Part shown: piece by piece, positions 1-64,000 of the stretch
How the letters are laid out: every line of letters begins with the position of its first letter
Position numbering within the stretch: the stretch's first letter is position 1
IMG/VR virus record: IMGVR_UViG_3300030060_001311
Coordinates: 1-64,000 of that record
Direction: 5' to 3' (one strand)
DNA from: a virus
Length of the DNA stretch: 64,000 nt
Made by a program: the position numbers and the translations under genes
The notes under the pieces: generated by a model
Database searches by the model: none
Told to the model about the DNA's origin: nothing
What the model saw: only the letters and a program-made list of their open reading frames with translations

Positions 1-256
1 CGCCTGTTCTACCGATCGTTGCTTCGGCTAACAATGCTGCATCTTTTTCGATTGACATAGGTTCCTCTGTAGGCATTTCTTGACCGCCCATAGGAGGCGT
101 AGCTCTTTGTTCTTCTACTACAGGAGGCATAGTTGGTTTTGTTCCCCCCATAGAAGCTAATCCACCTCGCATAGGGTTCATAGGAGGTCTAGGAGGCACG
201 TTTTGTGTACCACCCATTGTTCTTATGTTCATTAAATCTTCTATTCCGTTCGCCAT
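1..256 (-). CDS. Virion-associated hypothetical protein, 3' end cut by window edge
   Basis: An ATG at 254-256 opens a frame that runs without a stop to base 1: 85 codons are visible. The protein is rich in Met, Pro and Gly, with repeated PPM and MGG patterns. It is followed directly, in transcription terms preceded, by the 258-1121 gene, whose stop is at 258-260. It sits in the virion-protein operon. No family recognised. The C-terminus lies outside the window. Confidence 0.6.
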   Translation of the reverse strand, partial: MANGIEDLMNIRTMGGTQNVPPRPPMNPMRGGLASMGGTKPTMPPVVEEQRATPPMGGQEMPTEEPMSIEKDAALLAEATIGRTG

Positions 257-257
257 T

Positions 258-1121
258 TTATCTCCGTGGTCTAAAGCCTGATTGGAACACTTGAGTTAGT
301 GTATCGTTTTGTTGATTCAAAGGCAACCTCGATAAGCCACTATCAAGCATATTATTATTACCCATAGGTACTGCACCGCCTTGATTCATTCCTGGAGCAC
401 TACCGAATTCAGCAGGATCCATTGGTCTTGTATATCCTGCCATAACATTATCTAAAGGTCGTTCGTAAGGTATTACTGTTTCGTATGATCTAGGTGCAGG
501 TGGTGGTATATAAACTTCTGGTGGAGGTGTTCCTGGAGGTCCATCTCCTCCTCCGTCAACAAATCCTGGAGGTAACTCTCCTGTTTCAGGATCTCTAACT
601 ATAACAGGGTTATTAGGATCTCCTGGAACTAAAACTAAATCTCCACCTGTTTCAGGATCAACAAAAGGATAATCAGGTAAGGGGCTATCAGATACAGGAA
701 TATCTACATCGATTACATCACCTATACCAGGATCAAATGGTTGTTGACCTACAAGATTATAAAAATCATTTATATTAAAATCAACCAAGCCTAAGTCTGG
801 AAGATCAAACATAGGAACTGGTTCAGGCGTAGGTGTATTAAATACTTCTGTATATGGATTATTTAAAGGTTGTCCGAATATTGTAGGATTAAAATTTGTG
901 TAATCTATATTTGGTGCTGTTGGTAATGACGCTATTCCTTGCTCTGCTTCAGTTGCTTGTGTATCTTTAAAATCAGCAACGTCTGCTTCATATTGATCAG
1001 TTGCGTTACCTCTAGCAAGGTTCGCTTCTTTACGCATTTCCATAATATCAACTAATTCAGGATTCATAATTCCTGACATATCGAAATCTTCGAACATATT
1101 ATTTGTAAACAATCTATTCAT
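258..1121 (-). CDS. Proline-rich virion-associated protein (287 aa)
   Basis: The start codon overlaps the stop of the upstream 1121-4414 gene as TAATG, so translation is probably coupled. Residues 1-60 look alpha-helical and charged. Residues 70-230 are dominated by Pro, Asp and Gly, including a PPP-rich stretch near 205-215, which suggests an extended linker-like protein. I do not recognise the family. Its place in the run of large virion proteins suggests a structural or ejected protein. Confidence 0.6.
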   Translation of the reverse strand: MNRLFTNNMFEDFDMSGIMNPELVDIMEMRKEANLARGNATDQYEADVADFKDTQATEAEQGIASLPTAPNIDYTNFNPTIFGQPLNNPYTEVFNTPTPEPVPMFDLPDLGLVDFNINDFYNLVGQQPFDPGIGDVIDVDIPVSDSPLPDYPFVDPETGGDLVLVPGDPNNPVIVRDPETGELPPGFVDGGGDGPPGTPPPEVYIPPPAPRSYETVIPYERPLDNVMAGYTRPMDPAEFGSAPGMNQGGAVPMGNNNMLDSGLSRLPLNQQNDTLTQVFQSGFRPRR

Positions 1122-4100
1122 TATAAATTACCTCTTATACCGTTAACGATTGGTAAAAAAGCCTCATTAAATTGTAATCGAGATACTTCCTCGGGAGATT
1201 TAACACGTTTTTCTTCTGTATCATAATATTCTAAAGTATTAGCGATATCACTTAAATAAATACTTTCATAACTATTTAATGTTCTAATAAAATTATTTAA
1301 AGTTTTTCTACCAGTTATTGTATCTACGTATGACTTAAATAAATTTTCGTCTTGTAAAACTTTACCCATAAACCTTAAATTTCTTTCACCAATAAGTTTA
1401 TCTAACGCAGTCATTCGTCTACCGAATTGTGTTAAAGGAGGAATAAAAAATCTTCTAGCATATTCAGTGCCTGTATCGGTAATTTCATCTTTCATTTGAG
1501 CTCTTACTGCAGCTTGTCTTGGAGAACCGAAATTATCATATTCTCGCATTGCTATATCACGAATAACTTCTAAGTTTTTAAAGAAAGAATCTGTTTCGTC
1601 GCCTAGTAATCTTCTGTATACACCTTTAAAACTTAAATCATCCCCTACCATACCTGCAGGAGCAAAACCCTCGTTAAATAATCTATCTAATTTTCGTGGA
1701 TCAAATAAACCATCTGTTTGCATTCTTGTTACAAGATATTTTTTAGCACCGTCTTTTATTTGTGATTCTAAAATAACTCTTTCTGCAGGAGTTGCCATTG
1801 ATAATAAATCATCTAAGAAATCTAAATCATCAATTAACTCACCAGACATTTTTGCTGTAGGACTTGAATCTAAAATTTTACTTACAATATTAAATGGATT
1901 TCCCTCACCATATTTTTGTTCCAATAAATTATATTTTCTATTTAATTTTTCTATTGGTTCAATAACAGTTTCGTTAAAAGCTTTACCTGTTTTAGGAAAT
2001 CCTTTTTCAAAAAATTCTTTACCGAACACTGCTTCTAAAGTTGCTTGATTTTGTTCTATAAACTGTTTATAGTTTTTAGCTAACACATTTGGTGCAGCAA
2101 CTGAACTGTCTAAAAAGTTTCTTTTTATATGATCAATTAAACCATTTTGTATTCCTCTTATTTCTGGAACACTTCCTGTTTCTGTAAGAAAATCCATCAA
2201 CTCATCCGCTTTTGTATTTACTAATGGTTTGTTTTTATTTCCTGTACTTAATAAAAAGTTAATAACTCCTTCAGGCTGTTGTTTTGCCATATCTTTAATA
2301 ACTTGTTTATTAGCTCTATCGTATACCATACGTTGAGCATCAAATAAATCTATTAATTTTTGTGCATCTTTTTTAGGTAAATTAGAACGTATCGTTTTAA
2401 ACATTTGATTTTCTATAGCATCTTGTAAATCTTTTGTTAAATTAAAAGTTCTTAAATCTCCTGGACTTTTGCTAGGATCGATACCTGAACGAATACTATT
2501 TATATCTATTCTTAATTGATTAATTTCAGGCAAGGTTAAATCACCCTCACTATATTTAGTAAGTCTTTCTAACGCTTCTTCACCAAATGTTTCTTTATAT
2601 AATTTTCTTATTTGACCTTTTCCAGGACTTGCTAAACTTCCTGTTTTACCTTCAGCCGCTGTTTTAAAATTTAATATTTGTTTTCTGATAGGTCTAGAAG
2701 TAAATGTAAGGTCTGCTATTCCTGAATCTAATAAAGCATCATCAACAACAGTATTTATTTCATCTTTATAAGTTCTACTTATTTCGTTTATACGATTTGT
2801 TAATCTTGGATAAAGATCAGTAGCTGCTTTTTCATCTAATACTTTAGAAAAAATAGGAGTTTCATCACCGACTGTTTTAATATTATCAATTTTTAAAATA
2901 AGATTTTCAATACTTTCTTCTGAAGTTCTAACAAACTCTTCTTTACGTCTACCCATTAAATTTAACAATTCTCTACTAATTGTTGCACCTGTTACGTTAG
3001 GGTCTAGTTTATCAAAAAGTTTACCAAATAATTTTTGTATAACTTCTTCGTTTCCTTTCATTGCTTCGTCATAAAAATTCTTGTACGCAGGATTATTTGT
3101 GCCTTGAATTAACATAGCTTCTATATCAGCGATAACATCTTCTTTTGAAGCTTTAGCTAATGTTGGTTTATAAGTTAGTTGTTCTCCTAAATCGTTAGTT
3201 AATCCTTCGATAGCTTCATCAATATCTAATAACGTAACTTCTTCATCACGACCTGCAAGAGTTGTTACTTTTTCACCTTTTTTACTTGCCCGTTTACGTT
3301 CTATAGCTGCTCTAATTGAAGCTACTTGTTCTGCTCCTAAATCTTTACCTAAAACAGCTCGGTAGAGTTTCGGTAAACCATTCATAAATGCATCAATCGT
3401 TTGATTACCGCCGTAAGCTAATAAAAATGTCCACCCTGTTTCCTCCATCATATCTTCAATAGAACGATTATGAGCACCGTTTGCAGCTCCGATTAAACGT
3501 TGTACAAATCTTGCACCTGCAGCACCACCTGCTAAAAACACATTACTTGATACACTATCAAAAAATTTTCTTGTTATTGGACGATCTGCTAAAAATTTAA
3601 TATCTTCTTTACGTAAAAAAGCATCAAAATGTTTTAAACCTTTTAACCCAAAAGCTACTTCAGTTCCTATGGTAGGAACTTCTTGTTGAGCAAATTCTAA
3701 AATATCTAATGGTCTTACAGTCGGTGAATCAAATATTTGTGGTTCTTTACCTTCTTCTATATACATAGAACCAAGTGAAGGATTAGAGGGATCAATCGGT
3801 ATGAAATTTCCAGGAAGACTTTCAGCAAATCTTCCTCCGTCCATATTTTCTTTTGCATAATTTAGATCAGAAAATATAACATTGGGCGGTGCTCCTCTTG
3901 CTAATTGATTTCTAAAATTTCTAATTCCAGGAAAATCTAATTCATTAAACGGATTCCATCCTAGATCACCTATTTCTTTAGATGCATCGTAACCAAAAGG
4001 TTTAAAAGGTGGTTGTGGTTCTTGTACGCTTTCAGGATAGTTTCCTCTTACGTATTGTATCTGTCTTCGTTCACGTAATTTATCTATGTTTTGATTATAA

Positions 4101-4414
4101 TCTTCTAGTTGTTGAGCGTATCCAGAAAAATAATCGGTGTCTTCATATTGAAAAGGAGCTCTATCGTATGTAGTAATTTTAGGAACAACAATTTGATTAA
4201 AGTTTGTTATTTGTTGATCAATAACATCAGCACCTTCTGATGCAATAAATCTATCACGTAAATACGGAATACTTTTTAAAGCTGCGACTTTTAATTCATC
4301 AGAATTAAGAACATCACCATAAGTTTTATTAGGGTTATTGTCTAATGGTGTTTGACTTACTGAATCAACCCCTCGTGCTAAAAGTTCTTCTAAAGTTGGT
4401 TCTACTGTTGCCAT
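1121..4414 (-). CDS. Large internal virion / DNA-ejection protein candidate (1097 aa)
   Basis: This is the largest gene in the window. There are no obvious catalytic motifs or membrane segments apart from a short Gly/Ala-rich hydrophobic patch near residues 293-310. The rest is mostly charged helices. Its size, its place at the end of the late operon and the absence of any tape-measure gene fit an internal core or ejection protein of a short-tailed phage. That role is inferred from position and size only. The start overlaps the upstream stop as TGATG. Confidence 0.55.
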   Translation of the reverse strand: MATVEPTLEELLARGVDSVSQTPLDNNPNKTYGDVLNSDELKVAALKSIPYLRDRFIASEGADVIDQQITNFNQIVVPKITTYDRAPFQYEDTDYFSGYAQQLEDYNQNIDKLRERRQIQYVRGNYPESVQEPQPPFKPFGYDASKEIGDLGWNPFNELDFPGIRNFRNQLARGAPPNVIFSDLNYAKENMDGGRFAESLPGNFIPIDPSNPSLGSMYIEEGKEPQIFDSPTVRPLDILEFAQQEVPTIGTEVAFGLKGLKHFDAFLRKEDIKFLADRPITRKFFDSVSSNVFLAGGAAGARFVQRLIGAANGAHNRSIEDMMEETGWTFLLAYGGNQTIDAFMNGLPKLYRAVLGKDLGAEQVASIRAAIERKRASKKGEKVTTLAGRDEEVTLLDIDEAIEGLTNDLGEQLTYKPTLAKASKEDVIADIEAMLIQGTNNPAYKNFYDEAMKGNEEVIQKLFGKLFDKLDPNVTGATISRELLNLMGRRKEEFVRTSEESIENLILKIDNIKTVGDETPIFSKVLDEKAATDLYPRLTNRINEISRTYKDEINTVVDDALLDSGIADLTFTSRPIRKQILNFKTAAEGKTGSLASPGKGQIRKLYKETFGEEALERLTKYSEGDLTLPEINQLRIDINSIRSGIDPSKSPGDLRTFNLTKDLQDAIENQMFKTIRSNLPKKDAQKLIDLFDAQRMVYDRANKQVIKDMAKQQPEGVINFLLSTGNKNKPLVNTKADELMDFLTETGSVPEIRGIQNGLIDHIKRNFLDSSVAAPNVLAKNYKQFIEQNQATLEAVFGKEFFEKGFPKTGKAFNETVIEPIEKLNRKYNLLEQKYGEGNPFNIVSKILDSSPTAKMSGELIDDLDFLDDLLSMATPAERVILESQIKDGAKKYLVTRMQTDGLFDPRKLDRLFNEGFAPAGMVGDDLSFKGVYRRLLGDETDSFFKNLEVIRDIAMREYDNFGSPRQAAVRAQMKDEITDTGTEYARRFFIPPLTQFGRRMTALDKLIGERNLRFMGKVLQDENLFKSYVDTITGRKTLNNFIRTLNSYESIYLSDIANTLEYYDTEEKRVKSPEEVSRLQFNEAFLPIVNGIRGNL

Positions 4415-6060
4415 CAGCTTACAATAGATCCTGGTTGTACGGTCAAATCAATATCTTTAAAAATTTTATCTTGTTCTGCTTTTTCTTTTTGTTGTTCTTT
4501 TAAAGATTTACGTCTTTCAAAACCTCTAAATTTATCGACAGAATCTATACCTTGGTTTCTTGTATAAAAATCTATATACGTATTAAAATTATCGTCTGAA
4601 GTATACCAACGTCTCATTAATCTTTGAAAATTAGGATCTTCTTTATATTCTTCTACCTCTGCTTTAATTAAACGACCATAACCTGTTTTAGCTTGTTCGT
4701 CTGCTCTTTGAACTAATTGATCTCCGAAAGCTAATAAATTATCTTTTAAAATTGTAGGATCTTGAGTTGCACCAAAACCAACCATTTGTAAATGGAAAGC
4801 TAAATCTTTATCAGAAAGAGTTCTACCTGTTTGACCGTTTGCAGCAGCAGCTTGATATGCTAAAGATAATAAATTAGCTTGTGCTCTTACGTTTTGATAA
4901 CCAATTTCTTGAAAAAGATTTCTTATACCTAAAGTTTCTAAATAATCAGCATTAGCTTCTTCAAATCTTTTTAATTCTATTTCTATTTGTGTATCATTTC
5001 CACTTTTTATAGCCTCATATAAAGCTTTAGCATTATCACCTGTGCCTTCTCTACCTCTTGATCCACCTATACCGTCTCGTACATCTGTTGCATCGGCAAA
5101 ATAATTATCTATATTTCCTCCGCCGAGCATTGCACCTGCTTGATCAAAATTAGCAAGACCACTATTAGCTATATTAGTTAAGGATGATAAAAAAGAAACA
5201 GGATTCATTTTAGGATCTTTTTCTGCTACTTCAAGTGCATCAACAGTCTCACCTATTGCTACAGTTACTCCTAAAAGAGCTGATTCTTGTGCACGTAATG
5301 TCCCGTCTAATTTTAGATATTCATCATAAGCTTTCTTTTTAGCGTCATCTAAAAACGGATTAGAGTTGCCACCCTCTAGAAATGATTTAGCTTGAACTAA
5401 ATTTCTACCAGACTCAGCAACATCTTCAAACTCACGAGTTTCTTCATTAAAATACTGAAAATTACCTGCAGGATCAAATTGACCCATAAAATACATATTC
5501 GCAGGATCACCAGTTGAGGCAGCATCTTTATCCATTAATAATACACTTTGATTTCTAGGTGTCATTTGTGTTGATATATATGAAGCTTTAGCTGTTTTTG
5601 TTCTAGCATCTTGTGCATCTTTAGCCTTTCTTAAATTAAGGAAAGTACTAGCATAATCTTTAGCACCACGACCCATTTGAGAAGCAGCAACAATATTAGC
5701 TACATCACTTATTCCAAACCCTGGATTTTGTGGTGTTGGTCCATATAATTTATATGCGTCTAATTGTGTTTGTTGTAATTTAGTTGGATCTTCTGGATCT
5801 GCTCCAATACTTACTAAATATTGTGAGTCTGTTAATCTTTCGGGTTGTTTTTGAAGAGCACTAAATATACCTTCCATTAATAAAGGAGCTAGTGGTGCAA
5901 ATGTTTCTTTACTTGTAGGTTCTAACGGTCGTCTTTGTGGAGTAAATCTAGAAGTAGGAAACCTAATTTGTGCAGGATTTAATTGCACAGGCGTAATTCC
6001 AGGACTTTGTTTACCCCCAAACTGAGGAAAAGGATTTAAACTTGGTATTCCGTTTGCCAT
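4414..6060 (-). CDS. Virion-associated protein, possible ejection protein (548 aa)
   Basis: The N-terminal ~60 residues are rich in Pro and Gln. The remainder is helical and rich in Ala, Gln and Asp, with no motif I recognise. The gene lies between two other late virion genes, with a 1-base overlap at each side. I infer a structural or internal virion role from context. Confidence 0.55.
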   Translation of the reverse strand: MANGIPSLNPFPQFGGKQSPGITPVQLNPAQIRFPTSRFTPQRRPLEPTSKETFAPLAPLLMEGIFSALQKQPERLTDSQYLVSIGADPEDPTKLQQTQLDAYKLYGPTPQNPGFGISDVANIVAASQMGRGAKDYASTFLNLRKAKDAQDARTKTAKASYISTQMTPRNQSVLLMDKDAASTGDPANMYFMGQFDPAGNFQYFNEETREFEDVAESGRNLVQAKSFLEGGNSNPFLDDAKKKAYDEYLKLDGTLRAQESALLGVTVAIGETVDALEVAEKDPKMNPVSFLSSLTNIANSGLANFDQAGAMLGGGNIDNYFADATDVRDGIGGSRGREGTGDNAKALYEAIKSGNDTQIEIELKRFEEANADYLETLGIRNLFQEIGYQNVRAQANLLSLAYQAAAANGQTGRTLSDKDLAFHLQMVGFGATQDPTILKDNLLAFGDQLVQRADEQAKTGYGRLIKAEVEEYKEDPNFQRLMRRWYTSDDNFNTYIDFYTRNQGIDSVDKFRGFERRKSLKEQQKEKAEQDKIFKDIDLTVQPGSIVS

Positions 6061-7208
6061 TATATATAACTTCCAAACATCGGATTACCATAAAAACTAC
6101 CTATACCACCAAACCTAGGATCTCCACCGTATTGTGTTCCTGTATTTAATGAAGGAGCATACATCGAATTAGTTGTTGGTGTAGCACCTGCATAACCGTA
6201 ACCACCTGCCAACGGTCCAAGAGCCGCAGTAATCGAACCAACGTTTTGTAATGTTTGCATCGGTAAGTTGTATTGACCAACAAAGTTTTGATAACCAAGA
6301 TCCATAAGAGATTGTTGTCTGCCTCTACCTAGTCCACCTAAAGCTAATTGTTGATTAATATCGCTTTGTTGTAATTGTGGTAATGCAGAAGCTAATCCCA
6401 TATAACCTTGACCAATACTTCCTAGCCCTTGCGTAAACTGAGAACCTAATCCTGCTAATCCTTGACCGCCTTGTAATCCCATACCAAACAATCCTTGACC
6501 TAATTGTCCTTGTAATCCTGCAAATCCTGCTTGTCTATTTTGTTGATTTTCAAAAGCATTTTGTGCTCTAGTTGCTGCATCTTGATAACCACCTGAACGT
6601 ATTCCTGCAATAGCTTCTGCTACTCCACGTTCTTGTTCCCTAGCTAGTTCTCTTTGGGCTAATCTACCACGTGACCCACCGAAAGCTCCAGAAGATACAG
6701 CTCTATCTCTAAGAGCCATATCTTGTTGTACTCCTTGTCGGTCTAAATCTGTAAGAGTTTGTTGAACAACAGCGTCTTCAAAAGGATTATAAAAACCACC
6801 TGCTCTTCTTGGATCAAAAGATCTTGTAGATCTTTGACCTGAAATATTAGCTAAATTTGTTAAATTTCTACCCGCAGTTATACCCTCAGATATTTCGTCA
6901 GCACCACGAACAACACCTGCTCTTGATACGTCTGCTGCTTCGTCTAATAATCCTGCTTGTGCACCTAAATATGGTCTATAGCTACCGATAGCTGAATCTG
7001 CCAAATCCATAGCATATCTTTCTCTAGGATCGAACTGAGCTACTCGTGGACCTGTGTAAGTAAACGGACTGCTATCAGGGCTACCTAAATTACTAAACTG
7101 GTCAGTTAAAAATTGTTGTGCGTAAGGAAAAATACCTGTACGTAAAAAATCACCTATATAACCCGCGGGGGCTTGTGACGAAAATTCTTGTTCTTCTCTA
7201 GTTGCCAT
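6060..7208 (-). CDS. Gly/Gln-rich virion protein, putative ejection protein (382 aa)
   Basis: The N-terminal half is ordered and contains a conserved-looking block near residues 130-200, including NPFEDAVV and GAFGGSRG. From about residue 225 it becomes repetitive, with many LGxG, GLQGQ and QGLxG units. I have seen this architecture in marine podovirus internal or tail proteins, but the function is not established. It is co-directional with the large virion proteins. Confidence 0.55.
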   Translation of the reverse strand: MATREEQEFSSQAPAGYIGDFLRTGIFPYAQQFLTDQFSNLGSPDSSPFTYTGPRVAQFDPRERYAMDLADSAIGSYRPYLGAQAGLLDEAADVSRAGVVRGADEISEGITAGRNLTNLANISGQRSTRSFDPRRAGGFYNPFEDAVVQQTLTDLDRQGVQQDMALRDRAVSSGAFGGSRGRLAQRELAREQERGVAEAIAGIRSGGYQDAATRAQNAFENQQNRQAGFAGLQGQLGQGLFGMGLQGGQGLAGLGSQFTQGLGSIGQGYMGLASALPQLQQSDINQQLALGGLGRGRQQSLMDLGYQNFVGQYNLPMQTLQNVGSITAALGPLAGGYGYAGATPTTNSMYAPSLNTGTQYGGDPRFGGIGSFYGNPMFGSYI

Positions 7209-7211
7209 AAA

Positions 7212-8165
7212 TTATCCGTATCTTAAATTTCCCATTTTATTAAATGCTTCTAAACGTGCTAATCCTTTAGCATGACTGCCGTTACCAGCAGCATCGACTG
7301 CGGCTTTAGAAAGCATAAACTCACCGTTACTAGCCATTACTGGTATCATATCATCTTTAGGACCTCCAGGACCTCTCATCTGTCCTCCGTGAGGCATAAA
7401 CATCGGTCGTTTTAATGCTGTACCTTCGTTAGCAAACGTAACTTTAGAACCGCCAATCGGTTGTATATTCATTTGTGCTGATCTTCTACGTGCTGAATTT
7501 CCTGGAAGTGTTTGTGTTCTAACCATACTACCTTTACGTTCAGGTTGATCAGTCATTAAAGCAGCGAGAACTTTAGTTAATGAACCTACTCCTGTTTTAA
7601 ACAACTCTGGATCTGTTGCATATATATTAGCAAACTTTTGCATATTTGTTTGTTCTTGTCCTACTACAGGAGTTTTAACATCATCAATGGTTATTTTTCC
7701 TATACCGTTTTCACTAGCTTCTTGTTGTGCTATTTGATCTACCATGGTTTCTTCTAAAGGTTTTTCCATTATAGGGTTTGCAAAATTAACTGAATCAGCG
7801 TATTGTTTAAAATCTATTGCTAAGTCTGGGAATAAATCAAAAAGTCCTCCACCATCACTTTTATTTTGAACAGCTCCACCGAATGCAAGACTAACTAAAC
7901 CTTCGGGATCAACTCCCGCTTGTTGTAACATAGCGATTAATTGTTCTTCTTCAGTTAAGTTTTGTGGTTCTGTTATATTTTCAGTTTCAAAATCACCAAA
8001 ATCTTGTACCTCAGTACCTTCGACAGGAGTAACTTGAATAGGAGGTCCAGGATCTAAAGATGGAGCAGTTCCTCCACCGATAGGAGCTTTAGGATCATTA
8101 CGCGTATTACTAGCATATTTTGCTGTTGCTAAAGAAACTAATGCAGGAACAATAATCTCTAACAC
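7212..8165 (-). CDS. Virion protein with marine-phage GGxM...KDDxIPxMxSxGEF C-terminus (317 aa)
   Basis: It starts at GTG (8163-8165), which overlaps the TAG stop of the 35-codon gene upstream. An AGGAG sits about 8 bases before the GTG. The C-terminus (about residues 258-317) carries a Gly-rich block with KDDMIPVMASNGEFMLS. I know this signature from many marine-phage virion proteins of unknown role. The middle is low-complexity and acidic. Confidence in the gene is high; the function is inferred from position. Confidence 0.6.
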   Translation of the reverse strand: MLEIIVPALVSLATAKYASNTRNDPKAPIGGGTAPSLDPGPPIQVTPVEGTEVQDFGDFETENITEPQNLTEEEQLIAMLQQAGVDPEGLVSLAFGGAVQNKSDGGGLFDLFPDLAIDFKQYADSVNFANPIMEKPLEETMVDQIAQQEASENGIGKITIDDVKTPVVGQEQTNMQKFANIYATDPELFKTGVGSLTKVLAALMTDQPERKGSMVRTQTLPGNSARRRSAQMNIQPIGGSKVTFANEGTALKRPMFMPHGGQMRGPGGPKDDMIPVMASNGEFMLSKAAVDAAGNGSHAKGLARLEAFNKMGNLRYG

Positions 8166-8272
8166 TAGAATCTACTCCTAGCTTTTGTTTTCTTGCCTTT
8201 AGACGAATAAATTACGAAGTCAGAACGACGACCTTTATTCTTTTTGTATGTCTTTTTATCAACTCCAACCAT
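8165..8272 (-). CDS. 35-aa lysine-rich mini-protein
   Basis: The frame runs from ATG at 8270-8272 to TAG at 8165-8167 and encodes a strongly basic peptide beginning MVGVDKKTYKK. A GAGG element lies just upstream. The stop overlaps the GTG start of the following gene as TAGTG, so this tiny frame is probably translated to drive its neighbour. It resembles the other Lys-rich mini-proteins at 13076-14368, which suggests DNA or RNA binding or a packaged basic peptide. The function is unknown. Confidence 0.5.
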   Translation of the reverse strand: MVGVDKKTYKKNKGRRSDFVIYSSKGKKTKARSRF

Positions 8273-8283
8273 TGTTTCCTCAG

Positions 8284-8295
8284 CGTTTATAAACG
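8284..8295. repeat. 12-bp perfect palindrome in the ejection-operon leader
   Basis: CGTTTATAAACG lies between the promoter at 8348-8377 and the first gene of the operon at 8272. It could be an operator or a transcript-stability element. There is no direct evidence for either. Confidence 0.3.
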
Positions 8296-8347
8296 TTTTG
8301 CGAGTTATAGCTCACCCCGTAAACTGCAGCACATGGCTGAATATTTG

Positions 8348-8377
8348 ATTATATATCAAAGAAAGGACTAATGTAAA
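8348..8377 (-). promoter_or_regulatory. Sigma70-like promoter for the 8272-to-1 virion operon
   Basis: On the minus strand there is a TTTACA box (8372-8377), an 18-base spacer and a perfect TATAAT (8348-8353). The -35 box overlaps the last codons of the 8368-8550 gene. The next gene downstream begins at 8272, which leaves a leader of about 70 bases. It is one of the few promoter matches I see inside the late region. Confidence 0.5.
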
Positions 8378-8550
8378 ACTCTTTTGTAAGAATCCTCGTT
8401 AGAATCAGTGATGATTACGTCAAGCATACCGACTACATTTACAGCGTATAACTCCGCAGTTTCTTCTGCAGCTTCAAATGACTCTGCTATGATGTTAGGA
8501 CCTTCGTACATAAGTCCGTCATGTAAAAACTCTGTAATAAAAACTCTCAT
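8368..8550 (-). CDS. Small conserved phage protein (60 aa)
   Basis: A short acidic protein with an MRVFITEFLHDGL start and a compact alternating pattern that suggests a small alpha/beta fold. It abuts the 8550-8900 gene with a 1-base overlap. No function recognised. Confidence 0.5.
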   Translation of the reverse strand: MRVFITEFLHDGLMYEGPNIIAESFEAAEETAELYAVNVVGMLDVIITDSNEDSYKRVLH

Positions 8551-8900
8551 CAGCCGCTTAAAGGATTATCACTTTTATTTTCTAATTTACTTAAATCTCT
8601 TTCAAGACTTTCTAAATCAGCTTTTATTGTAGCAATATCTGTTTTTATTTCAGTAACATCAGGCACTTGAATATTATCTATTTCTTTTTCAAGAAACTGT
8701 ACAGACGTTTCTATAGAAGCAAAACGTTCTTCGATAATTTTCATCTCGTCTTCTGCTTCATCTACTCCGCCTATTTTAGCTTCTAAATTTTCTATACGAT
8801 TAACATAAGTTGCACCCGTATATCCAAACCCTGCAAGAGTTGATACTATTGTAGCTAATGCTATTAGTTGTCCTGTCTTACTTTGAAACCAGTCCATCAT
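8550..8900 (-). CDS. N-terminally anchored coiled-coil membrane protein (116 aa)
   Basis: Residues about 9-32 form one hydrophobic segment. The rest is an uninterrupted charged heptad-like region ending in an Asn/Ser tail. This layout is like spanin subunits or XhlA-type accessory lysis proteins. It lies beside the secreted protein pair at 8910-12259. A better i-spanin candidate exists at 36879-37274, so I leave the role open. A TCTCC/GGAGA ribosome-binding site precedes the start. Confidence 0.5.
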   Translation of the reverse strand: MMDWFQSKTGQLIALATIVSTLAGFGYTGATYVNRIENLEAKIGGVDEAEDEMKIIEERFASIETSVQFLEKEIDNIQVPDVTEIKTDIATIKADLESLERDLSKLENKSDNPLSG

Positions 8901-8909
8901 AATTATCTC

Positions 8910-11180
8910 CTATAAAGGTGGTTGTGAATTTATTATATCGTTCATTTTGGTTATATTACTACCTGCTAGTTCATAAAAAGCATTTATATTGTCAGATAAG
9001 GTATTTGTATATATAGTTTTAGACTCATACCACTGATCTTGATCCGTAAGTGCGAGAGTTTGATAAGTATTAAATCCTGGAACAAAACCCATATAAGCAA
9101 TAATTGTATCTTCTGAACCATATTCACCTGTTTCTTCTTGTTGGGCTTCTACTTCTTCTTGTGCTGTTTGTAAATTTTGAGCTATTAAGTCTTCTACCGT
9201 ACTATCTGCATCAGAAGAAGTATCCATAGAACTTATAGAAGTATCTATTTGATCTTGTACTGTATTAGTATTTACCGTAGCTACAACCACTGACGAACTA
9301 ACATCAGTAGAACTTATAGAATCCCCCGTAGAGGAACCAGAAACGGACATAGAACTCATATCCAATACTTGATTAGTTTGCACGGTTGCTGAAGCAAACT
9401 GATCAGACATACTCGGAGAAGAAGTCGTGCTTATACCTGCTGTACTAGAAGAAGCTCCTGTTGAATTCATAGTAATACTATTACCCGACGCAGCACTTGT
9501 TCCACTTGCATGAACACTATTACCTGCTGTTGTGCCACTAACACTTTGTGTGGCTGTAGCTATCGTAGAAGAAACAACTCGTAAAGCTATTTCTCTACTA
9601 ATTGAACTTTCTCCTCGTGTGTTTTCTCTTTCAGCTATTTGAAATTCTTCTTGAAACACTTCTTCAAACTCTTCTACGATTTCTTCTCTTTCAATACGTT
9701 CTTCTTCTATTTCTGCTTCAGCCATACGTTCTTCTATAGCTTCAAATATTTCTTCTACTGCTTCCTCTTCAAATATTTCTTCTATAAATTCTTCTTCAGG
9801 TTCATCGCGTTCTGCAAATTCTTCTTCGTGCCGTTCTTCACGATGTTCTCTAGTTTCTTCTTCAAACCATTCTTCTAATTCTTCTACGTTATTAAATTCG
9901 ATAAAAGTTTCAGGCTCACTATAATCTTCAACTAAAAATGTTTCTTGAAATATAAATTCTTCTATTAGTATGTCTTCTTGATGATGAAACGGTTCGTCAT
10001 GACGAGGGCTAAAATCGTCTATAAAAGGCAAAGGGTCAGGCTCATAAAAAACAATAAATTCTTCTACAAACGGATCTTCAAAATAATCATTAAGGTTATC
10101 TCCAAACTCTTCAAAAGGCGGAAACATTTCTTCTTCGAATATTTCTATAATTTCTATTGGATCTTCAAAACCTAAATTATCGTGCTGTTGATGATGATCG
10201 TCTCTAAATACTCCTGTAGCAAATTGTTCTTGCTCGTCTACGAAACCGTAGTCAACATTTCTGTCATCAAAGAAAGCCACTGATTCTTGTTGTCTGTATC
10301 CAGGACAAAAAGGTGCGTATTGCGGATCTTCATCACATTGTTGGTCATCATATGCCGCCCAGTAATTAGGACATTGTTGACTATAAAGCTGACTTATATT
10401 ACATTGTTGGTTTAATAAAGCATCTGCATAACCTGAACAGCTAGAATCATTTAACGGATCGCTACAATCAACTCCGTTACCTGTGCCTACTCCGTATAAA
10501 CTACCGCCTCCCTCAAGCAAAGTATTAGACGAAGTATTGTTCCAATCAGTATTAACACAGTTATTAGTATTAGTCGTGCCTACATTACATTCATCGTGAA
10601 ATAAATATTGATAAACTTGCGAAGATCCACTACCTACCTCGCCTATAATTACATCATGGTTAATAATATCTAGTTCGTCATACCGATATTCAAAAGTATT
10701 ATTAGACCACAAAATAACTTCAAAACTATTATCACTATTACGATTGTACTCACGCATATCGTACCAACCGAAAATCATTTTACTGTTATCGCCATAAGAC
10801 TTCATACGTGAATTACTGTCTCTAATAAGGTCTGTCCAAAACGGAAACATGGTGTAAGTGTATTGAGAGCCTATGGGATCAGGTGTGTAATCACCGCAAT
10901 AATTATTATAATTTATATTGCCTGTGCCTAAACCGAAATGTAAGCAACCGTTAGTTGCCATTCGTGCAGCGTCAAATGTTTGACCATAAAAAGTAAAATT
11001 AAAAGGTATTGCTATAGTTGTAGAAAGTTGGTCATCCCCAACTTCATAAGCTAGTTCGCCTTCAAAATTACCTGCATTTTTCTGTAATTGAAATAAATCT
11101 TGATTAGCTTCGTAAATATATTGACTAGCTAAATTAAAACTTAATAAAGCAATTAATCCGCAAAATATTCTTTTCTGCAT
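8910..11180 (-). CDS. Secreted NIDO-like, Cys-rich and Glu-rich protein (756 aa)
   Basis: The N-terminus is a signal-peptide-like stretch (KR, then hydrophobic to about residue 18). Residues about 40-200 resemble a nidogen-type (NIDO) beta domain: an ATNGCLHFG strand, an MFPFWTDL block and a FEVILWSNNTFEYRY segment. Residues about 235-300 hold many cysteines with QQC and CP spacings. About 320-530 is a very acidic, Glu-rich region. About 530-660 is Ser/Thr/Ala-rich. Signal peptides are rare on phage virion proteins, so export to the host envelope or cell surface is possible. Its start overlaps the end of the Asn-Thr-rich gene by 28 bases. Confidence 0.6.
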   Translation of the reverse strand: MQKRIFCGLIALLSFNLASQYIYEANQDLFQLQKNAGNFEGELAYEVGDDQLSTTIAIPFNFTFYGQTFDAARMATNGCLHFGLGTGNINYNNYCGDYTPDPIGSQYTYTMFPFWTDLIRDSNSRMKSYGDNSKMIFGWYDMREYNRNSDNSFEVILWSNNTFEYRYDELDIINHDVIIGEVGSGSSQVYQYLFHDECNVGTTNTNNCVNTDWNNTSSNTLLEGGGSLYGVGTGNGVDCSDPLNDSSCSGYADALLNQQCNISQLYSQQCPNYWAAYDDQQCDEDPQYAPFCPGYRQQESVAFFDDRNVDYGFVDEQEQFATGVFRDDHHQQHDNLGFEDPIEIIEIFEEEMFPPFEEFGDNLNDYFEDPFVEEFIVFYEPDPLPFIDDFSPRHDEPFHHQEDILIEEFIFQETFLVEDYSEPETFIEFNNVEELEEWFEEETREHREERHEEEFAERDEPEEEFIEEIFEEEAVEEIFEAIEERMAEAEIEEERIEREEIVEEFEEVFQEEFQIAERENTRGESSISREIALRVVSSTIATATQSVSGTTAGNSVHASGTSAASGNSITMNSTGASSSTAGISTTSSPSMSDQFASATVQTNQVLDMSSMSVSGSSTGDSISSTDVSSSVVVATVNTNTVQDQIDTSISSMDTSSDADSTVEDLIAQNLQTAQEEVEAQQEETGEYGSEDTIIAYMGFVPGFNTYQTLALTDQDQWYESKTIYTNTLSDNINAFYELAGSNITKMNDIINSQPPL

Positions 11181-12259
11181 TGTCTTCTAGTTTTTTGTTT
11201 AGATATAACTACTTTGCTAACAAGACCTACTACGTCTTTTTGTATTTTTTCTCTATTAGGGTTTGAGTCATTTATACAATGTTCTACATATTCATCTAGT
11301 TTAGAACGTTCGTTAATTTCTTCTTTTTCTTTATATTCTTTATAATCTGGTCTATTAGAAGAATTATCTTTCCATGCAACAGTAGCCTCTTTACCTATTT
11401 TACCTTGATAAGGACAAGGAGTACCTGCCATTTCCATAGCTTTAAATACCCTTTCGTCTTGACAAAGTAATGCAACTGATGCTACTTTCATTCCCATGTC
11501 ATATAGATATTTAGATAATTTTAACCTTTCACAATTCATATCTCTTATTGACTTACCACCAGATAAACCAAACACTTGTCCTTGAAAAGCTCCTGAGACA
11601 CCTGTTGTACAGAGGTCTTGTGAGTAAGACATAATACTAGGAGCTATAGCAGAAGCAGGAGGTGCCTCACTTTTTACGTTTTGATTGATTGTTTGCACTG
11701 ATTTCGATTCGTTTATATTTCGATTCGTATTATCAGATTTAGTGTTGTTGTTATTTTGATTAACATTATTAGTTTGTACATTAGAATCTGACGTTGATCG
11801 ATTTACGTTTGTATTAGTGTTCGTATTGTTCGATGTCGAAGTAGAATTATTTGTATTATTAACGTTTTGATTTACCGTTGAATTTACAGTCGATGTCGAT
11901 GTTGAAGTATTTACATTAACATTATTGTTTGTATTGTTTGATGTCGAAGTCGCTGTCGATGTGTTGATATTATTATTCGTGTTGCTGTTGACATTTGTAT
12001 TGCTATTTGTATTTACTGCAGTTGTTGTGGTCGTGTTAGTGTTAACATTAGTGTTTGAATTTGTATTGTTGTTCGTGTTGGTGTTCGTATTAGTGTTCGT
12101 ATTAGTGTTTGTTGTCGTAGTAGTATTCGTTGTATCTAATATATTATTTTCACAATATTGCGTACCGCTATCACATGGAGTCGTGTTATCTTGTTGTGCG
12201 TGAGCATTAAATGCAAAACTAAAAACGAAAAAGCCCAGTAAAGGTAAAATCTTTTTCAT
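11153..12259 (-). CDS. Secreted Asn/Thr-repeat protein (368 aa)
   Basis: A clear signal peptide (MKK, a hydrophobic core, then an AHA-Q cleavage-like site near residue 22) is followed by residues about 40-190 made almost only of Asn, Thr, Ser and Val in NT dipeptide repeats. The C-terminal ~170 residues form a normal domain with cysteines (CTTGV, CERL, LLCQDE, PCP, HCIN, RRQCRK) and many charges. The gene is translationally linked to the following NIDO-like gene. Candidate roles are a surface adhesin, an envelope modifier or superinfection exclusion. None of these is shown by the sequence. Confidence 0.6.
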   Translation of the reverse strand: MKKILPLLGFFVFSFAFNAHAQQDNTTPCDSGTQYCENNILDTTNTTTTTNTNTNTNTNTNTNNNTNSNTNVNTNTTTTTAVNTNSNTNVNSNTNNNINTSTATSTSNNTNNNVNVNTSTSTSTVNSTVNQNVNNTNNSTSTSNNTNTNTNVNRSTSDSNVQTNNVNQNNNNTKSDNTNRNINESKSVQTINQNVKSEAPPASAIAPSIMSYSQDLCTTGVSGAFQGQVFGLSGGKSIRDMNCERLKLSKYLYDMGMKVASVALLCQDERVFKAMEMAGTPCPYQGKIGKEATVAWKDNSSNRPDYKEYKEKEEINERSKLDEYVEHCINDSNPNREKIQKDVVGLVSKVVISKQKTRRQCRKEYFAD

Positions 12260-12642
12260 TAATCTTCTCCTTTAAATTGTTTACTACTGCCTGTTGTCCC
12301 TGCATAAAGCCCAAACCAAGCAGCTCCTGCACCTACAACTATTGAAATAAGTCCTGACTGTTCAAAACTAGGTTGTTCTAACGCCATGAACCATATTGTA
12401 CATTTGTATAGTAATACAATATAAACAGTTAAAAAAGCCCTAGGAAATATTCTCCAAGAATCAACGGCTTTAGCAAGATGAATCCATCTTTGATGAGGGT
12501 TTACTCTTTCATCAGCTTCAAGATCTCTAATTTTATCTTTTAAATCAGAAATTTCTTGTATCATAGCCATAAATTTGTTGAGATCCATTTCAACTTCATT
12601 ACGATCCATGTCCCCGCCAAATCTACCTTGTCCGTCATTCAT
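12259..12642 (-). CDS. Two-TM membrane protein, holin-like (127 aa)
   Basis: A charged N-terminal half (heptad-like, residues 15-60) is followed by two hydrophobic segments, about 69-90 and 97-118. The second is Gly/Ala-rich (SIVVGAGAAWFGLYAG). I recall this WRIFPRAF...GAGAAWFGLY type from other marine phages as a membrane protein of unknown role. A class II holin topology is possible. The lysozyme lies 1.6 kb further upstream in the same run of genes. Confidence 0.5.
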   Translation of the reverse strand: MNDGQGRFGGDMDRNEVEMDLNKFMAMIQEISDLKDKIRDLEADERVNPHQRWIHLAKAVDSWRIFPRAFLTVYIVLLYKCTIWFMALEQPSFEQSGLISIVVGAGAAWFGLYAGTTGSSKQFKGED

Positions 12643-12643
12643 A

Positions 12644-13075
12644 TTATTTACCTATTGCGTTTGGGTCAAACTGTCCCAACTCTATTAATTTAAACCTATT
12701 TTCTAAATGTTCCGCTTCAACATCAGTTTTGCTTTGACCATAATATTTAACAGCAAGAAATTTAGTTATCATTTCTTGATTAATATCTACACCGTCTACA
12801 ATAATAGCTCCTAAAACACGTCCATACTTACCTTTAGAATCTTTGAGTTTAGATTGTAAAACAACTACTTCACCGTTGTTAATTGAATCTTCTAAAAACT
12901 TAGCCGCGAGTTTACCTCTAGCTTTTTCGTCTTTATCTCTTGTTCTTGATTCAGGCGTATCAATCCCATAAAGACGTACACGACACTTGTGAAGAATAGA
13001 AAACCCAAGATCAAGGATAACGTCAATAGTATCGCCATCAACCACCCTAGTGACCGTGCAATTATATTCATACAT
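12644..13075 (-). CDS. Staphylococcal-nuclease-like (SNase/TNase) protein (143 aa)
   Basis: It has the full SNase core: VDGDTID near residues 12-18, then RLYGIDTPE with Arg34, Asp39, Thr40 and Glu42, and KYGRVLG with Arg86. These match the catalytic Arg35, Asp40, Thr41, Glu43 and Arg87 of the family. It is short and has no visible signal peptide. Family members cleave DNA or RNA with calcium. It could degrade host nucleic acid or act in virion entry; the context between membrane and basic mini-proteins does not decide. Confidence 0.85.
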   Translation of the reverse strand: MYEYNCTVTRVVDGDTIDVILDLGFSILHKCRVRLYGIDTPESRTRDKDEKARGKLAAKFLEDSINNGEVVVLQSKLKDSKGKYGRVLGAIIVDGVDINQEMITKFLAVKYYGQSKTDVEAEHLENRFKLIELGQFDPNAIGK

Positions 13076-13381
13076 TTAACATTTCCACCTTCTACGTGCT
13101 TGACGTAGTCTTGAATTAGGATTTTTTGCTGCTTTAGGAAACTTTTTCATTTGTCCTGCAGATCTTGCACAATAAGACTTTCTACGTTTTGCTGCTTTAC
13201 TACCTTTTTTAACTTTACCAGTAACAGCGGTTTTAAGTTTTGATCCAGGATTTTTACGTCTATAAGCTTTTACACCTTTAGCAGTCATTCCCGCACCGCT
13301 TTTAGTCGGTCTGTAGTTAGCTCCCTTGCCTTTCGTAGTGCGTCGTATAGACTTTTCTTTACGTTTCCTAGGTTTAGCCAT
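13076..13381 (-). CDS. Lys/Arg-rich mini-protein, DUF6321-like (101 aa)
   Basis: An extremely basic protein whose centre carries MTAKGVKAYRRKNPGS and KRRKSYCARSAGQMKK. I recognise this signature from a widespread marine-phage family (annotated DUF6321 in some genomes). The function is unknown; the charge suggests nucleic-acid binding or a packaged DNA-condensing protein. It forms a tandem with the basic 13381-13569 and 14246-14368 genes. Confidence 0.65.
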   Translation of the reverse strand: MAKPRKRKEKSIRRTTKGKGANYRPTKSGAGMTAKGVKAYRRKNPGSKLKTAVTGKVKKGSKAAKRRKSYCARSAGQMKKFPKAAKNPNSRLRQARRRWKC

Positions 13382-13569
13382 TACTTTTTCTTTTTACGCT
13401 TCTTAGCTGTCTTAGCAGAGCGTCTGAAGTCTGCTGCAGTCGGAGCACCCTTAGAACCTTTTTTGCGTGGTTTTTCGCCTCTTTTGCGTTTTTGATTTAT
13501 ATTGTAATATAAACCTTTTTTAGCTGTGCGACCATCTTTAGTTTTGTGGGTCTTTTTTCTATTAGCCAT
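13381..13569 (-). CDS. Lys-rich mini-protein with KDGRTAKKGLYYNI motif (62 aa)
   Basis: More than a third of the residues are Lys or Arg. The N-terminal KTKDGRTAKKGLYYNIN and the KGSKGAPTAADF blocks are a combination I recall from many marine phages. Function unknown. It overlaps the next gene by one base, and three such basic proteins in a row point to a shared job. Confidence 0.6.
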   Translation of the reverse strand: MANRKKTHKTKDGRTAKKGLYYNINQKRKRGEKPRKKGSKGAPTAADFRRSAKTAKKRKKKK

Positions 13570-13570
13570 A

Positions 13571-14245
13571 TTAATCCTCGTATAAATTATTAAAAGTTAT
13601 TGCAGGGTCTAAATAGCTTTCATGTCCTTCTGCTGAATGAAGATGTTGTGAAGGAGTAAAATCTGGGGCTCCTTCACCTGTCACCCATAAAGCAGGACTT
13701 GTAGCTCTTACCCTGTTGTTAGGTAAAGCAACTAAGTTACCTTTCCATTTGCAATCTTGTGTAATATATAACACATGAGATTGTTTGTGTTGTGCAGGAC
13801 AATCCGCAATGGCGTTTCCTGTATAGTCCACAGTGAACATATATTTACCAGTATAAAACTTTCCATCGATTTTGCAAAGCCACGGACTAGAACTAACTCT
13901 ATCCATAACTATTACAGAATGATCTCTAGCTTCACAATCCCATGGTTGAGCAATATGATCTTCCATAGGTTCTGCCCATTCTTCAACAGGTATATCAGCA
14001 ATTAAACCTTGTATGGGCATTCTAGCCCACATAGCTCCACCGTGAATATTACCCTCTGTCCAGTCTTCATATTCATTTTCACAACCTGTAAAAACTACTT
14101 GAAATGACAAAGACCTATCAGGTATTGTATTAACAGCGAAAGCTATTGCATGGAGAAACTCTCCATGATAGTTTGTATGATTAGCAGTAAACTCTCTTCG
14201 CACCCAACATTTAAAATGTGGGATATTACTTATAAGAGAAGGCAC
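13571..14245 (-). CDS. Conserved marine-phage protein of unknown function (224 aa)
   Basis: It begins at GTG (14243-14245), immediately after the in-frame TAA of the 40-aa gene, so no earlier start is possible. The N-terminus (ISNIPHFKCWVRREFTANHT) and a YMFTVDYTGNAIADCPAQHK block near residues 130-150 match a common marine-phage protein I have seen only as hypothetical. It is rich in Trp, His and Cys. It is probably a compact soluble protein; the role is unknown. Confidence 0.55.
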   Translation of the reverse strand: MPSLISNIPHFKCWVRREFTANHTNYHGEFLHAIAFAVNTIPDRSLSFQVVFTGCENEYEDWTEGNIHGGAMWARMPIQGLIADIPVEEWAEPMEDHIAQPWDCEARDHSVIVMDRVSSSPWLCKIDGKFYTGKYMFTVDYTGNAIADCPAQHKQSHVLYITQDCKWKGNLVALPNNRVRATSPALWVTGEGAPDFTPSQHLHSAEGHESYLDPAITFNNLYED

Positions 14246-14368
14246 TTACTTCTTCTTGCTACTTCTCTTTTTAGAGCTTTTCATCATACGTTTTTTAGAA
14301 CCGCCTTTTTTCTTATATTTAGAACTTTTTAAAGCTCCGCCTTTTCTCATATATTTTGTTTTTTTCAT
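14246..14368 (-). CDS. 40-aa lysine/serine-rich mini-protein
   Basis: The ATG at 14366-14368 follows a strong AGGAGG and opens 40 codons ending at TAA 14246-14248. The peptide is half Lys, with repeats of KKGG and SSK. The GTG of the following gene directly abuts the stop, so translation is probably coupled. It is the smallest of the basic mini-proteins here. Function unknown. Confidence 0.55.
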   Translation of the reverse strand: MKKTKYMRKGGALKSSKYKKKGGSKKRMMKSSKKRSSKKK

Positions 14369-14370
14369 TT

Positions 14371-14817
14371 TTATTGTCCTCCTTTTAGAACTCTATCTCT
14401 TAATCTAGTCGCACGAGGTCCTACTTGCGTAGCCCATCGACTATCCATCATTTCTTTAGCTGCAGTTTGAAACTCTTTTGCTTCTAATGCTCCTAAAAAA
14501 TTTTTAAATTTTAATAATCTTGTAATACCTAAATTAAAACACATATTAGCCAACACGCGTTTTATATCTTCAGAATGTTCTGCCGCCCAAGGAAGATTAC
14601 GGTCTACATCACTAAATACAGAATCTATATCTTTTTCAAAACACTCAATAACCCTTTCTTTTGAAACTGGAGTTCCTACTGATAATCCCCATTCTGGATC
14701 TTTTTCTGTTATTAAATGACCGATACCGAAAGTAGGATAACCTAAATGATCTCTATAGATTTCATAAATACATCCTTCGTCAAACTCTAACTCTTCTCTT
14801 AATTTATCAATATCCAT
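14371..14817 (-). CDS. T4-type lysozyme, GH24 endolysin (148 aa)
   Basis: I start at ATG 14815-14817 because the catalytic triad then falls at Glu14, Asp23 and Thr29 with exactly the T4 spacing (E-x8-D-x5-T) inside EG..Y-D..GYPTFGIGH. A longer reading frame upstream overlaps the 14820 gene. The C-terminal MCFNLGITRLLKFKNFL block is also typical of GH24. It hydrolyses the glycan strands of peptidoglycan. There is no signal-anchor, so a holin should control its access; holin candidates lie at 12259 and 17021-17383. Confidence 0.9.
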   Translation of the reverse strand: MDIDKLREELEFDEGCIYEIYRDHLGYPTFGIGHLITEKDPEWGLSVGTPVSKERVIECFEKDIDSVFSDVDRNLPWAAEHSEDIKRVLANMCFNLGITRLLKFKNFLGALEAKEFQTAAKEMMDSRWATQVGPRATRLRDRVLKGGQ

Positions 14818-14819
14818 AT

Positions 14820-15152
14820 TTAGTTCACTCCTAATTGTATTGTAACAACTCCACCAAGGGTGACTGTTACATTTCCTAATTCTGCAGACGCTTGAAAATT
14901 TGTTTCGTTTTCTGAATATAAATTTACCCATTTTTCGCCTGTCCACACCTGTAATTGATTACTTGTTAAATTCCATATAATATCGCCCTTATTGAATTTA
15001 TTTTCATTACGTTGAGTTTCGTTTACTGCAAGTGTTGAATCTACATCAACTCTATTTAAACTTAGTTCTAATACTCTTACTAAACGATTAAATGTTTCAG
15101 AAGAAACTTCACCGATAGAAATAGGTAATTTAGTTTCTAATAATTTACCCAT
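14820..15152 (-). CDS. Small structural protein (110 aa)
   Basis: A short protein with an SIGEVSSETFNRLVRVLELSL helix and a NLTSNQLQVWTGEKWVNLY beta stretch of the kind seen at the ends of tail or baseplate proteins. It overlaps the start of the upstream tail gene by one base. A tail accessory role is likely but not proven. Confidence 0.5.
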   Translation of the reverse strand: MGKLLETKLPISIGEVSSETFNRLVRVLELSLNRVDVDSTLAVNETQRNENKFNKGDIIWNLTSNQLQVWTGEKWVNLYSENETNFQASAELGNVTVTLGGVVTIQLGVN

Positions 15153-17011
15153 TATCTTCTACCGTCAGGTCTAAAATCTAATCGCATTGCTCCGACTCTA
15201 AAACCAACACCATCGTCGTTAGATTCAATACGAAGAACTGCTTGTCTGCCTCTTACTCTAGTATCTATTTTTGTTGTATTAGATGTACAAGTACTTGTTA
15301 CTGCCGTTGTTAATTCTTCTCCTGGAAAATTTCTACGTTTTAAAACAAGATTAACAGCTTGTCCGTCAGAACCTGTTGCTGCTGTTCCTGTAAATTTAAT
15401 ATCTGGAATAATCCTATTTATAAATTGAAAATCTTCTCCTCCTGGATCAATATCAAAATCACTTGATTCGATAAATACATCAGTCATAGGTAAGCCATCA
15501 TTATCGTTACCTACTTCATGATTATAAACATAACCAATATCAGAAGAAGATGAAACAGCTTTAGGATTATCGAAAACACCTTCGTCTAACCAAGCAGTTC
15601 TAGAAAGGGATCCAATAGTCCAAAGATTTTCTTCATAATTAAAAACTACATATCGATCAATTACTTCAGCACTGCCGCTACAGTAAAACCAACCTACTTC
15701 ATCAAAAGCTTTATTTACAAAACTAAACACTTGATAGCTTTGTGTTTCGTTTATATCACTGAAAACATAATTTTGTACTGTACAAGGTATTTCTTGAATA
15801 GCTCCGTTATAAGCATAAAAACCTTTTTTATCCATCCAAAAAATACCTTTAGGAGTGTTTACCATGCCGTTAGGACTTATCAAACCTACTCCTTCATTTA
15901 TTAAATTCAATCCAAATGTAAAAGGCTGTCCTATAAAAGACATAGAATATAAAGCAATATCAGTCCAAACTAATATTTCTTGTTTAGATCTTAAAGCTCC
16001 TACAATAGAAGATCCAGCAGAAAGTCTAAGAGAACCAGCAGTGTTTGTAGCTAAAGGTTCCCAGACTGCTGCATTTTCTTGATCAGAAAAAGCAATAAGC
16101 ATTGGATCAATAGTTCCTGTTCTTGCTGTACCCGAAGCATTTAAAGGATCCGCTCCAAAACAAATTACGTGTCGATCAATATCAGATACTAAAACTTGTA
16201 AAGCTAATGTAGGAGGAAGGTTAGCTCCTGATAAAGTTGAAAGAGCAACGGCTCTAGTTGTAAGACCATTAGATTCATCCCAGTAAAAAACTCCTCCTCC
16301 TCGAGGATTAATAATTAAATCTTCACCAAAATTATCATGAGACCACAACCTCAACTGATTTATAAAACTTATAGAAGTTATTGAACCCCAAGTACCTGCT
16401 GACCAAGTACCTGCTCCAAAACCTGTAGAGGGCACATAAACATTAATTCCTGTATTTAATTGATAAGCAGCATCGGTAGCACTGCCACCATTACCTGAGT
16501 CACTAGCGTTTGCTGTAGCAGACGCAGTAAACGTATAAGTGTTTGCTGAAGGAATAGCTGTAATTTGATGTTCTTGATTTAAAACTGTTGCAGTAATATT
16601 ACCGCCTAAAGAAACTGCATTAGAAATAGTTACAAAATCATTTACAACAGCACCGTGGGCTGTATCTGTAGCTGTTATAACCGCACTACCGTTAGTAGCT
16701 GAAAACGTTGTAACATTTTCGTCTGTTGATCGTATAGGAGTTATGTCATTAAAACTTGCTCCTTCTAAAATATAATATTTTAAATTAGTGCCTAACCCTA
16801 AATACTTTGTTCCGTCTAAAGCAACCCACCCATGTAAAGCTCTACCCGTTCCTAAAAATGAATTAGCAACACTTTTAGCCCATCCTCCTATTTTTTCAGG
16901 AAAACCTTTTCTAAAACGAACTAAATTAGAATCGAACCAACCGCCTTCATTTGAATAAGCTGTTCCTTCTTTGTTGATTCCAGGTTTAAAAAGGAACTTT
17001 TGTAAAGGCAT
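15152..17011 (-). CDS. Tail hub / packaged-DNA stabilisation protein, P22 gp10-like (619 aa)
   Basis: The N-terminal KPGINKEGTAYSNEGGWFDSNLVRFRKGFPEKIGGW block and the later WSHDNFGEDLIINPRGGGVFYW and FWMDKKGFYAY blocks match the family of short-tail hub proteins related to P22 gp10. In P22, gp10 plugs the portal channel below gp4 and supports the tail needle. Length fits a marine member of this family. An immunoglobulin-like insert lies around residues 100-175 (Thr/Asn-rich strands). Confidence 0.7.
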   Translation of the reverse strand: MPLQKFLFKPGINKEGTAYSNEGGWFDSNLVRFRKGFPEKIGGWAKSVANSFLGTGRALHGWVALDGTKYLGLGTNLKYYILEGASFNDITPIRSTDENVTTFSATNGSAVITATDTAHGAVVNDFVTISNAVSLGGNITATVLNQEHQITAIPSANTYTFTASATANASDSGNGGSATDAAYQLNTGINVYVPSTGFGAGTWSAGTWGSITSISFINQLRLWSHDNFGEDLIINPRGGGVFYWDESNGLTTRAVALSTLSGANLPPTLALQVLVSDIDRHVICFGADPLNASGTARTGTIDPMLIAFSDQENAAVWEPLATNTAGSLRLSAGSSIVGALRSKQEILVWTDIALYSMSFIGQPFTFGLNLINEGVGLISPNGMVNTPKGIFWMDKKGFYAYNGAIQEIPCTVQNYVFSDINETQSYQVFSFVNKAFDEVGWFYCSGSAEVIDRYVVFNYEENLWTIGSLSRTAWLDEGVFDNPKAVSSSSDIGYVYNHEVGNDNDGLPMTDVFIESSDFDIDPGGEDFQFINRIIPDIKFTGTAATGSDGQAVNLVLKRRNFPGEELTTAVTSTCTSNTTKIDTRVRGRQAVLRIESNDDGVGFRVGAMRLDFRPDGRR

Positions 17012-17020
17012 TTAACTTTC

Positions 17021-17203
17021 CTACAATAATTTATCAACGCCTAAAGAAGCAGCTGTTAGACCATATAAACCCCATAAAATAAGTTCAAGTCTTTTAAACT
17101 TAGCAGAGCCTTCGTTAAGACGTTTTTCTATATATTCGTAACGAATAGCACATTCTCTTTCATGTGCTTCTAGTTTTATCAATGCCTCTTTTGTAGTGGT
17201 CAT
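17021..17203 (-). CDS. XhlA-like membrane peptide, possible holin accessory (60 aa)
   Basis: An amphipathic N-terminal helix (residues 1-38) is followed by one C-terminal hydrophobic segment (LILWGLYGLTAASLGV). This is the layout of haemolysin XhlA-like proteins that work with holins. It is paired with the 58-aa membrane peptide at 17207-17383, which supports a lysis role. Confidence 0.5.
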   Translation of the reverse strand: MTTTKEALIKLEAHERECAIRYEYIEKRLNEGSAKFKRLELILWGLYGLTAASLGVDKLL

Positions 17204-17206
17204 AGG

Positions 17207-17383
17207 TTATTTATCTTTTGCCTTACCAATATTAATTGCACACCAATCTACTAACCAATACACTTTTGCAAGTATTTGATCATCTTTTGGGGTGGGCGTT
17301 AATGCACAAATAAGTGATGCACCTGATATCACCCAAGGTGCTATTTGGATTAATTTTAATACTAGATCTAACATATATACCAT
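17207..17383 (-). CDS. 58-aa holin-like membrane peptide
   Basis: The ATG at 17381-17383 follows AGGAG by 6 bases and the frame ends at TAA 17207-17209. One hydrophobic segment (about residues 5-28) is followed by ALTPTPKDDQILAKVYWLVDWCAINIGKAK. I recognise this TPTPKDD-type C-terminus from many marine phages, where it is often annotated as a putative holin. Its neighbour is the XhlA-like peptide. Confidence 0.6.
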   Translation of the reverse strand: MVYMLDLVLKLIQIAPWVISGASLICALTPTPKDDQILAKVYWLVDWCAINIGKAKDK

Positions 17384-17392
17384 AATTATCTC

Positions 17393-17929
17393 CTATGAAG
17401 TTGGTTGGGTTGGAAACTCACCTAGTGGTCTTGTTAAAGGATCGCCACTATAAGCATAAAGGGCGGCTAAAGCATCTACATCTGAGACTGCATTTATTTT
17501 TGTTTTCATATCAGTTGCCGCTGTTCTTACTGCCACCCTGTAATCTAACCAATCTGAAGGTATGGCTTTAGAACTTTCTGCATTTCTAACCACCATCCAA
17601 TCATTAGGTTGTAGTAAACTATAAGCTTGATTATCTATTGTTTCACAATGACTTGTTTTTAAGGTGTCTAAATCTCTTGCTGTGGCTGTTCCATAACTTG
17701 CAGTTACCTTATTACTAGCAAATGCAAAACTTTGATCTGTGTTAGTGTAATATTTGCCATCTTTGAAGTTGGTATTATCTACTACGACTTCATAAACACC
17801 TATGGCTTTGAGTTCTGCCTCTGACCAAAGGCTATGAATATTGCTAGGATATTGAATGTCTCCTATGGTTAATTGTGAAGGTTTACTATAAACCTTACTT
17901 ATATTTCCTGATTCTACTAATGCCCACAT
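17393..17929 (-). CDS. Tail-fibre assembly chaperone-like protein (178 aa)
   Basis: The N-terminus MWALVESGNISKVYSKP and the C-terminal SDWLDYRVAVRTAATDMKTKI block match the small proteins that follow fibre genes in marine phages (DUF4376/Caudo_TAP-like). Such proteins are thought to fold or cap fibres. The gene lies immediately downstream of the two fibre genes, which supports this reading. Confidence 0.55.
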   Translation of the reverse strand: MWALVESGNISKVYSKPSQLTIGDIQYPSNIHSLWSEAELKAIGVYEVVVDNTNFKDGKYYTNTDQSFAFASNKVTASYGTATARDLDTLKTSHCETIDNQAYSLLQPNDWMVVRNAESSKAIPSDWLDYRVAVRTAATDMKTKINAVSDVDALAALYAYSGDPLTRPLGEFPTQPTS

Positions 17930-17957
17930 GATTTTATATTACCTCAAATTAATTATT

Positions 17958-19076
17958 TTACCTAGCTGTTGCTGGGATTCCTGTTGATGTCACGAATGGA
18001 TTTTCCGCAAAAGCCATATAGATGTATGGGTTGGTGCTTCCATTTTGACTAGCCTGTGTTCCTCTCATTTTAAAACCATTACTTAAAAAATCTAATTGAC
18101 CACTAACTGTATCTGTTGATTCTAGCTCACTGTTATTTATAAACAATCTTCTACTTGCATCTTGTCTATCAGCAAATCCACCGCCTGCTGATGCTCTCCT
18201 ATTATCAAATAAATTCCAATTTGAACTTCCATTGGTTCTTTTAATTAAAAGAAATGCAGGGGCGAAACCTAGATATACAAAAGTTCCATTCGCATTGCCA
18301 TTGCCAGTATAGGTGCCAAACTTTGAAAATCCTTGCACATCTGTAAAAGCTAAAGCTATGTATTCAGTACTTGCAGTGTTTGTTGAAATATACCCAGCAT
18401 CACCACCTATGTAGTAAACTGAAGATGTTGGAGTAGTGCTACCAAAATCAGGAGAAGTAACAGCCGCAGGTGTAGTTAATGCAATACGCTTTGCAGAGCC
18501 TAGACGTTGATGATAAACATACCAACTAGCTACACTAGATGTTCCATCTCTATCTTTAGAAATAATCATTTTGGGAACAGCACCCAAGCCATGCCCTACA
18601 TTTTTTCCTGATGTACTTCCATCTCCTGTATAAAAAACAAGTGATACTCCTGCTGTCGTATTGGCTTGAACTGTTGTTGCTATATTTCCATCATTGTTTG
18701 TGCTTGTAGTTCCTCCACCAACTTTCCACTGCCAAGCAACAAACTCTGAACCATTTTCATTAAATTTATCATCATTAGTTCCACCTGCATTAACTGTAAA
18801 ACCATCTGTTAAAAAAGCAGTTAATTGACCATATGTAGTTCCTGTTCCTTTTCCATTTGCATTATTAGGTTGTAAATTTTCTTCTGTTCCAGTTCCCATG
18901 GTTGAGTTGTATAACTCAAAATCTGTTCCATTAGTGGTTCTATTTTTTGCAATAACAATATCAGGTTTTAAAGCACTATTACCATCATTGGTTATGCTTC
19001 TTGGTGCAGAGGTATTACCAGTCCAAAGAGCAATCTGAAAATGTGCAGATGGGTCGTCTATTGTTGTATAAGCCAT
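17958..19076 (-). CDS. Tail-fibre distal segment (372 aa)
   Basis: I use the ATG at 19074-19076: it overlaps the upstream stop as TAATG and has GGAG 8 bases before it. A GTG 30 bases further up has no such support. The protein is rich in Thr, Asn, Gly and Ser, with beta-repeat blocks such as VAWQWKVGGG, GHGLGAVPKMIISKDRDG and WNLFDNRR. I know these from DUF7483-type marine fibre proteins. In relatives I recall, this region follows a SPRY domain in one polypeptide; here it is a separate gene. Confidence 0.65.
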   Translation of the reverse strand: MAYTTIDDPSAHFQIALWTGNTSAPRSITNDGNSALKPDIVIAKNRTTNGTDFELYNSTMGTGTEENLQPNNANGKGTGTTYGQLTAFLTDGFTVNAGGTNDDKFNENGSEFVAWQWKVGGGTTSTNNDGNIATTVQANTTAGVSLVFYTGDGSTSGKNVGHGLGAVPKMIISKDRDGTSSVASWYVYHQRLGSAKRIALTTPAAVTSPDFGSTTPTSSVYYIGGDAGYISTNTASTEYIALAFTDVQGFSKFGTYTGNGNANGTFVYLGFAPAFLLIKRTNGSSNWNLFDNRRASAGGGFADRQDASRRLFINNSELESTDTVSGQLDFLSNGFKMRGTQASQNGSTNPYIYMAFAENPFVTSTGIPATAR

Positions 19077-20491
19077 TATCCGTACTCCGCTAAATTTTTT
19101 GAACACAAAGCATAAAAACCAGACGGTACAGCATACTCAAAGTTGCCATATCCGTTAGCATCGCTGTTGCCACTTGATATAGAAATTAAAGTAAACCCAC
19201 CAAAGTTACATTTCCAAGTAATATTACTATAACCAGTTACACCCATTGTTATTACATCAGTCCAAGCATCACCAAGACTAGAACTTGTGTTCCATGTAGC
19301 ACCATTCGCAGGTGTGCCACTATTATCTGATGACATCCAAGTGCCGTTTACAGAAAAATTTATTTTTCTATCATCCATGTTCAAACCAACACCAATAATA
19401 TCACTGGCACTATATGAAGCACCATAAAAATCACCAGTCCTATTTAGCAAAGCTCCATCTGAGCCTCTTAAACCAACTGATCTATTTTGATTGCTCCCTG
19501 CATAACCTAAATAATAACCAGTATGATTTTGTGGTATATAAGCATCTTCTACATCAACTATACCAATAAAAGATGTAGTTGAATCGCAGGTAAATTCTGC
19601 ATACCACTTACCTTTTGATACTGCTATAGATGAAACTGCTGTTTGATAATTACTAGATATATAAAATTGTGCATTACCATTAGCTACATTTGTGCCTGAT
19701 GCTTTAGGGTGTAGTTGATTAAAGGTTGCAAAGTTGTTAGTGCAGGTATCGGTTGCTTGATCTGCCGCTGCTATATTGTTTTCAGTAAAATCGGTGCCAC
19801 CACTTACATCATTACCTAAATTAGAAGAGTCTTCAAAATCTAAATAAAATTTATTAGTGCCTGAAGGTTTGCTTGCTACATCAATAGGCTTCCATATACC
19901 ACTATTGCTATCAAACTCGCCAAACTCGGTAGGTGCTGATGCAGTGCCATCTTGATAACAGATTTCACACATGTAACCATTGTAAGGCTGTCCATTATCA
20001 ACAGAGTTATAACCTATAACTTGTTTTTCAAAATTAATGCCTAAATTATCATTTTGACTTGGATTATTTGTGGTGCTAAAAGAAGTTTCTTGCACTCCAT
20101 TTACATACAATTTAAACCTATCATTAGCTGTGCTTTGTGTTGTATCAAAGGCTATAACAAAGTGATACCAAGCGTTAGTATCACGAAAAACTCTGTTTGT
20201 ATTTCGCCAAGTAGAAGTTCCACCACCTATTCTTAAAGTATCATCTGTTTGAAACCTAGCAAAGGTTCTGCCAGTGTCATTATCAGTATTACCAAAAGTG
20301 AAAAGATATTGTGCTGTAGCATTTTCAGTTTTTTTAGTCCATAAACTAATAGTTCCTTTAGTTCTACTTCCAGCACTACTAACATCTCTTGTCAAATATT
20401 CTGTTAAACCACCTTCAAATTTTACAGAATTAGCCACATCATATCCAGTTGAGACACTTCCTCGATTAGCTGTTCTTTGTAAAGTTTCCAT
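19076..20491 (-). CDS. Tail fibre with LamG-like and SPRY-like domains (471 aa)
   Basis: Residues about 40-150 form a concanavalin/LamG-like domain (ISLWTKK, FARFQTDDTLRIGG, NAWYHFVIAFD, KLYVNGVQE). Residues about 290-410 form a SPRY-like domain (KGKWYAEFTCD, GIVDVED, GYYLGYAG, IGVGLNMDDRKINFSVNG). Both are carbohydrate- or protein-binding beta sandwiches, fitting receptor recognition. It ends right after SGFYALCSKNLAEYG, where homologous fibres usually continue. Confidence 0.7.
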   Translation of the reverse strand: METLQRTANRGSVSTGYDVANSVKFEGGLTEYLTRDVSSAGSRTKGTISLWTKKTENATAQYLFTFGNTDNDTGRTFARFQTDDTLRIGGGTSTWRNTNRVFRDTNAWYHFVIAFDTTQSTANDRFKLYVNGVQETSFSTTNNPSQNDNLGINFEKQVIGYNSVDNGQPYNGYMCEICYQDGTASAPTEFGEFDSNSGIWKPIDVASKPSGTNKFYLDFEDSSNLGNDVSGGTDFTENNIAAADQATDTCTNNFATFNQLHPKASGTNVANGNAQFYISSNYQTAVSSIAVSKGKWYAEFTCDSTTSFIGIVDVEDAYIPQNHTGYYLGYAGSNQNRSVGLRGSDGALLNRTGDFYGASYSASDIIGVGLNMDDRKINFSVNGTWMSSDNSGTPANGATWNTSSSLGDAWTDVITMGVTGYSNITWKCNFGGFTLISISSGNSDANGYGNFEYAVPSGFYALCSKNLAEYG

Positions 20492-20559
20492 TAGTAATCC
20501 TCAGGATTAGGTAATATGAATCCTAGAAAAATCCAAACAGCTAAAAATATTTCAAGCAT
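20491..20559 (-). CDS. 22-aa hydrophobic micropeptide between fibre genes
   Basis: The frame MLEIFLAVWIFLGFILPNPEDY starts at the A of a TAATG that ends the upstream fibre gene and stops in a second TAATG that starts the next fibre gene. Both junctions are exact, which is unlikely if the spacer were untranslated. Residues 4-16 form a short membrane segment. It could be a membrane-active peptide, or merely a coupling device whose sequence also holds the next gene's GAGG site. Confidence 0.45.
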   Translation of the reverse strand: MLEIFLAVWIFLGFILPNPEDY

Positions 20560-21539
20560 TAGCTTTGGGTTAAGTTTTGACTAATACCAATATTTTGCCA
20601 TTTAGAACCATTGTATCTAAAGGTGTAGATGTCGGTCTTTGCATCTGTGGCGGTCATGGTTGGAGTTTCATCACCAACAAACTCAAATACTGCGTTCCAT
20701 GCCAAAGTATATGGACCGCTCGAAGAATGTTGAGCCACCTCAATACTAATAATAGCTCCTTCAACATTGTTGGAAGGTGCTGATATAGTTGAGTTTTCTT
20801 CTAGTAATAAAAACGCATTTGCTGCAGCTTTTGCATCCCAGGAGACTGTACCATCAGTTAAAGATACTTGACTAATATTAGCTGAAGTAGAAGCTGTCAC
20901 TATCTGTGGCATGGTAACGTTTTGGTTTTCATCTACTGAGATAGCAGGTGTTGTACCAACTGTTGAGCCTAGCCCTATAACTAAATCATCAGCACTATCA
21001 TCAAGTCCGACATAAAAATCTTGTGCGTTACCATCAAATACTATTTTGGTATCTTCAGCAGTAGCATCACCTATAGTTAGTGTTGGACCGTTTAAAGTTA
21101 GACTGTCAGAAAGCTGTAAATCAGTTAAAACATCTAATACTGCTGCTCCTGAACCTGCTCCATCTAATTGAACTATTGCTACTTTTCCAGCAGCGATAGT
21201 TACATTAGCACCAGAGCCTTGCGATATAATAATATTTTGAGATCCACTTGTTGCATTTTCTATAATCTGCACACGTTTCATTGTGTTAGGACCGATAGTA
21301 ATAGTACAAGCTGAATCTAAAGTTCCAGTGTATTTTAAATACAATGCTCTGCCTGCGTCAGAACTACCGTCTGCTACGGTTGTAGTATGTGTATCTGCGT
21401 TAGTTGTAATAGCTTCAGTACCAATACCTAAAGCTTCTCCGATAAGTTCTAAGTTAGTGTTTGTAGAAGTGCCCCAAGTTCCGCTTTCGTCACCTGTAGC
21501 GATTTCTTTGAGCCTTAGATTATTTACATAAGTTGCCAT
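20559..21539 (-). CDS. Tail fibre / virion-host attachment protein (326 aa)
   Basis: The N-terminal VNNLRLKEIATGDESGTWGTSTNTNLELIGEALG block is a common marine-phage fibre adaptor sequence. It is followed by beta-rich Thr/Ser/Gly repeats and a C-terminal YTFRYNGSKWQNIG strand pair. I infer a fibre protein that joins the virion at its N-terminus. Confidence 0.65.
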   Translation of the reverse strand: MATYVNNLRLKEIATGDESGTWGTSTNTNLELIGEALGIGTEAITTNADTHTTTVADGSSDAGRALYLKYTGTLDSACTITIGPNTMKRVQIIENATSGSQNIIISQGSGANVTIAAGKVAIVQLDGAGSGAAVLDVLTDLQLSDSLTLNGPTLTIGDATAEDTKIVFDGNAQDFYVGLDDSADDLVIGLGSTVGTTPAISVDENQNVTMPQIVTASTSANISQVSLTDGTVSWDAKAAANAFLLLEENSTISAPSNNVEGAIISIEVAQHSSSGPYTLAWNAVFEFVGDETPTMTATDAKTDIYTFRYNGSKWQNIGISQNLTQS

Positions 21540-21621
21540 TTTTCACCTCTAAGTAAACATTTATTATGCTGTTTATTATATATTAAACCAAAAAAAGCAA
21601 AGTTTATAGTTTTTAAAATAA
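21540..21621 (-). promoter_or_regulatory. AT-rich intergenic spacer, possible late promoter
   Basis: This is one of the rare gaps in the late block. On the minus strand it holds TTTGCT, then TATAATAAAC-like sequence within an imperfect palindrome, then an AGAGGTGAAAA ribosome-binding region for the 21539 gene. The boxes fit a weak promoter; nothing else is visible. Confidence 0.3.
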
Positions 21622-22257
21622 TTATGCTGCAACCTCTCTCCAATTAGGTGTTTGTTCATCTTGAACAGGAGACCAAATATTTGTCGTACCTACTACACCT
21701 GTAGCAGATACACCTGTAATTGTAACATTAGCTTTACAATTAAATGTAAATGATCCAACAATACCATTAGCATTAAAGTTGACCGTTTCAAACCTATTAT
21801 CAGTTTTAGTGGTTGTAGTACCTAATGCTGATGTTCCAGCTTGTCCTGTTGGGGTTTGATTAGCTTTAGCTGTGATAGTTGGAGTGCCAAGACCACTGGT
21901 TGCCTCTAAACCTGAAGGACTTGCGTTAGCTTCTGCATCAGTTGTTGCAGTTCCTAAAGCAGATGTTCCTGCTAATCCTGAAACTTGTAAAACGTTTTTA
22001 GATTGTGTAGTAGCTGTGCCGAGAGCTGAAACTCCTGCTAATCCATTAACTCCTACTACACCACCAGCATCTACTGCAACACCACCATTAGTAGCTGTTG
22101 CACTTAAACCTGATAAAGTTACGGTTGCTGCTGCTTTTGGAGTTACGGTTCCAAGAGCAGATGTCGCTGCAGAGGGTGCAGTTAGTGTAAGTGGTATGGG
22201 TTCGCCCCACGTAAGTTGACCCCACGTGCCTCGACCCCAACCATTAATAATAGCCAT
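21622..22257 (-). CDS. Repeat-containing virion protein (211 aa)
   Basis: After an N-terminal WGRGTWGQLTWG block it carries about six degenerate ~23-residue repeats centred on GLAGTSALGTATT, followed by a short unique end (VQDEQTPNWREVAA). Repeats of this type occur in marine-phage neck or fibre-attachment proteins. A structural role is likely from position between neck and fibre genes. Confidence 0.5.
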   Translation of the reverse strand: MAIINGWGRGTWGQLTWGEPIPLTLTAPSAATSALGTVTPKAAATVTLSGLSATATNGGVAVDAGGVVGVNGLAGVSALGTATTQSKNVLQVSGLAGTSALGTATTDAEANASPSGLEATSGLGTPTITAKANQTPTGQAGTSALGTTTTKTDNRFETVNFNANGIVGSFTFNCKANVTITGVSATGVVGTTNIWSPVQDEQTPNWREVAA

Positions 22258-22269
22258 ACTAGGCTAAAA

Positions 22270-22698
22270 CTAAGCTATTCTTATAATAGCGGTTGATGCC
22301 GCTGCTGCTGGAAAAACTATAGTAAAGTCTCCTGCAGTTGAAGTTTTATCGCCACCAAAATCTATGGTAGCAACTGATTTATCACTATTAGTATCGTTAT
22401 AAATCATACAACCTCTAGCTGTAACAGTAGCTGTACCAAAAGTTAAATCACTAAAATCACAAAAACCAGTAGTGCCTGAACTAGTTGGTGCTATATTTGT
22501 TAAAGCTGAACCACCCGAAGTGTAATTAGTACCACTTGATTGACCAGTAGTTGTAAATGCAGTTGTGGTTGCACCAAGTGTAGCACTTGATGTGTATAAA
22601 GCTAGTTTAAAAGAATTTCCACCAGAAGCACTAAAGTTATGCACAGCCTCTAATAATTCTTTTTTAAAACTAGTTGTTAATGTTGATGAAATTGCCAT
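22270..22698 (-). CDS. Small beta-rich virion protein (142 aa)
   Basis: A Thr/Ser/Gly-rich protein with FKKELLEAVHNF at the N-terminus and FKLALYTSSATLGATTTAF after it. I recognise this type from many marine phages, where it lies beside neck and tail genes. The exact structural role is unknown. Confidence 0.55.
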   Translation of the reverse strand: MAISSTLTTSFKKELLEAVHNFSASGGNSFKLALYTSSATLGATTTAFTTTGQSSGTNYTSGGSALTNIAPTSSGTTGFCDFSDLTFGTATVTARGCMIYNDTNSDKSVATIDFGGDKTSTAGDFTIVFPAAAASTAIIRIA

Positions 22699-22699
22699 A

Positions 22700-22990
22700 T
22701 CAAAGCTCCTTTAAAATTTTAACTAAATCTTTTTGTCCTTGTGTAATTAACGTATTTGAAATCGTACAACGATCACTGTTAATAGCACTTTTAATATAAT
22801 ACAGGATTGTATTATAAATCGCTAGTTTGTATGCTTCTGCTTGTTGTCGTATATGCGGAGCAGCATTTTCTGATATGCCGCATATTCTATTAGTCGCTTG
22901 TTCTGCCCACCATTCAGGATCATGTCCTTTATTAGTTTCGGTTTGAACCTCTATTGATCCTAAAAAAGAATCTACTTTATCATCTAACAT
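22700..22990 (-). CDS. Neck-region helical protein (96 aa)
   Basis: A mostly helical protein with a HDPEWWAEQATNRIC block and a SDRCTISNTLITQGQKDLVKIL C-terminus, seen in other marine phages at the same place. Function unknown. Start and stop abut the neighbouring genes. Confidence 0.5.
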   Translation of the reverse strand: MLDDKVDSFLGSIEVQTETNKGHDPEWWAEQATNRICGISENAAPHIRQQAEAYKLAIYNTILYYIKSAINSDRCTISNTLITQGQKDLVKILKEL

Positions 22991-23724
22991 TAATACCTCT
23001 TTGCCTCAGGCGGTGCATCCATTACAGTTTTTATTTCTGTTATATTACTTAATTGTTTTTCTTGCATAATTTTATTATATTCAGAAAGTTTAACTTGATG
23101 ATACTTTTTTTGACTATCAAGAATTAAAATATCAGGATCATCAAGTCTATGATATCCATATACTCTTTTTTCTATAGGACAGTCTGTATCAAGTAACCCT
23201 GACCTAGCTGCAACATTTACAGTCATTCCTCTTTCTATACATTTAGATAACCAAAACTCACAACAAGCTTTTCCTGCTTCTGCAAAATGTAAATTACCTC
23301 TATAGCTAAAATCTATACCAAATAAATTAATACTAGCTACTTTATTATATAAAGCGAAAGCGAATGAAAAAGGTACGGTATTATTTAAATAAGCACAATC
23401 TGCATCCTGTGCAACTTCTTGTAAAGGATAAAGCACTGCAGAAGGACATCTAGGATCTAGTTCACAAGTATATATAGGCATATCAGCAACAGGTAGCCAT
23501 CGCCTCATAATATCGGTTTGACTTCCTGCATCATCTGTATCCATAAATCTACTTACTGGATCCATCATAAAAACTCTATCACATTTAGTAATAGCTCCCA
23601 TACAGTTTATACCCCAAACTTCATCATAAGTTTTTGAATGTATTAAACTTAAATGAAAGTCAAGTTGACTTTCACCCATAGCAACTATGGCAATATTTTT
23701 ACCTTCGAGTTCTTTTATCCTCAT
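22990..23724 (-). CDS. DUF115/MptE-like or sialyltransferase-fold protein (244 aa)
   Basis: The N-terminus KNIAIVAMGESQLDFHLSL resembles the nucleotide-sugar-binding GxGxS loop of DUF115/MptE-like proteins and CST-type sialyltransferases. It is followed by DEVWGINCMGAI, RVFMMDP and SINLFGIDFSY strands typical of a Rossmann-like fold. It lies among neck genes, which is unusual for an enzyme. A role in glycosylating virion or host surface is possible. The family assignment rests on motif resemblance only. Confidence 0.4.
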   Translation of the reverse strand: MRIKELEGKNIAIVAMGESQLDFHLSLIHSKTYDEVWGINCMGAITKCDRVFMMDPVSRFMDTDDAGSQTDIMRRWLPVADMPIYTCELDPRCPSAVLYPLQEVAQDADCAYLNNTVPFSFAFALYNKVASINLFGIDFSYRGNLHFAEAGKACCEFWLSKCIERGMTVNVAARSGLLDTDCPIEKRVYGYHRLDDPDILILDSQKKYHQVKLSEYNKIMQEKQLSNITEIKTVMDAPPEAKRY

Positions 23725-24377
23725 GCCTGAGGCTCTCTCCTTATCTCATCGTATCTGGTTTGATCTCTTGTTGATGTAAGTTGTGTTTCGCCTAGGTTTT
23801 TTAAACTTACTAAAGCTTCTACAAACTTAGACTCATATGCAGGTATTGTTTCATAATTTTTAAGATAAGTACAGGCTTCAACTAAACTTCCATACAATAA
23901 AGCATTAGGAGCATTTTCAGATAACCATGTTGTTTCACTGCCTGAAGTAGTTGTAAGAGAAGGAGGTCTATGGTAATAATGTAATTCAACTTCATAAGCT
24001 GCATCAGGACTAGGAGCAATAATAAAAGTATTATCGTCAAACTCAGCATAGTATTTAGGTAGCCCTGTTGTAGTTGGGTTAGGAGTATAGTCTCTAATAA
24101 AGGAAACATTTTTTAATAATAAATAGCTATAATTACTACTGCTGTCAATTACAGCTAAACTAAAAGGTGATAGATAATCCGCAGGTGTTTCTAAATAAGG
24201 ACCTGAAGCTGTAAGATTACCTACTTGATTTTTTCTAAAATCATTTAATTGAACATTTTTTAAAATACGTTCTTCTGCTGTTGTTATAAATGTAGGTAAA
24301 TTATTTACGAAACTAGTTTCAGTACTATCGAGATAATCTTGTATAGCTGTTTTTAATGTTGTATATGTAAAACTCAT
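23721..24377 (-). CDS. Neck/adaptor protein, P22 gp4-like fold candidate (218 aa)
   Basis: The YTTLKTAIQDYLDSTETSFVNNLPTFITTAEERILKNV start and the later YYHRPPSL...WLSENAPNALLYGSLVEACTYLK block match adaptor proteins placed between portal and tail in short-tailed marine phages. A second gene of the same general layout lies at 25105-25776. Confidence 0.6.
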   Translation of the reverse strand: MSFTYTTLKTAIQDYLDSTETSFVNNLPTFITTAEERILKNVQLNDFRKNQVGNLTASGPYLETPADYLSPFSLAVIDSSSNYSYLLLKNVSFIRDYTPNPTTTGLPKYYAEFDDNTFIIAPSPDAAYEVELHYYHRPPSLTTTSGSETTWLSENAPNALLYGSLVEACTYLKNYETIPAYESKFVEALVSLKNLGETQLTSTRDQTRYDEIRREPQA

Positions 24378-25105
24378 GTTGTATATATTATACCTCCCAT
24401 TCCACTATGGTTAGTGCAATAATAATATAAAGTTGGTGCTCCTGATGCTACTTCAATTTGGGTATAAGCTCCAGAACTTCCTGGAGTTCCGCTTGTTGTA
24501 ACTCCTGTTGTATATTCAGAGCCTCCACCATGCGTACCGTTTGAAGTGGTTGAAAACCTTAATGGGTGACTACTATTTGAACTATCGGACTGATTAAATT
24601 TATAAATTTGTCCCTCGGTTACTGTTAATGCTGCAGCTCTTGAACCATCAATATAGAAATAATTAGAACCGTAATAACTTGCTACAGTAACTGTATAGGT
24701 GGTTGTAGATGGAGACGGTGTAGGACTTGGACTAGGCGTTACAGCTACTCCTGAAACTGTTATCTCTCCTACACTTCCAGTTGATGGAGGCACAAGATAC
24801 ATAGAACCTATTGTGTCGCTGTTTTCCGCCCACATAATAGGAGCACTTATACCTGCTGGGTTTATCGGATTAGAAACTATAGCATAACCTTGTCCTGTTG
24901 TAGGGGCTGGAACATCTGGTCTAGGTCTCCAAAGAAGTTCTGCGTCTGCTCCAATACTAGGAGGATCTAATTGTGGGTGTTTAGGCTCGTAACACTCTTG
25001 ACAAACTCTGTTGTTTTCCCAAGTGCCTCTTGCTTCTTTATAAGGGTATTTAAACCCGCAAACATCGCAAATGAAGAAAGCATATTTTCCTGATGCGTAA
25101 GCCAT
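24374..25105 (-). CDS. Zinc-ribbon plus cupredoxin-like virion protein (243 aa)
   Basis: Residues 13-38 hold a CxxC...CxxC ribbon (Cys13, 16, 35, 38). After a Pro/Ser linker, residues about 135-240 resemble a cupredoxin: His180 in SSHPLRF and Cys230, His233 and Met236 in YYYCTNHSGMGG. These are the ligand types of a type 1 copper site. I know this C-terminal motif from other marine-phage structural proteins. It sits between two adaptor genes, so a neck or decoration protein that binds metal is the best reading. Confidence 0.6.
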   Translation of the reverse strand: MAYASGKYAFFICDVCGFKYPYKEARGTWENNRVCQECYEPKHPQLDPPSIGADAELLWRPRPDVPAPTTGQGYAIVSNPINPAGISAPIMWAENSDTIGSMYLVPPSTGSVGEITVSGVAVTPSPSPTPSPSTTTYTVTVASYYGSNYFYIDGSRAAALTVTEGQIYKFNQSDSSNSSHPLRFSTTSNGTHGGGSEYTTGVTTSGTPGSSGAYTQIEVASGAPTLYYYCTNHSGMGGIIYTT

Positions 25106-25776
25106 TAAATATATTCTTGTTTAGGAACTAATCTTATATTAGAACGGTCCTCATCATAACGTAAAGCGTTAGCTAAATCTCTTTCATATAACTCTTGTAT
25201 AACAGGAAGTTTCTGAACATTTTTCTTTATACAAAGATAATAAGCTAATCCAGATACTAAACAAGGCATAAATCTTGTAGGTATGTCTACATCATTAATA
25301 GAGGCTGTAGCATCTTCTATTGTACGCCATACATAGTAAAGGAGTTTGTCCGTTGAGTTCTCGGGCGTTGGATAAAGATGAATAACGGGAGATTTTTTAC
25401 GTTCTAACCAAAATTCTGTAGAACGTGCTTTAGTAGCTTTATTAGGAATACCTACGTATTCGTTTCGATCTATTCTATCTAAAGGATAATCAGTTACAAC
25501 ACCACCAACGGTTCTTTCTACGTAAGCGTCTAAAACATCAATATCGTAAGAATTTAAAGTGTATTCATTAGTACCTGCTGTAAGAGTTAACTCTACTTTA
25601 GTTACTTCCCACATTTGAATACCTCTGTTTGACCAATCGGCAAACATTATATTCATAGAACGACGTGCTGTAACTGCGTCATAAGACGTACGAGCTTCTA
25701 ATCCTGCAAGTTCGTACGCCTCTTCGATTGCGGTCGCTACATCTAAACTAAATGCACGAGTTCCCGAGGTTGCCAT
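25105..25776 (-). CDS. Head-tail adaptor protein, P22 gp4-like (223 aa)
   Basis: The VATAIEEAYELAGLEARTSYDAVTARRSMNIMFADWSNRG start, the DAYVERTVGGVVTDYPLDRIDRNEY middle and the FMPCLVSGLAYYLCIKK end match marine-phage head-to-tail adaptors that dock under the portal. Length fits. Confidence 0.65.
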   Translation of the reverse strand: MATSGTRAFSLDVATAIEEAYELAGLEARTSYDAVTARRSMNIMFADWSNRGIQMWEVTKVELTLTAGTNEYTLNSYDIDVLDAYVERTVGGVVTDYPLDRIDRNEYVGIPNKATKARSTEFWLERKKSPVIHLYPTPENSTDKLLYYVWRTIEDATASINDVDIPTRFMPCLVSGLAYYLCIKKNVQKLPVIQELYERDLANALRYDEDRSNIRLVPKQEYI

Positions 25777-25777
25777 G

Positions 25778-26104
25778 TTAGTTGTAGTATGCTACAAAAA
25801 AGTCGCAGTTAGCTAACACAACATAAGCTCCTGTATCAAATTTTACTCCGTCGTTAGGCAAATAATGGTCAAAAGACTCATTTGCTGCTGAACCGAACTT
25901 AAATTCAATAAGTAGCTTAGTACCACTTGCACCCGTTCCGTCATAGATTTTTATAGAACCGTCTGCAGCACTTGCTTGTGCTTGAACAGACTGAATTCTT
26001 ATGGGACCTAAATTAGTAGCAGTACCTGCACCAGTTCCTATAAAACCCTGTAGTTGTCCTGTTGAAGTTAGAGCTACGGTCGCTTTTACATCTGATGAAC
26101 TCAT
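25778..26104 (-). CDS. Small structural protein (108 aa)
   Basis: A beta-rich protein with IQSVQAQASAADGSIKIYDGT and a FVAYYN end. Similar short proteins lie beside decoration genes in marine phages. I infer a head-associated role. Confidence 0.5.
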   Translation of the reverse strand: MSSSDVKATVALTSTGQLQGFIGTGAGTATNLGPIRIQSVQAQASAADGSIKIYDGTGASGTKLLIEFKFGSAANESFDHYLPNDGVKFDTGAYVVLANCDFFVAYYN

Positions 26105-26124
26105 ATTAATCTCCTATATTAAGA

Positions 26125-26631
26125 TTAAGCGTCAGCAAATGGTGTAACTATAGTTCCTGACCCTAAAATTATTCCCTCTACGGCATACTTAGCTGAGCCC
26201 ATAGCAGTTACTTTTACAATACTACCTGCTAGTCCTCCTTTAGTAGAACCGTTCATTGTGATAACATCGTTAGATGCACCAGAAATAAAAGTTTTACCTG
26301 TAGCGTCATCTTTACCTGTGTAAAGTCCACCTACAAACTTATCTGTGCCATCTGTTAAAATGTCCATGTCAGTTGCTGCAGTTTCTACTACAAAAAAGAA
26401 AGATGCACCTAAATTGTTTGTTTGATTAGGATCATCGTCTCTTCCTGGAGCAGTAGCAACAATACTAGGTAAAGTAAATTTACCATCTGCATCGTTAGTT
26501 GTTAAAATTTTACCTGCGTGTGAAGCTACTGTTAAAGTAGTATCCGCAGTCAAACTAACAACGTTAGCATTACCTGCTGATATAAATCCTGCTAATGATT
26601 TTACAGGACCTGAAAAGGTTGATTTTGCCAT
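26125..26631 (-). CDS. Head decoration/fibre-like protein (168 aa)
   Basis: A beta-rich, Thr/Gly/Ala-rich protein (SLTADTTLTVASHAGKILTTNDADGKFTLP) with the look of a capsid-surface or head-fibre protein. It lies directly downstream of the capsid terminator and has its own AGGAGG site, so it may be transcribed separately from the capsid gene. Confidence 0.5.
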   Translation of the reverse strand: MAKSTFSGPVKSLAGFISAGNANVVSLTADTTLTVASHAGKILTTNDADGKFTLPSIVATAPGRDDDPNQTNNLGASFFFVVETAATDMDILTDGTDKFVGGLYTGKDDATGKTFISGASNDVITMNGSTKGGLAGSIVKVTAMGSAKYAVEGIILGSGTIVTPFADA

Positions 26632-26740
26632 AATTTCCTCCTACGGAAAAAAATCTATCGTCTCGGCTTGTCTGCTAGGTCAGTCGACAGATAAGTTAAT
26701 ATACCTAGTGTTTTGATTGTATATGATTAAAAACAAAAAA

Positions 26741-26764
26741 GAAAGGGGACCGAAGTCCCCTTAA
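26741..26764 (-). terminator. Rho-independent terminator after the capsid gene
   Basis: On the minus strand an 8-bp stem (AAGGGGAC / GTCCCCTT) closes on a TTCG loop, an extra-stable tetraloop, and is followed by TTTCTTTTTTG. The same hairpin occurs again at 38801-38822. Confidence 0.8.
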
Positions 26765-26781
26765 AAATTCACGTAAATGAA

Positions 26782-27690
26782 TTAAGCTCCTGGTGAACCA
26801 AAGATTCCTCTCCAATCGCTAAAACCAAAACTATAACGTTCTCTAGCTTTGTATCTTACGTTACCAGTTTCGAAGTCTCCTTCCATACTAGTAGATACAG
26901 CTGTTCTAACGAAATGTTTAAGTCCGTTAGGAACATCAGTTTTGATAAAGAAAGCGTCGGTGTCAGTCAAATAATGATTTACAACATAGCCTTGTGGGAT
27001 CATTCCCATATTTCTAATTGCGTTAATATCATTATCTGAAGTACTTACCCTTCCTGGAGTTTCCATAAGTCTATCTGCTACGAACTGCAGTGCAGGTGGA
27101 ATAATCAGTTTAGTCGCCTGTGCGTTGACCTTTAGATTTCTTTCATCTTTGAAGTCAGCAATATCAATTAATGCTTGTTCAAGTGAAGTTTCATTAAGGT
27201 CTGCAGAGACGGTTAACTCGTTTTTTAAGTCCACATTACCAACAGTAGGGTGATCAGTTGCACAAAGCTCTTTGCCGTCACCTCCAGGAAAACTGGAGTT
27301 GAAAGCATTGTTCAAAACATTAGCTGCTTTGACTTGCTTTGTTGTTTGCATTGATCTTGCTAGAGCTCTTGTGTATCTGGAAGAAAGTGTGTCATAAAGG
27401 TTATCCTCTATGGCTTCTTCCGTCAACGCAAATGCTAAAGCTACTGTTTCATGCGTATAACGAGATGTAAACGATTCCTGTGCAGTATCATAAATGACAG
27501 CGGCTCCTTCCCCTTTTACGGGTGCTTCCCCAAATCCACTTAACATTACTTCCTCTTCAAACGCCCTTTCGGAAGTTTCAGTGTCGAAGATGTCTTCGTG
27601 TTCATTGTTGTAACGTTCATACTCAAGTCCAAAAAGAGCATGAAGTCCAGGTACAAGTTCCTTTACGAGTTGTGCTCTGTTAATTGCCAT
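26782..27690 (-). CDS. Major capsid protein candidate, Mu gpT-like (302 aa)
   Basis: The RYNNEHEDIFDTETSERAFEEEVMLSGFGEAPVKGEGAAVIYD start and the RYTHETVALAFALTEEAIEDNLYD block match the Mu gpT-like major head subunits of marine phages. It forms the icosahedral shell. It lies after scaffold-type and GroES-like genes and is followed by a strong terminator, as expected of a highly expressed capsid gene. Confidence 0.75.
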   Translation of the reverse strand: MAINRAQLVKELVPGLHALFGLEYERYNNEHEDIFDTETSERAFEEEVMLSGFGEAPVKGEGAAVIYDTAQESFTSRYTHETVALAFALTEEAIEDNLYDTLSSRYTRALARSMQTTKQVKAANVLNNAFNSSFPGGDGKELCATDHPTVGNVDLKNELTVSADLNETSLEQALIDIADFKDERNLKVNAQATKLIIPPALQFVADRLMETPGRVSTSDNDINAIRNMGMIPQGYVVNHYLTDTDAFFIKTDVPNGLKHFVRTAVSTSMEGDFETGNVRYKARERYSFGFSDWRGIFGSPGA

Positions 27691-27704
27691 GTTTTATTCT
27701 CCTA

Positions 27705-28244
27705 TTAGACTGCGAATGTGTTAGTTGGGAATGTAAAATATGCTCTAGCATTAGCTCCTATAGAGTTGCTTGGTGCTAAATTAAATCCTACACATAAAGC
27801 GACACCACTAGACGTCGTTGCAGTTACACCCTCTTTTGACCTACCAGTAGTTGTACTACCTGCGGTTGTAGAAAGAGTATATTTAGAGCCGATAAAACTT
27901 ACTGCAGGAGTTCCTGCTGTAAATTGAGCTTCGTAAACGATTCCAGGATCGCTATAGACCAAAGCTTCGGCATCTGCACCGCCTAATGTAGCAGTATCAG
28001 CTGTCCATACTTTAGAAAACGTAGGGGTTCCATCGGTTGCTGTGAAGAATACACCTGCGAATACACCTACAGGAGTACCAGTTGCTGTCCCTTGAATGAT
28101 ATAACCGCTAGATAAATTAACAACATCACCTGAAAAGATAGATGCGTTAGTTCCACTTGCAATTCTCATTCTCGAAGGACGAATGGTACCACCATACATG
28201 TGATAAGCGGGAGTAAACCCTGTTGGTGCGTTTGTATTTGCCAT
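27705..28244 (-). CDS. Capsid decoration protein candidate (179 aa)
   Basis: A beta-rich, Gly/Thr/Ala-rich protein (TGFTPAYHMYGG, RMRIASGTNASIFSGDVVNLSSG) between the capsid and scaffold genes. This position and composition fit a head decoration protein. No catalytic motif is visible. Confidence 0.55.
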   Translation of the reverse strand: MANTNAPTGFTPAYHMYGGTIRPSRMRIASGTNASIFSGDVVNLSSGYIIQGTATGTPVGVFAGVFFTATDGTPTFSKVWTADTATLGGADAEALVYSDPGIVYEAQFTAGTPAVSFIGSKYTLSTTAGSTTTGRSKEGVTATTSSGVALCVGFNLAPSNSIGANARAYFTFPTNTFAV

Positions 28245-28278
28245 GATTATTTATCTCCTATTAAATACAAAGTTAATA

Positions 28279-28773
28279 TTATTCGTCGGAATTTTTCCTA
28301 CTACCAAATTGAACCTTAGAAGACCTTTGGATATCGCTATCTTTTATAGGCATTCTAGGGTCACTTTCTCGCATATAGTTCTGATCAACTGCTCTTTGTG
28401 CAGAATCTGCTTGATTTTGAAAATAAGCAGTCCGTTCTTCTGCAGTTTCTTCTGGAACTTTTGCGAGAATCAATCCTCCGACTCCGATTACTCCAGTGTT
28501 GCTACCACTATCAATAGTAGGGGCTTCGAATTCAGGATAATCTTCTGCTCTCACAGGTTCATATCCTTCTCTAATACGTTTAGACATATTAGATTTATCG
28601 TCTTGCCCTCTAGTAGCTTCACGAATCCACCTGAATTGATATCCAGGAGGAGCTTTGGGTGCGTCTAACATAGACGGGGGAGCCCAAGGGGTTCTGCGAG
28701 TTTGAGAGGCTCGTGTCTCTGCAGATCGTGAGTTACGATCAGTATTGACTTCTGTTTTAATTTCTTCTGTCAT
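28279..28773 (-). CDS. Conserved head-region protein (164 aa)
   Basis: I start at ATG 28771-28773, which has AAGGAG 6 bases upstream and follows the scaffold stop by 1 base; a longer frame begins 27 bases earlier without a site. The PPGYQFRWIREATRGQDDKSNMSKRIREGYEPVRAEDYPE block is one I recall from many marine phages beside scaffold genes. The function is unknown. Confidence 0.55.
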   Translation of the reverse strand: MTEEIKTEVNTDRNSRSAETRASQTRRTPWAPPSMLDAPKAPPGYQFRWIREATRGQDDKSNMSKRIREGYEPVRAEDYPEFEAPTIDSGSNTGVIGVGGLILAKVPEETAEERTAYFQNQADSAQRAVDQNYMRESDPRMPIKDSDIQRSSKVQFGSRKNSDE

Positions 28774-28774
28774 T

Positions 28775-29674
28775 TTATACTCCTTCAATATGCTTTGCAT
28801 ATTCTTCTAGCGGTACATTTAGTCTTTTAGCTATCGCTACTTGACTAGGTGTAAGCTTAATTTTGCGTGATGATTTTTTACCACTAGCCCCTCGGCTAGA
28901 AGCAGCAACCTGTTGCACGGGGGCAGATTGCTCGTTAGAAAACTTGTGTGGGAAATTTTCAGCCATACGTTTATCGACTTCAGCATAATAATTATCAGAA
29001 GTTGGATCGACTCCTTCTTCTACTAATTCTTTATGTATGCCAAATGCTGCAAACGTCATAGCTTGATCATCTCCAAACCATTTATTCTTTTCAGCCCATG
29101 CTTCAGCTTTTGGATCTGGTCCTGCAGCTTGTTCTGGCTGTAAAGTTGGTTGATAAGGCTCAACAGGAACTTCTTCCTCTTTAGTCTTATCTTTAATTTG
29201 TTGTTGTGCAGAGAGTCTTCTAAGATTTTCTGCCTCAGCGGTAGCACGAGAAAGTACCGTAGTTGCTTCAACCACTGCTTCACTATCTCCTGCTTCTTGT
29301 GCATCTTTTAAAAGTCTCTTTGCTACTTCAATTTCAGATTGTACTCTATTATCGTACTCTTTGAAAAGCGAAGTATCAGAATTTTTTAATTTTTCTTTTA
29401 AATTAGTTGCTGTCTGATTTACGCTTTGTGCATAATTAACAGCTTCATCTCGCTGTCTTTCTGCCTCTCGCATCTTATAAGTTAATTTATCAATACGTTT
29501 TTGTACTGAATCACTTATTTGATCTAACTCATCTTTTTCAGATGGTTTTTCTTCTACTGTTTCAGCTTCTGCTTCTAATTCTTGTATAATTGAATTATCT
29601 ACATCAGCTTCGTGAATATCGACTTCTCCCTCAGGAAGTTCTAATTCTATTTTTTCGGCTTCGTTATTTTGCAT
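28775..29674 (-). CDS. Scaffolding protein candidate (299 aa)
   Basis: The first 60 residues are very acidic. Residues about 50-150 are a long charged coiled-coil stretch. The C-terminus is basic (SGKKSSRKIKL), as in scaffold proteins that bind the coat through a positively charged end. It lies between the GroES-like and capsid genes. The call rests on composition and position. Confidence 0.6.
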   Translation of the reverse strand: MQNNEAEKIELELPEGEVDIHEADVDNSIIQELEAEAETVEEKPSEKDELDQISDSVQKRIDKLTYKMREAERQRDEAVNYAQSVNQTATNLKEKLKNSDTSLFKEYDNRVQSEIEVAKRLLKDAQEAGDSEAVVEATTVLSRATAEAENLRRLSAQQQIKDKTKEEEVPVEPYQPTLQPEQAAGPDPKAEAWAEKNKWFGDDQAMTFAAFGIHKELVEEGVDPTSDNYYAEVDKRMAENFPHKFSNEQSAPVQQVAASSRGASGKKSSRKIKLTPSQVAIAKRLNVPLEEYAKHIEGV

Positions 29675-29692
29675 GAGTCCTCCTCAAGTTTG

Positions 29693-30139
29693 TTATGATA
29701 AAATTGCTTCTGGGTCATCAATACACGCTAAGATTTCGTCATCATTTAAAAGACGCATATCGCCACCTTCTATTTGAAAACGAGCTCCTGCATATCGACC
29801 AAAGATAACCCAATCACCTTCTTTACACCAAGGTCCTTCAGGAAACTTATTTGGATCACTATACGCATCAGGTCCTGTAGAAACTACATAACCAACAACA
29901 GTTGATAATCTTTCTTTATCAACAGTTTGTTTTGCTAAATGAATTCCACCTTTAGTAACCGAAGATTGTGTAAAAGGTAATATTAAAATTCGATACCCCG
30001 TTGGACGTGGTAACGAACTTGCATGAGAATCTAAATTTTCAGGAGTAATTACAGGTTCAGCTTTTTCTGCCTTTGCTATATTACTACCAAAATTATCGAC
30101 TCTATCTGGAACAGCTGTTTTTTCGACATTTCTAGTCAT
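29693..30139 (-). CDS. GroES/Cpn10-like co-chaperonin (148 aa)
   Basis: I use the ATG at 30137-30139: GGAGG lies 6-7 bases before it but directly abuts the earlier ATG at 30145. Residues about 45-148 align by eye with Cpn10: GYRILILPF, KGGIHLAK, TVVGYVVSTGPDAY, CKEGDWVIFGRYAG and MRLLNDDEILACI. The N-terminal ~45 residues are an extension, absent from bacterial GroES. Like T4 gp31 it would cap host GroEL for capsid folding, consistent with its place next to the capsid genes. Confidence 0.8.
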   Translation of the reverse strand: MTRNVEKTAVPDRVDNFGSNIAKAEKAEPVITPENLDSHASSLPRPTGYRILILPFTQSSVTKGGIHLAKQTVDKERLSTVVGYVVSTGPDAYSDPNKFPEGPWCKEGDWVIFGRYAGARFQIEGGDMRLLNDDEILACIDDPEAILS

Positions 30140-30329
30140 TTGCATCCTCCATATTAGAATGTAAGGTTTGAATTTCCTGTTCAGCGAAACTCAACCCTGC
30201 TATTTCACCGACTATCCTTTGGTATTGATCAAAATTTTCAATACTTCCAGCAGCCAACGTTTGCGTAAGAGCTTCTTTTCTCTCACGATATTTACGAAGC
30301 AAATGCTCCGTTGCTAAGATATGATCCAT
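30132..30329 (-). CDS. Small helical head-region protein (65 aa)
   Basis: A charged two-helix protein (EHLLRKYRERKEALTQTLAAG) overlapping the GroES-like gene. No family recognised. Confidence 0.45.
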   Translation of the reverse strand: MDHILATEHLLRKYRERKEALTQTLAAGSIENFDQYQRIVGEIAGLSFAEQEIQTLHSNMEDAND

Positions 30330-30332
30330 TAA

Positions 30333-30545
30333 TTACTTAATGTAGTTATACCAAAGAAGTCCTTTTGTTTGTCCGTAAGCAGCCTTAACTTTAGACTCTT
30401 TACCGACAACTTTACCGTTTGCGTCTGTATTCACTTCACCAGCAGCAACAGTCTGTGTTTTAGTAGTGTCAACCATTGCTGGTTCACTAGGTGCAGCTCT
30501 GTTTACTTTTTTAGAAGGAGACGGGTAATCTCTATTTCTATGCAT
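30333..30545 (-). CDS. Small basic head-region protein (70 aa)
   Basis: A Lys/Thr-rich protein with NRAAPSEPAMVDTTKTQ and a GLLWYNYIK end, directly downstream of the portal gene. It could be a head accessory or scaffold fragment. Function unknown. Confidence 0.45.
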   Translation of the reverse strand: MHRNRDYPSPSKKVNRAAPSEPAMVDTTKTQTVAAGEVNTDANGKVVGKESKVKAAYGQTKGLLWYNYIK

Positions 30546-30546
30546 A

Positions 30547-32973
30547 TTATTCTCCGTTTTGTTTTCGAGTTTCTCGAACTGTTTTAACTAATTCCGTATA
30601 GTTCTTTTCTGCATCAACTTTAGCTCTTTGCTCTAGTTCTTGCAATTCTATTGCGGCTCTAGTATCTTGTACACGTAAATCAGCTTCAATTTTTTCGCGT
30701 TTAATCTGTGCATCTAGTTCAGCTTTCATTGCAGCTAATTGTGCATCTCTTTGATCATCGCCTTCTTTTTGCATCAACTGTTCTCTTTCAAGCTGTAATT
30801 GCTGTTCAAACATTTGTCTTTGTGGATCTGGTGTTTGCATCGCTGCTGCCATTGCTTGTGCTTGACCTGTTACTTGTTGTGTTGCCGCTTGTGCCATCAA
30901 CGCAATCTCGTTCATCATTTCAGGCGGCATTTGTCCTGTTTGTATTTCTGGTAACGGTTGTCCCATTGCTTGTTCTATTTGTATTCTATATAACATAGCT
31001 TGGTGTTCTTGTATGTTTGCACCTATTGCTTGTTGAGCTACAGGATTTTGTTGCACCATTGGATTTTGCATAAATGCACTATGTGCGGCTATATAAGCTT
31101 CATGATTTTGAAACTCGTAAGCTCTTATTGGCGTACCTGTTAAAACTGCTTGTTGTTCACTAATAGGATCGCGTGGGGGTACTTCTTGTTCAGGTGGAAG
31201 TAGTGCATCAATATCTTTTATATTTAATGCGATATACATTTTCTTATATGACTCACGTAAATCATGTAATTGTGGTGCTGATTGTGCCATTTGCAACTGA
31301 GTTTGAGCTAATGTGATTCTTTGCGTCATACTAAAGATATTCGGGTCAGAAACAGGAATAACGTCTACAGAACCATCGAAATCTTGTTTAAATACGTTTT
31401 CTGAAGCACCTTGTACTTGATAAGGGTATTCAGGTGGTAAAAACTCACCAAATACTCTTTTTAATATTTTAAATTCACATCTTTGTGCATAATGTAATCT
31501 TTTATGGATTGCGGACATAACTCGTTGTCCTTTTTCCATTAATGCTACGGTTGTACCTACAGGAGCTTCAGAATTACCATCGCCTGTTGGATCTTCTACT
31601 GTTGCTGCAAATCTTTTTCCTGAATCAACTAAAGCACCTAATAAAGTAGCTAATGTACCACTTGGTTCTTTGTAGGGTAGTGGTAAAAACGCATCTTGTA
31701 GTCTACCTCCAGGAGCATCGACATCACGCCACTCTCCAGGTTGTAACGGATCATCATGACGCTGTATATTTAGTCCTCGTGATTTAAATCCTGCTGGTAA
31801 ATTAGAAAGCGTACCTGCATCAATCAACTGACGTAAAATTGAAGTTACTGATTTAGTTAAACCGCCCATCATATGAATTAAACCAAAACCATAAAAACCT
31901 AATCCTGGAAGAAATTTATAATGTGTAAAATATTCAATCTTTTTACGCATTGGATCGTTTTGATCGTAGTTAGGTCGGATAGCTAATACTTTATTATTAT
32001 CTTTACAAATAGTAACAATATAAGGTAACGCTAATCCTGTTTCTTCACCGTTAGCGTCTACATCTTCGAACCCTTCAAGGTCTAAATTGACATGCATTTC
32101 TAATAAAGTAAATTCTTCGTCGCTTATTGTTCTAGTTAAGCCTTGAAGTTCATCAATTTTATCATCTACCTCTGTTAAATCAAGATTACTTGCTGGAGAC
32201 ATCATTTCAGTGTCTTTATAAAACCCAGAAAGTTGTAATTTACGTAATTCGTTCTCATTCATATGAATAACGTGAGTAATTCTAGGTGCAGTAAGTAAAT
32301 CTACTGCGTAATACGGCACAACAAGGTGTTCTGACTTAACAAAACGTGCAACTGCACGTCCTAACGCAGGATCATAGTAAACTTTTTTGAAAGCGGAGCC
32401 AGAAAGCGGTAAATAAAAAAGTAATTGATCCATTTCAGGGTCATATTCTTCCATTTTGTAAGTAATTTGGTAATTCATGAAGTTTTTTACCCGATTTGCC
32501 TTTTCCATCTTAGCATTATCGGTAATTCCTAAAACTTCTGTATCTACAGGTCCACCTGCAGGTAACATTTCTTTATAAGCTTGAGCTTGGAACTGAGTTA
32601 CTGCTTCTGCAAGGATCGGATGGTGTACTCCTGAGGCTCCAACGAAAGGTTGTGATCTAGAATCAGAACTAATTCCTAATAATTCTAAACCTTCACTGTA
32701 TGTTTGAAACCAATCATCTCTAGAATCTAAATCTTCTTCGTAAGATGCAACTAATTCTGAGGCTATTGTGTTTAATTCACGGTCATCTAAAACTTCTGCT
32801 AAGTTTTCACCAAACTTAGAAGGCATTTCTTCTTCCATCTCGCTACCGCGAACTATAGAACCGTCAGGTTGAACAAAAAGTTCAGTTTCTTCCTCGGGTT
32901 GTTGTACTATTTCCAGCTCGATTGGGTCTTCAGAACCAGAACGCATAGGAATTGCTTGTTTTTCAATAGCCAT
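30547..32973 (-). CDS. Portal protein, P22-like (808 aa)
   Basis: The SRSQPFVGASGVHHPILAEAVTQFQAQAYKEMLP block, the LPLSGSAFKKVYYD block and the later TTVALMEKGQRVMSAIHKRLHYAQR helix match large P22-type portals. The C-terminal ~200 residues are Gln/Ala-rich coiled coil, like the barrel end of such portals. It forms the dodecameric DNA gate at the capsid vertex. It is next to the large terminase, its motor partner. Confidence 0.85.
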   Translation of the reverse strand: MAIEKQAIPMRSGSEDPIELEIVQQPEEETELFVQPDGSIVRGSEMEEEMPSKFGENLAEVLDDRELNTIASELVASYEEDLDSRDDWFQTYSEGLELLGISSDSRSQPFVGASGVHHPILAEAVTQFQAQAYKEMLPAGGPVDTEVLGITDNAKMEKANRVKNFMNYQITYKMEEYDPEMDQLLFYLPLSGSAFKKVYYDPALGRAVARFVKSEHLVVPYYAVDLLTAPRITHVIHMNENELRKLQLSGFYKDTEMMSPASNLDLTEVDDKIDELQGLTRTISDEEFTLLEMHVNLDLEGFEDVDANGEETGLALPYIVTICKDNNKVLAIRPNYDQNDPMRKKIEYFTHYKFLPGLGFYGFGLIHMMGGLTKSVTSILRQLIDAGTLSNLPAGFKSRGLNIQRHDDPLQPGEWRDVDAPGGRLQDAFLPLPYKEPSGTLATLLGALVDSGKRFAATVEDPTGDGNSEAPVGTTVALMEKGQRVMSAIHKRLHYAQRCEFKILKRVFGEFLPPEYPYQVQGASENVFKQDFDGSVDVIPVSDPNIFSMTQRITLAQTQLQMAQSAPQLHDLRESYKKMYIALNIKDIDALLPPEQEVPPRDPISEQQAVLTGTPIRAYEFQNHEAYIAAHSAFMQNPMVQQNPVAQQAIGANIQEHQAMLYRIQIEQAMGQPLPEIQTGQMPPEMMNEIALMAQAATQQVTGQAQAMAAAMQTPDPQRQMFEQQLQLEREQLMQKEGDDQRDAQLAAMKAELDAQIKREKIEADLRVQDTRAAIELQELEQRAKVDAEKNYTELVKTVRETRKQNGE

Positions 32974-32999
32974 GGTTGTACATCATAGTATGATTTTCC

Positions 33000-34526
33000 T
33001 TAATAATAAACCCTTTCTCCATGATAGGGTTCTTCTTCCTCAAAATAATCGCTAGAAAGCGTTAAAAAACCACCTTCTCTGAATCTAGCAAGGGCTAAAG
33101 TAGTAGCATCGACTAAGTCATCGTTTTCGCCGTTAGGAAAATCAGAAACTTCGTCCATTAATTCTTCGCCCCATCTATTATCGGGGACCCATACTCTTCC
33201 ATCTTGAAAAATAGGGGAAACAGAATTTAATCTAGCTATTTTATCTTGTCCTTTTCCAGGAGAAAAAGTGTTTACAGGTATGCCCATTCTACGTAATTCT
33301 TGTACTAGTGGTAAACCACTAGCTTTTGCTTCAATAATTACTGTATCTGGATCCCAATAATCATATAAACGTAAAGCTTCAGCTTTTAATTCAGGAAAAT
33401 CGTAACGTTCTTTTACACAATCAATCAAAATTAAATGAGCTTCGTTGCCGTGATAGTATTCTTCGCCTATTTTACCTTCAGGATAAAAAACTCCCCACGT
33501 TGTTATTGCAGTATAGTCAGCTCTTTCTGATTTTAAAAACGCTGTATCAAAACTTTGTATCAAATAATCGCATTGCGGAGGTTTTTCTTCGTCCCAAACC
33601 ATAAACCAGTCTTTAGGTATAATCGAAATACCTTCACCTGTGGGTCTTTGCATATATTGAGCCGCCCATTTTCCTGGACTAACTGATGCTTTTATACTTT
33701 CGAGTTCTTCTAATTTCCAAAAATTATCCCATAACGGTTTACCGCTTGGTAATATTGCAGGAAACTCAATAACTTCCCATTGGTCTGCTCCAGGATCTTG
33801 TGCCATTTTCTTAATTAATCGTCCTGTAAGATCTTTTTTATTCCAACGGGTCATCACAATAACGATCGCACCTCCAGGCTGTAACCTTTGTCGTGGACCT
33901 GCCATAAACCATTCATAAGCTTCGTCCATGGCTTTATCGGACATAGCGTCTTGTTCTGAATGTGGATCGTCAATAATAAATAAATCCGCACCTCTTCCTG
34001 CTAATGCACCACCAATACCTGCTGCGTAATATTCACCGCCTTTATTTGTTAACCATTTACCTGCAGAACGGCTATCTGCTTTTAGCTCTGTTTCAGGAAA
34101 TAAAGCTGCGTATTCTTCGCCGTCAATTAAATCCCTAACTTTACGACCGAAGTTCACTGCAAGGTCAGCGGTATGGGTTGCTTCTATAATTTTTAATTTA
34201 GGATTTTTACCTAAAAGATACGCAGGGAACAAATGTGATGCAAACTCAGATTTAGTATGACGAGGTGGCATATTAATAATTAAACGTTTGAGTTTACCTG
34301 TAGCGATATCATCAAAAGCTTTTGCCATTTTAACGTGATGATCGCCGTTTATAAATTCAAGCCAAATAGATTTAACAAAATCTAAAAACGTACCCGTAGC
34401 TTTTTCTTGGAATTCACGTTTTTCTAATTCTTCTAAAAGAATAGTAAATTCTTTAGCTTCTGCTTTAGATAAATGGGAAACATCTATTTCCCGTAAAGCT
34501 GCTAACTTATTTGCGTTAGATGTCAT
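33000..34526 (-). CDS. terL: Terminase large subunit (508 aa)
   Basis: The ATPase half has a Walker A variant (MPPRHTKSE, residues 86-94) and Walker B (LFIIDDPH, 182-189), then VMTRWNKKDLTGRL as coupling motif. The nuclease half has FDTAF near 330 and a DDLVDA acidic block near 470. It cuts concatemers and pumps DNA through the portal. The portal lies downstream; the small subunit is at 39266-39796, separated by 4.7 kb. Confidence 0.9.
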   Translation of the reverse strand: MTSNANKLAALREIDVSHLSKAEAKEFTILLEELEKREFQEKATGTFLDFVKSIWLEFINGDHHVKMAKAFDDIATGKLKRLIINMPPRHTKSEFASHLFPAYLLGKNPKLKIIEATHTADLAVNFGRKVRDLIDGEEYAALFPETELKADSRSAGKWLTNKGGEYYAAGIGGALAGRGADLFIIDDPHSEQDAMSDKAMDEAYEWFMAGPRQRLQPGGAIVIVMTRWNKKDLTGRLIKKMAQDPGADQWEVIEFPAILPSGKPLWDNFWKLEELESIKASVSPGKWAAQYMQRPTGEGISIIPKDWFMVWDEEKPPQCDYLIQSFDTAFLKSERADYTAITTWGVFYPEGKIGEEYYHGNEAHLILIDCVKERYDFPELKAEALRLYDYWDPDTVIIEAKASGLPLVQELRRMGIPVNTFSPGKGQDKIARLNSVSPIFQDGRVWVPDNRWGEELMDEVSDFPNGENDDLVDATTLALARFREGGFLTLSSDYFEEEEPYHGERVYY

Positions 34527-35599
34527 TTATTAAAGTTTAGATAAGCTCGTATAAAATCATCAAGTTGATCAGCAGGTATTTCTCCTGTAATATTTAAAGC
34601 TTCAGGGTTTAAAGCTAAAACCGTTTCTCCTTCGCCTTTAAAATTTCTAGGTGGAAACAATATAGAATCGTAATCTTTTTTGATTAGTTGATTAGCTATG
34701 TCTTCAGAAAATTGTGCAGGTGTTTTATTTACACTTCCTGCTCCGCCTTCTAACATCGTATCTAATTGATATTGCATTCGTCTAAGCGGCATATTAGTTC
34801 GGATTGCATCCCTATTTGGTCTTTTTGTGTCTCTACTTGGTCTAGATATATACTGCAACATATCATCTAACGAACCTCGAACGTCAGAAGGCATATTTTC
34901 TATATCTAAAGTTCTATTAAAATTAGGGGTGATTCTATACGCAGAACCTTTTTCAGAAAATGATTTAAGTCTAGGATCAGCAGGATTTACAACAGAATAA
35001 ATACCTCCTGAAGAAGGATAACGTTGTCCTGTTTTAAGATGTCCTGGATGATTTAATTCTTTAGGTAATTTTAAAGATCCAAGACCTTTTTCAATACCTG
35101 TTACAGGGCTACCGTGAAAAATACTTATCGTACTTAGTTCTGCGGCTTTTCGTTCTCCTGGATCTTTGATATTACTAATAGCTTTATCACGTTTACTTGT
35201 TAACGTTTTAATTTCGCGTTCTATTTTATTTGCAGCATTGACAGCAAACTGTCCGTCGCCACCGTCTGCATTACGCATTTCTCTTCTGTAATCAAATCTA
35301 AGTTTTTTAATTTGATCGTTTAATTTAGCGACTGCAGGAATAACCGCCATTTTTAATCCTGCTCCCGTAGGTCCAAGGAGGTCTAAATACGATAAAGCCT
35401 CACCGAATTTATCACCACGACGTTTAGCTAGTTCGGTAGAAATTCCAGGAATAAATTCAGATATACCACGAAGGGCTTTTTTCAACGGATCACCGCCTGA
35501 AACTTGTTGGGCTGTTAGATCACCTTGAATATAATCAAGGTATCGATCCATCAAACTTTGGTTTTCTATAGGTGCTGCGATGGATTCAGGGGTAGCCAT
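34523..35599 (-). CDS. ADP-ribosyltransferase-like protein (358 aa)
   Basis: Residues 1-150 are helical with a short hydrophobic stretch (about 70-90). From about 157 the sequence resembles H-Y-E type ARTs of phage and polymorphic-toxin origin: IFHGSP with His162, GGIYSVV at 198-204, SAYRI with Tyr221, and DYDSILF...GEGETVLALNPEALNI at 309-336 with candidate Glu323 or Glu325. If right, it would transfer ADP-ribose from NAD to a host or phage target. The gene overlaps the terminase start by 4 bases. The call is motif-based and uncertain. Confidence 0.4.
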   Translation of the reverse strand: MATPESIAAPIENQSLMDRYLDYIQGDLTAQQVSGGDPLKKALRGISEFIPGISTELAKRRGDKFGEALSYLDLLGPTGAGLKMAVIPAVAKLNDQIKKLRFDYRREMRNADGGDGQFAVNAANKIEREIKTLTSKRDKAISNIKDPGERKAAELSTISIFHGSPVTGIEKGLGSLKLPKELNHPGHLKTGQRYPSSGGIYSVVNPADPRLKSFSEKGSAYRITPNFNRTLDIENMPSDVRGSLDDMLQYISRPSRDTKRPNRDAIRTNMPLRRMQYQLDTMLEGGAGSVNKTPAQFSEDIANQLIKKDYDSILFPPRNFKGEGETVLALNPEALNITGEIPADQLDDFIRAYLNFNK

Positions 35600-36222
35600 T
35601 ATTTAGTAGGTGGTTCTAATAACTTTCTTAGGTGTGCTTTTGTTTCTTCATCAAGGTTATCATAAATCATCCCCGCAGTCGCGTATGCTCCTACCCCCGC
35701 ACCTGCACCTCCAAAAATATTCATTGCTGTATCTGAAATGCCTAATTGTTTATAAAGAGGGTCAGCAACAGGTTGAAGGAGAAATCGATCTACACCAGAG
35801 GGAGAAGGATAGGTTGGTCCACGTTCACCTCGTTTAGCCATTGCGGCATGGTTACGAACTAAGAACTTATGAAGCTTGTCCGCCTTAGCTTGTTTTAATC
35901 TTAGTCTTTCGATCTCTGGATTAGGTAGTCGTGGTGATACTCGTGGTGCTCCTGATCGTGTAGTAGTTTTTCTTGCTATTTCATCTACAGGTAACATAAA
36001 TCTTTGCCGTCCTACATTGATTGCACTTCTAGCTGCATTTTTAGGCAGCATTGCCATAGTCATCAAAAAATCATCTTGAGCTTTTTGGTTAGCTATCATT
36101 TGGTTTAAAGGATCTAAGGTAGGTTCGGTATCTGACGCATTTTCTAACATAGAATAATAAACGTCAGGCATTTCTTCGTCTGATAAAAGCAATTCGGTTA
36201 TACGATCGAGATCCGCCATCAT
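35599..36222 (-). CDS. Hypothetical packaging-region protein (207 aa)
   Basis: Basic in the middle (residues 80-130, including ERLRLKQAKADKLHKFLVRNH), with a Gly/Ala-rich hydrophobic segment near 170-187. It overlaps the ART-like gene by one base and could be its partner (immunity or delivery). No family recognised. An imperfect promoter (TTTACA, 18 bases, TATACT) precedes it but lies too near the start codon for a usual leader. Confidence 0.45.
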   Translation of the reverse strand: MMADLDRITELLLSDEEMPDVYYSMLENASDTEPTLDPLNQMIANQKAQDDFLMTMAMLPKNAARSAINVGRQRFMLPVDEIARKTTTRSGAPRVSPRLPNPEIERLRLKQAKADKLHKFLVRNHAAMAKRGERGPTYPSPSGVDRFLLQPVADPLYKQLGISDTAMNIFGGAGAGVGAYATAGMIYDNLDEETKAHLRKLLEPPTK

Positions 36223-36274
36223 CGAAGTATAAGCTAACTACCAACAGAATGTAAAACGAATTAAAGTAAAGCGG

Positions 36275-36592
36275 TTAGGGCGATGGGTGGGAACCTTGGT
36301 TCGCGGTAGCTTTTTTCTTAGCCCGTCGTTCCCTAGCCTTAAAATTTAGACTATCTTTTGTATTGCGTATTTCATCTTCCATGTCTGACCAAAAGGCATC
36401 CCTGAACAACTGTTCGTGGTCCGCGGATAATTTAGTATGAATAATTAAATCTTTTTCTTTAGGAATCCAATCTTCCCAAAACTGTTTACGTTGATCTGAC
36501 CATTGCCATTTGATTTCACCTAACTCAGGTTTTGCGTAAATGTGATAACCGAATATTAATGGTTCTTTAAATTTTGGTACTGTTTTTGGCAT
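36275..36592 (-). CDS. Hypothetical protein (105 aa)
   Basis: A Trp-rich, charged protein (IKWQWSDQRKQFWEDWIPKEKD) with a basic C-terminus (FKARERRAKKKA). It lies just after the o-spanin in reading order. No family recognised. Confidence 0.45.
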   Translation of the reverse strand: MPKTVPKFKEPLIFGYHIYAKPELGEIKWQWSDQRKQFWEDWIPKEKDLIIHTKLSADHEQLFRDAFWSDMEDEIRNTKDSLNFKARERRAKKKATANQGSHPSP

Positions 36593-36973
36593 TTATTTTT
36601 CTTGCGGCATAGTTACTTTTCTATAATATACAACCACATCTTTAAGTTCCGTTATATAACGTTTTATTTCTTGCATATTATAAGCCATAACTTCGTAATC
36701 AGGAATTGTCATAGCCAAGAAGACTAGTTCACCCTCTTGTTCTTCTATCCTTGCTAATTGGTCTTCCCAGTTATCAGGAGTTATTGCAATCCACTGTAAT
36801 TCTTTTAAATCTATTTCTCGCGGCATAATAGGTTGTACTATTTGCCGTTCCATAGGTTTTGCAGTTATTTGTATCGGATTAGTTGGTAGTAGGCTGCAAC
36901 TGGAGCCCATCATCAAGACTGTCAACAGTGCCGCTGACTTTCTCGATATCTTCCATGATATGTTTTGTACCAT
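36593..36973 (-). CDS. Outer-membrane spanin candidate, Rz1-like lipoprotein (126 aa)
   Basis: A basic start, a hydrophobic segment (AALLTVLMMGSSC) and Cys26 suggest a lipoprotein signal, although GSSC is an atypical lipobox. The mature part has the LQWIAITPDNWEDQLARIEEQEGELVFLAMTIPDYEVMAYN pattern that I recall from marine-phage o-spanins. The first 95 bases lie inside the end of the i-spanin gene in another frame, the classic Rz/Rz1 overlap. It would join the i-spanin to fuse the two membranes at lysis. Confidence 0.65.
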   Translation of the reverse strand: MVQNISWKISRKSAALLTVLMMGSSCSLLPTNPIQITAKPMERQIVQPIMPREIDLKELQWIAITPDNWEDQLARIEEQEGELVFLAMTIPDYEVMAYNMQEIKRYITELKDVVVYYRKVTMPQEK

Positions 36974-37274
36974 TATTTATCTTCCTTTCCATTTCTACTG
37001 GATCGTTTAATATTTTAGAAGCTAATTCATAGTTTTGTATAAACTGCGTGTAACGATTTAGTTCTCTTTGTGCTTTTTGACTTTTTACACTTAAGTCTTG
37101 TAACTGTTGAGTTTGTAATTCGAAGTCTGCTTTCATTGATTGAATCGCTTCTTCTTGTGTTGCGACTGCACCTTTTAGTGCGGCGTTGTTAGTTACTAAT
37201 ATTTGATTTTGAGAATAAAAGTAATACGTTGCTAAACTTAATATAAGTATTACACCAATTAATATTTTAGACAT
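36879..37274 (-). CDS. Inner-membrane spanin candidate, Rz-like (131 aa)
   Basis: One N-terminal membrane anchor (residues 4-20) is followed by a long periplasmic coiled coil (about 28-85), the i-spanin layout. The o-spanin candidate begins inside its 3' end. The pair lies 22 kb from the lysozyme gene, so lysis genes are scattered in this phage. Confidence 0.65.
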   Translation of the reverse strand: MSKILIGVILILSLATYYFYSQNQILVTNNAALKGAVATQEEAIQSMKADFELQTQQLQDLSVKSQKAQRELNRYTQFIQNYELASKILNDPVEMERKINNGTKHIMEDIEKVSGTVDSLDDGLQLQPTTN

Positions 37275-37794
37275 CTTTTGTTACTACGTTTTGAAACAGA
37301 TCAAATAAGTCTCTAGGATATATTCCGTCGTGTTGTTTTTGGTATTGTAAAACAGAAGGCATTATTTCTCGGGCAAAAGGAGATAATGTTCGAGAGCCAA
37401 TAATATCGTTGAACTTTGGTTTTTTAACATTTTCTATAAAGAAGTTAATAAAATCTTTATATTCTTTATTAACGAGTTCTGGATTAAGGTCTGTTTCTAC
37501 ATCAGGGTCGTAACCTTCTGAAAAGAAACTATATGGACTTTTTTGATAATCTTTTTGTAGTATGTAGTCAGGGGTAAATCTTTTTCTATCTTCTTGTCTT
37601 AGTTTTTCTAAAAAATCAAGCTGTGCAGCAGATTGTCCTATAGGTTGATCGGGATCTGCGAGTTCATCCATAATCTCATTTATTCGATCAACACGAGGAG
37701 AAGTTTTAACCTCAGGTTCGACTATTAAAGGTCCAGGAAACTCACCTTCCTGTTTCGAAATAATATAATTAGTAAGACCATCTAACAAATCCAT
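37267..37794 (-). CDS. Hypothetical protein, first gene of the packaging/lysis run (175 aa)
   Basis: An acidic, Pro-containing protein (EGEFPGPLIVEPEVK, PDYILQKDYQKSPYSFF). It overlaps the i-spanin start by 8 bases. It is the first gene after the non-coding region 37795-38071, so a promoter should lie in that gap. Function unknown. Confidence 0.5.
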   Translation of the reverse strand: MDLLDGLTNYIISKQEGEFPGPLIVEPEVKTSPRVDRINEIMDELADPDQPIGQSAAQLDFLEKLRQEDRKRFTPDYILQKDYQKSPYSFFSEGYDPDVETDLNPELVNKEYKDFINFFIENVKKPKFNDIIGSRTLSPFAREIMPSVLQYQKQHDGIYPRDLFDLFQNVVTKDV

Positions 37795-38025
37795 CTCAAA
37801 AGTATAATCGTAAAAAATTTTTTCGCAAAATTTTTTTTCATAGGGACTTATTTGTAAAGTACTTGCAATCGGAAGGCTGAACCCAAGGAGCGGCGGAGGG
37901 TGAGGACGTAGATAGCGGCTAGGGGGGTATAGGGGGCGTTGTAAGGGTAGCTATATGTGGGGTAAGGGTAGAGGTAGTCTTGGCAATACTAAAGGCTAGG
38001 GCTAGGGCTAGGGTATATCGTAGAC
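37795..38025. other. Non-coding G-rich region with GCTAGG repeats
   Basis: No supported gene. Next to the 37794 start there is an A/T block (runs of A and T around 37810-37840). Then 37890-37980 is G-rich on the plus strand, with runs of six, five, three, four and three G between 37922 and 37968. Three tandem GCTAGG units lie at 37995-38012. This could be a regulatory, packaging or secondary-structure element. Confidence 0.5.
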
Positions 38026-38053
38026 ATAAAAAAGGGCTACGAATGTAGCCCTT
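38026..38053 (-). terminator. Rho-independent terminator after the 38072 gene
   Basis: On the minus strand a perfect 9-bp stem (AAGGGCTAC / GTAGCCCTT) with a 4-base loop is followed by six T. It ends the single-gene unit 38072-38482. Confidence 0.85.
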
Positions 38054-38071
38054 AGGTAAGGTAGCTAGAGG

Positions 38072-38482
38072 TTAGCTAACTAGTGGTTTAATACCGTTGG
38101 ATTTGTTCCATGCATCAAGACCTTTCATTTTCTTAATGTATGTACACATAATCTTTTGCGGTGTTTGATCGTACAGATCGCCGTTAGCTCTGCACCATGT
38201 CATATCACCTGTAGCCTTTTCTGCTACTTCATTAATCTGTTTTACAGTAGCAGTACCGCCTAGATCATGTATATAACCCAAGACTAGTTGTACTTGTCTA
38301 GGGGCTACTACAAAGTCAGCTAAAGCATTATCAGTCAATGACAATGTCATAGTTAAAGGAACACCACCATTACCACCTTTGCCAGTAGGTGTGAAAGGGT
38401 TAGCACTTATTTCAGCTTTTCTTTTATCTACATTAGCGGTAGCTGTTTTGACCGCTAATCTATCTTTTGCTTTGTTATCCAT
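38072..38482 (-). CDS. Winged-helix-like small DNA-binding protein candidate (136 aa)
   Basis: A basic N-terminal tail (residues 1-35) is followed by a compact domain: VVAPRQVQLVLGYIHDLGGTATVKQINEVAE, then a spacer, then QTPQKIMCTYIKKMKGLDAW. The layout resembles the proteins at 38838 and 47284. It stands alone between a non-coding region and a strong terminator, suggesting high expression. A DNA-binding role is inferred from predicted fold and charge. Confidence 0.5.
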   Translation of the reverse strand: MDNKAKDRLAVKTATANVDKRKAEISANPFTPTGKGGNGGVPLTMTLSLTDNALADFVVAPRQVQLVLGYIHDLGGTATVKQINEVAEKATGDMTWCRANGDLYDQTPQKIMCTYIKKMKGLDAWNKSNGIKPLVS

Positions 38483-38800
38483 GTTGGATACCTCTTAGGC
38501 TATTAGTTAGTTAAGTATTAATAAGTTAGCCTATTGCCTTATTAAGTACCTATTATATAACTAAAGTACTTTACTTGTATATAAATAAACCTATTTATTT
38601 TAATTATTTATTAATTAAGATTTTACGGATTTTAGGGATTAAATAACTATAAGAATCGCACGAATCTTTTTTATTTTTAAACGAATCGCACGAATCTATT
38701 TATTATGTATAGAGTGGAAGGGAAGGGTTGAGTAGAGCGACGGATAGAGTGATAGAGTAGATTAAGTGATAGAGTAGAGCGTAGAGTAGAGCGAGCACAA
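38483..38800. other. Non-coding region with direct repeats and purine-rich tandem units
   Basis: No supported gene. Two copies of GAATCGCACGAATCT lie at 38653-38667 and 38683-38697, and a one-mismatch partial copy lies at 39253-39266. From about 38705 to 38796 the plus strand is purine-rich, with repeated GATAGAGT, AGAGTAGAGCG and similar units. A TATAAT on the minus strand near 38555 may be the promoter of the 38072 gene. Confidence 0.5.
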
Positions 38801-38822
38801 AAAAGGGGACCGAAGTCCCCTC
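38801..38822 (-). terminator. Rho-independent terminator, copy of the capsid terminator
   Basis: The stem GGGGAC / GTCCCC around a TTCG loop (minus strand) is followed by six T. The same stem-loop core ends the capsid gene at 26741-26764. Confidence 0.8.
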
Positions 38823-38837
38823 GTTCGTTAACCGTGG

Positions 38838-39131
38838 TTAGCTGACAGTAATCAGCTTTTCCTTGATCAAACGTTTTCTATAATGAGCCCAAATATCATT
38901 CGGCTCTTGGACTGTTTGCAGTCCCGCTTTGACCAATGCACTCTCGGTCGAACCGTCAGTGCCGATCAGCTCACCCACCGTCATGGTGTGATCTTTCGCA
39001 GCGATTAACGCTTCGATGATCTTCCCTGCTTGAGGTGGGAACTTTCCTTTTGGCGTAGCAATCAAAGTAATCACTGCGTCGTAGTTAATTGACCCTCTTT
39101 GGGCTCCTGCTTGATAGTTTTTATCTATCAT
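38838..39131 (-). CDS. Winged-helix-like small protein (97 aa)
   Basis: The domain reads FPPQAGKIIEALIAAKDHTMTVGELIG, then QTVQEPNDIWAHYRKRLIKEKLITV. It aligns by eye with residues 60-123 of the 47284 protein: both have F-x-PQ, a middle helix, a Q-x-P-x-x-I...Y-x-KRL-x-x-E end. The gene is alone between its own repeated promoter (39187-39215) and a strong terminator. Codon use is GC-richer than most neighbours. A transcription or nucleoid role is inferred. Confidence 0.55.
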   Translation of the reverse strand: MIDKNYQAGAQRGSINYDAVITLIATPKGKFPPQAGKIIEALIAAKDHTMTVGELIGTDGSTESALVKAGLQTVQEPNDIWAHYRKRLIKEKLITVS

Positions 39132-39186
39132 AATAATTCTCCTTTCTTTAGTTAATTCTTAAATAACCTTTATTTAAGATAAGTAT

Positions 39187-39220
39187 ATTATTGCTCAGAT
39201 ACAAGCGAAAGTAAAGCACT
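39187..39220 (-). promoter_or_regulatory. Repeated early promoter, copy upstream of 39131
   Basis: Minus strand: AGTGCTTTACTTTCGC with TTTACT as the -35 (39210-39215), a 17-base spacer and AATAAT (39187-39192). The GTGCTTTACTTT block recurs before other early genes. Confidence 0.5.
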
Positions 39221-39265
39221 ATAAAGAGTCCAGGATTACGCCACCAGGAGCGATTCGCACGAATC

Positions 39266-39796
39266 TTAATCCGCGGCTATCTCTCCTTCAACAACTTTTG
39301 CATCCAAAGTTCTTTTCTTAATAAGGTTTTCGAGTCGATCGAGTATGTCGTCCTTTGACATCAGATCGATTTTCGCGGTTAATATTTCACGTCTATCAAT
39401 GTAGAGTCCACCAGCTTTCCCTCGATGGACCTCGGCTGTGATGGCTGCGGATATTTGACCTTGGTCCTTTGCCTCCTCTCTGAGGTCGTGTAGAGTAGAG
39501 AGGTGTGTCTCCAGGGAAACTGCATCTCTCTCCGAAGCTGCGATTTCCAAGTCGATCAAGTAGTTTCGTACAACAGGGTTATGGTTTAGTAATACGCTGC
39601 CTTGTGTCTTCGCACCCTTGCGATCCTTTGTATACCCTGCTTTTATCGCTGCTTCAGTGGCTGTCTGTCCTTTGAAGTACTCTTTACAAAATTTCTTTTG
39701 TTTAGAGTTGAGTGGCTGCCAAATCTTACCCTTGTCGTCAACAAATGATTTACCGTCTTCTGTTGGCATCAATGATGTATAAGTGAGTTGTTTCAT
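39266..39796 (-). CDS. terS: Terminase small subunit (176 aa)
   Basis: After a 35-residue lead the sequence LNSKQKKFCKEYFKGQTATEAAIKAGYT...GSVLLNHNPVVRNYL is the helix-turn-helix signature of the Terminase_2 family. The following helices (EREAVSLETHLSTLHDLREEAKDQGQISAAITAEVHRGKAGGLY-like) are typical too. It recognises viral DNA and starts packaging by the large subunit. It is isolated from terL by 4.7 kb and lies beside repeat-rich non-coding DNA. Confidence 0.85.
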   Translation of the reverse strand: MKQLTYTSLMPTEDGKSFVDDKGKIWQPLNSKQKKFCKEYFKGQTATEAAIKAGYTKDRKGAKTQGSVLLNHNPVVRNYLIDLEIAASERDAVSLETHLSTLHDLREEAKDQGQISAAITAEVHRGKAGGLYIDRREILTAKIDLMSKDDILDRLENLIKKRTLDAKVVEGEIAAD

Positions 39797-40073
39797 TCTA
39801 CCTCCGAGCTTCGCATAAAGTTATTACAATCATATTAGTTTTATTATCAAATAAATAGTTTTCTCATGCCCTCTAGGTAATCTTACCATAGTTTCTAATA
39901 GACTAATAGAATTCTATTAGTTTTGCAGAACTAAAGAATAGAGTAACCAAGAGACTTACAGAACGAATCTATTAGTTTATTAGAGATATTAGTACATTTG
40001 AAAAACTTTTTTCAAAAACTTTTTTAATTTCTCAGATAACAATACACATAGATTAATAGAATGTGATAGACAT
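39797..40073. other. AT-rich intergenic region with TCTATTAG iterons
   Basis: No supported gene. It holds TCTATTAG/CTAATAGA-type motifs at 39894-39901, 39903-39910, 39913-39920 and 39968-39975, and an 18-bp perfect palindrome at 39903-39920. A 24-bp stretch at 39852-39875 recurs exactly inverted at 62190-62213. Runs of A and T with TTTTTTCAAAAAC occur near 40000-40025. It is a candidate origin or regulatory region. Confidence 0.6.
39852..39875. repeat. 24-bp inverted repeat, left copy
   Basis: This stretch, containing AGTTTTCTCATGCCCTC, is identical to the reverse complement of 62190-62213. The two copies bracket the early and replication genes, 22.3 kb apart. Confidence 0.85.
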
Positions 40074-40108
40074 AAAAAACCCCCGACCAACACACCGCTG
40101 ACCGAGGG
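40074..40108 (-). terminator. Rho-independent terminator after the 40122 gene
   Basis: On the minus strand CCCTCGGTC pairs with GGTCGGGGG (with wobble pairs, about 10 bp) over a 9-base loop and is followed by six T. Confidence 0.7.
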
Positions 40109-40121
40109 CAAAGATTAGATA

Positions 40122-40733
40122 TTAATAACTAAAGTTTAATAAATCGGCAATATCAACTCTTTCGGTTAAGTATCGCATCGCTGATTCTAGATGATCTCCT
40201 TCAGGATTATCGTATACAAAATGCCTAATATTAGCAGTCGTATCTTGATCATGAATTGAAATAATAATATGTATAACCTCATCATCGTTAGCTAAAAACT
40301 TATCGTAAGCTTCTTTCCAATGATCATCTTTATAAGTTTCTTTCATAAACTGTATAAACATTTTCTGTAACTTTCCAATCTCAAACTTTTTAAACTGTTT
40401 CGAAGTTAAAGTTAACATTCCGCTACCTATAGTTTCGTCTTCTTGCCAGTCGGTGTAGATGTATTCATGTTCATCTACTGGTCTCGACACAGCAGTTTTA
40501 TCCCAACTTTCGGTATTAAATACTGGATATAAATCAAAATAATATCTCGGCTCCACTACTATATTATGGTTAATATAACTATTAGTGGCTCTATACCAAT
40601 CATCTTTGATTTCTATCTTACTTCCAGCTAACCAAATGTTATGTTTGGTCATCTGTATAAATTCAGGATCACCCGCTGCTTTCAACAGTTTGTTAATCCT
40701 GGTAACATTTTCTTTTATTAGTTTTTCTAACAT
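40122..40733 (-). CDS. Hypothetical early protein (203 aa)
   Basis: A charged, Tyr- and Asp-rich protein (DEHEYIYTDWQEDETIGSGMLTLTSKQFKKFEIGK). No motif recognised. It is the last gene of an early transcript ending at the 40074 terminator and is preceded by the AAGAAAGGAGAAA-type site common to early genes. Confidence 0.5.
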   Translation of the reverse strand: MLEKLIKENVTRINKLLKAAGDPEFIQMTKHNIWLAGSKIEIKDDWYRATNSYINHNIVVEPRYYFDLYPVFNTESWDKTAVSRPVDEHEYIYTDWQEDETIGSGMLTLTSKQFKKFEIGKLQKMFIQFMKETYKDDHWKEAYDKFLANDDEVIHIIISIHDQDTTANIRHFVYDNPEGDHLESAMRYLTERVDIADLLNFSY

Positions 40734-40746
40734 TTCTTTCTCCTTT

Positions 40747-41151
40747 TTATTTATAAGTTATCGTTAACGGTCTTCTCGTAATACTCCATGCACTGTAATT
40801 TTGCATGTCTCGTATATGCTCAGACACAATCGTATAAGCGTAATCTTTGTAAACAAATATCTTTACATCACAATCCCAAGTAGTTTTGTCAGTGTAGTTA
40901 TCAAGTGAAACATTTGTTTCGGTTTTTTCAAACGTTATCGTTTCGCTCTCCTTATACTCAGTGAGATCTTCAAGATCTTCTGTATCAAATAACGCTGCTT
41001 CATTACCGTAAAAGTCTTTCGTAAAGGTACATATTTCAGTTTGCATCGGGCAATTCGTCTTTTCCCAATGGTCAGTGTTATGTACACAATCTAACCAGTT
41101 ATCAAACTGGTCTTGATGTTTTCTATATTCTTCGTAAGTTATTCTATTCAT
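40747..41151 (-). CDS. Acidic hypothetical early protein (134 aa)
   Basis: Rich in Asp, Glu, Thr and Tyr, with scattered Cys. No motif recognised. A promoter-like TTTAAT / TATAAT pair lies upstream at about 41213-41243. The composition fits small host-takeover proteins, but the function is unknown. Confidence 0.5.
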   Translation of the reverse strand: MNRITYEEYRKHQDQFDNWLDCVHNTDHWEKTNCPMQTEICTFTKDFYGNEAALFDTEDLEDLTEYKESETITFEKTETNVSLDNYTDKTTWDCDVKIFVYKDYAYTIVSEHIRDMQNYSAWSITRRPLTITYK

Positions 41152-41284
41152 ACTATTTCTCCTTTCTTTGTAGTTAAAATCGCTAAAACCTTTTTAGCGT
41201 ATAGGTATATTATAACCGCGATTTTACACGCGATTAAAAGCAGTATTCGAGCCTTCGATTCGCCCGACTGCTCACAACCGAACA

Positions 41285-41309
41285 TAAAAAACCCCCGCAT
41301 AAGCGAGGG
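41285..41309 (-). terminator. Rho-independent terminator after the 41332 gene
   Basis: On the minus strand CCCTCGC pairs with GCGGGGG over a TTAT loop and is followed by TTTTTT. It separates the 41332 gene from the promoter of the 41151 gene. Confidence 0.75.
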
Positions 41310-41331
41310 CAACGCTCGAGGGAGTCGAGCC

Positions 41332-41886
41332 TTAATTAAGTTCCCAACCATGATCATAGAGTAGATCATCAATCATTTCATTAAGGTAAGTTAAACCTAG
41401 ACGTTGAGTGATATGACAAAGACCGTCACCAAGATAACTAGTAATTTGATCGCAATCATTAGAAAGCTCGAAACCACTATCACACATATAATAACGATGA
41501 TCCATACAAAAGTAGACCGTTTGATCAGCAGACTCTTCCCAAGTACGGATAAACTCGATATCACCTTGTTCACCACGATCACATAGAACATCAACGACGC
41601 CACTACTTAACGAAGCACGAACTTCGGGAGTTATTTCTAACAATAGAGCCGCTCCAGTTTCTTCACCGAACTGAGCATAGATAGCATTGATAGGACCGTC
41701 GAAATCTTCGGGATTATATTTGTTATCTTTTATATAATCAATCACTCCACTTTGCTCATATAAATCCTCGGGACTAAATGCAAAGTACTCTAATCGAATA
41801 AATTGATTATGTACTCGTTTAATCTCCTGGATCACTGGCTGAGCTTTATCTACAAAAGCTCTCATTGTATCTTTAGTTTTATGCAT
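41332..41886 (-). CDS. Acidic hypothetical early protein (184 aa)
   Basis: I start at ATG 41884-41886, two bases after the stop of the 41889 gene; a longer frame would overlap it. The protein is acidic, with Cys residues near 105-135 (VLCDRGEQGD, YFCMDHRYYMCDSG). No family recognised. Confidence 0.5.
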   Translation of the reverse strand: MHKTKDTMRAFVDKAQPVIQEIKRVHNQFIRLEYFAFSPEDLYEQSGVIDYIKDNKYNPEDFDGPINAIYAQFGEETGAALLLEITPEVRASLSSGVVDVLCDRGEQGDIEFIRTWEESADQTVYFCMDHRYYMCDSGFELSNDCDQITSYLGDGLCHITQRLGLTYLNEMIDDLLYDHGWELN

Positions 41887-41888
41887 GA

Positions 41889-42158
41889 TTATGCCCACGC
41901 TGATTCGTAATAAGCGTCTTCTGACATCAAACACTCTTCATACTCTAATTCTACTACGGTAGAATCATTCTCAGGGTATCTAGTATGTAACTTGATCCCT
42001 GCTTCTGCTGCTGTATAACCGTCATAGTAATCGTTGACATACTTTCCGTAGTAAGTCGCGGTTACTCGTGTTGACGATGCGTCACAAGGTAATCCTGCTT
42101 TCGCATCTCTAATGCCTTGGTTATAAGCATCAATCTCTTCTTTAGTTAATATTCTCAT
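41889..42158 (-). CDS. Small acidic early protein (89 aa)
   Basis: The KEEIDAYNQGIRDAKAGLPCD start and the YYGKYVNDYYDGYTAAEAG block resemble small phage proteins made of two short helical repeats. The function is unknown. A TATACTATATATAG promoter element precedes it. Confidence 0.5.
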   Translation of the reverse strand: MRILTKEEIDAYNQGIRDAKAGLPCDASSTRVTATYYGKYVNDYYDGYTAAEAGIKLHTRYPENDSTVVELEYEECLMSEDAYYESAWA

Positions 42159-42198
42159 ATCTTTCTCCTTTCTTAGTTAATCGCTAAAAAGTTATTTT

Positions 42199-42312
42199 TT
42201 AACTATATATAGTATAGCTAGGATTTAGCGGAAATAAAGCAACGTACGACGCTATTACTAAAACGACTAAACCGAACAAAAAGAATAATAACATATTGTC
42301 TGGGTCTCTCAT
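42199..42312 (-). CDS. 37-aa membrane micropeptide
   Basis: The ATG at 42310-42312 overlaps the TGA of the 42309 gene as ATGA, and 38 codons follow. Residues 8-27 are hydrophobic (LLFFLFGLVVLVIASYVALF). The downstream half contains the promoter of the next gene, so selection on this frame is not certain. It would be an inner-membrane peptide of unknown role. Confidence 0.4.
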   Translation of the reverse strand: MRDPDNMLLFFLFGLVVLVIASYVALFPLNPSYTIYS

Positions 42313-42614
42313 TTGTTCACCTTCTCTAATATTCCGTCACCTAAGTAATAATAAATCGTTTGAGTTTGTAGATCGATTGCTTCTATATCACAACCTTCCC
42401 ATTGTAATAATATGGGATCGTCCGTTAGTGCGTCAGCTTGATAACCATGTCTATCAAAATTAAGTAATCCGAGTTGGTTATCAATCACGTTACACCACAA
42501 CTCTGCATAAAGCTGTTCTACTTTTTGAAATGCTGATAGTGTTCCTTTAAACATAAGTATCGGTTTGCCTCCATTAGTGCTCAAATAAAAATTGTAAATT
42601 GTATCTTCTTTCAT
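42309..42614 (-). CDS. Hypothetical early protein (101 aa)
   Basis: A compact alpha/beta-like protein (YNFYLSTNGGKPILMFKGTLSAFQKVEQLYAELW). It overlaps both neighbours by 4 bases (ATGA). No function recognised. Confidence 0.5.
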   Translation of the reverse strand: MKEDTIYNFYLSTNGGKPILMFKGTLSAFQKVEQLYAELWCNVIDNQLGLLNFDRHGYQADALTDDPILLQWEGCDIEAIDLQTQTIYYYLGDGILEKVNK

Positions 42615-42913
42615 ACTGCCCTGCTATTGATATTGTATAAATCGACAGTCCCTGTATAGACTGTACCACCGTCGTGGACTGGTTTTGCCTCAACATCTTC
42701 CTGGACTACAAATTTCCAATCACCGTGGTTATAGATTCGTATTATAAGATCACAAATACCACCGAAGCCATAATCGATACGACCAGCATTTATAATACCA
42801 ACAGGCGATAGATGGGTAGCGAGTACACTCAAAGCCATTCCGCCATCCTCACCAACTAATCGACGTTCGTTTTTATTCAACATATCGATAATTTCTTTTA
42901 GTTCTTTTTCCAT
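42611..42913 (-). CDS. Hypothetical early protein (100 aa)
   Basis: A mixed protein with GGMALSVLATHLSPVGIINAGRIDYGFGGICDLIIR. It is the first gene of a short coupled run and has a TTTAAT, 16-base, TATACT promoter upstream (about 42950-42980). Function unknown. Confidence 0.5.
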   Translation of the reverse strand: MEKELKEIIDMLNKNERRLVGEDGGMALSVLATHLSPVGIINAGRIDYGFGGICDLIIRIYNHGDWKFVVQEDVEAKPVHDGGTVYTGTVDLYNINSRAV

Positions 42914-42947
42914 TGCTTTCTCCTTTCTAAATAATGGTTAGTTTTTA

Positions 42948-42980
42948 ACTATATATAGTATAACCGCGACCAAGCCGAAT
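42948..42980 (-). promoter_or_regulatory. Variant early promoter with ACTATATATAGT element
   Basis: Minus strand: TGCTTTAATTCGG, a 16-base spacer after TTTAAT, TATACT, then ATATATAGTTAAAAA. Nearly the same TATACTATATATAGT block precedes the genes starting at 42158 and 43633. Confidence 0.45.
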
Positions 42981-43002
42981 TAAAGCAGTAATAGAGTTAA
43001 AA

Positions 43003-43278
43003 TCACACATACTCCTTTACAAGTTCTAAATGTTCTTTGGTGATAGAGCTAACCTTTCCGATATATGCTGTCACATCGCCAATCCAATACTCCTCTGTAT
43101 GTGCTCGTCGATAAGCCACACGATCGGTATCTTCTAACTCGGTTCCAAAGAAATCGTAGAGTAAATCTTTATCTGTTAAATTACCGTTTTCATAATCTTC
43201 GTAATGATGATCCATGTAATCCCACTCGGTATACTCACGCTCACCGTCTTGTATTTCTATTGTATAAATAATCGCCAT
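43003..43278 (-). CDS. Very acidic small early protein (91 aa)
   Basis: Asp and Glu make up more than a quarter of the residues, with many Tyr (YTEWDYMDHHYEDYENGNL). This composition is like DNA-mimic anti-restriction proteins, but acidity alone is weak evidence. No family recognised. Confidence 0.5.
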   Translation of the reverse strand: MAIIYTIEIQDGEREYTEWDYMDHHYEDYENGNLTDKDLLYDFFGTELEDTDRVAYRRAHTEEYWIGDVTAYIGKVSSITKEHLELVKEYV

Positions 43279-43280
43279 AG

Positions 43281-43475
43281 CTACCTCCCGATAGTCTCTA
43301 AATCGTTTTCAGTTATATATTGATAAGCTCCTTTGTTATACGCTGGAGCAATCTGTTTTTTACGCTGTTCAGTTAATCTATTGGCTGCGGCTTCACCACA
43401 ACCTAAACAAGTCATATAGCCAAGGCTTCTTCGTCCTTGGCTAATAGGTTCGTCACATAGAGTACAGTCGGTCAT
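43281..43475 (-). CDS. DksA/TraR-type zinc-finger protein (64 aa)
   Basis: Cys4, Cys7, Cys23 and Cys26 form a CxxC-x15-CxxC finger with the SQGRRSLGYMTCLGCGEAA pattern of DksA/TraR C-terminal fingers. Such small proteins can bind RNA polymerase and change promoter choice. The coiled-coil arm of DksA is missing, as in TraR-like phage proteins. It overlaps the upstream 53-aa gene by ATGA. Confidence 0.65.
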   Translation of the reverse strand: MTDCTLCDEPISQGRRSLGYMTCLGCGEAAANRLTEQRKKQIAPAYNKGAYQYITENDLETIGR

Positions 43476-43633
43476 GGTGAACCGCTCTCAAGTTTCTTTA
43501 TAAACCATCTGAACTCAGCGTCTGTTAGTTCTTCTCGAACTACTTTCAACACCGCGTTGATCTTATCGAAGTCAATATTCGGATAAGGGTCAGCAGCCAT
43601 CACTCCTGCAACTAGGTTATTGTCATCACTCAT
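43472..43633 (-). CDS. 53-aa early protein
   Basis: The ATG at 43631-43633 follows AAGGAG by 8 bases. The frame ends in an ATGA overlap with the zinc-finger gene. The peptide is an acidic two-helix protein (INAVLKVVREELTDAEFRWFIKKLES). A promoter of the TATACTATATATAG type lies just upstream (43651-43695). Function unknown. Confidence 0.6.
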   Translation of the reverse strand: MSDDNNLVAGVMAADPYPNIDFDKINAVLKVVREELTDAEFRWFIKKLESGSP

Positions 43634-43705
43634 AGTAAATCTCCTTAGTTATTTTTTACTATATATAGTATAAAGCCGAGTATAGCGAATAAAAGCAGCC
43701 TTGCA

Positions 43706-44143
43706 CTACCACCAGCACAACATTACCGCACCACGCTCACTCGCACAACGTAATAACAATTCAAGGTCTTTGACTTCTTGATAATTATATTCATACGGTG
43801 AAGCATGATGTGTTTGATAAATAATAGTTTCAGGCAATAGAGTACGTTCTTCTTCTTTAGCGTCTGATTCAATCGCATGTAATAAATCAGCTAGAGCTTG
43901 AGCTTGTTCTTTTAACTCTTGAGCTGTAATATGAGCGTCTTCGCCATCGATATGCCAAATACAATCTTCTTGCATTAATTCATCTACTAAAGGTTCATAA
44001 TACTTACCTCGAAACGATCCGTCGGCACCATAACCACTCAGCATACCACCGCATAAATTAATATCTTTAATACGTGGTTCGTCTTCGTGCGTAAAATCTT
44101 TTTCGCGGTCATTACCGTGTACAACATAACAATCTAATCCCAT
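43706..44143 (-). CDS. Conserved phage protein, MGLDCYV type (145 aa)
   Basis: The MGLDCYVVHGNDRE start and INLCGGMLSGYGADGSFRGKYYEPLV block match a phage family I have seen only as hypothetical. The Cys and Trp near the ends are conserved in my memory of it. It overlaps the 44143 gene by one base. Confidence 0.55.
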   Translation of the reverse strand: MGLDCYVVHGNDREKDFTHEDEPRIKDINLCGGMLSGYGADGSFRGKYYEPLVDELMQEDCIWHIDGEDAHITAQELKEQAQALADLLHAIESDAKEEERTLLPETIIYQTHHASPYEYNYQEVKDLELLLRCASERGAVMLCWW

Positions 44144-44532
44144 TAGTGCACCTCCTTTTCATCTGGTATTGGTATAAACTTCATATAAGGTTCTTCGACA
44201 TGATCTTCAGGCATCCACTCGATAGTTTCTATATAACTATCTAAAGTACCATCATAATCAAAACTAATAGTCTCACCATCTTCATCATAACCAACAACAA
44301 TGGCTCGACCTGCTAATGGCTGATGATACTCTGATAATTTAAAATATCGCATATCGTTTTTAAGTAATCCTTCATCGTCAACAATGACCATCGTATTATC
44401 AGTTAATGTAACAATATCAATAGGTCCATCAAGTTGCATAAAAAACTTAGCATCTTTAAGAGTAGAATTATCACCTAATCCTACTCTTGTAACACTTTTC
44501 TCGAACGGGTCGATAAGTAGTCCGTGTATCAT
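44143..44532 (-). CDS. DUF3846-like protein (129 aa)
   Basis: MIHGLLIDPFEKSVTRV, MVIVDDEGLLKNDMRYFKL and PLAGRAIVVGYDEDGE follow the DUF3846 pattern found in phages and plasmids. The function is not known. It is coupled to neighbours by short overlaps. Confidence 0.6.
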   Translation of the reverse strand: MIHGLLIDPFEKSVTRVGLGDNSTLKDAKFFMQLDGPIDIVTLTDNTMVIVDDEGLLKNDMRYFKLSEYHQPLAGRAIVVGYDEDGETISFDYDGTLDSYIETIEWMPEDHVEEPYMKFIPIPDEKEVH

Positions 44533-44861
44533 TGTGCGTACACATCCACGTCAGCTCGGAAATCTGTATTTCTAATTTCCGTTGAGACAATTTCTTCGAT
44601 CTGTTCTTCAGTCCACATAGTACTTTCTATTTTATCGATACGAGCAGTTAACTCTGATAGTAAGTTTAGTACATGCTGCTCAGCTCCTTTTTCTAAATCA
44701 GCAGGATCGATTATTCGAGGTTGTAAGCTATCTAAGACGTTAGCAATCTCGTGTAATGATCTTATCAAATCTGAGTTGAAGTCGTTTGCATAAGACTGTT
44801 CTAAAAGACTGACGTTAGTTTTAAGGTCAGCCACCTGTTGTTGGATTTTTTCCATATCCAT
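44529..44861 (-). CDS. Coiled-coil early protein (110 aa)
   Basis: Heptad-like helices run through most of the protein (MEKIQQQVADLKTNVSLLEQ; LNLLSELTARIDKIESTM-like). It is the first gene of a coupled run and has GGAG 6 bases upstream and a repeated promoter at 44913-44940. Function unknown. Confidence 0.5.
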   Translation of the reverse strand: MDMEKIQQQVADLKTNVSLLEQSYANDFNSDLIRSLHEIANVLDSLQPRIIDPADLEKGAEQHVLNLLSELTARIDKIESTMWTEEQIEEIVSTEIRNTDFRADVDVYAQ

Positions 44862-44912
44862 ATCTTTCTCCTTTCTAGTTAATGTTATTAAACCTATTTA
44901 ATAACTAATACC

Positions 44913-44940
44913 ATTATGCCTAAGACTACCGCGAAGTAAA
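44913..44940 (-). promoter_or_regulatory. Repeated early promoter, copy upstream of 44861
   Basis: Minus strand: TTTACT (44935-44940), a 16-base spacer and CATAAT (44913-44918), preceded by the ACTGCTTTACTT block shared with other copies. Confidence 0.5.
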
Positions 44941-45008
44941 GCAGTAGTAGAGGGCAAGATTAGGGTTGGAATCAAGTAAGTCACGGTCGTCTCTCGACTG
45001 GTATATTT

Positions 45009-45089
45009 TTAAATTAATACACAGCCTGATTTGATAGGTCCTGTGCAACCATTGTGGTGGTTGCTTTTACAGTCCACACTACAAGTCAT
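45009..45089 (-). CDS. 26-aa four-cysteine microprotein
   Basis: The frame has Cys3, Cys7, Cys15 and Cys23 in the order C-S-V-x-C...N...G-C-T...C-V-L-I, which resembles the small DUF1540-type cysteine proteins that bind metal. An AAGG lies about 7 bases upstream. A hairpin (GCAACCA / TGGTTGC) overlaps the frame. The gene is short, so chance cannot be excluded. Confidence 0.4.
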   Translation of the reverse strand: MTCSVDCKSNHHNGCTGPIKSGCVLI

Positions 45090-45116
45090 GTGTAAACCTT
45101 TTCAAACACAAAATAC

Positions 45117-45134
45117 AACTCCTCCACACAGGAG
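45117..45134 (-). terminator. Weak hairpin downstream of the MazG-like gene
   Basis: ACTCCT and AGGAGT pair over a 6-base loop, 33 bases after the stop of the 45167 gene. On the minus strand it is followed by TTGTATTTTG rather than a clean T-run, so it may be a weak terminator or an mRNA end. Confidence 0.35.
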
Positions 45135-45166
45135 TAAATATTTCTTTCTGATTCCAAAATTAAACT

Positions 45167-45505
45167 TTATACTTGAAAATGTTTTATATCTTTGTCTTTT
45201 TTCCATAATCCATCTTCTAATTTACCTGTTCGTTGAGATATCTCATCGTAAGCAGCTTTCATGCAATCCTCAAGCGTTAAACCTTTTTGTTCAGCTAAAA
45301 CGATCAAACATACAACACAATCTCCTATGCCGTCTATTAATCCTTGTTTATCACCGTAAGCAAGTGCTCGAGCTGTTTCACCAACTTCTTCTACAAGTTT
45401 CAACATCTGTTTTTCAGGCTGTATATCTTTTCCGTAGATTAATCCACGTACTTCCGCCCACTCAACGATATCATCAACTACTTTATAATAATCATTCCGA
45501 TTCAT
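45167..45505 (-). CDS. MazG-like nucleotide pyrophosphohydrolase (112 aa)
   Basis: The KLVEEVGE block (Glu39, Glu40, Glu43) and the later IDGIGDCVVC block (Asp58, Asp62) are the metal-binding acidic residues of the MazG fold. Family members hydrolyse dNTPs, NTPs or ppGpp to monophosphates. In marine phages MazG has been proposed to adjust host nucleotides or alarmone levels. Here it may also feed the modification pathway at 53-56 kb, but that is inference. Confidence 0.75.
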   Translation of the reverse strand: MNRNDYYKVVDDIVEWAEVRGLIYGKDIQPEKQMLKLVEEVGETARALAYGDKQGLIDGIGDCVVCLIVLAEQKGLTLEDCMKAAYDEISQRTGKLEDGLWKKDKDIKHFQV

Positions 45506-45743
45506 CTAATACATCTCCCCAACTTTTTGGCGGCTCAGACGGTGGCATAGTTAATTCGAACGATAGTTCTTTTTTATCCATCATTCTACGTAGAGCTTCG
45601 TGTACGTGAAACATTTCTAATCTAAAGTTTTCGCCTTTAGGTACTTTAAATGCTATTTTGATAGTCGCAATCGGATAATCTTGCGACTCATCTAAATACG
45701 ACATTCTATAACCTACAGCACCCATCATACTAAAATCACTCAT
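45492..45743 (-). CDS. Hypothetical early protein (83 aa)
   Basis: A mixed protein with FSMMGAVGYRMSYLDES and FRLEMFHVHEALRRMM. It overlaps the MazG-like gene by 14 bases. No family recognised. Confidence 0.5.
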   Translation of the reverse strand: MSDFSMMGAVGYRMSYLDESQDYPIATIKIAFKVPKGENFRLEMFHVHEALRRMMDKKELSFELTMPPSEPPKSWGDVLDESE

Positions 45744-45909
45744 CTTTACCTCTCAAGTCTATTGTAACTATTTTACCGCTTTGATATTTAAGCTGACGAT
45801 AATGTGATGTCTCGCTTTTTTGATAGTAATAAGATATCAATTTATTATTAGCTTCTTCCTCTGCAATTTTTTTGCGTTGTTGCTCAACGACTGCCTTATG
45901 TTGTGTCAT
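45736..45909 (-). CDS. 57-aa charged early protein
   Basis: ATG at 45907-45909 follows AAGGAGGA. The frame overlaps the next start by 8 bases. The N-terminal half is a charged helix (AVVEQQRKKIAEEEANNK) and the C-terminal half is Tyr/Lys-rich. Function unknown. Confidence 0.6.
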   Translation of the reverse strand: MTQHKAVVEQQRKKIAEEEANNKLISYYYQKSETSHYRQLKYQSGKIVTIDLRGKDE

Positions 45910-45918
45910 AAGTCCTCC

Positions 45919-46173
45919 TTACTTTTTTAGTTCATCGTCGCGTTCTTTATTAAAACGGTCAATCATATTTTGGAATATATCATTAACACCTGCACTTTCG
46001 TTAGTCTTGACTACGTTAGCTTCGACTTCGAGTTTTTTAATACGTTGTATCAACAATTTATTCACATTGAGCTGTTCTTGCATAAACTCTTGTGTTTTAC
46101 GTTGCGTATCAACTAATAAATCGAGACTTTTAGTAACCGTATCGATCATTTGTAGTATTTCATTCTTTTCCAT
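45919..46173 (-). CDS. Coiled-coil early protein (84 aa)
   Basis: Nearly all of the sequence is a predicted charged helix (ILQMIDTVTKSLDLLVDTQRKTQEF). It follows a GAAAGGAGAAATAA site. It is downstream of the structured non-coding segment at 46200-46480, which may act on it. Function unknown. Confidence 0.5.
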   Translation of the reverse strand: MEKNEILQMIDTVTKSLDLLVDTQRKTQEFMQEQLNVNKLLIQRIKKLEVEANVVKTNESAGVNDIFQNMIDRFNKERDDELKK

Positions 46174-46201
46174 TTATTTCTCCTTTCTTATTAATAAACT
46201 G

Positions 46202-46480
46202 TTAAGGTGTGGTGACGAGAGGAACTCGGTTTCCGCATATACCTCCGTTCATCCTAACCGACTCTAAAGTACTGGCTTTCATAAGGATCGGGACATCACC
46301 ACATTGAAGGTCTAGTAGTTTTGAGTCACTTCTCGGGATAACCTTCTCGCACCCGATGGCTGACTTTTGTGCCAGAGAGATGAGCGGTCTAACTAAAAAA
46401 CCCCGCTCGGAATCATTATTTAATGGAGTAACTATATGACTCTCTCTTTCTGGGCTTATCAAACTTGTTCTAGTAAACAT
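46202..46480 (-). ncRNA. Structured RNA candidate downstream of a strong promoter
   Basis: A TTTACT, 18-base, TATAAT promoter (46487-46516) fires into this stretch. The minus-strand transcript has several complementary arms: TGTGGTGA with TCACCACA (46296-46303 with 46208-46215), GAAGGT with ACCTTC, TCGGG with CCCGA, ATCCT with AGGAT, TGGC with GCCA and GAGCGG with CCGCTC. It is GC-richer than its surroundings. An open frame of 92 codons runs through it from 46480 and ends at 46202, but its third positions are unusually GC-rich for this phage and no ribosome-binding site precedes the ATG. It may be a regulatory RNA, a leader or, less likely, a foreign gene. Confidence 0.4.
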
Positions 46481-46486
46481 ACTTAT

Positions 46487-46516
46487 ATTATAAAGTACGA
46501 AAATTAGCAAAGTAAA
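46487..46516 (-). promoter_or_regulatory. Repeated early promoter with perfect TATAAT
   Basis: Minus strand: GTGCTTTACTTTGC, TTTACT at 46511-46516, an 18-base spacer and TATAAT at 46487-46492. The predicted transcript begins at about 46480, the same base as the ATG of the open frame in the structured segment. Confidence 0.65.
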
Positions 46517-46522
46517 GCACTA

Positions 46523-46726
46523 TTAAGAACCTTCGATTTGTGCCATACATTTTGACCATTCGTCTCGTTTAATTTCTTCGGAATAATTTATATAAAACAA
46601 TCCCTTACATTTTTCAAACTGTTTACGCCAAGCCGCAGGATCATATTTATCATTCCATTCTTTAGTTTCAGGAATATATGTTGTACAGCTTGTGATTATA
46701 AGCATAATTAATAATCGATAAATCAT
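46523..46726 (-). CDS. Small lipoprotein candidate (67 aa)
   Basis: A short basic start and hydrophobic core end in IITSC with Cys14, fitting a lipoprotein signal. The mature part is charged (PETKEWNDKYDPAAWRKQFEKCKG) and has two more Cys. It is early, so a role in superinfection exclusion or envelope change is possible. Not proven. Confidence 0.5.
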   Translation of the reverse strand: MIYRLLIMLIITSCTTYIPETKEWNDKYDPAAWRKQFEKCKGLFYINYSEEIKRDEWSKCMAQIEGS

Positions 46727-47040
46727 AACTCGTCAGCTTCTATATTATCAGGCAACTCTACGCTAGGTAGATTATTATAATCTTCGTACTCCATATCTAA
46801 AAAGAACCTTTCGTTTTGTTCTGGATCTGGTCCAGGAATAACAAACATTGCTCTAACTTCCATACCGTTATGGTCCATTGTAAAAGTTATCGGTAGTTTT
46901 ACTTGATCTAAATCGTAGCCTAATTTGATTAAATCTTTTTTTACTAAATCAATAAGCGGATATCTATTTTTATCTGCTTTTTCTGCTTTTTCTGTAAGAT
47001 TTTCTAATATATCCACGGTTGCATATTTAACTTGTCCCAT
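46723..47040 (-). CDS. Hypothetical early protein (105 aa)
   Basis: An acidic protein with a DLVKKDLIKLGYDLDQVKLPITFTMDHNGMEVRAMFVIPG block that looks like a small alpha/beta fold. It overlaps neighbours by 4 and 14 bases. No family recognised. Confidence 0.5.
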   Translation of the reverse strand: MGQVKYATVDILENLTEKAEKADKNRYPLIDLVKKDLIKLGYDLDQVKLPITFTMDHNGMEVRAMFVIPGPDPEQNERFFLDMEYEDYNNLPSVELPDNIEADEL

Positions 47041-47230
47041 CTTTTTCTCCTATAAGATTATCGATTGCTTCATACATGACGTTATGAAATGCTTTTTCAA
47101 AAAATTCAGCGTCTGTATTTTTAATTTCAATAAACGGATCATTTAACATTGCATGTATTACGTGTCGTGCTAAAACTGCTACGTTGGTTTTACAAACAAG
47201 TCCGCTTTTCTTAGTTATTTCTATATCCAT
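47027..47230 (-). CDS. Hypothetical early protein (67 aa)
   Basis: A helical protein (LARHVIHAMLNDPFIEIKNTDAEFFEKAFHNVMYEAI). It is the first gene after the 47241 terminator. Function unknown. Confidence 0.5.
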   Translation of the reverse strand: MDIEITKKSGLVCKTNVAVLARHVIHAMLNDPFIEIKNTDAEFFEKAFHNVMYEAIDNLIGEKDGTS

Positions 47231-47240
47231 AATTTTCCCC

Positions 47241-47278
47241 TAAAAAATAAGTGCACAACGATCATCGCTGTGCACTTA
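47241..47278 (-). terminator. Strong terminator after the 47284 gene
   Basis: On the minus strand a perfect 10-bp stem (TAAGTGCACA / TGTGCACTTA) with an 11-base loop is followed by TTTTTT. Confidence 0.85.
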
Positions 47279-47283
47279 ATAGA

Positions 47284-47655
47284 TTATACCTTTGCAAAGT
47301 AGCCTTCGTCAACAAGTCTTTTTGCATAAAATCTAAAGATTCTAAGCGGGTCTTGACCTGTAGTCAGATTGCCTTGCTTTACTGCAAGAGATACTAGATC
47401 TTGTGCAGTAAAACTAGCAGAGTCTAATTCGCTCTTTTTAGCTTCACTAACGGTCAAGATCAAGGCTCTCATCTGCGGAGTAAAACCTTTGGCTTCAGGA
47501 ACTTTGCCTATGAACTTATATAAAGTTCTAGAAGCTCCTTTGCCTGTTGAACTAGGCTTCGGGACTGCTGTCACTTTAGCTTTGCTCAAAGGTTTAGTTA
47601 CTGCTTTCGCAGGAACTCTCTTTGCAGAGGTAGGTGTAGATGTTGCTGTTTGCAT
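47284..47655 (-). CDS. Winged-helix-like protein with basic N-terminal tail (123 aa)
   Basis: I start at ATG 47653-47655, which has AAAGGAG 7 bases upstream; the longer frame has no site. Residues 1-50 are a Lys/Ala/Pro/Thr tail like histone H1-type tails. Residues about 60-123 form the domain FTPQMRALILTVSEAKKSEL...QDPLRIFRFYAKRLVDEGYF, shared with the 38838 protein. It stands alone between a promoter and a strong terminator. A nucleoid-like or regulatory DNA-binding role is inferred. Confidence 0.55.
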   Translation of the reverse strand: MQTATSTPTSAKRVPAKAVTKPLSKAKVTAVPKPSSTGKGASRTLYKFIGKVPEAKGFTPQMRALILTVSEAKKSELDSASFTAQDLVSLAVKQGNLTTGQDPLRIFRFYAKRLVDEGYFAKV

Positions 47656-47712
47656 ATCTTTCTCCTTTCTTATGGTTAACAAATTCTAACTTGCGTTAGA
47701 ACAACTTTTATA

Positions 47713-47746
47713 AGTATGCCTACGAAATACGCGAAAGTAAAGCACT
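47713..47746 (-). promoter_or_regulatory. Repeated early promoter, copy upstream of 47655
   Basis: Minus strand: AGTGCTTTACTTTCGC, TTTACT (47736-47741), a 17-base spacer and CATACT (47713-47718). Confidence 0.6.
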
Positions 47747-47773
47747 ATTACGAGCACCGCATAGGCAGACTGT

Positions 47774-48034
47774 TTACAAGCTACGCCAAACGCGGACGCC
47801 TGAGATTTCGTCTTCTAAACGATATCTTATAACAAACTTCCACTCGGGTTCTTGTTTTTTGCCAAAGCCTCTACTGGCTTGAGCTAAACGATTTTTCATT
47901 CGCTGTGAGTTATCGTCTGCCCTTAGTGGGAAGAAGATAGAGTCTCCTACTTCCATCTTAGCGAATGGATAGCTTGTCTGCGAACGTTGGTCCTCAGGTA
48001 GAGGAATACCTTTTTCTATAATAGGTTCATCCAT
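47774..48034 (-). CDS. Conserved small phage protein (86 aa)
   Basis: A YPFAKMEVGDSIFFPLRADDN block followed by FGKKQEPEWKFVIRYRLEDEISGVRVWRSL. I recall this YPFxxMxVGDSxxxP...R-x-WR pattern from many phages, always as hypothetical. The structure suggests a small beta fold that could bind nucleic acid. Confidence 0.55.
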   Translation of the reverse strand: MDEPIIEKGIPLPEDQRSQTSYPFAKMEVGDSIFFPLRADDNSQRMKNRLAQASRGFGKKQEPEWKFVIRYRLEDEISGVRVWRSL

Positions 48035-48273
48035 TAATGTATCTCCTTTTTAGGTTCAGAAAACTTGACTAGATTTTTTTCTTCTAAATAGTTTTTCCAG
48101 AACATTAAAATTAACGATTGATCAGTAATGCCGTGTAGTTCTTCACAGCCTTGAGCGATCATGGTATCACGTATAACGGAAGCCAACTCATCGTTGGCTC
48201 CCTCAAACAGTGCTGACCAGACCATGGCTAAAACTTCACCATCAACTAAATATGATTTAGGGTCTTTCGGCAT
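48034..48273 (-). CDS. Hypothetical early protein (79 aa)
   Basis: A small mostly helical protein (DGEVLAMVWSALFEGANDELASVIRDTM). It is coupled on both sides by 1-base overlaps to the DUF932 and 47774 genes. Function unknown. Confidence 0.5.
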   Translation of the reverse strand: MPKDPKSYLVDGEVLAMVWSALFEGANDELASVIRDTMIAQGCEELHGITDQSLILMFWKNYLEEKNLVKFSEPKKEIH

Positions 48274-49307
48274 TATGCAACCTCTGCGTATTTTATAGCT
48301 AAGTCTAGAGCTTTGGCTTTACGATTAGCCGCAGCACCAAACCATGAACTATGTAGAGCATTGCCTTCGGTTACAGACTCACGTAAATGGTCTTCAACGT
48401 AGGTGACAGCATTTAATGCTCCCCACCACGTACCTTTGGCAGACTTCAGGTTTGCACCTGGAGACTGTTCTAGTGCATCAACAGCTAGAAGCGGAAACTT
48501 GTTAAATTTCTCAACAAGAGGTTCTTGCATACCTATCAACTTACCTTCAGCTTTGAGCTGTTGGTCATGTCTATAAGCGGCGATCATATCAGGTTGATAA
48601 ATATCACCAACAAACTCAAGAAACTGAGAATGTTTAGCTTTCTTCTTAGATAGTAAGTTTGCAGCTTCTCTAAACTCTGTCATACGCTCAGCAGATAGCC
48701 CTAGAGCTTCTTCTGCGATCTGTATAACATCGTCATCGAATGCTTTAACGTGTGGCATACGGAAAGACGCTGTCCCGCCATGTTGTAAAGCCATGGTTAA
48801 AGTGTTGTTGCAAACAACTCGAATAGGTGTCAACTTAATAGTCATTGCTCGACCAACGATATGTGGTTGGTTGATAAGCAAATAACCTTTAATAAGGTCG
48901 TCACCCGCTAGTTCGAAGTCTTCTGAGATTTTAGCTAAACCCCAAATTTCTCCACCATCTTTTAAACTACCTGCGGTTTCCATGGTCATATGACCAGCAT
49001 CCGTAAAGCGTTTAAAGAATTTGAATACGTCTTCATTTTGTATAGGGACATAGTCTCTACCACAATGCGATAGTATTCGGTTATCGCTATCTCGAACAAC
49101 GTGGAAGGTATTTTCCGCTTGGATAAGACCAACATCGTCATTCCACTCAGGAGCGTCTATAGTATAACTAGGACGTTTGCTAACTGTCCAGTCTAACTGA
49201 GCCGCTTTCTGCATTTCCGATGGTTTTAGATTCGAATCTACTTCGACACCTAATCCGTGCCAAGGTACATCACCTGTCCAAGCCATCGTTTCTACTTGGT
49301 GTGCCAT
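48273..49307 (-). CDS. DUF932 family protein (344 aa)
   Basis: I start at ATG 49305-49307 after AAAGGAGAAAATT. The HQVETMAWTGDVPWHGLGVEV start and the later TPIRVVCNNTLTMAL, ERMTEFREAANLL and NAVTYVEDHLRES blocks fit the phage/plasmid DUF932 (TIGR03299) family. The biochemical role is not established; the genes often lie near recombination or replication functions. A repeated promoter precedes it. Confidence 0.8.
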   Translation of the reverse strand: MAHQVETMAWTGDVPWHGLGVEVDSNLKPSEMQKAAQLDWTVSKRPSYTIDAPEWNDDVGLIQAENTFHVVRDSDNRILSHCGRDYVPIQNEDVFKFFKRFTDAGHMTMETAGSLKDGGEIWGLAKISEDFELAGDDLIKGYLLINQPHIVGRAMTIKLTPIRVVCNNTLTMALQHGGTASFRMPHVKAFDDDVIQIAEEALGLSAERMTEFREAANLLSKKKAKHSQFLEFVGDIYQPDMIAAYRHDQQLKAEGKLIGMQEPLVEKFNKFPLLAVDALEQSPGANLKSAKGTWWGALNAVTYVEDHLRESVTEGNALHSSWFGAAANRKAKALDLAIKYAEVA

Positions 49308-49373
49308 AATTTTCTCCTTTCTAATGTGCATGGCTGCACTGGTTAATCACGTAGCCTATTAGCTACCTTTATC

Positions 49374-49402
49374 ATTATAGGTACGAAAACTACGAAAGTA
49401 AA
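49374..49402 (-). promoter_or_regulatory. Repeated early promoter with consensus boxes
   Basis: Minus strand: AGTGCTTTACTTTCG, TTTACT (49397-49402), exactly 17 bases, then TATAAT (49374-49379). This is the best copy of the series. The -35 overlaps the end of the nuclease gene. It drives the DUF932 gene. Confidence 0.7.
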
Positions 49403-49779
49403 GCACTAGTAAGAGCGTCCCAATCGTAAGGAATCGTAAGAGTCACAAGAGCTTTTGATTTATATCCAGTTTTTACGAGGTCTTGAATACCTGTAAGACT
49501 GTCGATATGGTAGAGCTTAATCTCATCGTTTTTACGAGCCATAACGAAAACTTGACCACCAAACGATGCACGTTTCGCTAACCATGATATTTGCATTGGT
49601 CGTAGAGTAAGAGTATTACCTGAATGTATTTCTTTGAGCTCGATCCAAAACTCTTTACCTTTAGCACACCCGTTGATGTCAGGAACACCTGCTCCTGTCA
49701 TACCTGTTTCAATTCTTTGTAAATGTATATTAGGTAGGTTTGACCTTAACAAGAGCCAAAGATTTTTTTCTTTTGCCAT
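49390..49779 (-). CDS. VRR-NUC nuclease (129 aa)
   Basis: The RIETGMTGAGVPDINGCAKGKEFWIELKE block gives Glu24, Asp34, Glu47 and Lys49 of the PD-(D/E)XK fold in the VRR-NUC order. Stand-alone VRR-NUC domains are found in phages beside replication genes and can act as structure-selective, Holliday-junction-type nucleases. It overlaps the zinc-finger gene by 50 bases. Confidence 0.8.
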   Translation of the reverse strand: MAKEKNLWLLLRSNLPNIHLQRIETGMTGAGVPDINGCAKGKEFWIELKEIHSGNTLTLRPMQISWLAKRASFGGQVFVMARKNDEIKLYHIDSLTGIQDLVKTGYKSKALVTLTIPYDWDALTSALLS

Positions 49780-50416
49780 AATATGTTTTTGTTAAAACAC
49801 TCCACTTTCTTTCACGCCACCATCTATTTTTACGATGTCTATTTAAATTATGTCTTCTATGCCACCAAGTATTCGGATCCATTCTTAATTTATGTGCTAA
49901 CGGATCTGGTTTGTACTGAGAGCCGTCTGCATATTTTGCTGGTGTTTGTTCTTCGCGTAATACACGTTCGAGCCACTCCATATCTTCTTCTACATAAGGC
50001 TCATCGGTCGCCAAATATTCTATATGGTTTAAAACATCATTATCTATAACCGCTTCATCGTAAGAACATTGACACCATATTTGATAATGGTTATATCCAC
50101 TGGTAGAAGTAGAATTTTTTCTTTTACCCGAGCCATAAGTTGACATAGGGTCTTTATGGTCTTCATATATTTTTTGTTGTCTACATTCTTTAGAACAATA
50201 ATTTAATAATCCTGATTGACTTTTAAAAAACTCAACTGAACAATTTACACAAGATCGAGGAGCTTCTACGGGTGCTCGTTTACCTTCGGCGTTATGAAAC
50301 GTATCGGAACATTTTTTACTACAAAACTTTCGTCTTTGTCCGTATAAAGGGTTTGAACATACCTTACAATTTCCATTGGTTTGTATTGATATTACTGTAG
50401 CACTTGTTAAAAACAT
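49730..50416 (-). CDS. Double zinc-finger protein, HNH-like or DNA-binding (228 aa)
   Basis: Two similar fingers lie at Cys17/20/32/36 and Cys56/59/74/78 (CxxC...CSKKC and CVNC...CSKEC). The rest is His/Trp/Arg-rich (NTWWHRRHNLNRHRKNRWWRERKW), but a clear HNH catalytic His pair is not visible. The predicted transcript starts at the ATG (see promoter 50423-50451), so the mRNA may be leaderless. It could regulate or process DNA. Confidence 0.5.
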   Translation of the reverse strand: MFLTSATVISIQTNGNCKVCSNPLYGQRRKFCSKKCSDTFHNAEGKRAPVEAPRSCVNCSVEFFKSQSGLLNYCSKECRQQKIYEDHKDPMSTYGSGKRKNSTSTSGYNHYQIWCQCSYDEAVIDNDVLNHIEYLATDEPYVEEDMEWLERVLREEQTPAKYADGSQYKPDPLAHKLRMDPNTWWHRRHNLNRHRKNRWWRERKWSVLTKTYYGKRKKSLALVKVKPT

Positions 50417-50422
50417 ACCTTA

Positions 50423-50451
50423 AATATAAAAGGCATTTTTAACAAAGTAAA
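50423..50451 (-). promoter_or_regulatory. Repeated early promoter directly before an ATG
   Basis: Minus strand: AGTGCTTTACTTTG, TTTACT (50446-50451), 17 bases, TATATT (50423-50428). Only 6 bases separate the -10 from ATG 50414-50416, so transcription should begin at the start codon. Confidence 0.6.
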
Positions 50452-50459
50452 GCACTCCT

Positions 50460-50804
50460 CTAGGCTGACCAGTCCCAACCAGTATGAGGAGCAGTTTTTT
50501 GATTATCTTTAGCAATTTTTATATCGCGTTCTTTTAACCACTCATCGAAAGCGTCTCTAGTTTGATCTATATCACCATGCATTGTTTTTAATTCAGACCA
50601 TACACTACGAGCCACTTGAGTTCCATAGTAATAATCTCCGTCACCAAGTTTACAACGTGTAATAATTTGCCATACTCGTTGTTTTGTTAAATTGTAATCC
50701 TTGCCTAGTTGTTCTAAGGTAGTAGAGTCAGTAGACCATTGTTCGTACATCTTTCTATACCTAATCGAGTTTTCTTTAGCTTTTTCTTGTGAGATACCTT
50801 TCAT
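50460..50804 (-). CDS. Helix-turn-helix protein, sigma region 4-like (114 aa)
   Basis: I start at ATG 50802-50804: it has AAGGAA 6 bases upstream and overlaps the polymerase stop as ATGA; an ATG 24 bases earlier lacks this. The STDSTTLEQLGKDYNLTKQRVWQIITRCKLGDG block is a typical helix-turn-helix with region 4 spacing. It may be a phage transcription regulator. It ends immediately before the promoter at 50423-50451. Confidence 0.6.
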   Translation of the reverse strand: MKGISQEKAKENSIRYRKMYEQWSTDSTTLEQLGKDYNLTKQRVWQIITRCKLGDGDYYYGTQVARSVWSELKTMHGDIDQTRDAFDEWLKERDIKIAKDNQKTAPHTGWDWSA

Positions 50805-52666
50805 TTTATTTCCTTTGTTTCGCCCCATGAACTACCAAGTTCCTTATCCACTAGCAGGGGTACTGCAAGTTCTACACAAGTTTCCATTATTTCTGTAATC
50901 TTGTTAGCTTGTTCAGTGTTCTCTACTGAGATATCAACCTCATCGTGGACTTGTAGGTGAGGAACAATTCCTTCCTCCCACAGACCGAGCATAGCTAACT
51001 TCGTCATGTCAGCAGCCGATCCTTGAATCAATCGATTCAGAGCCTTATATGTATATGATCTTTTTAAATTATCACCGTATTTTTCTTGTGCTTCTTCGTA
51101 CGGTAGAGGTAGAGTTCGTTCATATCTATCTTCCCATAGATTAAACCTACAACGCCTACCTGCAAACGTTCGTATATAGCCACGTTCCATGGCTACCCTT
51201 GCACACTGATCTTGTAACCCTCTTATAAAAGGAACTTTATCATGATACTGCTGAAATAAAATCTCAGCTTCTGTATCATCTATACCTAGTTCATTAATAA
51301 GTTTTTCTTTTCCCATTCCATAACTAAGTCCTAAATTAATCGTCTTAGCTTGTTTACGCGGTATGTTAGCCATATCTGCAACGATCTGGTGAAAGTCCGC
51401 ATTCTTTTCTGTGTACTCCTTCACAGCATCTTTAGCTCCTGTTAAGTTCATTCGATCAGCATAATGAACTGTAAGTCTAGGTTCTTGTTGTGAATAATCG
51501 AACACACCCCACTGACAACCGTCCTCTGGGATAAACAAAGAGCGTATTAAATTACCGATCTCTGGATCTCTTGCAGGAACTTGTTGTAGATTAGGATTGC
51601 TATAACTAAATCGACCACTAACCGTGCCTCCACGATCGTTACGCATAGCATGAGCCTCTGCATGTATACGACCATTGAAACAATGTTCTTTAATCATTTT
51701 ATCAATAAATGTAGTTCTAGCTTTATTAAGTTTCCTTGCTCGAACAATAAGTTGTGGTAACTCGTGTTCGTGTCCTTCTAACCAGTCTTTTTGAAAACTA
51801 GCCATACCTTTTGCAGTTCTAGGAAACCATATATTGTTCTTTTCGAAAATATCTTGTAACGATGCATTAGCCCATAGATTAACTTCTGCACCATATTTAC
51901 GTTTTATCTCGACCTGTAGCTTTTGTTCTTCTAATGATAACTTTTTACTAACATCATCAGCTTTTTGTTCATCAATACGAACACCTCGCCGCCGCATTTC
52001 TAATAGTAGAGGAATAAGTCGGCATTCCATGTCGAGTATTTTTTCTAACCCTTGTTCTTGAACTTCGATCTTTAATTTTTGCCAAAGTTTTAGAGTTAGT
52101 GCTGCATCTTGTTCACCATAAGGTCCAACGAACTTAGAAGGTAGTTTATACATTTCTGATTTAGGATTTACCCCAAACGATAAAGCAGCATTTTGTAATA
52201 ACGATTCATCTTTCTTTTCGTTACAGTAAAACTCACCGAGGTTATCTAAAGAATAAGAATACCTATTCTCGTTTACTAAGGGAGCCGCTACGATCGTATC
52301 TAAAATTTTACCACCTACGTCTACTCCTTCTTTACGGAGCCACCCTACGTCGTATAAGGCGTTATGAAATATAACGTCTCGTTTTTCCGATGCTAGAGTG
52401 TTGCGTAACCAACGTAATACAATATCTTCATCAAGATTACCTCCGCCTTGATGACGGATTGGGAAGTAACCTTTCCACCCTTCTGTCGCAACACCAACAC
52501 CCACGATATGTCCACGACCTGTAGCCCATCCTGGACCACAAGTCATAAGATGTGGATCGTAAGTTTCTAAGTCTACAGCTATTGTTTCTGTCTCAGAAAA
52601 CTGAGGAAAAACTTCTGGAATAGACCAGTCACTTGTTGGAGCAAACATAGGGTTTTGTAAAATCAC
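50801..52666 (-). CDS. polA-like: Family A DNA polymerase with 3'-5' exonuclease (621 aa)
   Basis: The exonuclease domain has Asp32 and Glu34 (VDLETYD), Asp106 (HNALYDVGW) and Asp187 (YGEQDAAL). The polymerase domain has motif A with Asp390 (FDYSQQEPRL), motif B (RKQAKTINLGLSYG, 437-450) and motif C with His574, Asp575 and Glu576 (QVHDEVD). There is no 5' nuclease domain. The residue equivalent to E. coli Phe762 is Leu445. This is the replicative polymerase of the phage. Confidence 0.95.
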   Translation of the reverse strand: MILQNPMFAPTSDWSIPEVFPQFSETETIAVDLETYDPHLMTCGPGWATGRGHIVGVGVATEGWKGYFPIRHQGGGNLDEDIVLRWLRNTLASEKRDVIFHNALYDVGWLRKEGVDVGGKILDTIVAAPLVNENRYSYSLDNLGEFYCNEKKDESLLQNAALSFGVNPKSEMYKLPSKFVGPYGEQDAALTLKLWQKLKIEVQEQGLEKILDMECRLIPLLLEMRRRGVRIDEQKADDVSKKLSLEEQKLQVEIKRKYGAEVNLWANASLQDIFEKNNIWFPRTAKGMASFQKDWLEGHEHELPQLIVRARKLNKARTTFIDKMIKEHCFNGRIHAEAHAMRNDRGGTVSGRFSYSNPNLQQVPARDPEIGNLIRSLFIPEDGCQWGVFDYSQQEPRLTVHYADRMNLTGAKDAVKEYTEKNADFHQIVADMANIPRKQAKTINLGLSYGMGKEKLINELGIDDTEAEILFQQYHDKVPFIRGLQDQCARVAMERGYIRTFAGRRCRFNLWEDRYERTLPLPYEEAQEKYGDNLKRSYTYKALNRLIQGSAADMTKLAMLGLWEEGIVPHLQVHDEVDISVENTEQANKITEIMETCVELAVPLLVDKELGSSWGETKEIK

Positions 52667-53019
52667 TTTTTCTTGCTATAAGTAATTACCTTAGTTTTCT
52701 TTGCTGTTGGCTTTTTAGCTTTTGCCTTTTTTGTAGGTGCTTTACCGCCTTCCCAAGCTTCGTTAATATCTGGAGTAGATTTATCGTCTGCGACATATCT
52801 ACCCTTTTTAGTCCTTGCTCGTTTAGGTGCTTTTTTAGATACTTCATAAAGTTTTTTAACTTCGAGTTCTTTATCAAACTTTTCTAAAACAACTTCAGCA
52901 TCTTTAATTGCTTTTTCTAGAACTTCTTCCTTTACAGCTTTCTTAGGTTGTAGTTCTTCCTTTGGTAACGGTGTAAAAAATTTAAGAACTTTTTTCCACC
53001 AACTATCTACCTTACTCAT
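52663..53019 (-). CDS. Lys-rich protein with TKKGRYVADDKSTPDINEAW motif (118 aa)
   Basis: An amphipathic N-terminus is followed by a charged helix and a basic, Lys/Ala/Pro-rich C-terminus. The RTKKGRYVADDKSTPDINEAWEGGK block is one I recall from diverse marine phages at C-termini of basic proteins. The function is unknown; a polymerase accessory or DNA-binding role is suggested by the 4-base overlap with polA. Confidence 0.5.
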   Translation of the reverse strand: MSKVDSWWKKVLKFFTPLPKEELQPKKAVKEEVLEKAIKDAEVVLEKFDKELEVKKLYEVSKKAPKRARTKKGRYVADDKSTPDINEAWEGGKAPTKKAKAKKPTAKKTKVITYSKKK

Positions 53020-53375
53020 TAATAATCCTCCTTGCCGTCTTCAGCAGCATAATTAACATCTTCAGCTTCAACATAAGTTTCACTGACCTCATTAGTATTA
53101 GCTAAAATATATTCTTCAACTAATAATAAATATCTACGTAAGTCTCGAATATCATCGAGTAGACCTGCCTCACCTTTGTAGACCTCACCTGCTTCGAAAA
53201 CATCCCACCCGTGCTTTTCAGACTGGTGTTCTATACGATCGAACTTACGTGCCAACATCATAAAAGCACCTACACCTCCACGACGTCTCCAAGAATCACC
53301 GTACGAAGTCTCTGCTCGTTTAAGAGCTTCAAGATCGTTTTGGGCAACTTCTTTCATATTTTCCCATTTGCTCAT
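53019..53375 (-). CDS. Nmad1/DUF1599-like protein (118 aa)
   Basis: A YGDSWRRRGGVGAFMMLARKFDRIE block and a DIRDLRRYLLLVEEY end resemble the nucleotide modification associated domain 1 (DUF1599) group. It lies next to a thymidylate-synthase-like gene, where such domains are often found. The assignment is by motif pattern. Confidence 0.45.
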   Translation of the reverse strand: MSKWENMKEVAQNDLEALKRAETSYGDSWRRRGGVGAFMMLARKFDRIEHQSEKHGWDVFEAGEVYKGEAGLLDDIRDLRRYLLLVEEYILANTNEVSETYVEAEDVNYAAEDGKEDY

Positions 53376-54463
53376 TTATTTTCTCCTATTTCCGCATTGT
53401 TTAAAGTATAGGCAGTGTCTCTTTTGCGGATCCAATCAAAACAAGCCTCCATCCAGTCGCGAGATTTTATTTTTTGAACCTCTCGATAAGAATTTAAATA
53501 ATCTTTTTGTTTATGATAATAAAAAGCTTTAACCATAGGAATAGCTACATTTGGAAAAATATTGTTTCTCCAGTCAATATCATCGGTTTTTTCTATAATT
53601 TGTTTTGAGTCATACCTAAAAGAATCGAAGTAATCAAAAAAGAATCTAACTTCTCTATTAAAAGAATCAATATCATCAACAATAGGTACAGGTTCATACT
53701 CATCTACCAGATCATAATGATTTTTTATATATTTATAAGTATAAACATTTAATTCAAGGTCTTTAACTTTTTTCCATACAGGAGTATTAGGATAGATATG
53801 AAAACTATCGCTAATTTGAGTATAGTCTCCCATCGGTAGATTTAGATTAGTAGCAATAAATTCTTGTAACATAGACATATGTACAACGTTTGCACCATAA
53901 GCCCCCCAAAGCATATCATTAGAACGATTACAAACAGTCATACATAGTTTGCCATCACGTACCTTAAAATAAATATTCGTATTACAAGGCACATCTTTTC
54001 TTTCAATCTTTTTATTACATGTTCTTGCTAAATCGTCTTTCGGATCCCACATCTGTAAAACTGCTCGTCTTTCATAAGGATTATCTTTTAATAACCCAAT
54101 AATTGCATCGATCTGATCTTTATTCCAATAACTTCTCCATCGCCAACCGTAAGCCCCCCATAAAGTTTTGCCATCGTCTGAAAAATCTTCCATAGATTTA
54201 ACAAAATAGGTTAGTGGTTCTAGGTCGTTACGACCATCGAGCATCCATAGCCCCTCTATAAAATGAAAAAACGGATTAGCATCTCGTTGTTTGATTAAAC
54301 AAACTCTTTCCCAAGGTTTTTTATAAATCGTAGTTACTGGTGTATTAGCTTCATAAGTTACACCATTGCGGCTTTCTTGTACCCTGTATTCGGTAGGGTC
54401 TTGAAATAAATCGATACCTCTTTCTAACGCGTCGTTTACGTTTCTTACATTAATTACTTTCAT
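53372..54463 (-). CDS. Thymidylate synthase / dUMP hydroxymethylase family (363 aa)
   Basis: The catalytic Cys160 lies in DVPCNTNIYFKV, followed by CNRSNDMLWGAYGANVVHMSML with Asn192 in the place of E. coli Asn177, and by SDSFHIY. The retained Asn predicts a dUMP rather than a dCMP substrate. The product could be dTMP or 5-hydroxymethyl-dUMP; the sequence alone does not decide. It is larger than classic ThyA (264 aa) because of insertions. The neighbours at 53019 and 54674 favour a base-modification role. Confidence 0.75.
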   Translation of the reverse strand: MKVINVRNVNDALERGIDLFQDPTEYRVQESRNGVTYEANTPVTTIYKKPWERVCLIKQRDANPFFHFIEGLWMLDGRNDLEPLTYFVKSMEDFSDDGKTLWGAYGWRWRSYWNKDQIDAIIGLLKDNPYERRAVLQMWDPKDDLARTCNKKIERKDVPCNTNIYFKVRDGKLCMTVCNRSNDMLWGAYGANVVHMSMLQEFIATNLNLPMGDYTQISDSFHIYPNTPVWKKVKDLELNVYTYKYIKNHYDLVDEYEPVPIVDDIDSFNREVRFFFDYFDSFRYDSKQIIEKTDDIDWRNNIFPNVAIPMVKAFYYHKQKDYLNSYREVQKIKSRDWMEACFDWIRKRDTAYTLNNAEIGENK

Positions 54464-54681
54464 AAAGTATCTTGATAGCCTCCTACAATTTCGCTAATAA
54501 CATAACGTATATCGTCATGACTTAACATCGGAAGTTTTCTTTTTATAAAAGCTATTGCAATTCGTTCATCTGCGGCTACTTTTAAAAAGAACGAAACTTC
54601 TAAAAACTGTGTGTAATGTATATCTATTACATCACCATACTCTTCTAATAACGTTATCGCTCTATCGCTCATTCTACCCAT
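54460..54681 (-). CDS. Hypothetical small protein in the modification cluster (73 aa)
   Basis: A helical protein (ERIAIAFIKRKLPMLSHDDIRYVISEIVGG) coupled to both neighbours by short overlaps. No family recognised. Confidence 0.45.
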   Translation of the reverse strand: MGRMSDRAITLLEEYGDVIDIHYTQFLEVSFFLKVAADERIAIAFIKRKLPMLSHDDIRYVISEIVGGYQDTL

Positions 54682-55600
54682 ACTTACTTTCTCCTTCTTC
54701 TAAATCTTCTATCATTGGAAGATTATTATGTTTATAAACTGATCTTGTTCTGCCTTCTTTTTTATATATTCGAGAATATTTATCAAACTCACATAAACCG
54801 CCTTCTATTTCACGCATTTCATAATTAAAACCATTTCTAAAAATAATAGACGGCGGTAATCTTTTCTTAACTTGCTCAAATAAATCTTGCATTTCTTCAC
54901 ACCACGGATGACTTTTACGACAATAATCTAATGGTCGTCCTGTTAAACGATTTAATCCTCGCATGGCTCCTGGACCAGCATTAGCCCATGTCATAATATC
55001 TTTTGCATTTTCTAATAAATAAGTGTGTCTTAAATCAGTAACAACTTCATACGCCATGAAAGGTCCCATGTAAGGATAATCTCTAAGAATCACCCAAGCT
55101 TCTTCTAATGAAGCTTCATCTTTAGCTAGAGACTCGTGCAGTCTAGATAAAATAGATTCTTTAGCTTTCCATATATGTGAAATACACTCAGCGACTCCTG
55201 TTACTTTATCCATACCGTTTGGTGTTTTAATAATATAAGCACCTGTAATCCATTTAGGTTGTTTAGTTATAATACTAATTGCTTTCTTTCTGTTCCATCT
55301 TTTTAACAAATCGTAATTTATTAATGTTCTCCCTGTTTCTATTAAATTAAACCAACGAAATATAATCGTAGCCATAAGAACATCTTCATCGTTTCGCATC
55401 GGCTCTCTTATATGCGTTCTAAACCAACGTGTTGTACGATCATCTTCTCTAAACACTTGGCAAAACTTGAATTCCTGCAGAATTGGATCATCGGTCCAAG
55501 GAGAAGGAAGAAGCTGTGCTTCTTTTTTATAACGTATTGACTCACGTTCAGTTTGCCAATAACAATAACGATCCAACTCTGCTGGAATAAACTCAGTCAT
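54674..55600 (-). CDS. HMUDK_hel / aGPT-PPlase-like DNA hypermodification protein (308 aa)
   Basis: The FKFCQVFREDDRTTRWF block (residues 44-60), the IIFRWFNLIETGRTL helix, the LRDYPYMGPFMAYEVVTDLR helix-hairpin-helix-like segment (172-191) and GPGAMRGLNRL (209-219) fit the helical proteins tied to 5-hydroxymethyl-uracil hypermodification (5-hmdU DNA kinase helical domain or the glycosylase-like aGPT-PPlase group). No P-loop kinase is fused or seen nearby. It may act on thymine-derived bases in phage DNA. Confidence 0.55.
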   Translation of the reverse strand: MTEFIPAELDRYCYWQTERESIRYKKEAQLLPSPWTDDPILQEFKFCQVFREDDRTTRWFRTHIREPMRNDEDVLMATIIFRWFNLIETGRTLINYDLLKRWNRKKAISIITKQPKWITGAYIIKTPNGMDKVTGVAECISHIWKAKESILSRLHESLAKDEASLEEAWVILRDYPYMGPFMAYEVVTDLRHTYLLENAKDIMTWANAGPGAMRGLNRLTGRPLDYCRKSHPWCEEMQDLFEQVKKRLPPSIIFRNGFNYEMREIEGGLCEFDKYSRIYKKEGRTRSVYKHNNLPMIEDLEEGESKYG

Positions 55601-56442
55601 TACTTTTTACGCAACACCCAAGAACAATTATTAGCGACTTCAGGATAAAACGTAGCGGCAACAACTCGTAAAAACTGTCTACCGTATCGGTTTTGTAGTT
55701 TATGAAACTGTTCGGGCGTCCACCCTGTTTCAGAATCTTCTTTCATCGCTTTCTTTAAATTAGGTAATTGTATAAACGTTCCTGTAACATCTATTATCTC
55801 GAAGTTTCTTTCTAGTTCTTCTTTTAGTTCTTGAAAACCCCACTCGTAAATATGATCCTCAGGTAGCTTGTCGTTAGAACCATCGTGGTTAGGAGTAGAT
55901 ACAAAAGCTAAACCGTTCGGTCTTATAACTCTAGTCGCATCGTCTAACCATGCCGCAATAAACTCTCTACCCATGTGTTCTATAACTTCGGTCGTCCAGA
56001 AAAAATCTACGCTTTCATCTGCTAGTTTAAATACGGGATCAACAGTCAAGTCTTGTATACGTATTTCACCGTTAAAGTTCTGAAACCACGTAGAATCAGC
56101 TAACTCACCACCTGCGTTAGACCAAAAAGGATTTTCTAACTCACAAGCAGGATCAATATCGTAACCATAATATGATCTAATAATATCTGATTTTTTAACA
56201 ACGTATGCTTTATAAAGATTTCTGAGAGTCCAACACTCACCGCAACCAACTTCAAACGTATCAAGAGGTCGTCCTAGTCGTTTAGCTTCAGCTATACACA
56301 TAGAAGCAATTTTATCGAACCGACTCATATGAGCTATCTCATCAGGTCGCCAATTTGCTAATACACCTGCACTAGCTATATCCATTCTTGTATTTTTACT
56401 ATCGTTTTCATTGACAGTAAGTTTCTTTCTTATCGATGACAT
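55600..56442 (-). CDS. Class I SAM-dependent methyltransferase (280 aa)
   Basis: Motif I is FEVGCGECWTLRNL (residues about 63-76), followed by YYGYDIDP as the acidic ribose-binding loop and VDFFWTTEVIEHM as motif IV/V. There is no DPPY or PC motif, so it is not a classic DNA base methyltransferase. The target could be a modified nucleotide, a small molecule or surface sugar. It shares a 1-base overlap with the 54674 gene. Confidence 0.75.
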   Translation of the reverse strand: MSSIRKKLTVNENDSKNTRMDIASAGVLANWRPDEIAHMSRFDKIASMCIAEAKRLGRPLDTFEVGCGECWTLRNLYKAYVVKKSDIIRSYYGYDIDPACELENPFWSNAGGELADSTWFQNFNGEIRIQDLTVDPVFKLADESVDFFWTTEVIEHMGREFIAAWLDDATRVIRPNGLAFVSTPNHDGSNDKLPEDHIYEWGFQELKEELERNFEIIDVTGTFIQLPNLKKAMKEDSETGWTPEQFHKLQNRYGRQFLRVVAATFYPEVANNCSWVLRKK

Positions 56443-56469
56443 TTATTTTCCTCCGTAATTATAAATACC

Positions 56470-56504
56470 TTTATACTTTACTTTAGTGTGCAAAGTAAAG
56501 CACT
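56470..56504 (-). promoter_or_regulatory. Repeated early promoter before the modification operon
   Basis: Minus strand: AGTGCTTTACTTTG, TTTACT (56494-56499), 18 bases, TATAAA (56470-56475). It precedes the methyltransferase gene and probably serves the run to 50801. Confidence 0.55.
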
Positions 56505-56505
56505 T

Positions 56506-58002
56506 CTAGATTTGATAGCAGCGTGTTGTTTTTGGCTCAATCAAATATAAATTTTCTTTTGATCTTGTAATCCCTACATAAAAAACTCTATTTTCTTCGT
56601 CTGGATTTTTTTGATAATTTTTATAAACTCTTGTAGTTATGTCTGTTAAAAGAACAACATTGGTAGATTCTCCACCTTTTGCAGCATGAATCGTAGATAG
56701 TTTTATTCGTGGTTGTTTAGTTATTTTTTCTCCACGTCTTAACATAGCCCTTACATAACTAATTTCTTTAGCACTTAATAAGGTAAAAACATCGTACCAA
56801 CGACCTTCAGGCAAGTCAGGAAAATGACTTTTAAGATCTTCGTATTGCAGTATTAAATCTGTATCTAATAAATCTAGTTTCTTTGGTGTTTGTACTTTTA
56901 CATATTTTAAAATATTTGCACATTCAGCCAATGTAATAGTCTCGCCTTTTAGTAATCTTTCCCAATAAATAACAGCTCTTACTTTTGCTTCTGATATACT
57001 AGGTCTGCCTTTTACTTCAAAAAACCATCCTTCATTCCTACAATACTCATCAACGTCTTCTAATAAATAATTTGTTCTAGCTAATACTAACCATTCACCT
57101 TGATCCATATTAATTAATTCAATCGTCGGTTCCCACCGTACCATACCTTCTTCTTTTCTAGGTTCCCATTCTTTATAAATACGTGAGCCAACTTGTCCTA
57201 TACATTGACTAGCCACTTTATGCACTGAAGACGGAACTCTATACGACTGTTTTAACACCATTGCGTCTGTTGAGTTATCAATTAGATAATCTACATCGGC
57301 TCCTGCCCAACGATAAATAGCTTGGTCGTCATCTCCTGCTACATAAATTTTGTTGGCTTTTTCTGCTAACTTACGTACGACCGCCCATTGCAAAGGAGAA
57401 AGATCTTGTGCCTCATCTACAAACATAACATCTAATTTAGGAATATCACCGTCAACTAAAAAATTTTGTAACATATCTGTATAGTCAACAAGCAATCGAT
57501 CTTCTTTAAATAATTTTAATCCTCTAGCAAAACGTTCTAACTCAAACCAACCGACTGCATCTTCAACCTCATGCCATTGTTCTTTTAAAGATACGTTTCT
57601 CATCCTAGCAAGGTTTTCTATAAACGCAAGACGATCATCATGCGTCATACCAAATAAATGTCCGTCATCAGAAGTTGTCCTACCTGTAAGTTTTAAATTA
57701 AGTTTTTCATTTAAATCAGATATATCTGAATTACTTACTACACTTTCTCTAGTAAGTCCTAGTTGTCTAAAAGCCAATGAATGTAATGTACGGAAAAAAG
57801 GTAGTTGTTTATTAGTAATACTAAAACGACTCATGGCTCTTTCTTTACCCTCGTTTACTGCTTTTTTAGTAAACGTAAAGAAACCAATACGTTCAGGTTC
57901 AGTGCCGTTTTCTAATTCGTCTTCTATTAAACCAAGAAGTGTACTGGTTTTTCCTGTTCCTGGAGGTCCAAGAATCACTTGCGTATGGCTAGGTAAGGTC
58001 AT
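56506..58002 (-). CDS. UvrD/Rep-type superfamily 1 DNA helicase (498 aa)
   Basis: Walker A is LGPPGTGKTS (11-20), Walker B is FVDEAQD (194-200), followed by AGDDDQAIYRWAGA, QSYRVP, KLSTIHAAKGGE and VFYVGITRSKENLYLI. All SF1A motifs are present. It unwinds DNA 3'-5' and is likely the replicative or repair helicase in this module. Confidence 0.9.
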   Translation of the reverse strand: MTLPSHTQVILGPPGTGKTSTLLGLIEDELENGTEPERIGFFTFTKKAVNEGKERAMSRFSITNKQLPFFRTLHSLAFRQLGLTRESVVSNSDISDLNEKLNLKLTGRTTSDDGHLFGMTHDDRLAFIENLARMRNVSLKEQWHEVEDAVGWFELERFARGLKLFKEDRLLVDYTDMLQNFLVDGDIPKLDVMFVDEAQDLSPLQWAVVRKLAEKANKIYVAGDDDQAIYRWAGADVDYLIDNSTDAMVLKQSYRVPSSVHKVASQCIGQVGSRIYKEWEPRKEEGMVRWEPTIELINMDQGEWLVLARTNYLLEDVDEYCRNEGWFFEVKGRPSISEAKVRAVIYWERLLKGETITLAECANILKYVKVQTPKKLDLLDTDLILQYEDLKSHFPDLPEGRWYDVFTLLSAKEISYVRAMLRRGEKITKQPRIKLSTIHAAKGGESTNVVLLTDITTRVYKNYQKNPDEENRVFYVGITRSKENLYLIEPKTTRCYQI

Positions 58003-58147
58003 CTTCTTCCTTTGGTAAATATACTATTACTTCTGATTTGCATTTTGGACAACTTAAATTAGTTTCCATAATGTATTCATAATTCTCATCTTCTATGTCG
58101 TGATCACCGCCCCATGTTAAAGGTGTTTTACAGTGCCAACAATTCAT
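57989..58147 (-). CDS. 52-aa zinc-ribbon protein
   Basis: ATG 58145-58147 overlaps the AlkB-like stop as ATGA; TAG is at 57989-57991, 14 bases inside the helicase start. Cys3, Cys6, Cys33 and Cys36 form two CxxC knuckles. A small nucleic-acid or protein binding ribbon of unknown target. Confidence 0.65.
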   Translation of the reverse strand: MNCWHCKTPLTWGGDHDIEDENYEYIMETNLSCPKCKSEVIVYLPKEEDDLT

Positions 58148-58746
58148 AACCCACTCCTAAAAGTTAAATTAATTCTTTCACCTGCACCGATTAATTCTGG
58201 AATAGAATGGGTAGAAGTCATCTGACTATGCCCATCAAACATGATGGCATCGCCGTGTTCTAATAGATACCAACTTGTTCCCATAGGCGGGTTAGAATAA
58301 GATTTCCAAGGGCTGTTTTTTAGATAACTATCACTTGTATTAGTATGGTCTTTAATAACATACTCATAAGTAGACCACTCAAACACTCTAGGTGCACCAA
58401 AACTAACAGAAAAAACTACATCTTTTAATTTAGGAACTGTATCTGTATGATGTGGTATACCTTCGCCTTGATCAGAATAATAACCACAAAGACAAAAAGT
58501 AAATTCAATATCTCGTTTAAATTGTTTACTTGCTATTTTTTCTGCGGCTATTTTTATTAATTTTATTTCATGCGACCATGGTTCAGGCTCGTATAATTTA
58601 CCAGCATATTCAAAACTAGCATCACCAAACCCACGAGTCGGTCGACCTTTAACCATATTACCTTCAAACAAACGTTCTCGAGGTTCGTCCCATTTATCTA
58701 TTCCGTGTTCAAACTCTGCAAATATATGTTTTATGTGTTTAATCAT
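58144..58746 (-). CDS. AlkB-like 2-oxoglutarate/Fe(II) dioxygenase (200 aa)
   Basis: The iron ligands are His100 and Asp102 (PHHTDTVP) and His180 (STHSIP); Arg191 and Arg197 lie in RINLTFRSG. GDAIMFDG precedes the distal His as in AlkB. The family repairs alkylated bases, though some members oxidise normal or modified bases. Phage AlkB could repair packaged DNA or take part in base modification. Confidence 0.85.
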   Translation of the reverse strand: MIKHIKHIFAEFEHGIDKWDEPRERLFEGNMVKGRPTRGFGDASFEYAGKLYEPEPWSHEIKLIKIAAEKIASKQFKRDIEFTFCLCGYYSDQGEGIPHHTDTVPKLKDVVFSVSFGAPRVFEWSTYEYVIKDHTNTSDSYLKNSPWKSYSNPPMGTSWYLLEHGDAIMFDGHSQMTSTHSIPELIGAGERINLTFRSGL

Positions 58747-60266
58747 AGTAAGTTATCGTTAAAATCTGGTAAGTCATGTGATTCGTCTTGTGCTTTAAAT
58801 TCTTCTATATACCAAACGTTTACTCCTCGTCCTTTTATATTAAAGAAATGTGGTTCTCCATGCAACTGTTTTAGTTTAGATGTTAATTTGTTTCTTTGAT
58901 AATCTTTAAAGTTATGTCGATGTAAATATTCCATTAAATCTCCTAGCCTGAAATAAGTTTTACCCTCATCTGTCCATGGTTTATGTAATAAAAGCTCATC
59001 ACGTTCTCTCGCAGGTCTTTCTGTACAAAAATTCTCTAATAGTTCTAAAAAATGCCCCTCTGTAGAACTTTCTTTAGGAACTTCTACTACGGTTAACGCG
59101 TCTAAGAGTTGCTGGATAATCTGTCTCCAGACGTTTTCCTTAACCTTCTGAGGTATCTTATTTAAAGAATCCATACATTTTCTTTGAAATCTATTTTGAT
59201 TTAATAAGTCATCGGTCTCTAATTCTAACCTTCCGCCCTCAACATCTAAGAACCAAATAGGTGGTTCACTATCTTGTTTAGTTAAATTACTAAATAACGG
59301 TGTGCCACCGTTAGCTCCAATTCCATATTTACGTGTTCGGCATAACGGACTATTACAATGACTAGCTATCGGCTGATCATTACATTTATAAAAATAATCT
59401 TTACGTTGTACTTGCTTACCAACAGTCAAAACTTCTTGTGCTCCTAACGGCGGTTGCATATACGTAATATTAACATCTTCTAATCTTTTTTCCCAATCGT
59501 CTGGATATTTCTTTCTAAGAAATACTCCTACATTAAATAATCCTGAGTTACGTGTGCCTTTAGGAAACCCTTGTACAATCAAATGTTGTATACAAGGCGG
59601 TGCTTGATCTAGCCATTCTATAGACTCGTTTAGAGGACTAGCTTCTAATTTTTCTAAAGCACTAGTTGTAAGTGTTAGTTCAGATGCATAGTTTAAAAAT
59701 TCTTCTGGACTTAATGCTCCACCGTCTTTACCATAGGCGTAACGTGTAGAGTTCTCTCCTCCAAAGTAAGGCATATTTAAGGTGCTGCCTCTATCACCAC
59801 GTTCTAATAACAGTTGTGTTTGTTTAGGAAATATTTCTGCTTGACCATAACCGATTGCCGCGGCTAGTTGTCTAAGCTTTCGTTGTAGCATTGAAGCTGC
59901 AACAGGCTCTTGTAGAAATATATAAATATGTGCTCCTCCACTTTTACTTCGACAAAGTATTAAAGGTAATTCTTGTTTAGCTAATTTTTTAGCTAAGTCT
60001 TTAAGATCAAGTTGATATTCATCAACATCAATCGCTCCCCACACACAGCTATTATTTTCATCAATCGCTACAATCCCTACGCTTTGACGACCAAGCAAAT
60101 GATCTTCCCATAACTTCAAAAGATCTGTATCAGATAACTCTTTTGATATAGTTATGTTTTTACCATTTGCCTTGCCATCTTCTCGAGTTTCATCACTTGC
60201 GGTAAACGTACCGTAAGCTTTTCGCAATCCAGCAAAGCGTGTAGCAAATTTCTCTGCTAACGACAT
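58743..60266 (-). CDS. Archaeo-eukaryotic-type primase, TOTE-like (507 aa)
   Basis: The AEP core has GAIDVDEY with Asp80 and Asp82 and SKSGGAHIYIF with His113, then FPKQTQ. The Cys-rich segment near residues 300-330 (CNDQPIASHCNSPLCRTRK) is a probable zinc site. The C-terminal part looks like a winged-helix (YRRHNFKDYQRNKLTSKLKQL-like). It would make primers for the PolA enzyme. The TOTE conflict-system primases are the group I recall as closest. Confidence 0.8.
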   Translation of the reverse strand: MSLAEKFATRFAGLRKAYGTFTASDETREDGKANGKNITISKELSDTDLLKLWEDHLLGRQSVGIVAIDENNSCVWGAIDVDEYQLDLKDLAKKLAKQELPLILCRSKSGGAHIYIFLQEPVAASMLQRKLRQLAAAIGYGQAEIFPKQTQLLLERGDRGSTLNMPYFGGENSTRYAYGKDGGALSPEEFLNYASELTLTTSALEKLEASPLNESIEWLDQAPPCIQHLIVQGFPKGTRNSGLFNVGVFLRKKYPDDWEKRLEDVNITYMQPPLGAQEVLTVGKQVQRKDYFYKCNDQPIASHCNSPLCRTRKYGIGANGGTPLFSNLTKQDSEPPIWFLDVEGGRLELETDDLLNQNRFQRKCMDSLNKIPQKVKENVWRQIIQQLLDALTVVEVPKESSTEGHFLELLENFCTERPARERDELLLHKPWTDEGKTYFRLGDLMEYLHRHNFKDYQRNKLTSKLKQLHGEPHFFNIKGRGVNVWYIEEFKAQDESHDLPDFNDNLL

Positions 60267-60277
60267 ATAACTTCTCC

Positions 60278-61066
60278 TTATATTGCGTCGTCAAACGTAG
60301 TTTCTTTTACGTCATCTCTTTGCTGTTCCTCTTTTACTTGAACTTCTCCAGATCTAGCCGCAGACATAAAGTCTTTAGCAATCATTGCTATTGACATATC
60401 TGTTGCTCCCTCTTGATTAACTGAATAACCATTCCAACTACCTTTATCATTAGACTGAGTAGTTGTAGTAAGTCTATAAGTATACGCAAACATAGGAGCT
60501 TCAACAGAATCACCTTTGCTATTTTCTACTCTAGCCATTCTTAACATAGTTAGCCATTTCCTAGCAACACCTAATTGTGTAGAAGTAAATGTAACTACTG
60601 CTTGTTGTGGAGAGTCGCCACCTAATACTAAGACGAAAAACTGTGCAGTTTCTACAATCTCATTACCATCAGAAGTATAAGAACGTCTTGTTTCGGGATC
60701 TTTAGTGCATTTCGATAATATAGATATATCGTGGTTAGCGTTAACTAAACCACCGCCTTTTTCTCTAGGAACCCATTCGATATACTTTTTATTATAAGCA
60801 CACGGAACTATAACAATTCCTTTTTCTCCGTCATAAGATTCACCTGTAACAGTGTTATACAGATCACCTGCACTAGCACCTTCAACATAACTACCGTGTT
60901 GTTTTTGTAGTTGTGGTGACATTGGTTGAAGAACTCTTATGAAGGGGATCGCAAAATCCTCAGTTGTAGTATCTTCAAGTCCTGTACCGCCTGACAATAA
61001 AGTATCGTCAAAGGTACTGATCGCTGTAGCTTTAGTTTCAGCTACTTCATTTTTATTTTCTGCCAT
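60278..61066 (-). CDS. Replication-associated protein, candidate ssDNA-binding protein (262 aa)
   Basis: A central domain (FAIPFIRVLQPMSPQLQ, KGIVIVPCAYNKKYIEWVPRE, AVVTFTSTQLGVARKWL) is flanked by polar ends, with an acidic C-terminus (TTFDDAI) as in many single-strand binding proteins. I know this family beside marine-phage primases. The binding function is inferred. Confidence 0.55.
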   Translation of the reverse strand: MAENKNEVAETKATAISTFDDTLLSGGTGLEDTTTEDFAIPFIRVLQPMSPQLQKQHGSYVEGASAGDLYNTVTGESYDGEKGIVIVPCAYNKKYIEWVPREKGGGLVNANHDISILSKCTKDPETRRSYTSDGNEIVETAQFFVLVLGGDSPQQAVVTFTSTQLGVARKWLTMLRMARVENSKGDSVEAPMFAYTYRLTTTTQSNDKGSWNGYSVNQEGATDMSIAMIAKDFMSAARSGEVQVKEEQQRDDVKETTFDDAI

Positions 61067-61068
61067 AA

Positions 61069-61641
61069 TTAATCCTTTTTAATTGTTGCTTTAGTACCTA
61101 TATAGATACCAAAGGGCTCGGTTGGTATATCGTTACCCGATACGAATTGCTCTTTAACAAAAGCTTTTAACGTACTAGGGTGAACACTTTGACGCACTTC
61201 AGGTGATAGTCCTCTAGATTGCAGAGCCGAAACTGTTTCGTCTACGACTACGCTTTCCTCACGACCGAACTTTAAAAGAACTTCGTTCTTTATAAGCCCC
61301 TCATGACCGTTTTCTATTAACCACTGATATGCTACTTCTTGGTTTGCCTTCGATATGTGAGCGTTATAGAACTCAGCAATAGAGATTTTTTCTCCTGTGC
61401 TTAATACTATCTGATTTAAACCTGCGGATTGCATCGCGTCAGGTAATTCTTGCTCCGAAGTTAAACGAAGTTCTTCTTTCTTAGCTTTTAATTGTGCTTC
61501 TAAATCAGCTACTTGCGTAGCTAACTGAAGTTGTTTATTAGCCAAGGAAGAAACAAGAGAGAGTTCTCCATCGGTAACATTGTTTGTCCATTCCTGAACA
61601 GACTCCGTGCCGACTAAGTCCTCAAACGTTGGTTTTTTCAT
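61069..61641 (-). CDS. Conserved replication-module protein (190 aa)
   Basis: An N-terminal coiled coil (residues 30-65) is followed by LPDAMQSAGLNQIVLSTGEKISIAEFY, then YQWLIENGHEGLIKNEVLLKFGREE and VHPSTLKAFVKEQ. I recall this order from podovirus replication modules as a protein of unknown function. Confidence 0.55.
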   Translation of the reverse strand: MKKPTFEDLVGTESVQEWTNNVTDGELSLVSSLANKQLQLATQVADLEAQLKAKKEELRLTSEQELPDAMQSAGLNQIVLSTGEKISIAEFYNAHISKANQEVAYQWLIENGHEGLIKNEVLLKFGREESVVVDETVSALQSRGLSPEVRQSVHPSTLKAFVKEQFVSGNDIPTEPFGIYIGTKATIKKD

Positions 61642-61960
61642 CTATTTCTCCTTTCTGGTGTAGATCGATATCAACAGGATAATATAACCTATCCTGCCTA
61701 TCCCACTTTAATATACTATATCTACCTCTGTTATAAAATGCAGCGATGGAACACGCTACGCCAATGGCGGCAGGATCGCCTATTAATAATAAATAATCTC
61801 CTTCTTTAAAATCCTGTAAGTATTTTTTCATCCTACGAACAGAAGGAGCAGCACTTAACATTATTTGTGTATTAGAAGGTAACAAAACTTCAAAATCACC
61901 ATAGCTTCTAGCTTGGGCGATATTGCGTCCTGGAACTTCTTGCACGACATATACTGTCAC
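61622..61960 (-). CDS. Hypothetical early protein (112 aa)
   Basis: It starts at GTG (61958-61960), with AAGGAG 6-7 bases upstream. A compact alpha/beta protein with DYLLLIGDPAAIGVACSIAAFY. It is the first gene after the large promoter region. Function unknown. Confidence 0.5.
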   Translation of the reverse strand: MTVYVVQEVPGRNIAQARSYGDFEVLLPSNTQIMLSAAPSVRRMKKYLQDFKEGDYLLLIGDPAAIGVACSIAAFYNRGRYSILKWDRQDRLYYPVDIDLHQKGEIDEKTNV

Positions 61961-61991
61961 ATTTTTCTCCTTTCTTATTTCTAGAACTTAA

Positions 61992-62022
61992 ATAATATCT
62001 ACCAATTAAGACAAAGTAAAGC
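61992..62022 (-). promoter_or_regulatory. Repeated early promoter for the replication operon
   Basis: Minus strand: TAGCTTTACTTTG, TTTACT (62015-62020), 17 bases, TATTAT (61992-61997). It would start transcription of the 61960 gene and those below. Confidence 0.6.
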
Positions 62023-62189
62023 TATTAGTTATATAGTAGTTTTTAGAATTAAAAAGTTTATCGGAAAAATTTTTCAAAAACTACTAATATCGGTAATAAT
62101 CTAATAGATTTTAGAATAAATACAGTATTTCAGAGGGTTACAGTCTATTAGATTGTACGATTCAATCTATTAGAAACTAAGAATTCTAT

Positions 62190-62213
62190 TAGAGGGCATG
62201 AGAAAACTATTTA
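62190..62213. repeat. 24-bp inverted repeat, right copy
   Basis: This stretch is the exact reverse complement of 39852-39875 and overlaps a TCTATTAG motif at its left edge. Confidence 0.85.
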
Positions 62214-62273
62214 GTTTGGGGCTTTTTATAAGTAAATTGTAATATATAATGGGATTAGAAATTAGAAAGATAT

Positions 62274-63716
62274 ATGCAGTATAAATTTAAAACAAAGCCT
62301 TATGAGCATCAACTTGAGGCGTTAAAAAGATCTTGGAATAAGAAAGAATACGCTTATTTCATGGAAATGGGAACAGGTAAATCTAAAGTTCTTATAGACA
62401 ATATCGCACTTCTATATGATAAAGGTGGGATAAACGCGGCTATCATCGTAGCACCCAAAGGTGTCTATCGTAACTGGTCTGGAAAAGAAATACCTGCTCA
62501 TATGCCTAACCATGTAGAACGACACCTAGGTGTATGGAATCCAGCACCCACAGTTAAACAAAAAACAGAGTTGTTAAAACTATTCGAAGTATCATCTGAA
62601 TTAAAAATATTAATTATTAATGTAGAAGCTTTTAGCACTAAAAAAGGCGTAGCTTTTGTTGAAAAGTTTATACTTGCTCACAACACACTAATCGCGGTTG
62701 ATGAATCTACGACTATTAAAAACCCAAAAGCACAACGAACTAAGAATTTATTAAAATTAGCAATAAATACCAAGTATCGTAGAATTCTTACAGGCTTTCC
62801 TGTTACTCAATCACCGTTAGATTTATATAGTCAAAGTGCATTTCTATCTACACAGTTATTAGGTTACTCATCGTTTTACTCATTTCAAAATAGATATGCG
62901 AAAATTATTAATAGAAGTATGGGGCAAAGAACTTTTAGACAAGTTGTTGGTTATCAAAATTTAGAAGAACTTACAGAAAATGTAAATGAGTTCTCTTACA
63001 GGGTGCTAAAGAAAGAATGCTTAGACTTACCCGATAAAGTATATCAACGCAGAGAAGTTGAACTTACACCTGAACAAAAGAAAGTTTATAAACAATTAAA
63101 AGATTATGCTATCGCACAATTAGAATCTAGTGAATTAGTAAGTGTTACTTCTGTTCTAACTCAGATTCTTAGATTACATCAAGTTGTTTGTGGTTTTGTT
63201 AAACACGATCAGGGTGAAGAAGTAGAAATTAAAAACAATCGTTTAGATAGTTTATTAGATGTATTAGCAGAAACTCAAGGCAAAGTTATTATATGGGCTA
63301 ATTATCAATACGATATTAAACGTATCTTAAAAACATTACACGATACTGTAGGCACAGAAGCAGTAGCAACCTACTATGGTGAAACGTTAGACGAAGATAG
63401 ACAACAGATAATTAAATCATTTCAAGATCCTAACTCACCACTTACTTATTTAATTAGTAATGTACAAACAGGTGGTTATGGTATTACGCTCACCGAAGCA
63501 AGTACCGTAATTTATTATTCTAATAATTATGATTTAGAAAAACGTTTACAATCGGAAGATAGGGCTCATCGTATAGGTCAAACAAACAAAGTTACTTATA
63601 TTGATTTAGTTGCTAAAGGTACGGTTGATGAAAAAATCGTAAAAGCTCTCAGAAATAAACTTGACCTAGCACAAGAAGTATTAGGTGATGAAAAGTGGAA
63701 AGACTGGATCGATTAG
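62274..63716 (+). CDS. SNF2-type DEAD/H helicase (480 aa)
   Basis: The only supported plus-strand gene. Walker A is MEMGTGKSK (31-39), a DES box (AVDESTTIKNP) starts at residue 143, and TGFPVTQSPLDLYSQ is motif III. The C-terminal helicase half has WANYQYDIKRIL, GGYGITLTEAST and RLQSEDRAHRIGQ. It translocates on double-stranded DNA and may remodel replication, recombination or host nucleoid complexes. Its stop overlaps the stop of the 63713 gene (convergent). Confidence 0.85.
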   Translation: MQYKFKTKPYEHQLEALKRSWNKKEYAYFMEMGTGKSKVLIDNIALLYDKGGINAAIIVAPKGVYRNWSGKEIPAHMPNHVERHLGVWNPAPTVKQKTELLKLFEVSSELKILIINVEAFSTKKGVAFVEKFILAHNTLIAVDESTTIKNPKAQRTKNLLKLAINTKYRRILTGFPVTQSPLDLYSQSAFLSTQLLGYSSFYSFQNRYAKIINRSMGQRTFRQVVGYQNLEELTENVNEFSYRVLKKECLDLPDKVYQRREVELTPEQKKVYKQLKDYAIAQLESSELVSVTSVLTQILRLHQVVCGFVKHDQGEEVEIKNNRLDSLLDVLAETQGKVIIWANYQYDIKRILKTLHDTVGTEAVATYYGETLDEDRQQIIKSFQDPNSPLTYLISNVQTGGYGITLTEASTVIYYSNNYDLEKRLQSEDRAHRIGQTNKVTYIDLVAKGTVDEKIVKALRNKLDLAQEVLGDEKWKDWID

Positions 63717-64000
63717 TTTTTCTGCATATTAAAAGCACGAGAGTTTTTAAACACTTCTCTTAACTCATCTTTATCAGTCATAGTTCTGCCGCTCATGTTA
63801 TAACCCATAGGACTGATTGATTTTACAGATTCACTATTAAGAACAGGGTTTTCTTTAATACTGTTCATAATCATTTGTTTCATAGTTTCAGTATCTGATA
63901 AAGGCATACCGTCTTGAGCATATAAAGGTCCACCCATATACAGATCTTTGGGTATGGGTTTGCCTGTAATTTGTTCAACTACATCTGGATTTGTTTTAGC
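63713..64000 (-). CDS. Virion-region hypothetical protein, 5' end cut by window edge
   Basis: The frame is open from base 64000 to the TAA at 63713-63715, so the gene begins outside the window. The visible residues include VVEQITGKPIPKDL and MGGPLYAQDGMPLSDTETMK, with Met/Gly-rich character like the protein at 1-256. It is convergent with the helicase gene. No family recognised. Confidence 0.6.
   Translation of the reverse strand, partial: AKTNPDVVEQITGKPIPKDLYMGGPLYAQDGMPLSDTETMKQMIMNSIKENPVLNSESVKSISPMGYNMSGRTMTDKDELREVFKNSRAFNMQKN

Follow-up and report, generated by a model that had tools for sequence, protein, structure and literature searches.

How might a phage hypermodify thymine with a cluster that holds a hydroxymethylase and an HMUDK_hel protein and no kinase? 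This question is raised by a viral record (IMG/VR IMGVR_UViG_3300030060_001311), of which positions 1 to 64,000 (i.e., a stretch of 64,000 nucleotides, referred to as the window) were analysed. In the M6/PaMx11 pathway, 5-hmdU is converted to 5-phosphomethyl-dU and subsequently to an amino-acid derivative. To our knowledge, known thymidine hypermodification proceeds via phosphorylated 5-hmdU, and HMUDK_hel has so far been described solely as a kinase's "helical domain". The candidate thymine-hypermodification cluster at 53019–56442 of the window is genuine, and it lies among the following features:

45167–45505, minus strand: MazG-like nucleotide pyrophosphohydrolase, ca. 8 kb off (PF03819, 2.4e-7)
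50801–52666, minus strand: DNA polymerase A, neighbour (PF00476, 5.7e-62)
52663–53019, minus strand: Lys-rich ORF of 118 aa, kept in many relatives; no family matched
53019–53375, minus strand: ORF of 118 aa downstream of the hydroxymethylase, kept in nearly all relatives; no family matched
53372–54463, minus strand: predicted dUMP-type pyrimidine hydroxymethylase of the thymidylate-synthase family, 363 aa (PF00303, 6.5e-21; phrog_5131, 2e-103)
54460–54681, minus strand: ORF of 73 aa between HMUDK_hel and the hydroxymethylase, kept in some of the relatives; no family matched
54674–55600, minus strand: HMUDK_hel protein, 308 aa (PF18723, 1.1e-43)
55600–56442, minus strand: MT, class I SAM methyltransferase, 280 aa (Pfam Methyltransf_23, 4.5e-7)
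56506–58002: UvrD helicase, with the only Walker A motif of the record (frames of at least 50 codons)
58144–58746, minus strand: AlkB-like 2OG-Fe(II) oxygenase, neighbour (PF13532, 1.4e-14)

A first-pass annotation had described 53019–56442 as an operon, and its ORFs indeed form one closely packed run on the minus strand. The dUMP-type Asn that it assigned to the thymidylate-synthase-family gene was recovered as Asn177 of 53372–54463, while the Nmad1-like protein that it listed was not, as 53019–53375, 54460–54681 and all other products lacked a match to such a family. The MazG and AlkB-like genes that it placed nearby are present, but neither is cluster-specific: the former lies ca. 8 kb away, outside the operon, and the latter is missing or moved in several relatives and is thus not obligatory beside the cluster. 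Since its link to the cluster is not constant among relatives, AlkB was rejected as a pathway member; the MazG-like protein possibly plays a role in the dNTP pool.

In thymidylate synthase ThyA, Trp83 and Leu143 (E. coli numbering) shield the methylene intermediate. The enzyme encoded at 53372–54463 has an Asp at the Leu143 position and no Trp at position 83, and neither hallmark residue was found in any of the 258 HMUDK_hel-linked synthases. More specifically, residue 83 is Phe or Tyr, never Trp, in 258/258 of these enzymes, and the Leu143 position is taken by Asp in 331/331 synthases adjoining HMUDK_hel or MT. Residue 177 is Asn in all 258 HMUDK_hel-linked synthases and Asp in all 73 synthases of a second, HMUDK_hel-free MT branch. 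A thymidylate synthase proper was therefore rejected on residues 83 and 143, and these residues, together with Asn177, point to a dUMP-type pyrimidine hydroxymethylase instead. The best PDB chains for this protein are those of CMP 5-hydroxymethylase, and no ThyX was found in the record. T4 dCMP hydroxymethylase carries Asp145 and Val85 at the positions equivalent to E. coli Leu143 and Trp83 (PMC6400193).

The HMUDK_hel protein keeps all residues that are invariant in its family, and its predicted structure (pLDDT 89.8) is all-alpha with a DNA-glycosylase-like fold. Its best structural match in the PDB is the PaMx11 gp46 glycinyltransferase (8z2n), followed by MagIII, EndoIII and OGG1 (E>0.1), and its match in BFVD is the SP10 5-hmdU DNA kinase. 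The ADDT profile was matched only weakly (hhalign E of 0.002, probability 13.7), no solved relatives were found by sequence, and a scan with the PaMx11 HMUDK_hel as lone query recovered only itself. Of the first-pass label "HMUDK_hel/aGPT-PPlase-like", the first half stands (PF18723, E=1.1e-43), while by sequence or fold the protein is neither a kinase nor a pyrophosphorylase. We propose that it may serve as a module presenting 5-hmdU in DNA.

The M6/ViI-type pathway is represented in the window by its dUMP-type pyrimidine hydroxymethylase and HMUDK_hel protein, while its P-loop 5-hmdU DNA kinase (PF18748) and ADDT (PF18724) are both missing. The hydroxymethylase shares 40% identity with the M6 gene and HMUDK_hel 36–46% with its M6/PaMx11 counterparts, and as in these phages the genes adjoin PolA in the same order. 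However, the gene directly before HMUDK_hel in M6, PaMx11 and their relatives encodes the P-loop kinase (i.e., kinase-HMUDK_hel-HMase in PaMx11 and M6), whereas the window and its relatives show the order MT-HMUDK_hel-HMase, with MT in the kinase slot at about 200 marine loci. SP10 and SBSphiC (the latter standing in for SP10 in the fused-kinase comparison) share the HMUDK_hel domain with the window, and a hydroxymethylase gene comes next there as well, yet their HMUDK_hel and P-loop kinase form one protein, whereas the HMUDK_hel of the window stands alone beside MT, with no kinase domain fused to or beside it. Among 90 clusters (at 90% identity), 50 contained MT, 23 the kinase and none both, although the marine relatives share common ancestry and these synteny counts are not independent.

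The kinase does not seem to hide elsewhere. A six-frame scan of the whole record (frames of at least 50 codons) yielded no Walker A motif besides that of the UvrD helicase, and PF18748 and PF18724 were absent from the record itself and from 13 genome-sized relatives, while being present in 6/6 controls. The remaining 3.6 kb of the record, outside the window, were likewise negative, and a hidden kinase was rejected. An incomplete genome was rejected as well as the cause of the missing kinase: the full record measures 67.6 kb and is close to complete, because its end (64123–67595) repeats its start (1–3350) with 84–96% identity. The first-pass remark that the kinase P-loop is missing thus applies to HMUDK_hel and to the whole record, and its idea of a 5-hydroxymethyluracil pathway without kinase and of possibly new chemistry gains support from the hydroxymethylase hallmarks, the invariant HMUDK_hel residues and the absence of PF18748 and PF18724. 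No glycosyltransferase partner was found in the rest of the window. In this marine phage, a methyltransferase gene has taken the place of the usual kinase gene and, because MT fills the kinase slot, this class I enzyme, listed by the first-pass annotation merely as a cluster member, is the key to the cluster.

The MT stop codon overlaps the HMUDK_hel start codon (TAATG), and in 210 retrieved loci MT immediately precedes HMUDK_hel, with an overlap or a gap of at most 5 nt in 196 of them; judged from this arrangement, both genes are translationally coupled. A fusion of MT with HMUDK_hel was, however, looked for and not found. MT displays the Rossmann fold, the SAM motif I (E-x-G-C-G) and the acidic residue after strand 2 of class I SAM methyltransferases, with E64/G66/G68/D95 as SAM-site residues and TTEVIEHM as motif IV. 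Residues E152, E155, H156, H197 and E200 are invariant in 279 relatives from both MT branches, the motif conservation in the distant branch (referred to as C branch) being partly selected by the EVIEH- and DHxxE-centred patterns used to retrieve its loci (which did not select for hydroxymethylase association). RebM and AtmM, both methyltransferases, are among the structural (Foldseek) matches, although the acceptor does not follow from resemblance to a class I fold, and the model is of moderate confidence (pLDDT 79.7) and unsure at 186–198, beside the conserved His197. Solved relatives by sequence comprised only generic class I enzymes. A DNA base N- or C5-cytosine methyltransferase was rejected, as neither a match to such a Pfam family nor a DPPY-type/PCQ motif was found.

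The nearest curated families are the O-methyltransferases UbiG and Hen1, with all scores far below cut-off (UbiG profile: E=0.0098 for the window MT and 4.6e-8 for the MT of phage AXL3; Hen1 profile: 7.6e-7 for the AXL3 MT). MT presumably shares the E-x-x-E-H plus downstream His pattern with UbiG/COQ3 and Hen1, but differs from them in its distinct conserved N- and C-terminal motifs and its neighbours.

A search of 50,697 phage records returned MT relatives in only 5 (4 distinct phages), all adjoining a hydroxymethylase, and a search of plasmids returned none. The distant MT loci in IMG/VR had a hydroxymethylase within 5 kb in 72/80 cases and HMUDK_hel in 0/80. The hydroxymethylases of this C branch are dCMP-type, and its MT sits beside an NTP pyrophosphohydrolase, a TMK-like kinase and the hydroxymethylase. 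The site common to hmU and hmC is the 5-CH2OH, and candidate positions for U/C specificity in the window MT are N185, H186, W201, R252 and N271. AXL3 and PW916 are phages of the C branch. AXL3 DNA resists 35/37 restriction enzymes and is cut at A/T-only sites alone (PMC7504290).

The gene swap and the association of MT with hydroxymethylases can be read from the sequences themselves, and the chemistry that we infer from them is that the DNA incorporates 5-hmdU, which HMUDK_hel presents and which MT converts by O-methylation, in place of phosphorylation, into 5-methoxymethyl-dU (probability of roughly 0.55). In a strongly supported first step, the hydroxymethylase would convert dUMP to 5-hmdUMP, after which 5-hmdU would enter the DNA through host kinases and the phage polymerase, replacing some thymidine; DNA polymerase A would then replicate from a modified dNTP pool. 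The glycosylase-fold HMUDK_hel may subsequently bind or flip 5-hmdU in double-stranded DNA and present it to its partner. This partner would be MT, acting as an O-methyltransferase assisted by a metal or by acid-base catalysis, and methylation of the exposed primary alcohol would yield 5-(methoxymethyl)-2'-deoxyuridine. SAM-dependent alkylation, most simply O-methylation, would thus take the place of 5-hydroxymethyl-dU phosphorylation, and the methylated product would protect the DNA from restriction. The sister MT branch might perform the same reaction on 5-hydroxymethylcytosine, without HMUDK_hel.

It is conceivable, though rather unlikely, that MT works on 5-hmdUMP or 5-hmdUTP before incorporation, or moves a non-methyl group from a SAM derivative, and that HMUDK_hel has a separate DNA-level job. 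The C-branch gene set is indeed nucleotide-level and lacks HMUDK_hel, and the 5hmC carbamoyltransferase accepts both 5hmdCTP and DNA (PMC8670742), but the coupling of the U-branch MT to HMUDK_hel, at the position where other phages have a DNA-level kinase, argues for action on DNA.

Less likely still, a kinase might remain required in a variant of the M6/ViI route, in which an unrecognised phage or host kinase phosphorylates 5-hmdU with the help of HMUDK_hel, and MT decorates a later intermediate (e.g., an appended group). Such a role for HMUDK_hel would agree with its fusion to or adjacency with 5-hmdU kinases elsewhere, and the operon does contain uncharacterised conserved ORFs (73, 118 and 118 aa). 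Nevertheless, this reading is hard to reconcile with a record devoid of Walker A motifs except in UvrD, with the lack of PF18748 and PF18724 in all 14 records, with the C branch having MT without HMUDK_hel or ADDT, and with the window, in which no FAD, PLP, radical-SAM or GNAT enzymes were seen.

That the DNA simply contains plain 5-hmU, with HMUDK_hel left over as a degenerate or DNA-binding protein and MT methylating something unrelated (a small molecule, RNA or protein), is improbable. According to PMC7653180 and PMC6449724, phages such as SP8 carry this base, and short intergenic gaps are common among phages, but the invariant residues of MT and HMUDK_hel have been kept over deep divergence, MT accompanies hydroxymethylases in two independent backgrounds, and AXL3 DNA is broadly restriction resistant. 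Finally, the notion of an ordinary dTMP synthesis operon with unmodified DNA, to which only the thymidylate-synthase family of 53372–54463 lends itself, can be dismissed as highly implausible in view of the hydroxymethylase residues, the best PDB matches and the constant HMUDK_hel partner.

Returning to O-methylation of 5-hmdU, parts of the cluster have precedents. The combination of hydroxymethylase and HMUDK_hel is already published for pelagiphages: HTVC023P-type marine podoviruses of clades V, VIII and IX carry a thymidylate synthase and aG/PT-PPlase1 (equal to HMUDK_hel) near PolA, and the paper assumes the M6 pathway and does not mention the methyltransferase in its main text (PMC9599517). 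The window phage very probably belongs to this same group. Moreover, MetaGPA described a 5hmC carbamoyltransferase that pairs with dCMP hydroxymethylase, with residue 177 separating U from C types (PMC8670742). This is likewise a group transferase beside a TS-family hydroxymethylase with the 5-hydroxymethyl group as target, but its fold and donor differ, and it is limited to cytosine and lacks HMUDK_hel. We found no published report of 5-methoxymethyl-dU or -dC as a DNA base, nor any published link of MT to the hydroxymethylase/HMUDK_hel cluster.

Hypermodified DNA is one of the main ways in which phages escape restriction, and it is a source of DNA-modifying enzymes. If the model holds, this would be a second route of thymidine hypermodification, bypassing phosphate, and the phage group that uses it very probably ranks among the most abundant in the sea. 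It would also tie the cluster to a sister enzyme branch in other phages, among them the broadly restriction-resistant AXL3. More tentatively, with odds somewhat short of even, MT might be the founder of a widespread family of hydroxymethylpyrimidine O-methyltransferases, producing 5-methoxymethyl-dU (with HMUDK_hel, in marine phages) and 5-methoxymethyl-dC (without it, in the AXL3 branch), while HMUDK_hel might be a general 5-hmdU presenter whose partner (kinase, methyltransferase or glycosyltransferase set) was swapped in evolution. This partner-swap pattern would offer HMUDK_hel a general role; at further marine loci, glycosyltransferase/radical-SAM or FkbM-methyltransferase/glycosyltransferase genes stand in the place of MT or the kinase.

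The cluster under study lies on the minus strand, where the genes are arranged as follows.

Genes of the modification cluster and its surroundings in the window
58743-60266, minus strand, primase-like gene
58144-58746, minus strand, AlkB-like gene
56506-58002, minus strand, UvrD-like helicase
55600-56442, minus strand, class I SAM methyltransferase (MT)
54674-55600, minus strand, HMUDK_hel protein (PF18723)
54460-54681, minus strand, 73-aa ORF
53372-54463, minus strand, thymidylate synthase (TS)-family gene
between the TS-family gene and DNA polymerase A, minus strand, two 118-aa ORFs
50801-52666, minus strand, DNA polymerase A

A single TAATG provides both the MT stop and the HMUDK_hel start. 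An Nmad1-like protein had been placed in this cluster by the first-pass annotation, but family searches found none among the window products. The 118-aa family at 53019-53375 (SYGDSWRRRGGVGAFMMLARKFDR), 3′ of the hydroxymethylase, matches no known family and is retained throughout the marine types, also where MT is absent.

Judged by its sequence, the TS-family gene encodes a hydroxymethylase. Its top-scoring phrog is 5131 (E 2e-103); among solved structures, CMP 5-hydroxymethylase chains come closest (E 1e-23), ahead of the best thymidylate synthase (E 1e-12). It shares 40% identity with the gene of Pseudomonas phage M6. Asp145 and Val85 of T4 dCMP hydroxymethylase vs. Leu143 and Trp83 of E. 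coli TS are named differences between both enzymes (PMC6400193); Asp occupies the Leu143 position in 331/331 TS-family proteins adjoining HMUDK_hel or MT, and Trp occurs at position 83 in none of the 258 HMUDK_hel-linked enzymes. Position 177 distinguishes dUMP from dCMP substrates (PMC8670742), and the dUMP-type Asn noted earlier for the window is borne out here in 258/258 HMUDK_hel-linked enzymes.

The HMUDK_hel protein shares 35 invariant residues with its relatives (21 sequences of the MT, kinase and glycosyltransferase types, the window's included), and its predicted structure, a confident model (pLDDT 89.8), is all-alpha. The top PDB match of this model was 8z2n, the 5-phosphomethyl-dU glycinyltransferase gp46 of PaMx11 (probability 0.97, weak at E >0.1), followed by the helix-hairpin-helix DNA glycosylases MagIII, endonuclease III and OGG1 (likewise weak, E >0.1). 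Profile comparison with the amino acid:DNA transferase (ADDT, PF18724) was weak (E 0.002, probability 13.7), in register at GP[FW]...D and E[IV]E..LC. We infer a putative DNA-binding, base-flipping role.

In PaMx11 and M6, the gene order is kinase, HMUDK_hel and hydroxymethylase, with the ADDT gene upstream and, in M6, two small ORFs between HMUDK_hel and hydroxymethylase. In Bacillus phage SBSphiC, kinase (PF18748, 3.4e-24) and HMUDK_hel (PF18723, 1.3e-45) form a single 636-aa protein followed by the hydroxymethylase, and the window HMUDK_hel structurally matches the 637-aa "5-hmdU DNA kinase" of SP10. As the first-pass annotation had remarked, the kinase P-loop is missing, UvrD carrying the only Walker A motif in the window. 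Neither PF18748 nor PF18724 was found in the window record or in 13 genome-sized relatives (58–84 kb), while the same search recovered both in 6/6 control records. In 210 retrieved loci (some contigs counted more than once), the gene immediately upstream of HMUDK_hel is MT, which overlaps it or lies at most 5 nt away in 196; by gene order, MT takes the place of the missing kinase.

Among 90 HMUDK_hel clusters (90% identity), the partner was MT in 50, the kinase in 23, a glycosyltransferase plus radical-SAM set in four, an FkbM methyltransferase plus glycosyltransferase in four and ADDT alone in one, with eight lacking a partner call; MT and kinase co-occurred in none. Marine loci share kinship, so locus counts are not independent. 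A tree built from 64 representative HMUDK_hel sequences requires few changes of partner label (nine vs. 25.7 when shuffled), and at least five with clear labels only. HMUDK_hel and the dUMP-type hydroxymethylase thus form the constant pair, with an exchangeable third enzyme.

Other partner sets were observed as well. In six marine loci (L266 5894-7932, L268, L286, L382, L383, L386), a GT-like protein and a SPASM radical-SAM enzyme lie between HMUDK_hel and hydroxymethylase, possibly for another, sugar-containing thymidine modification; L286 additionally carries a cytidylyltransferase-like/cupin (mannose-6-P isomerase-like) fusion. In L270 (5744-8030), L273, L278 and L379-L381, the genes after HMUDK_hel are an FkbM-type methyltransferase, a member of the 118-aa ORF family, a group 1 glycosyltransferase and the hydroxymethylase; the FkbM-type enzyme is a second methyltransferase recruited beside HMUDK_hel, unrelated to MT. 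Locus L102 (1266-3872), of M6-like background and with no kinase visible, has a GT-like protein and a PIG-L-type deacetylase just before HMUDK_hel, and L108-L112 (e.g., L108 4822-5969) hold a tandem pair of kinase-like genes flanked by ADDT and HMUDK_hel.

MT relatives were found in only 5 of 50,697 phage records (four distinct phages: AXL3, PW916, MW202510 and MW202621). Each of the five carries a TS-family hydroxymethylase no more than ~2.5 kb away, the gene order being MT, NTP pyrophosphohydrolase, a kinase-like gene or a gap, hydroxymethylase and dCMP deaminase. For scale, relatives of the window synthase are detectable in ~2% of phage records (1,126). A scan seeded with the AXL3 MT extended the set by 80 loci, with identities from 91% to 31%. 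A hydroxymethylase lies within 5 kb in 72 of them (61/63 where the sequence was at least 9 kb), and none has HMUDK_hel. Residue 177 of the synthases at these loci is Asp in 73/73, i.e., the dCMP type. In the MT tree, one fully supported branch separates the MTs of such loci (C branch) from the HMUDK_hel-linked ones (U branch). E152, E155, H156, H197 and E200 are invariant in 279 MTs, an invariance partly selected in the C branch since its loci were retrieved by patterns including the EVIEH and DHxxE motifs (U-branch loci mostly via HMUDK_hel). Positions 185, 186, 201, 252 and 271 differ systematically between the branches, which would fit a role in reading the base. The modified DNA of AXL3 yields to just 2/37 restriction enzymes, each recognizing an A/T-only site (PMC7504290). 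P-loop TMK-like proteins of the AXL3 gp29 family, often with an extra C-terminal domain, lie between MT and dCMP-type hydroxymethylase (L115 6220-7203, L116 6356-6919) and are probable hydroxymethyl-dCMP kinases.

Among curated families, MT comes closest to the O-methyltransferases UbiG and Hen1 (scores far below cut-offs), and its model matches generic class I enzymes, among them the sugar O-methyltransferases RebM and AtmM. Hydroxymethyl-U and hydroxymethyl-C have the 5-CH2OH group in common, and the most economical MT product would be a methyl ether, i.e., 5-methoxymethyl-dU in the window phage and 5-methoxymethyl-dC in AXL3; functional steps past the sequence level are predictions. Possibly, MT instead works on nucleotides, uses another SAM-derived donor, or is joined by a further partner. 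A precedent for a transferase beside a hydroxymethylase is the validated 5hmC carbamoyltransferase, which adjoins such an enzyme and acts on the hydroxymethyl group (PMC8670742). In HTVC023P-type pelagiphages, a TS and aG/PT-PPlase1 pair near PolA was interpreted as an M6-like pathway, the main text making no mention of a methyltransferase (PMC9599517). Our literature search found no paper linking methoxymethyl, deoxyuridine and bacteriophage; MT may have been mentioned earlier in metavirome clusters.

The window covers the first 64,000 bases of an IMG/VR virus record (L004) that comprises 67,621 bases, of which 64123-67595 repeat 1-3350 at 84–96% identity, with an N run near 66.8 kb. The two ends therefore join, allowing for strain variation, and ~64.1 kb represents nearly the complete genome, which is circular or terminally redundant and listed as linear. 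The window also encodes a protein of secreted look with a long Asn/Thr repeat (11153-12259; NTNTNTNT...). Finally, a bacterial Maricaulis MAG contig (L369) carries primase, AlkB, UvrD and MT in phage order, and is probably a phage contig binned into that MAG, or a hint at the host.
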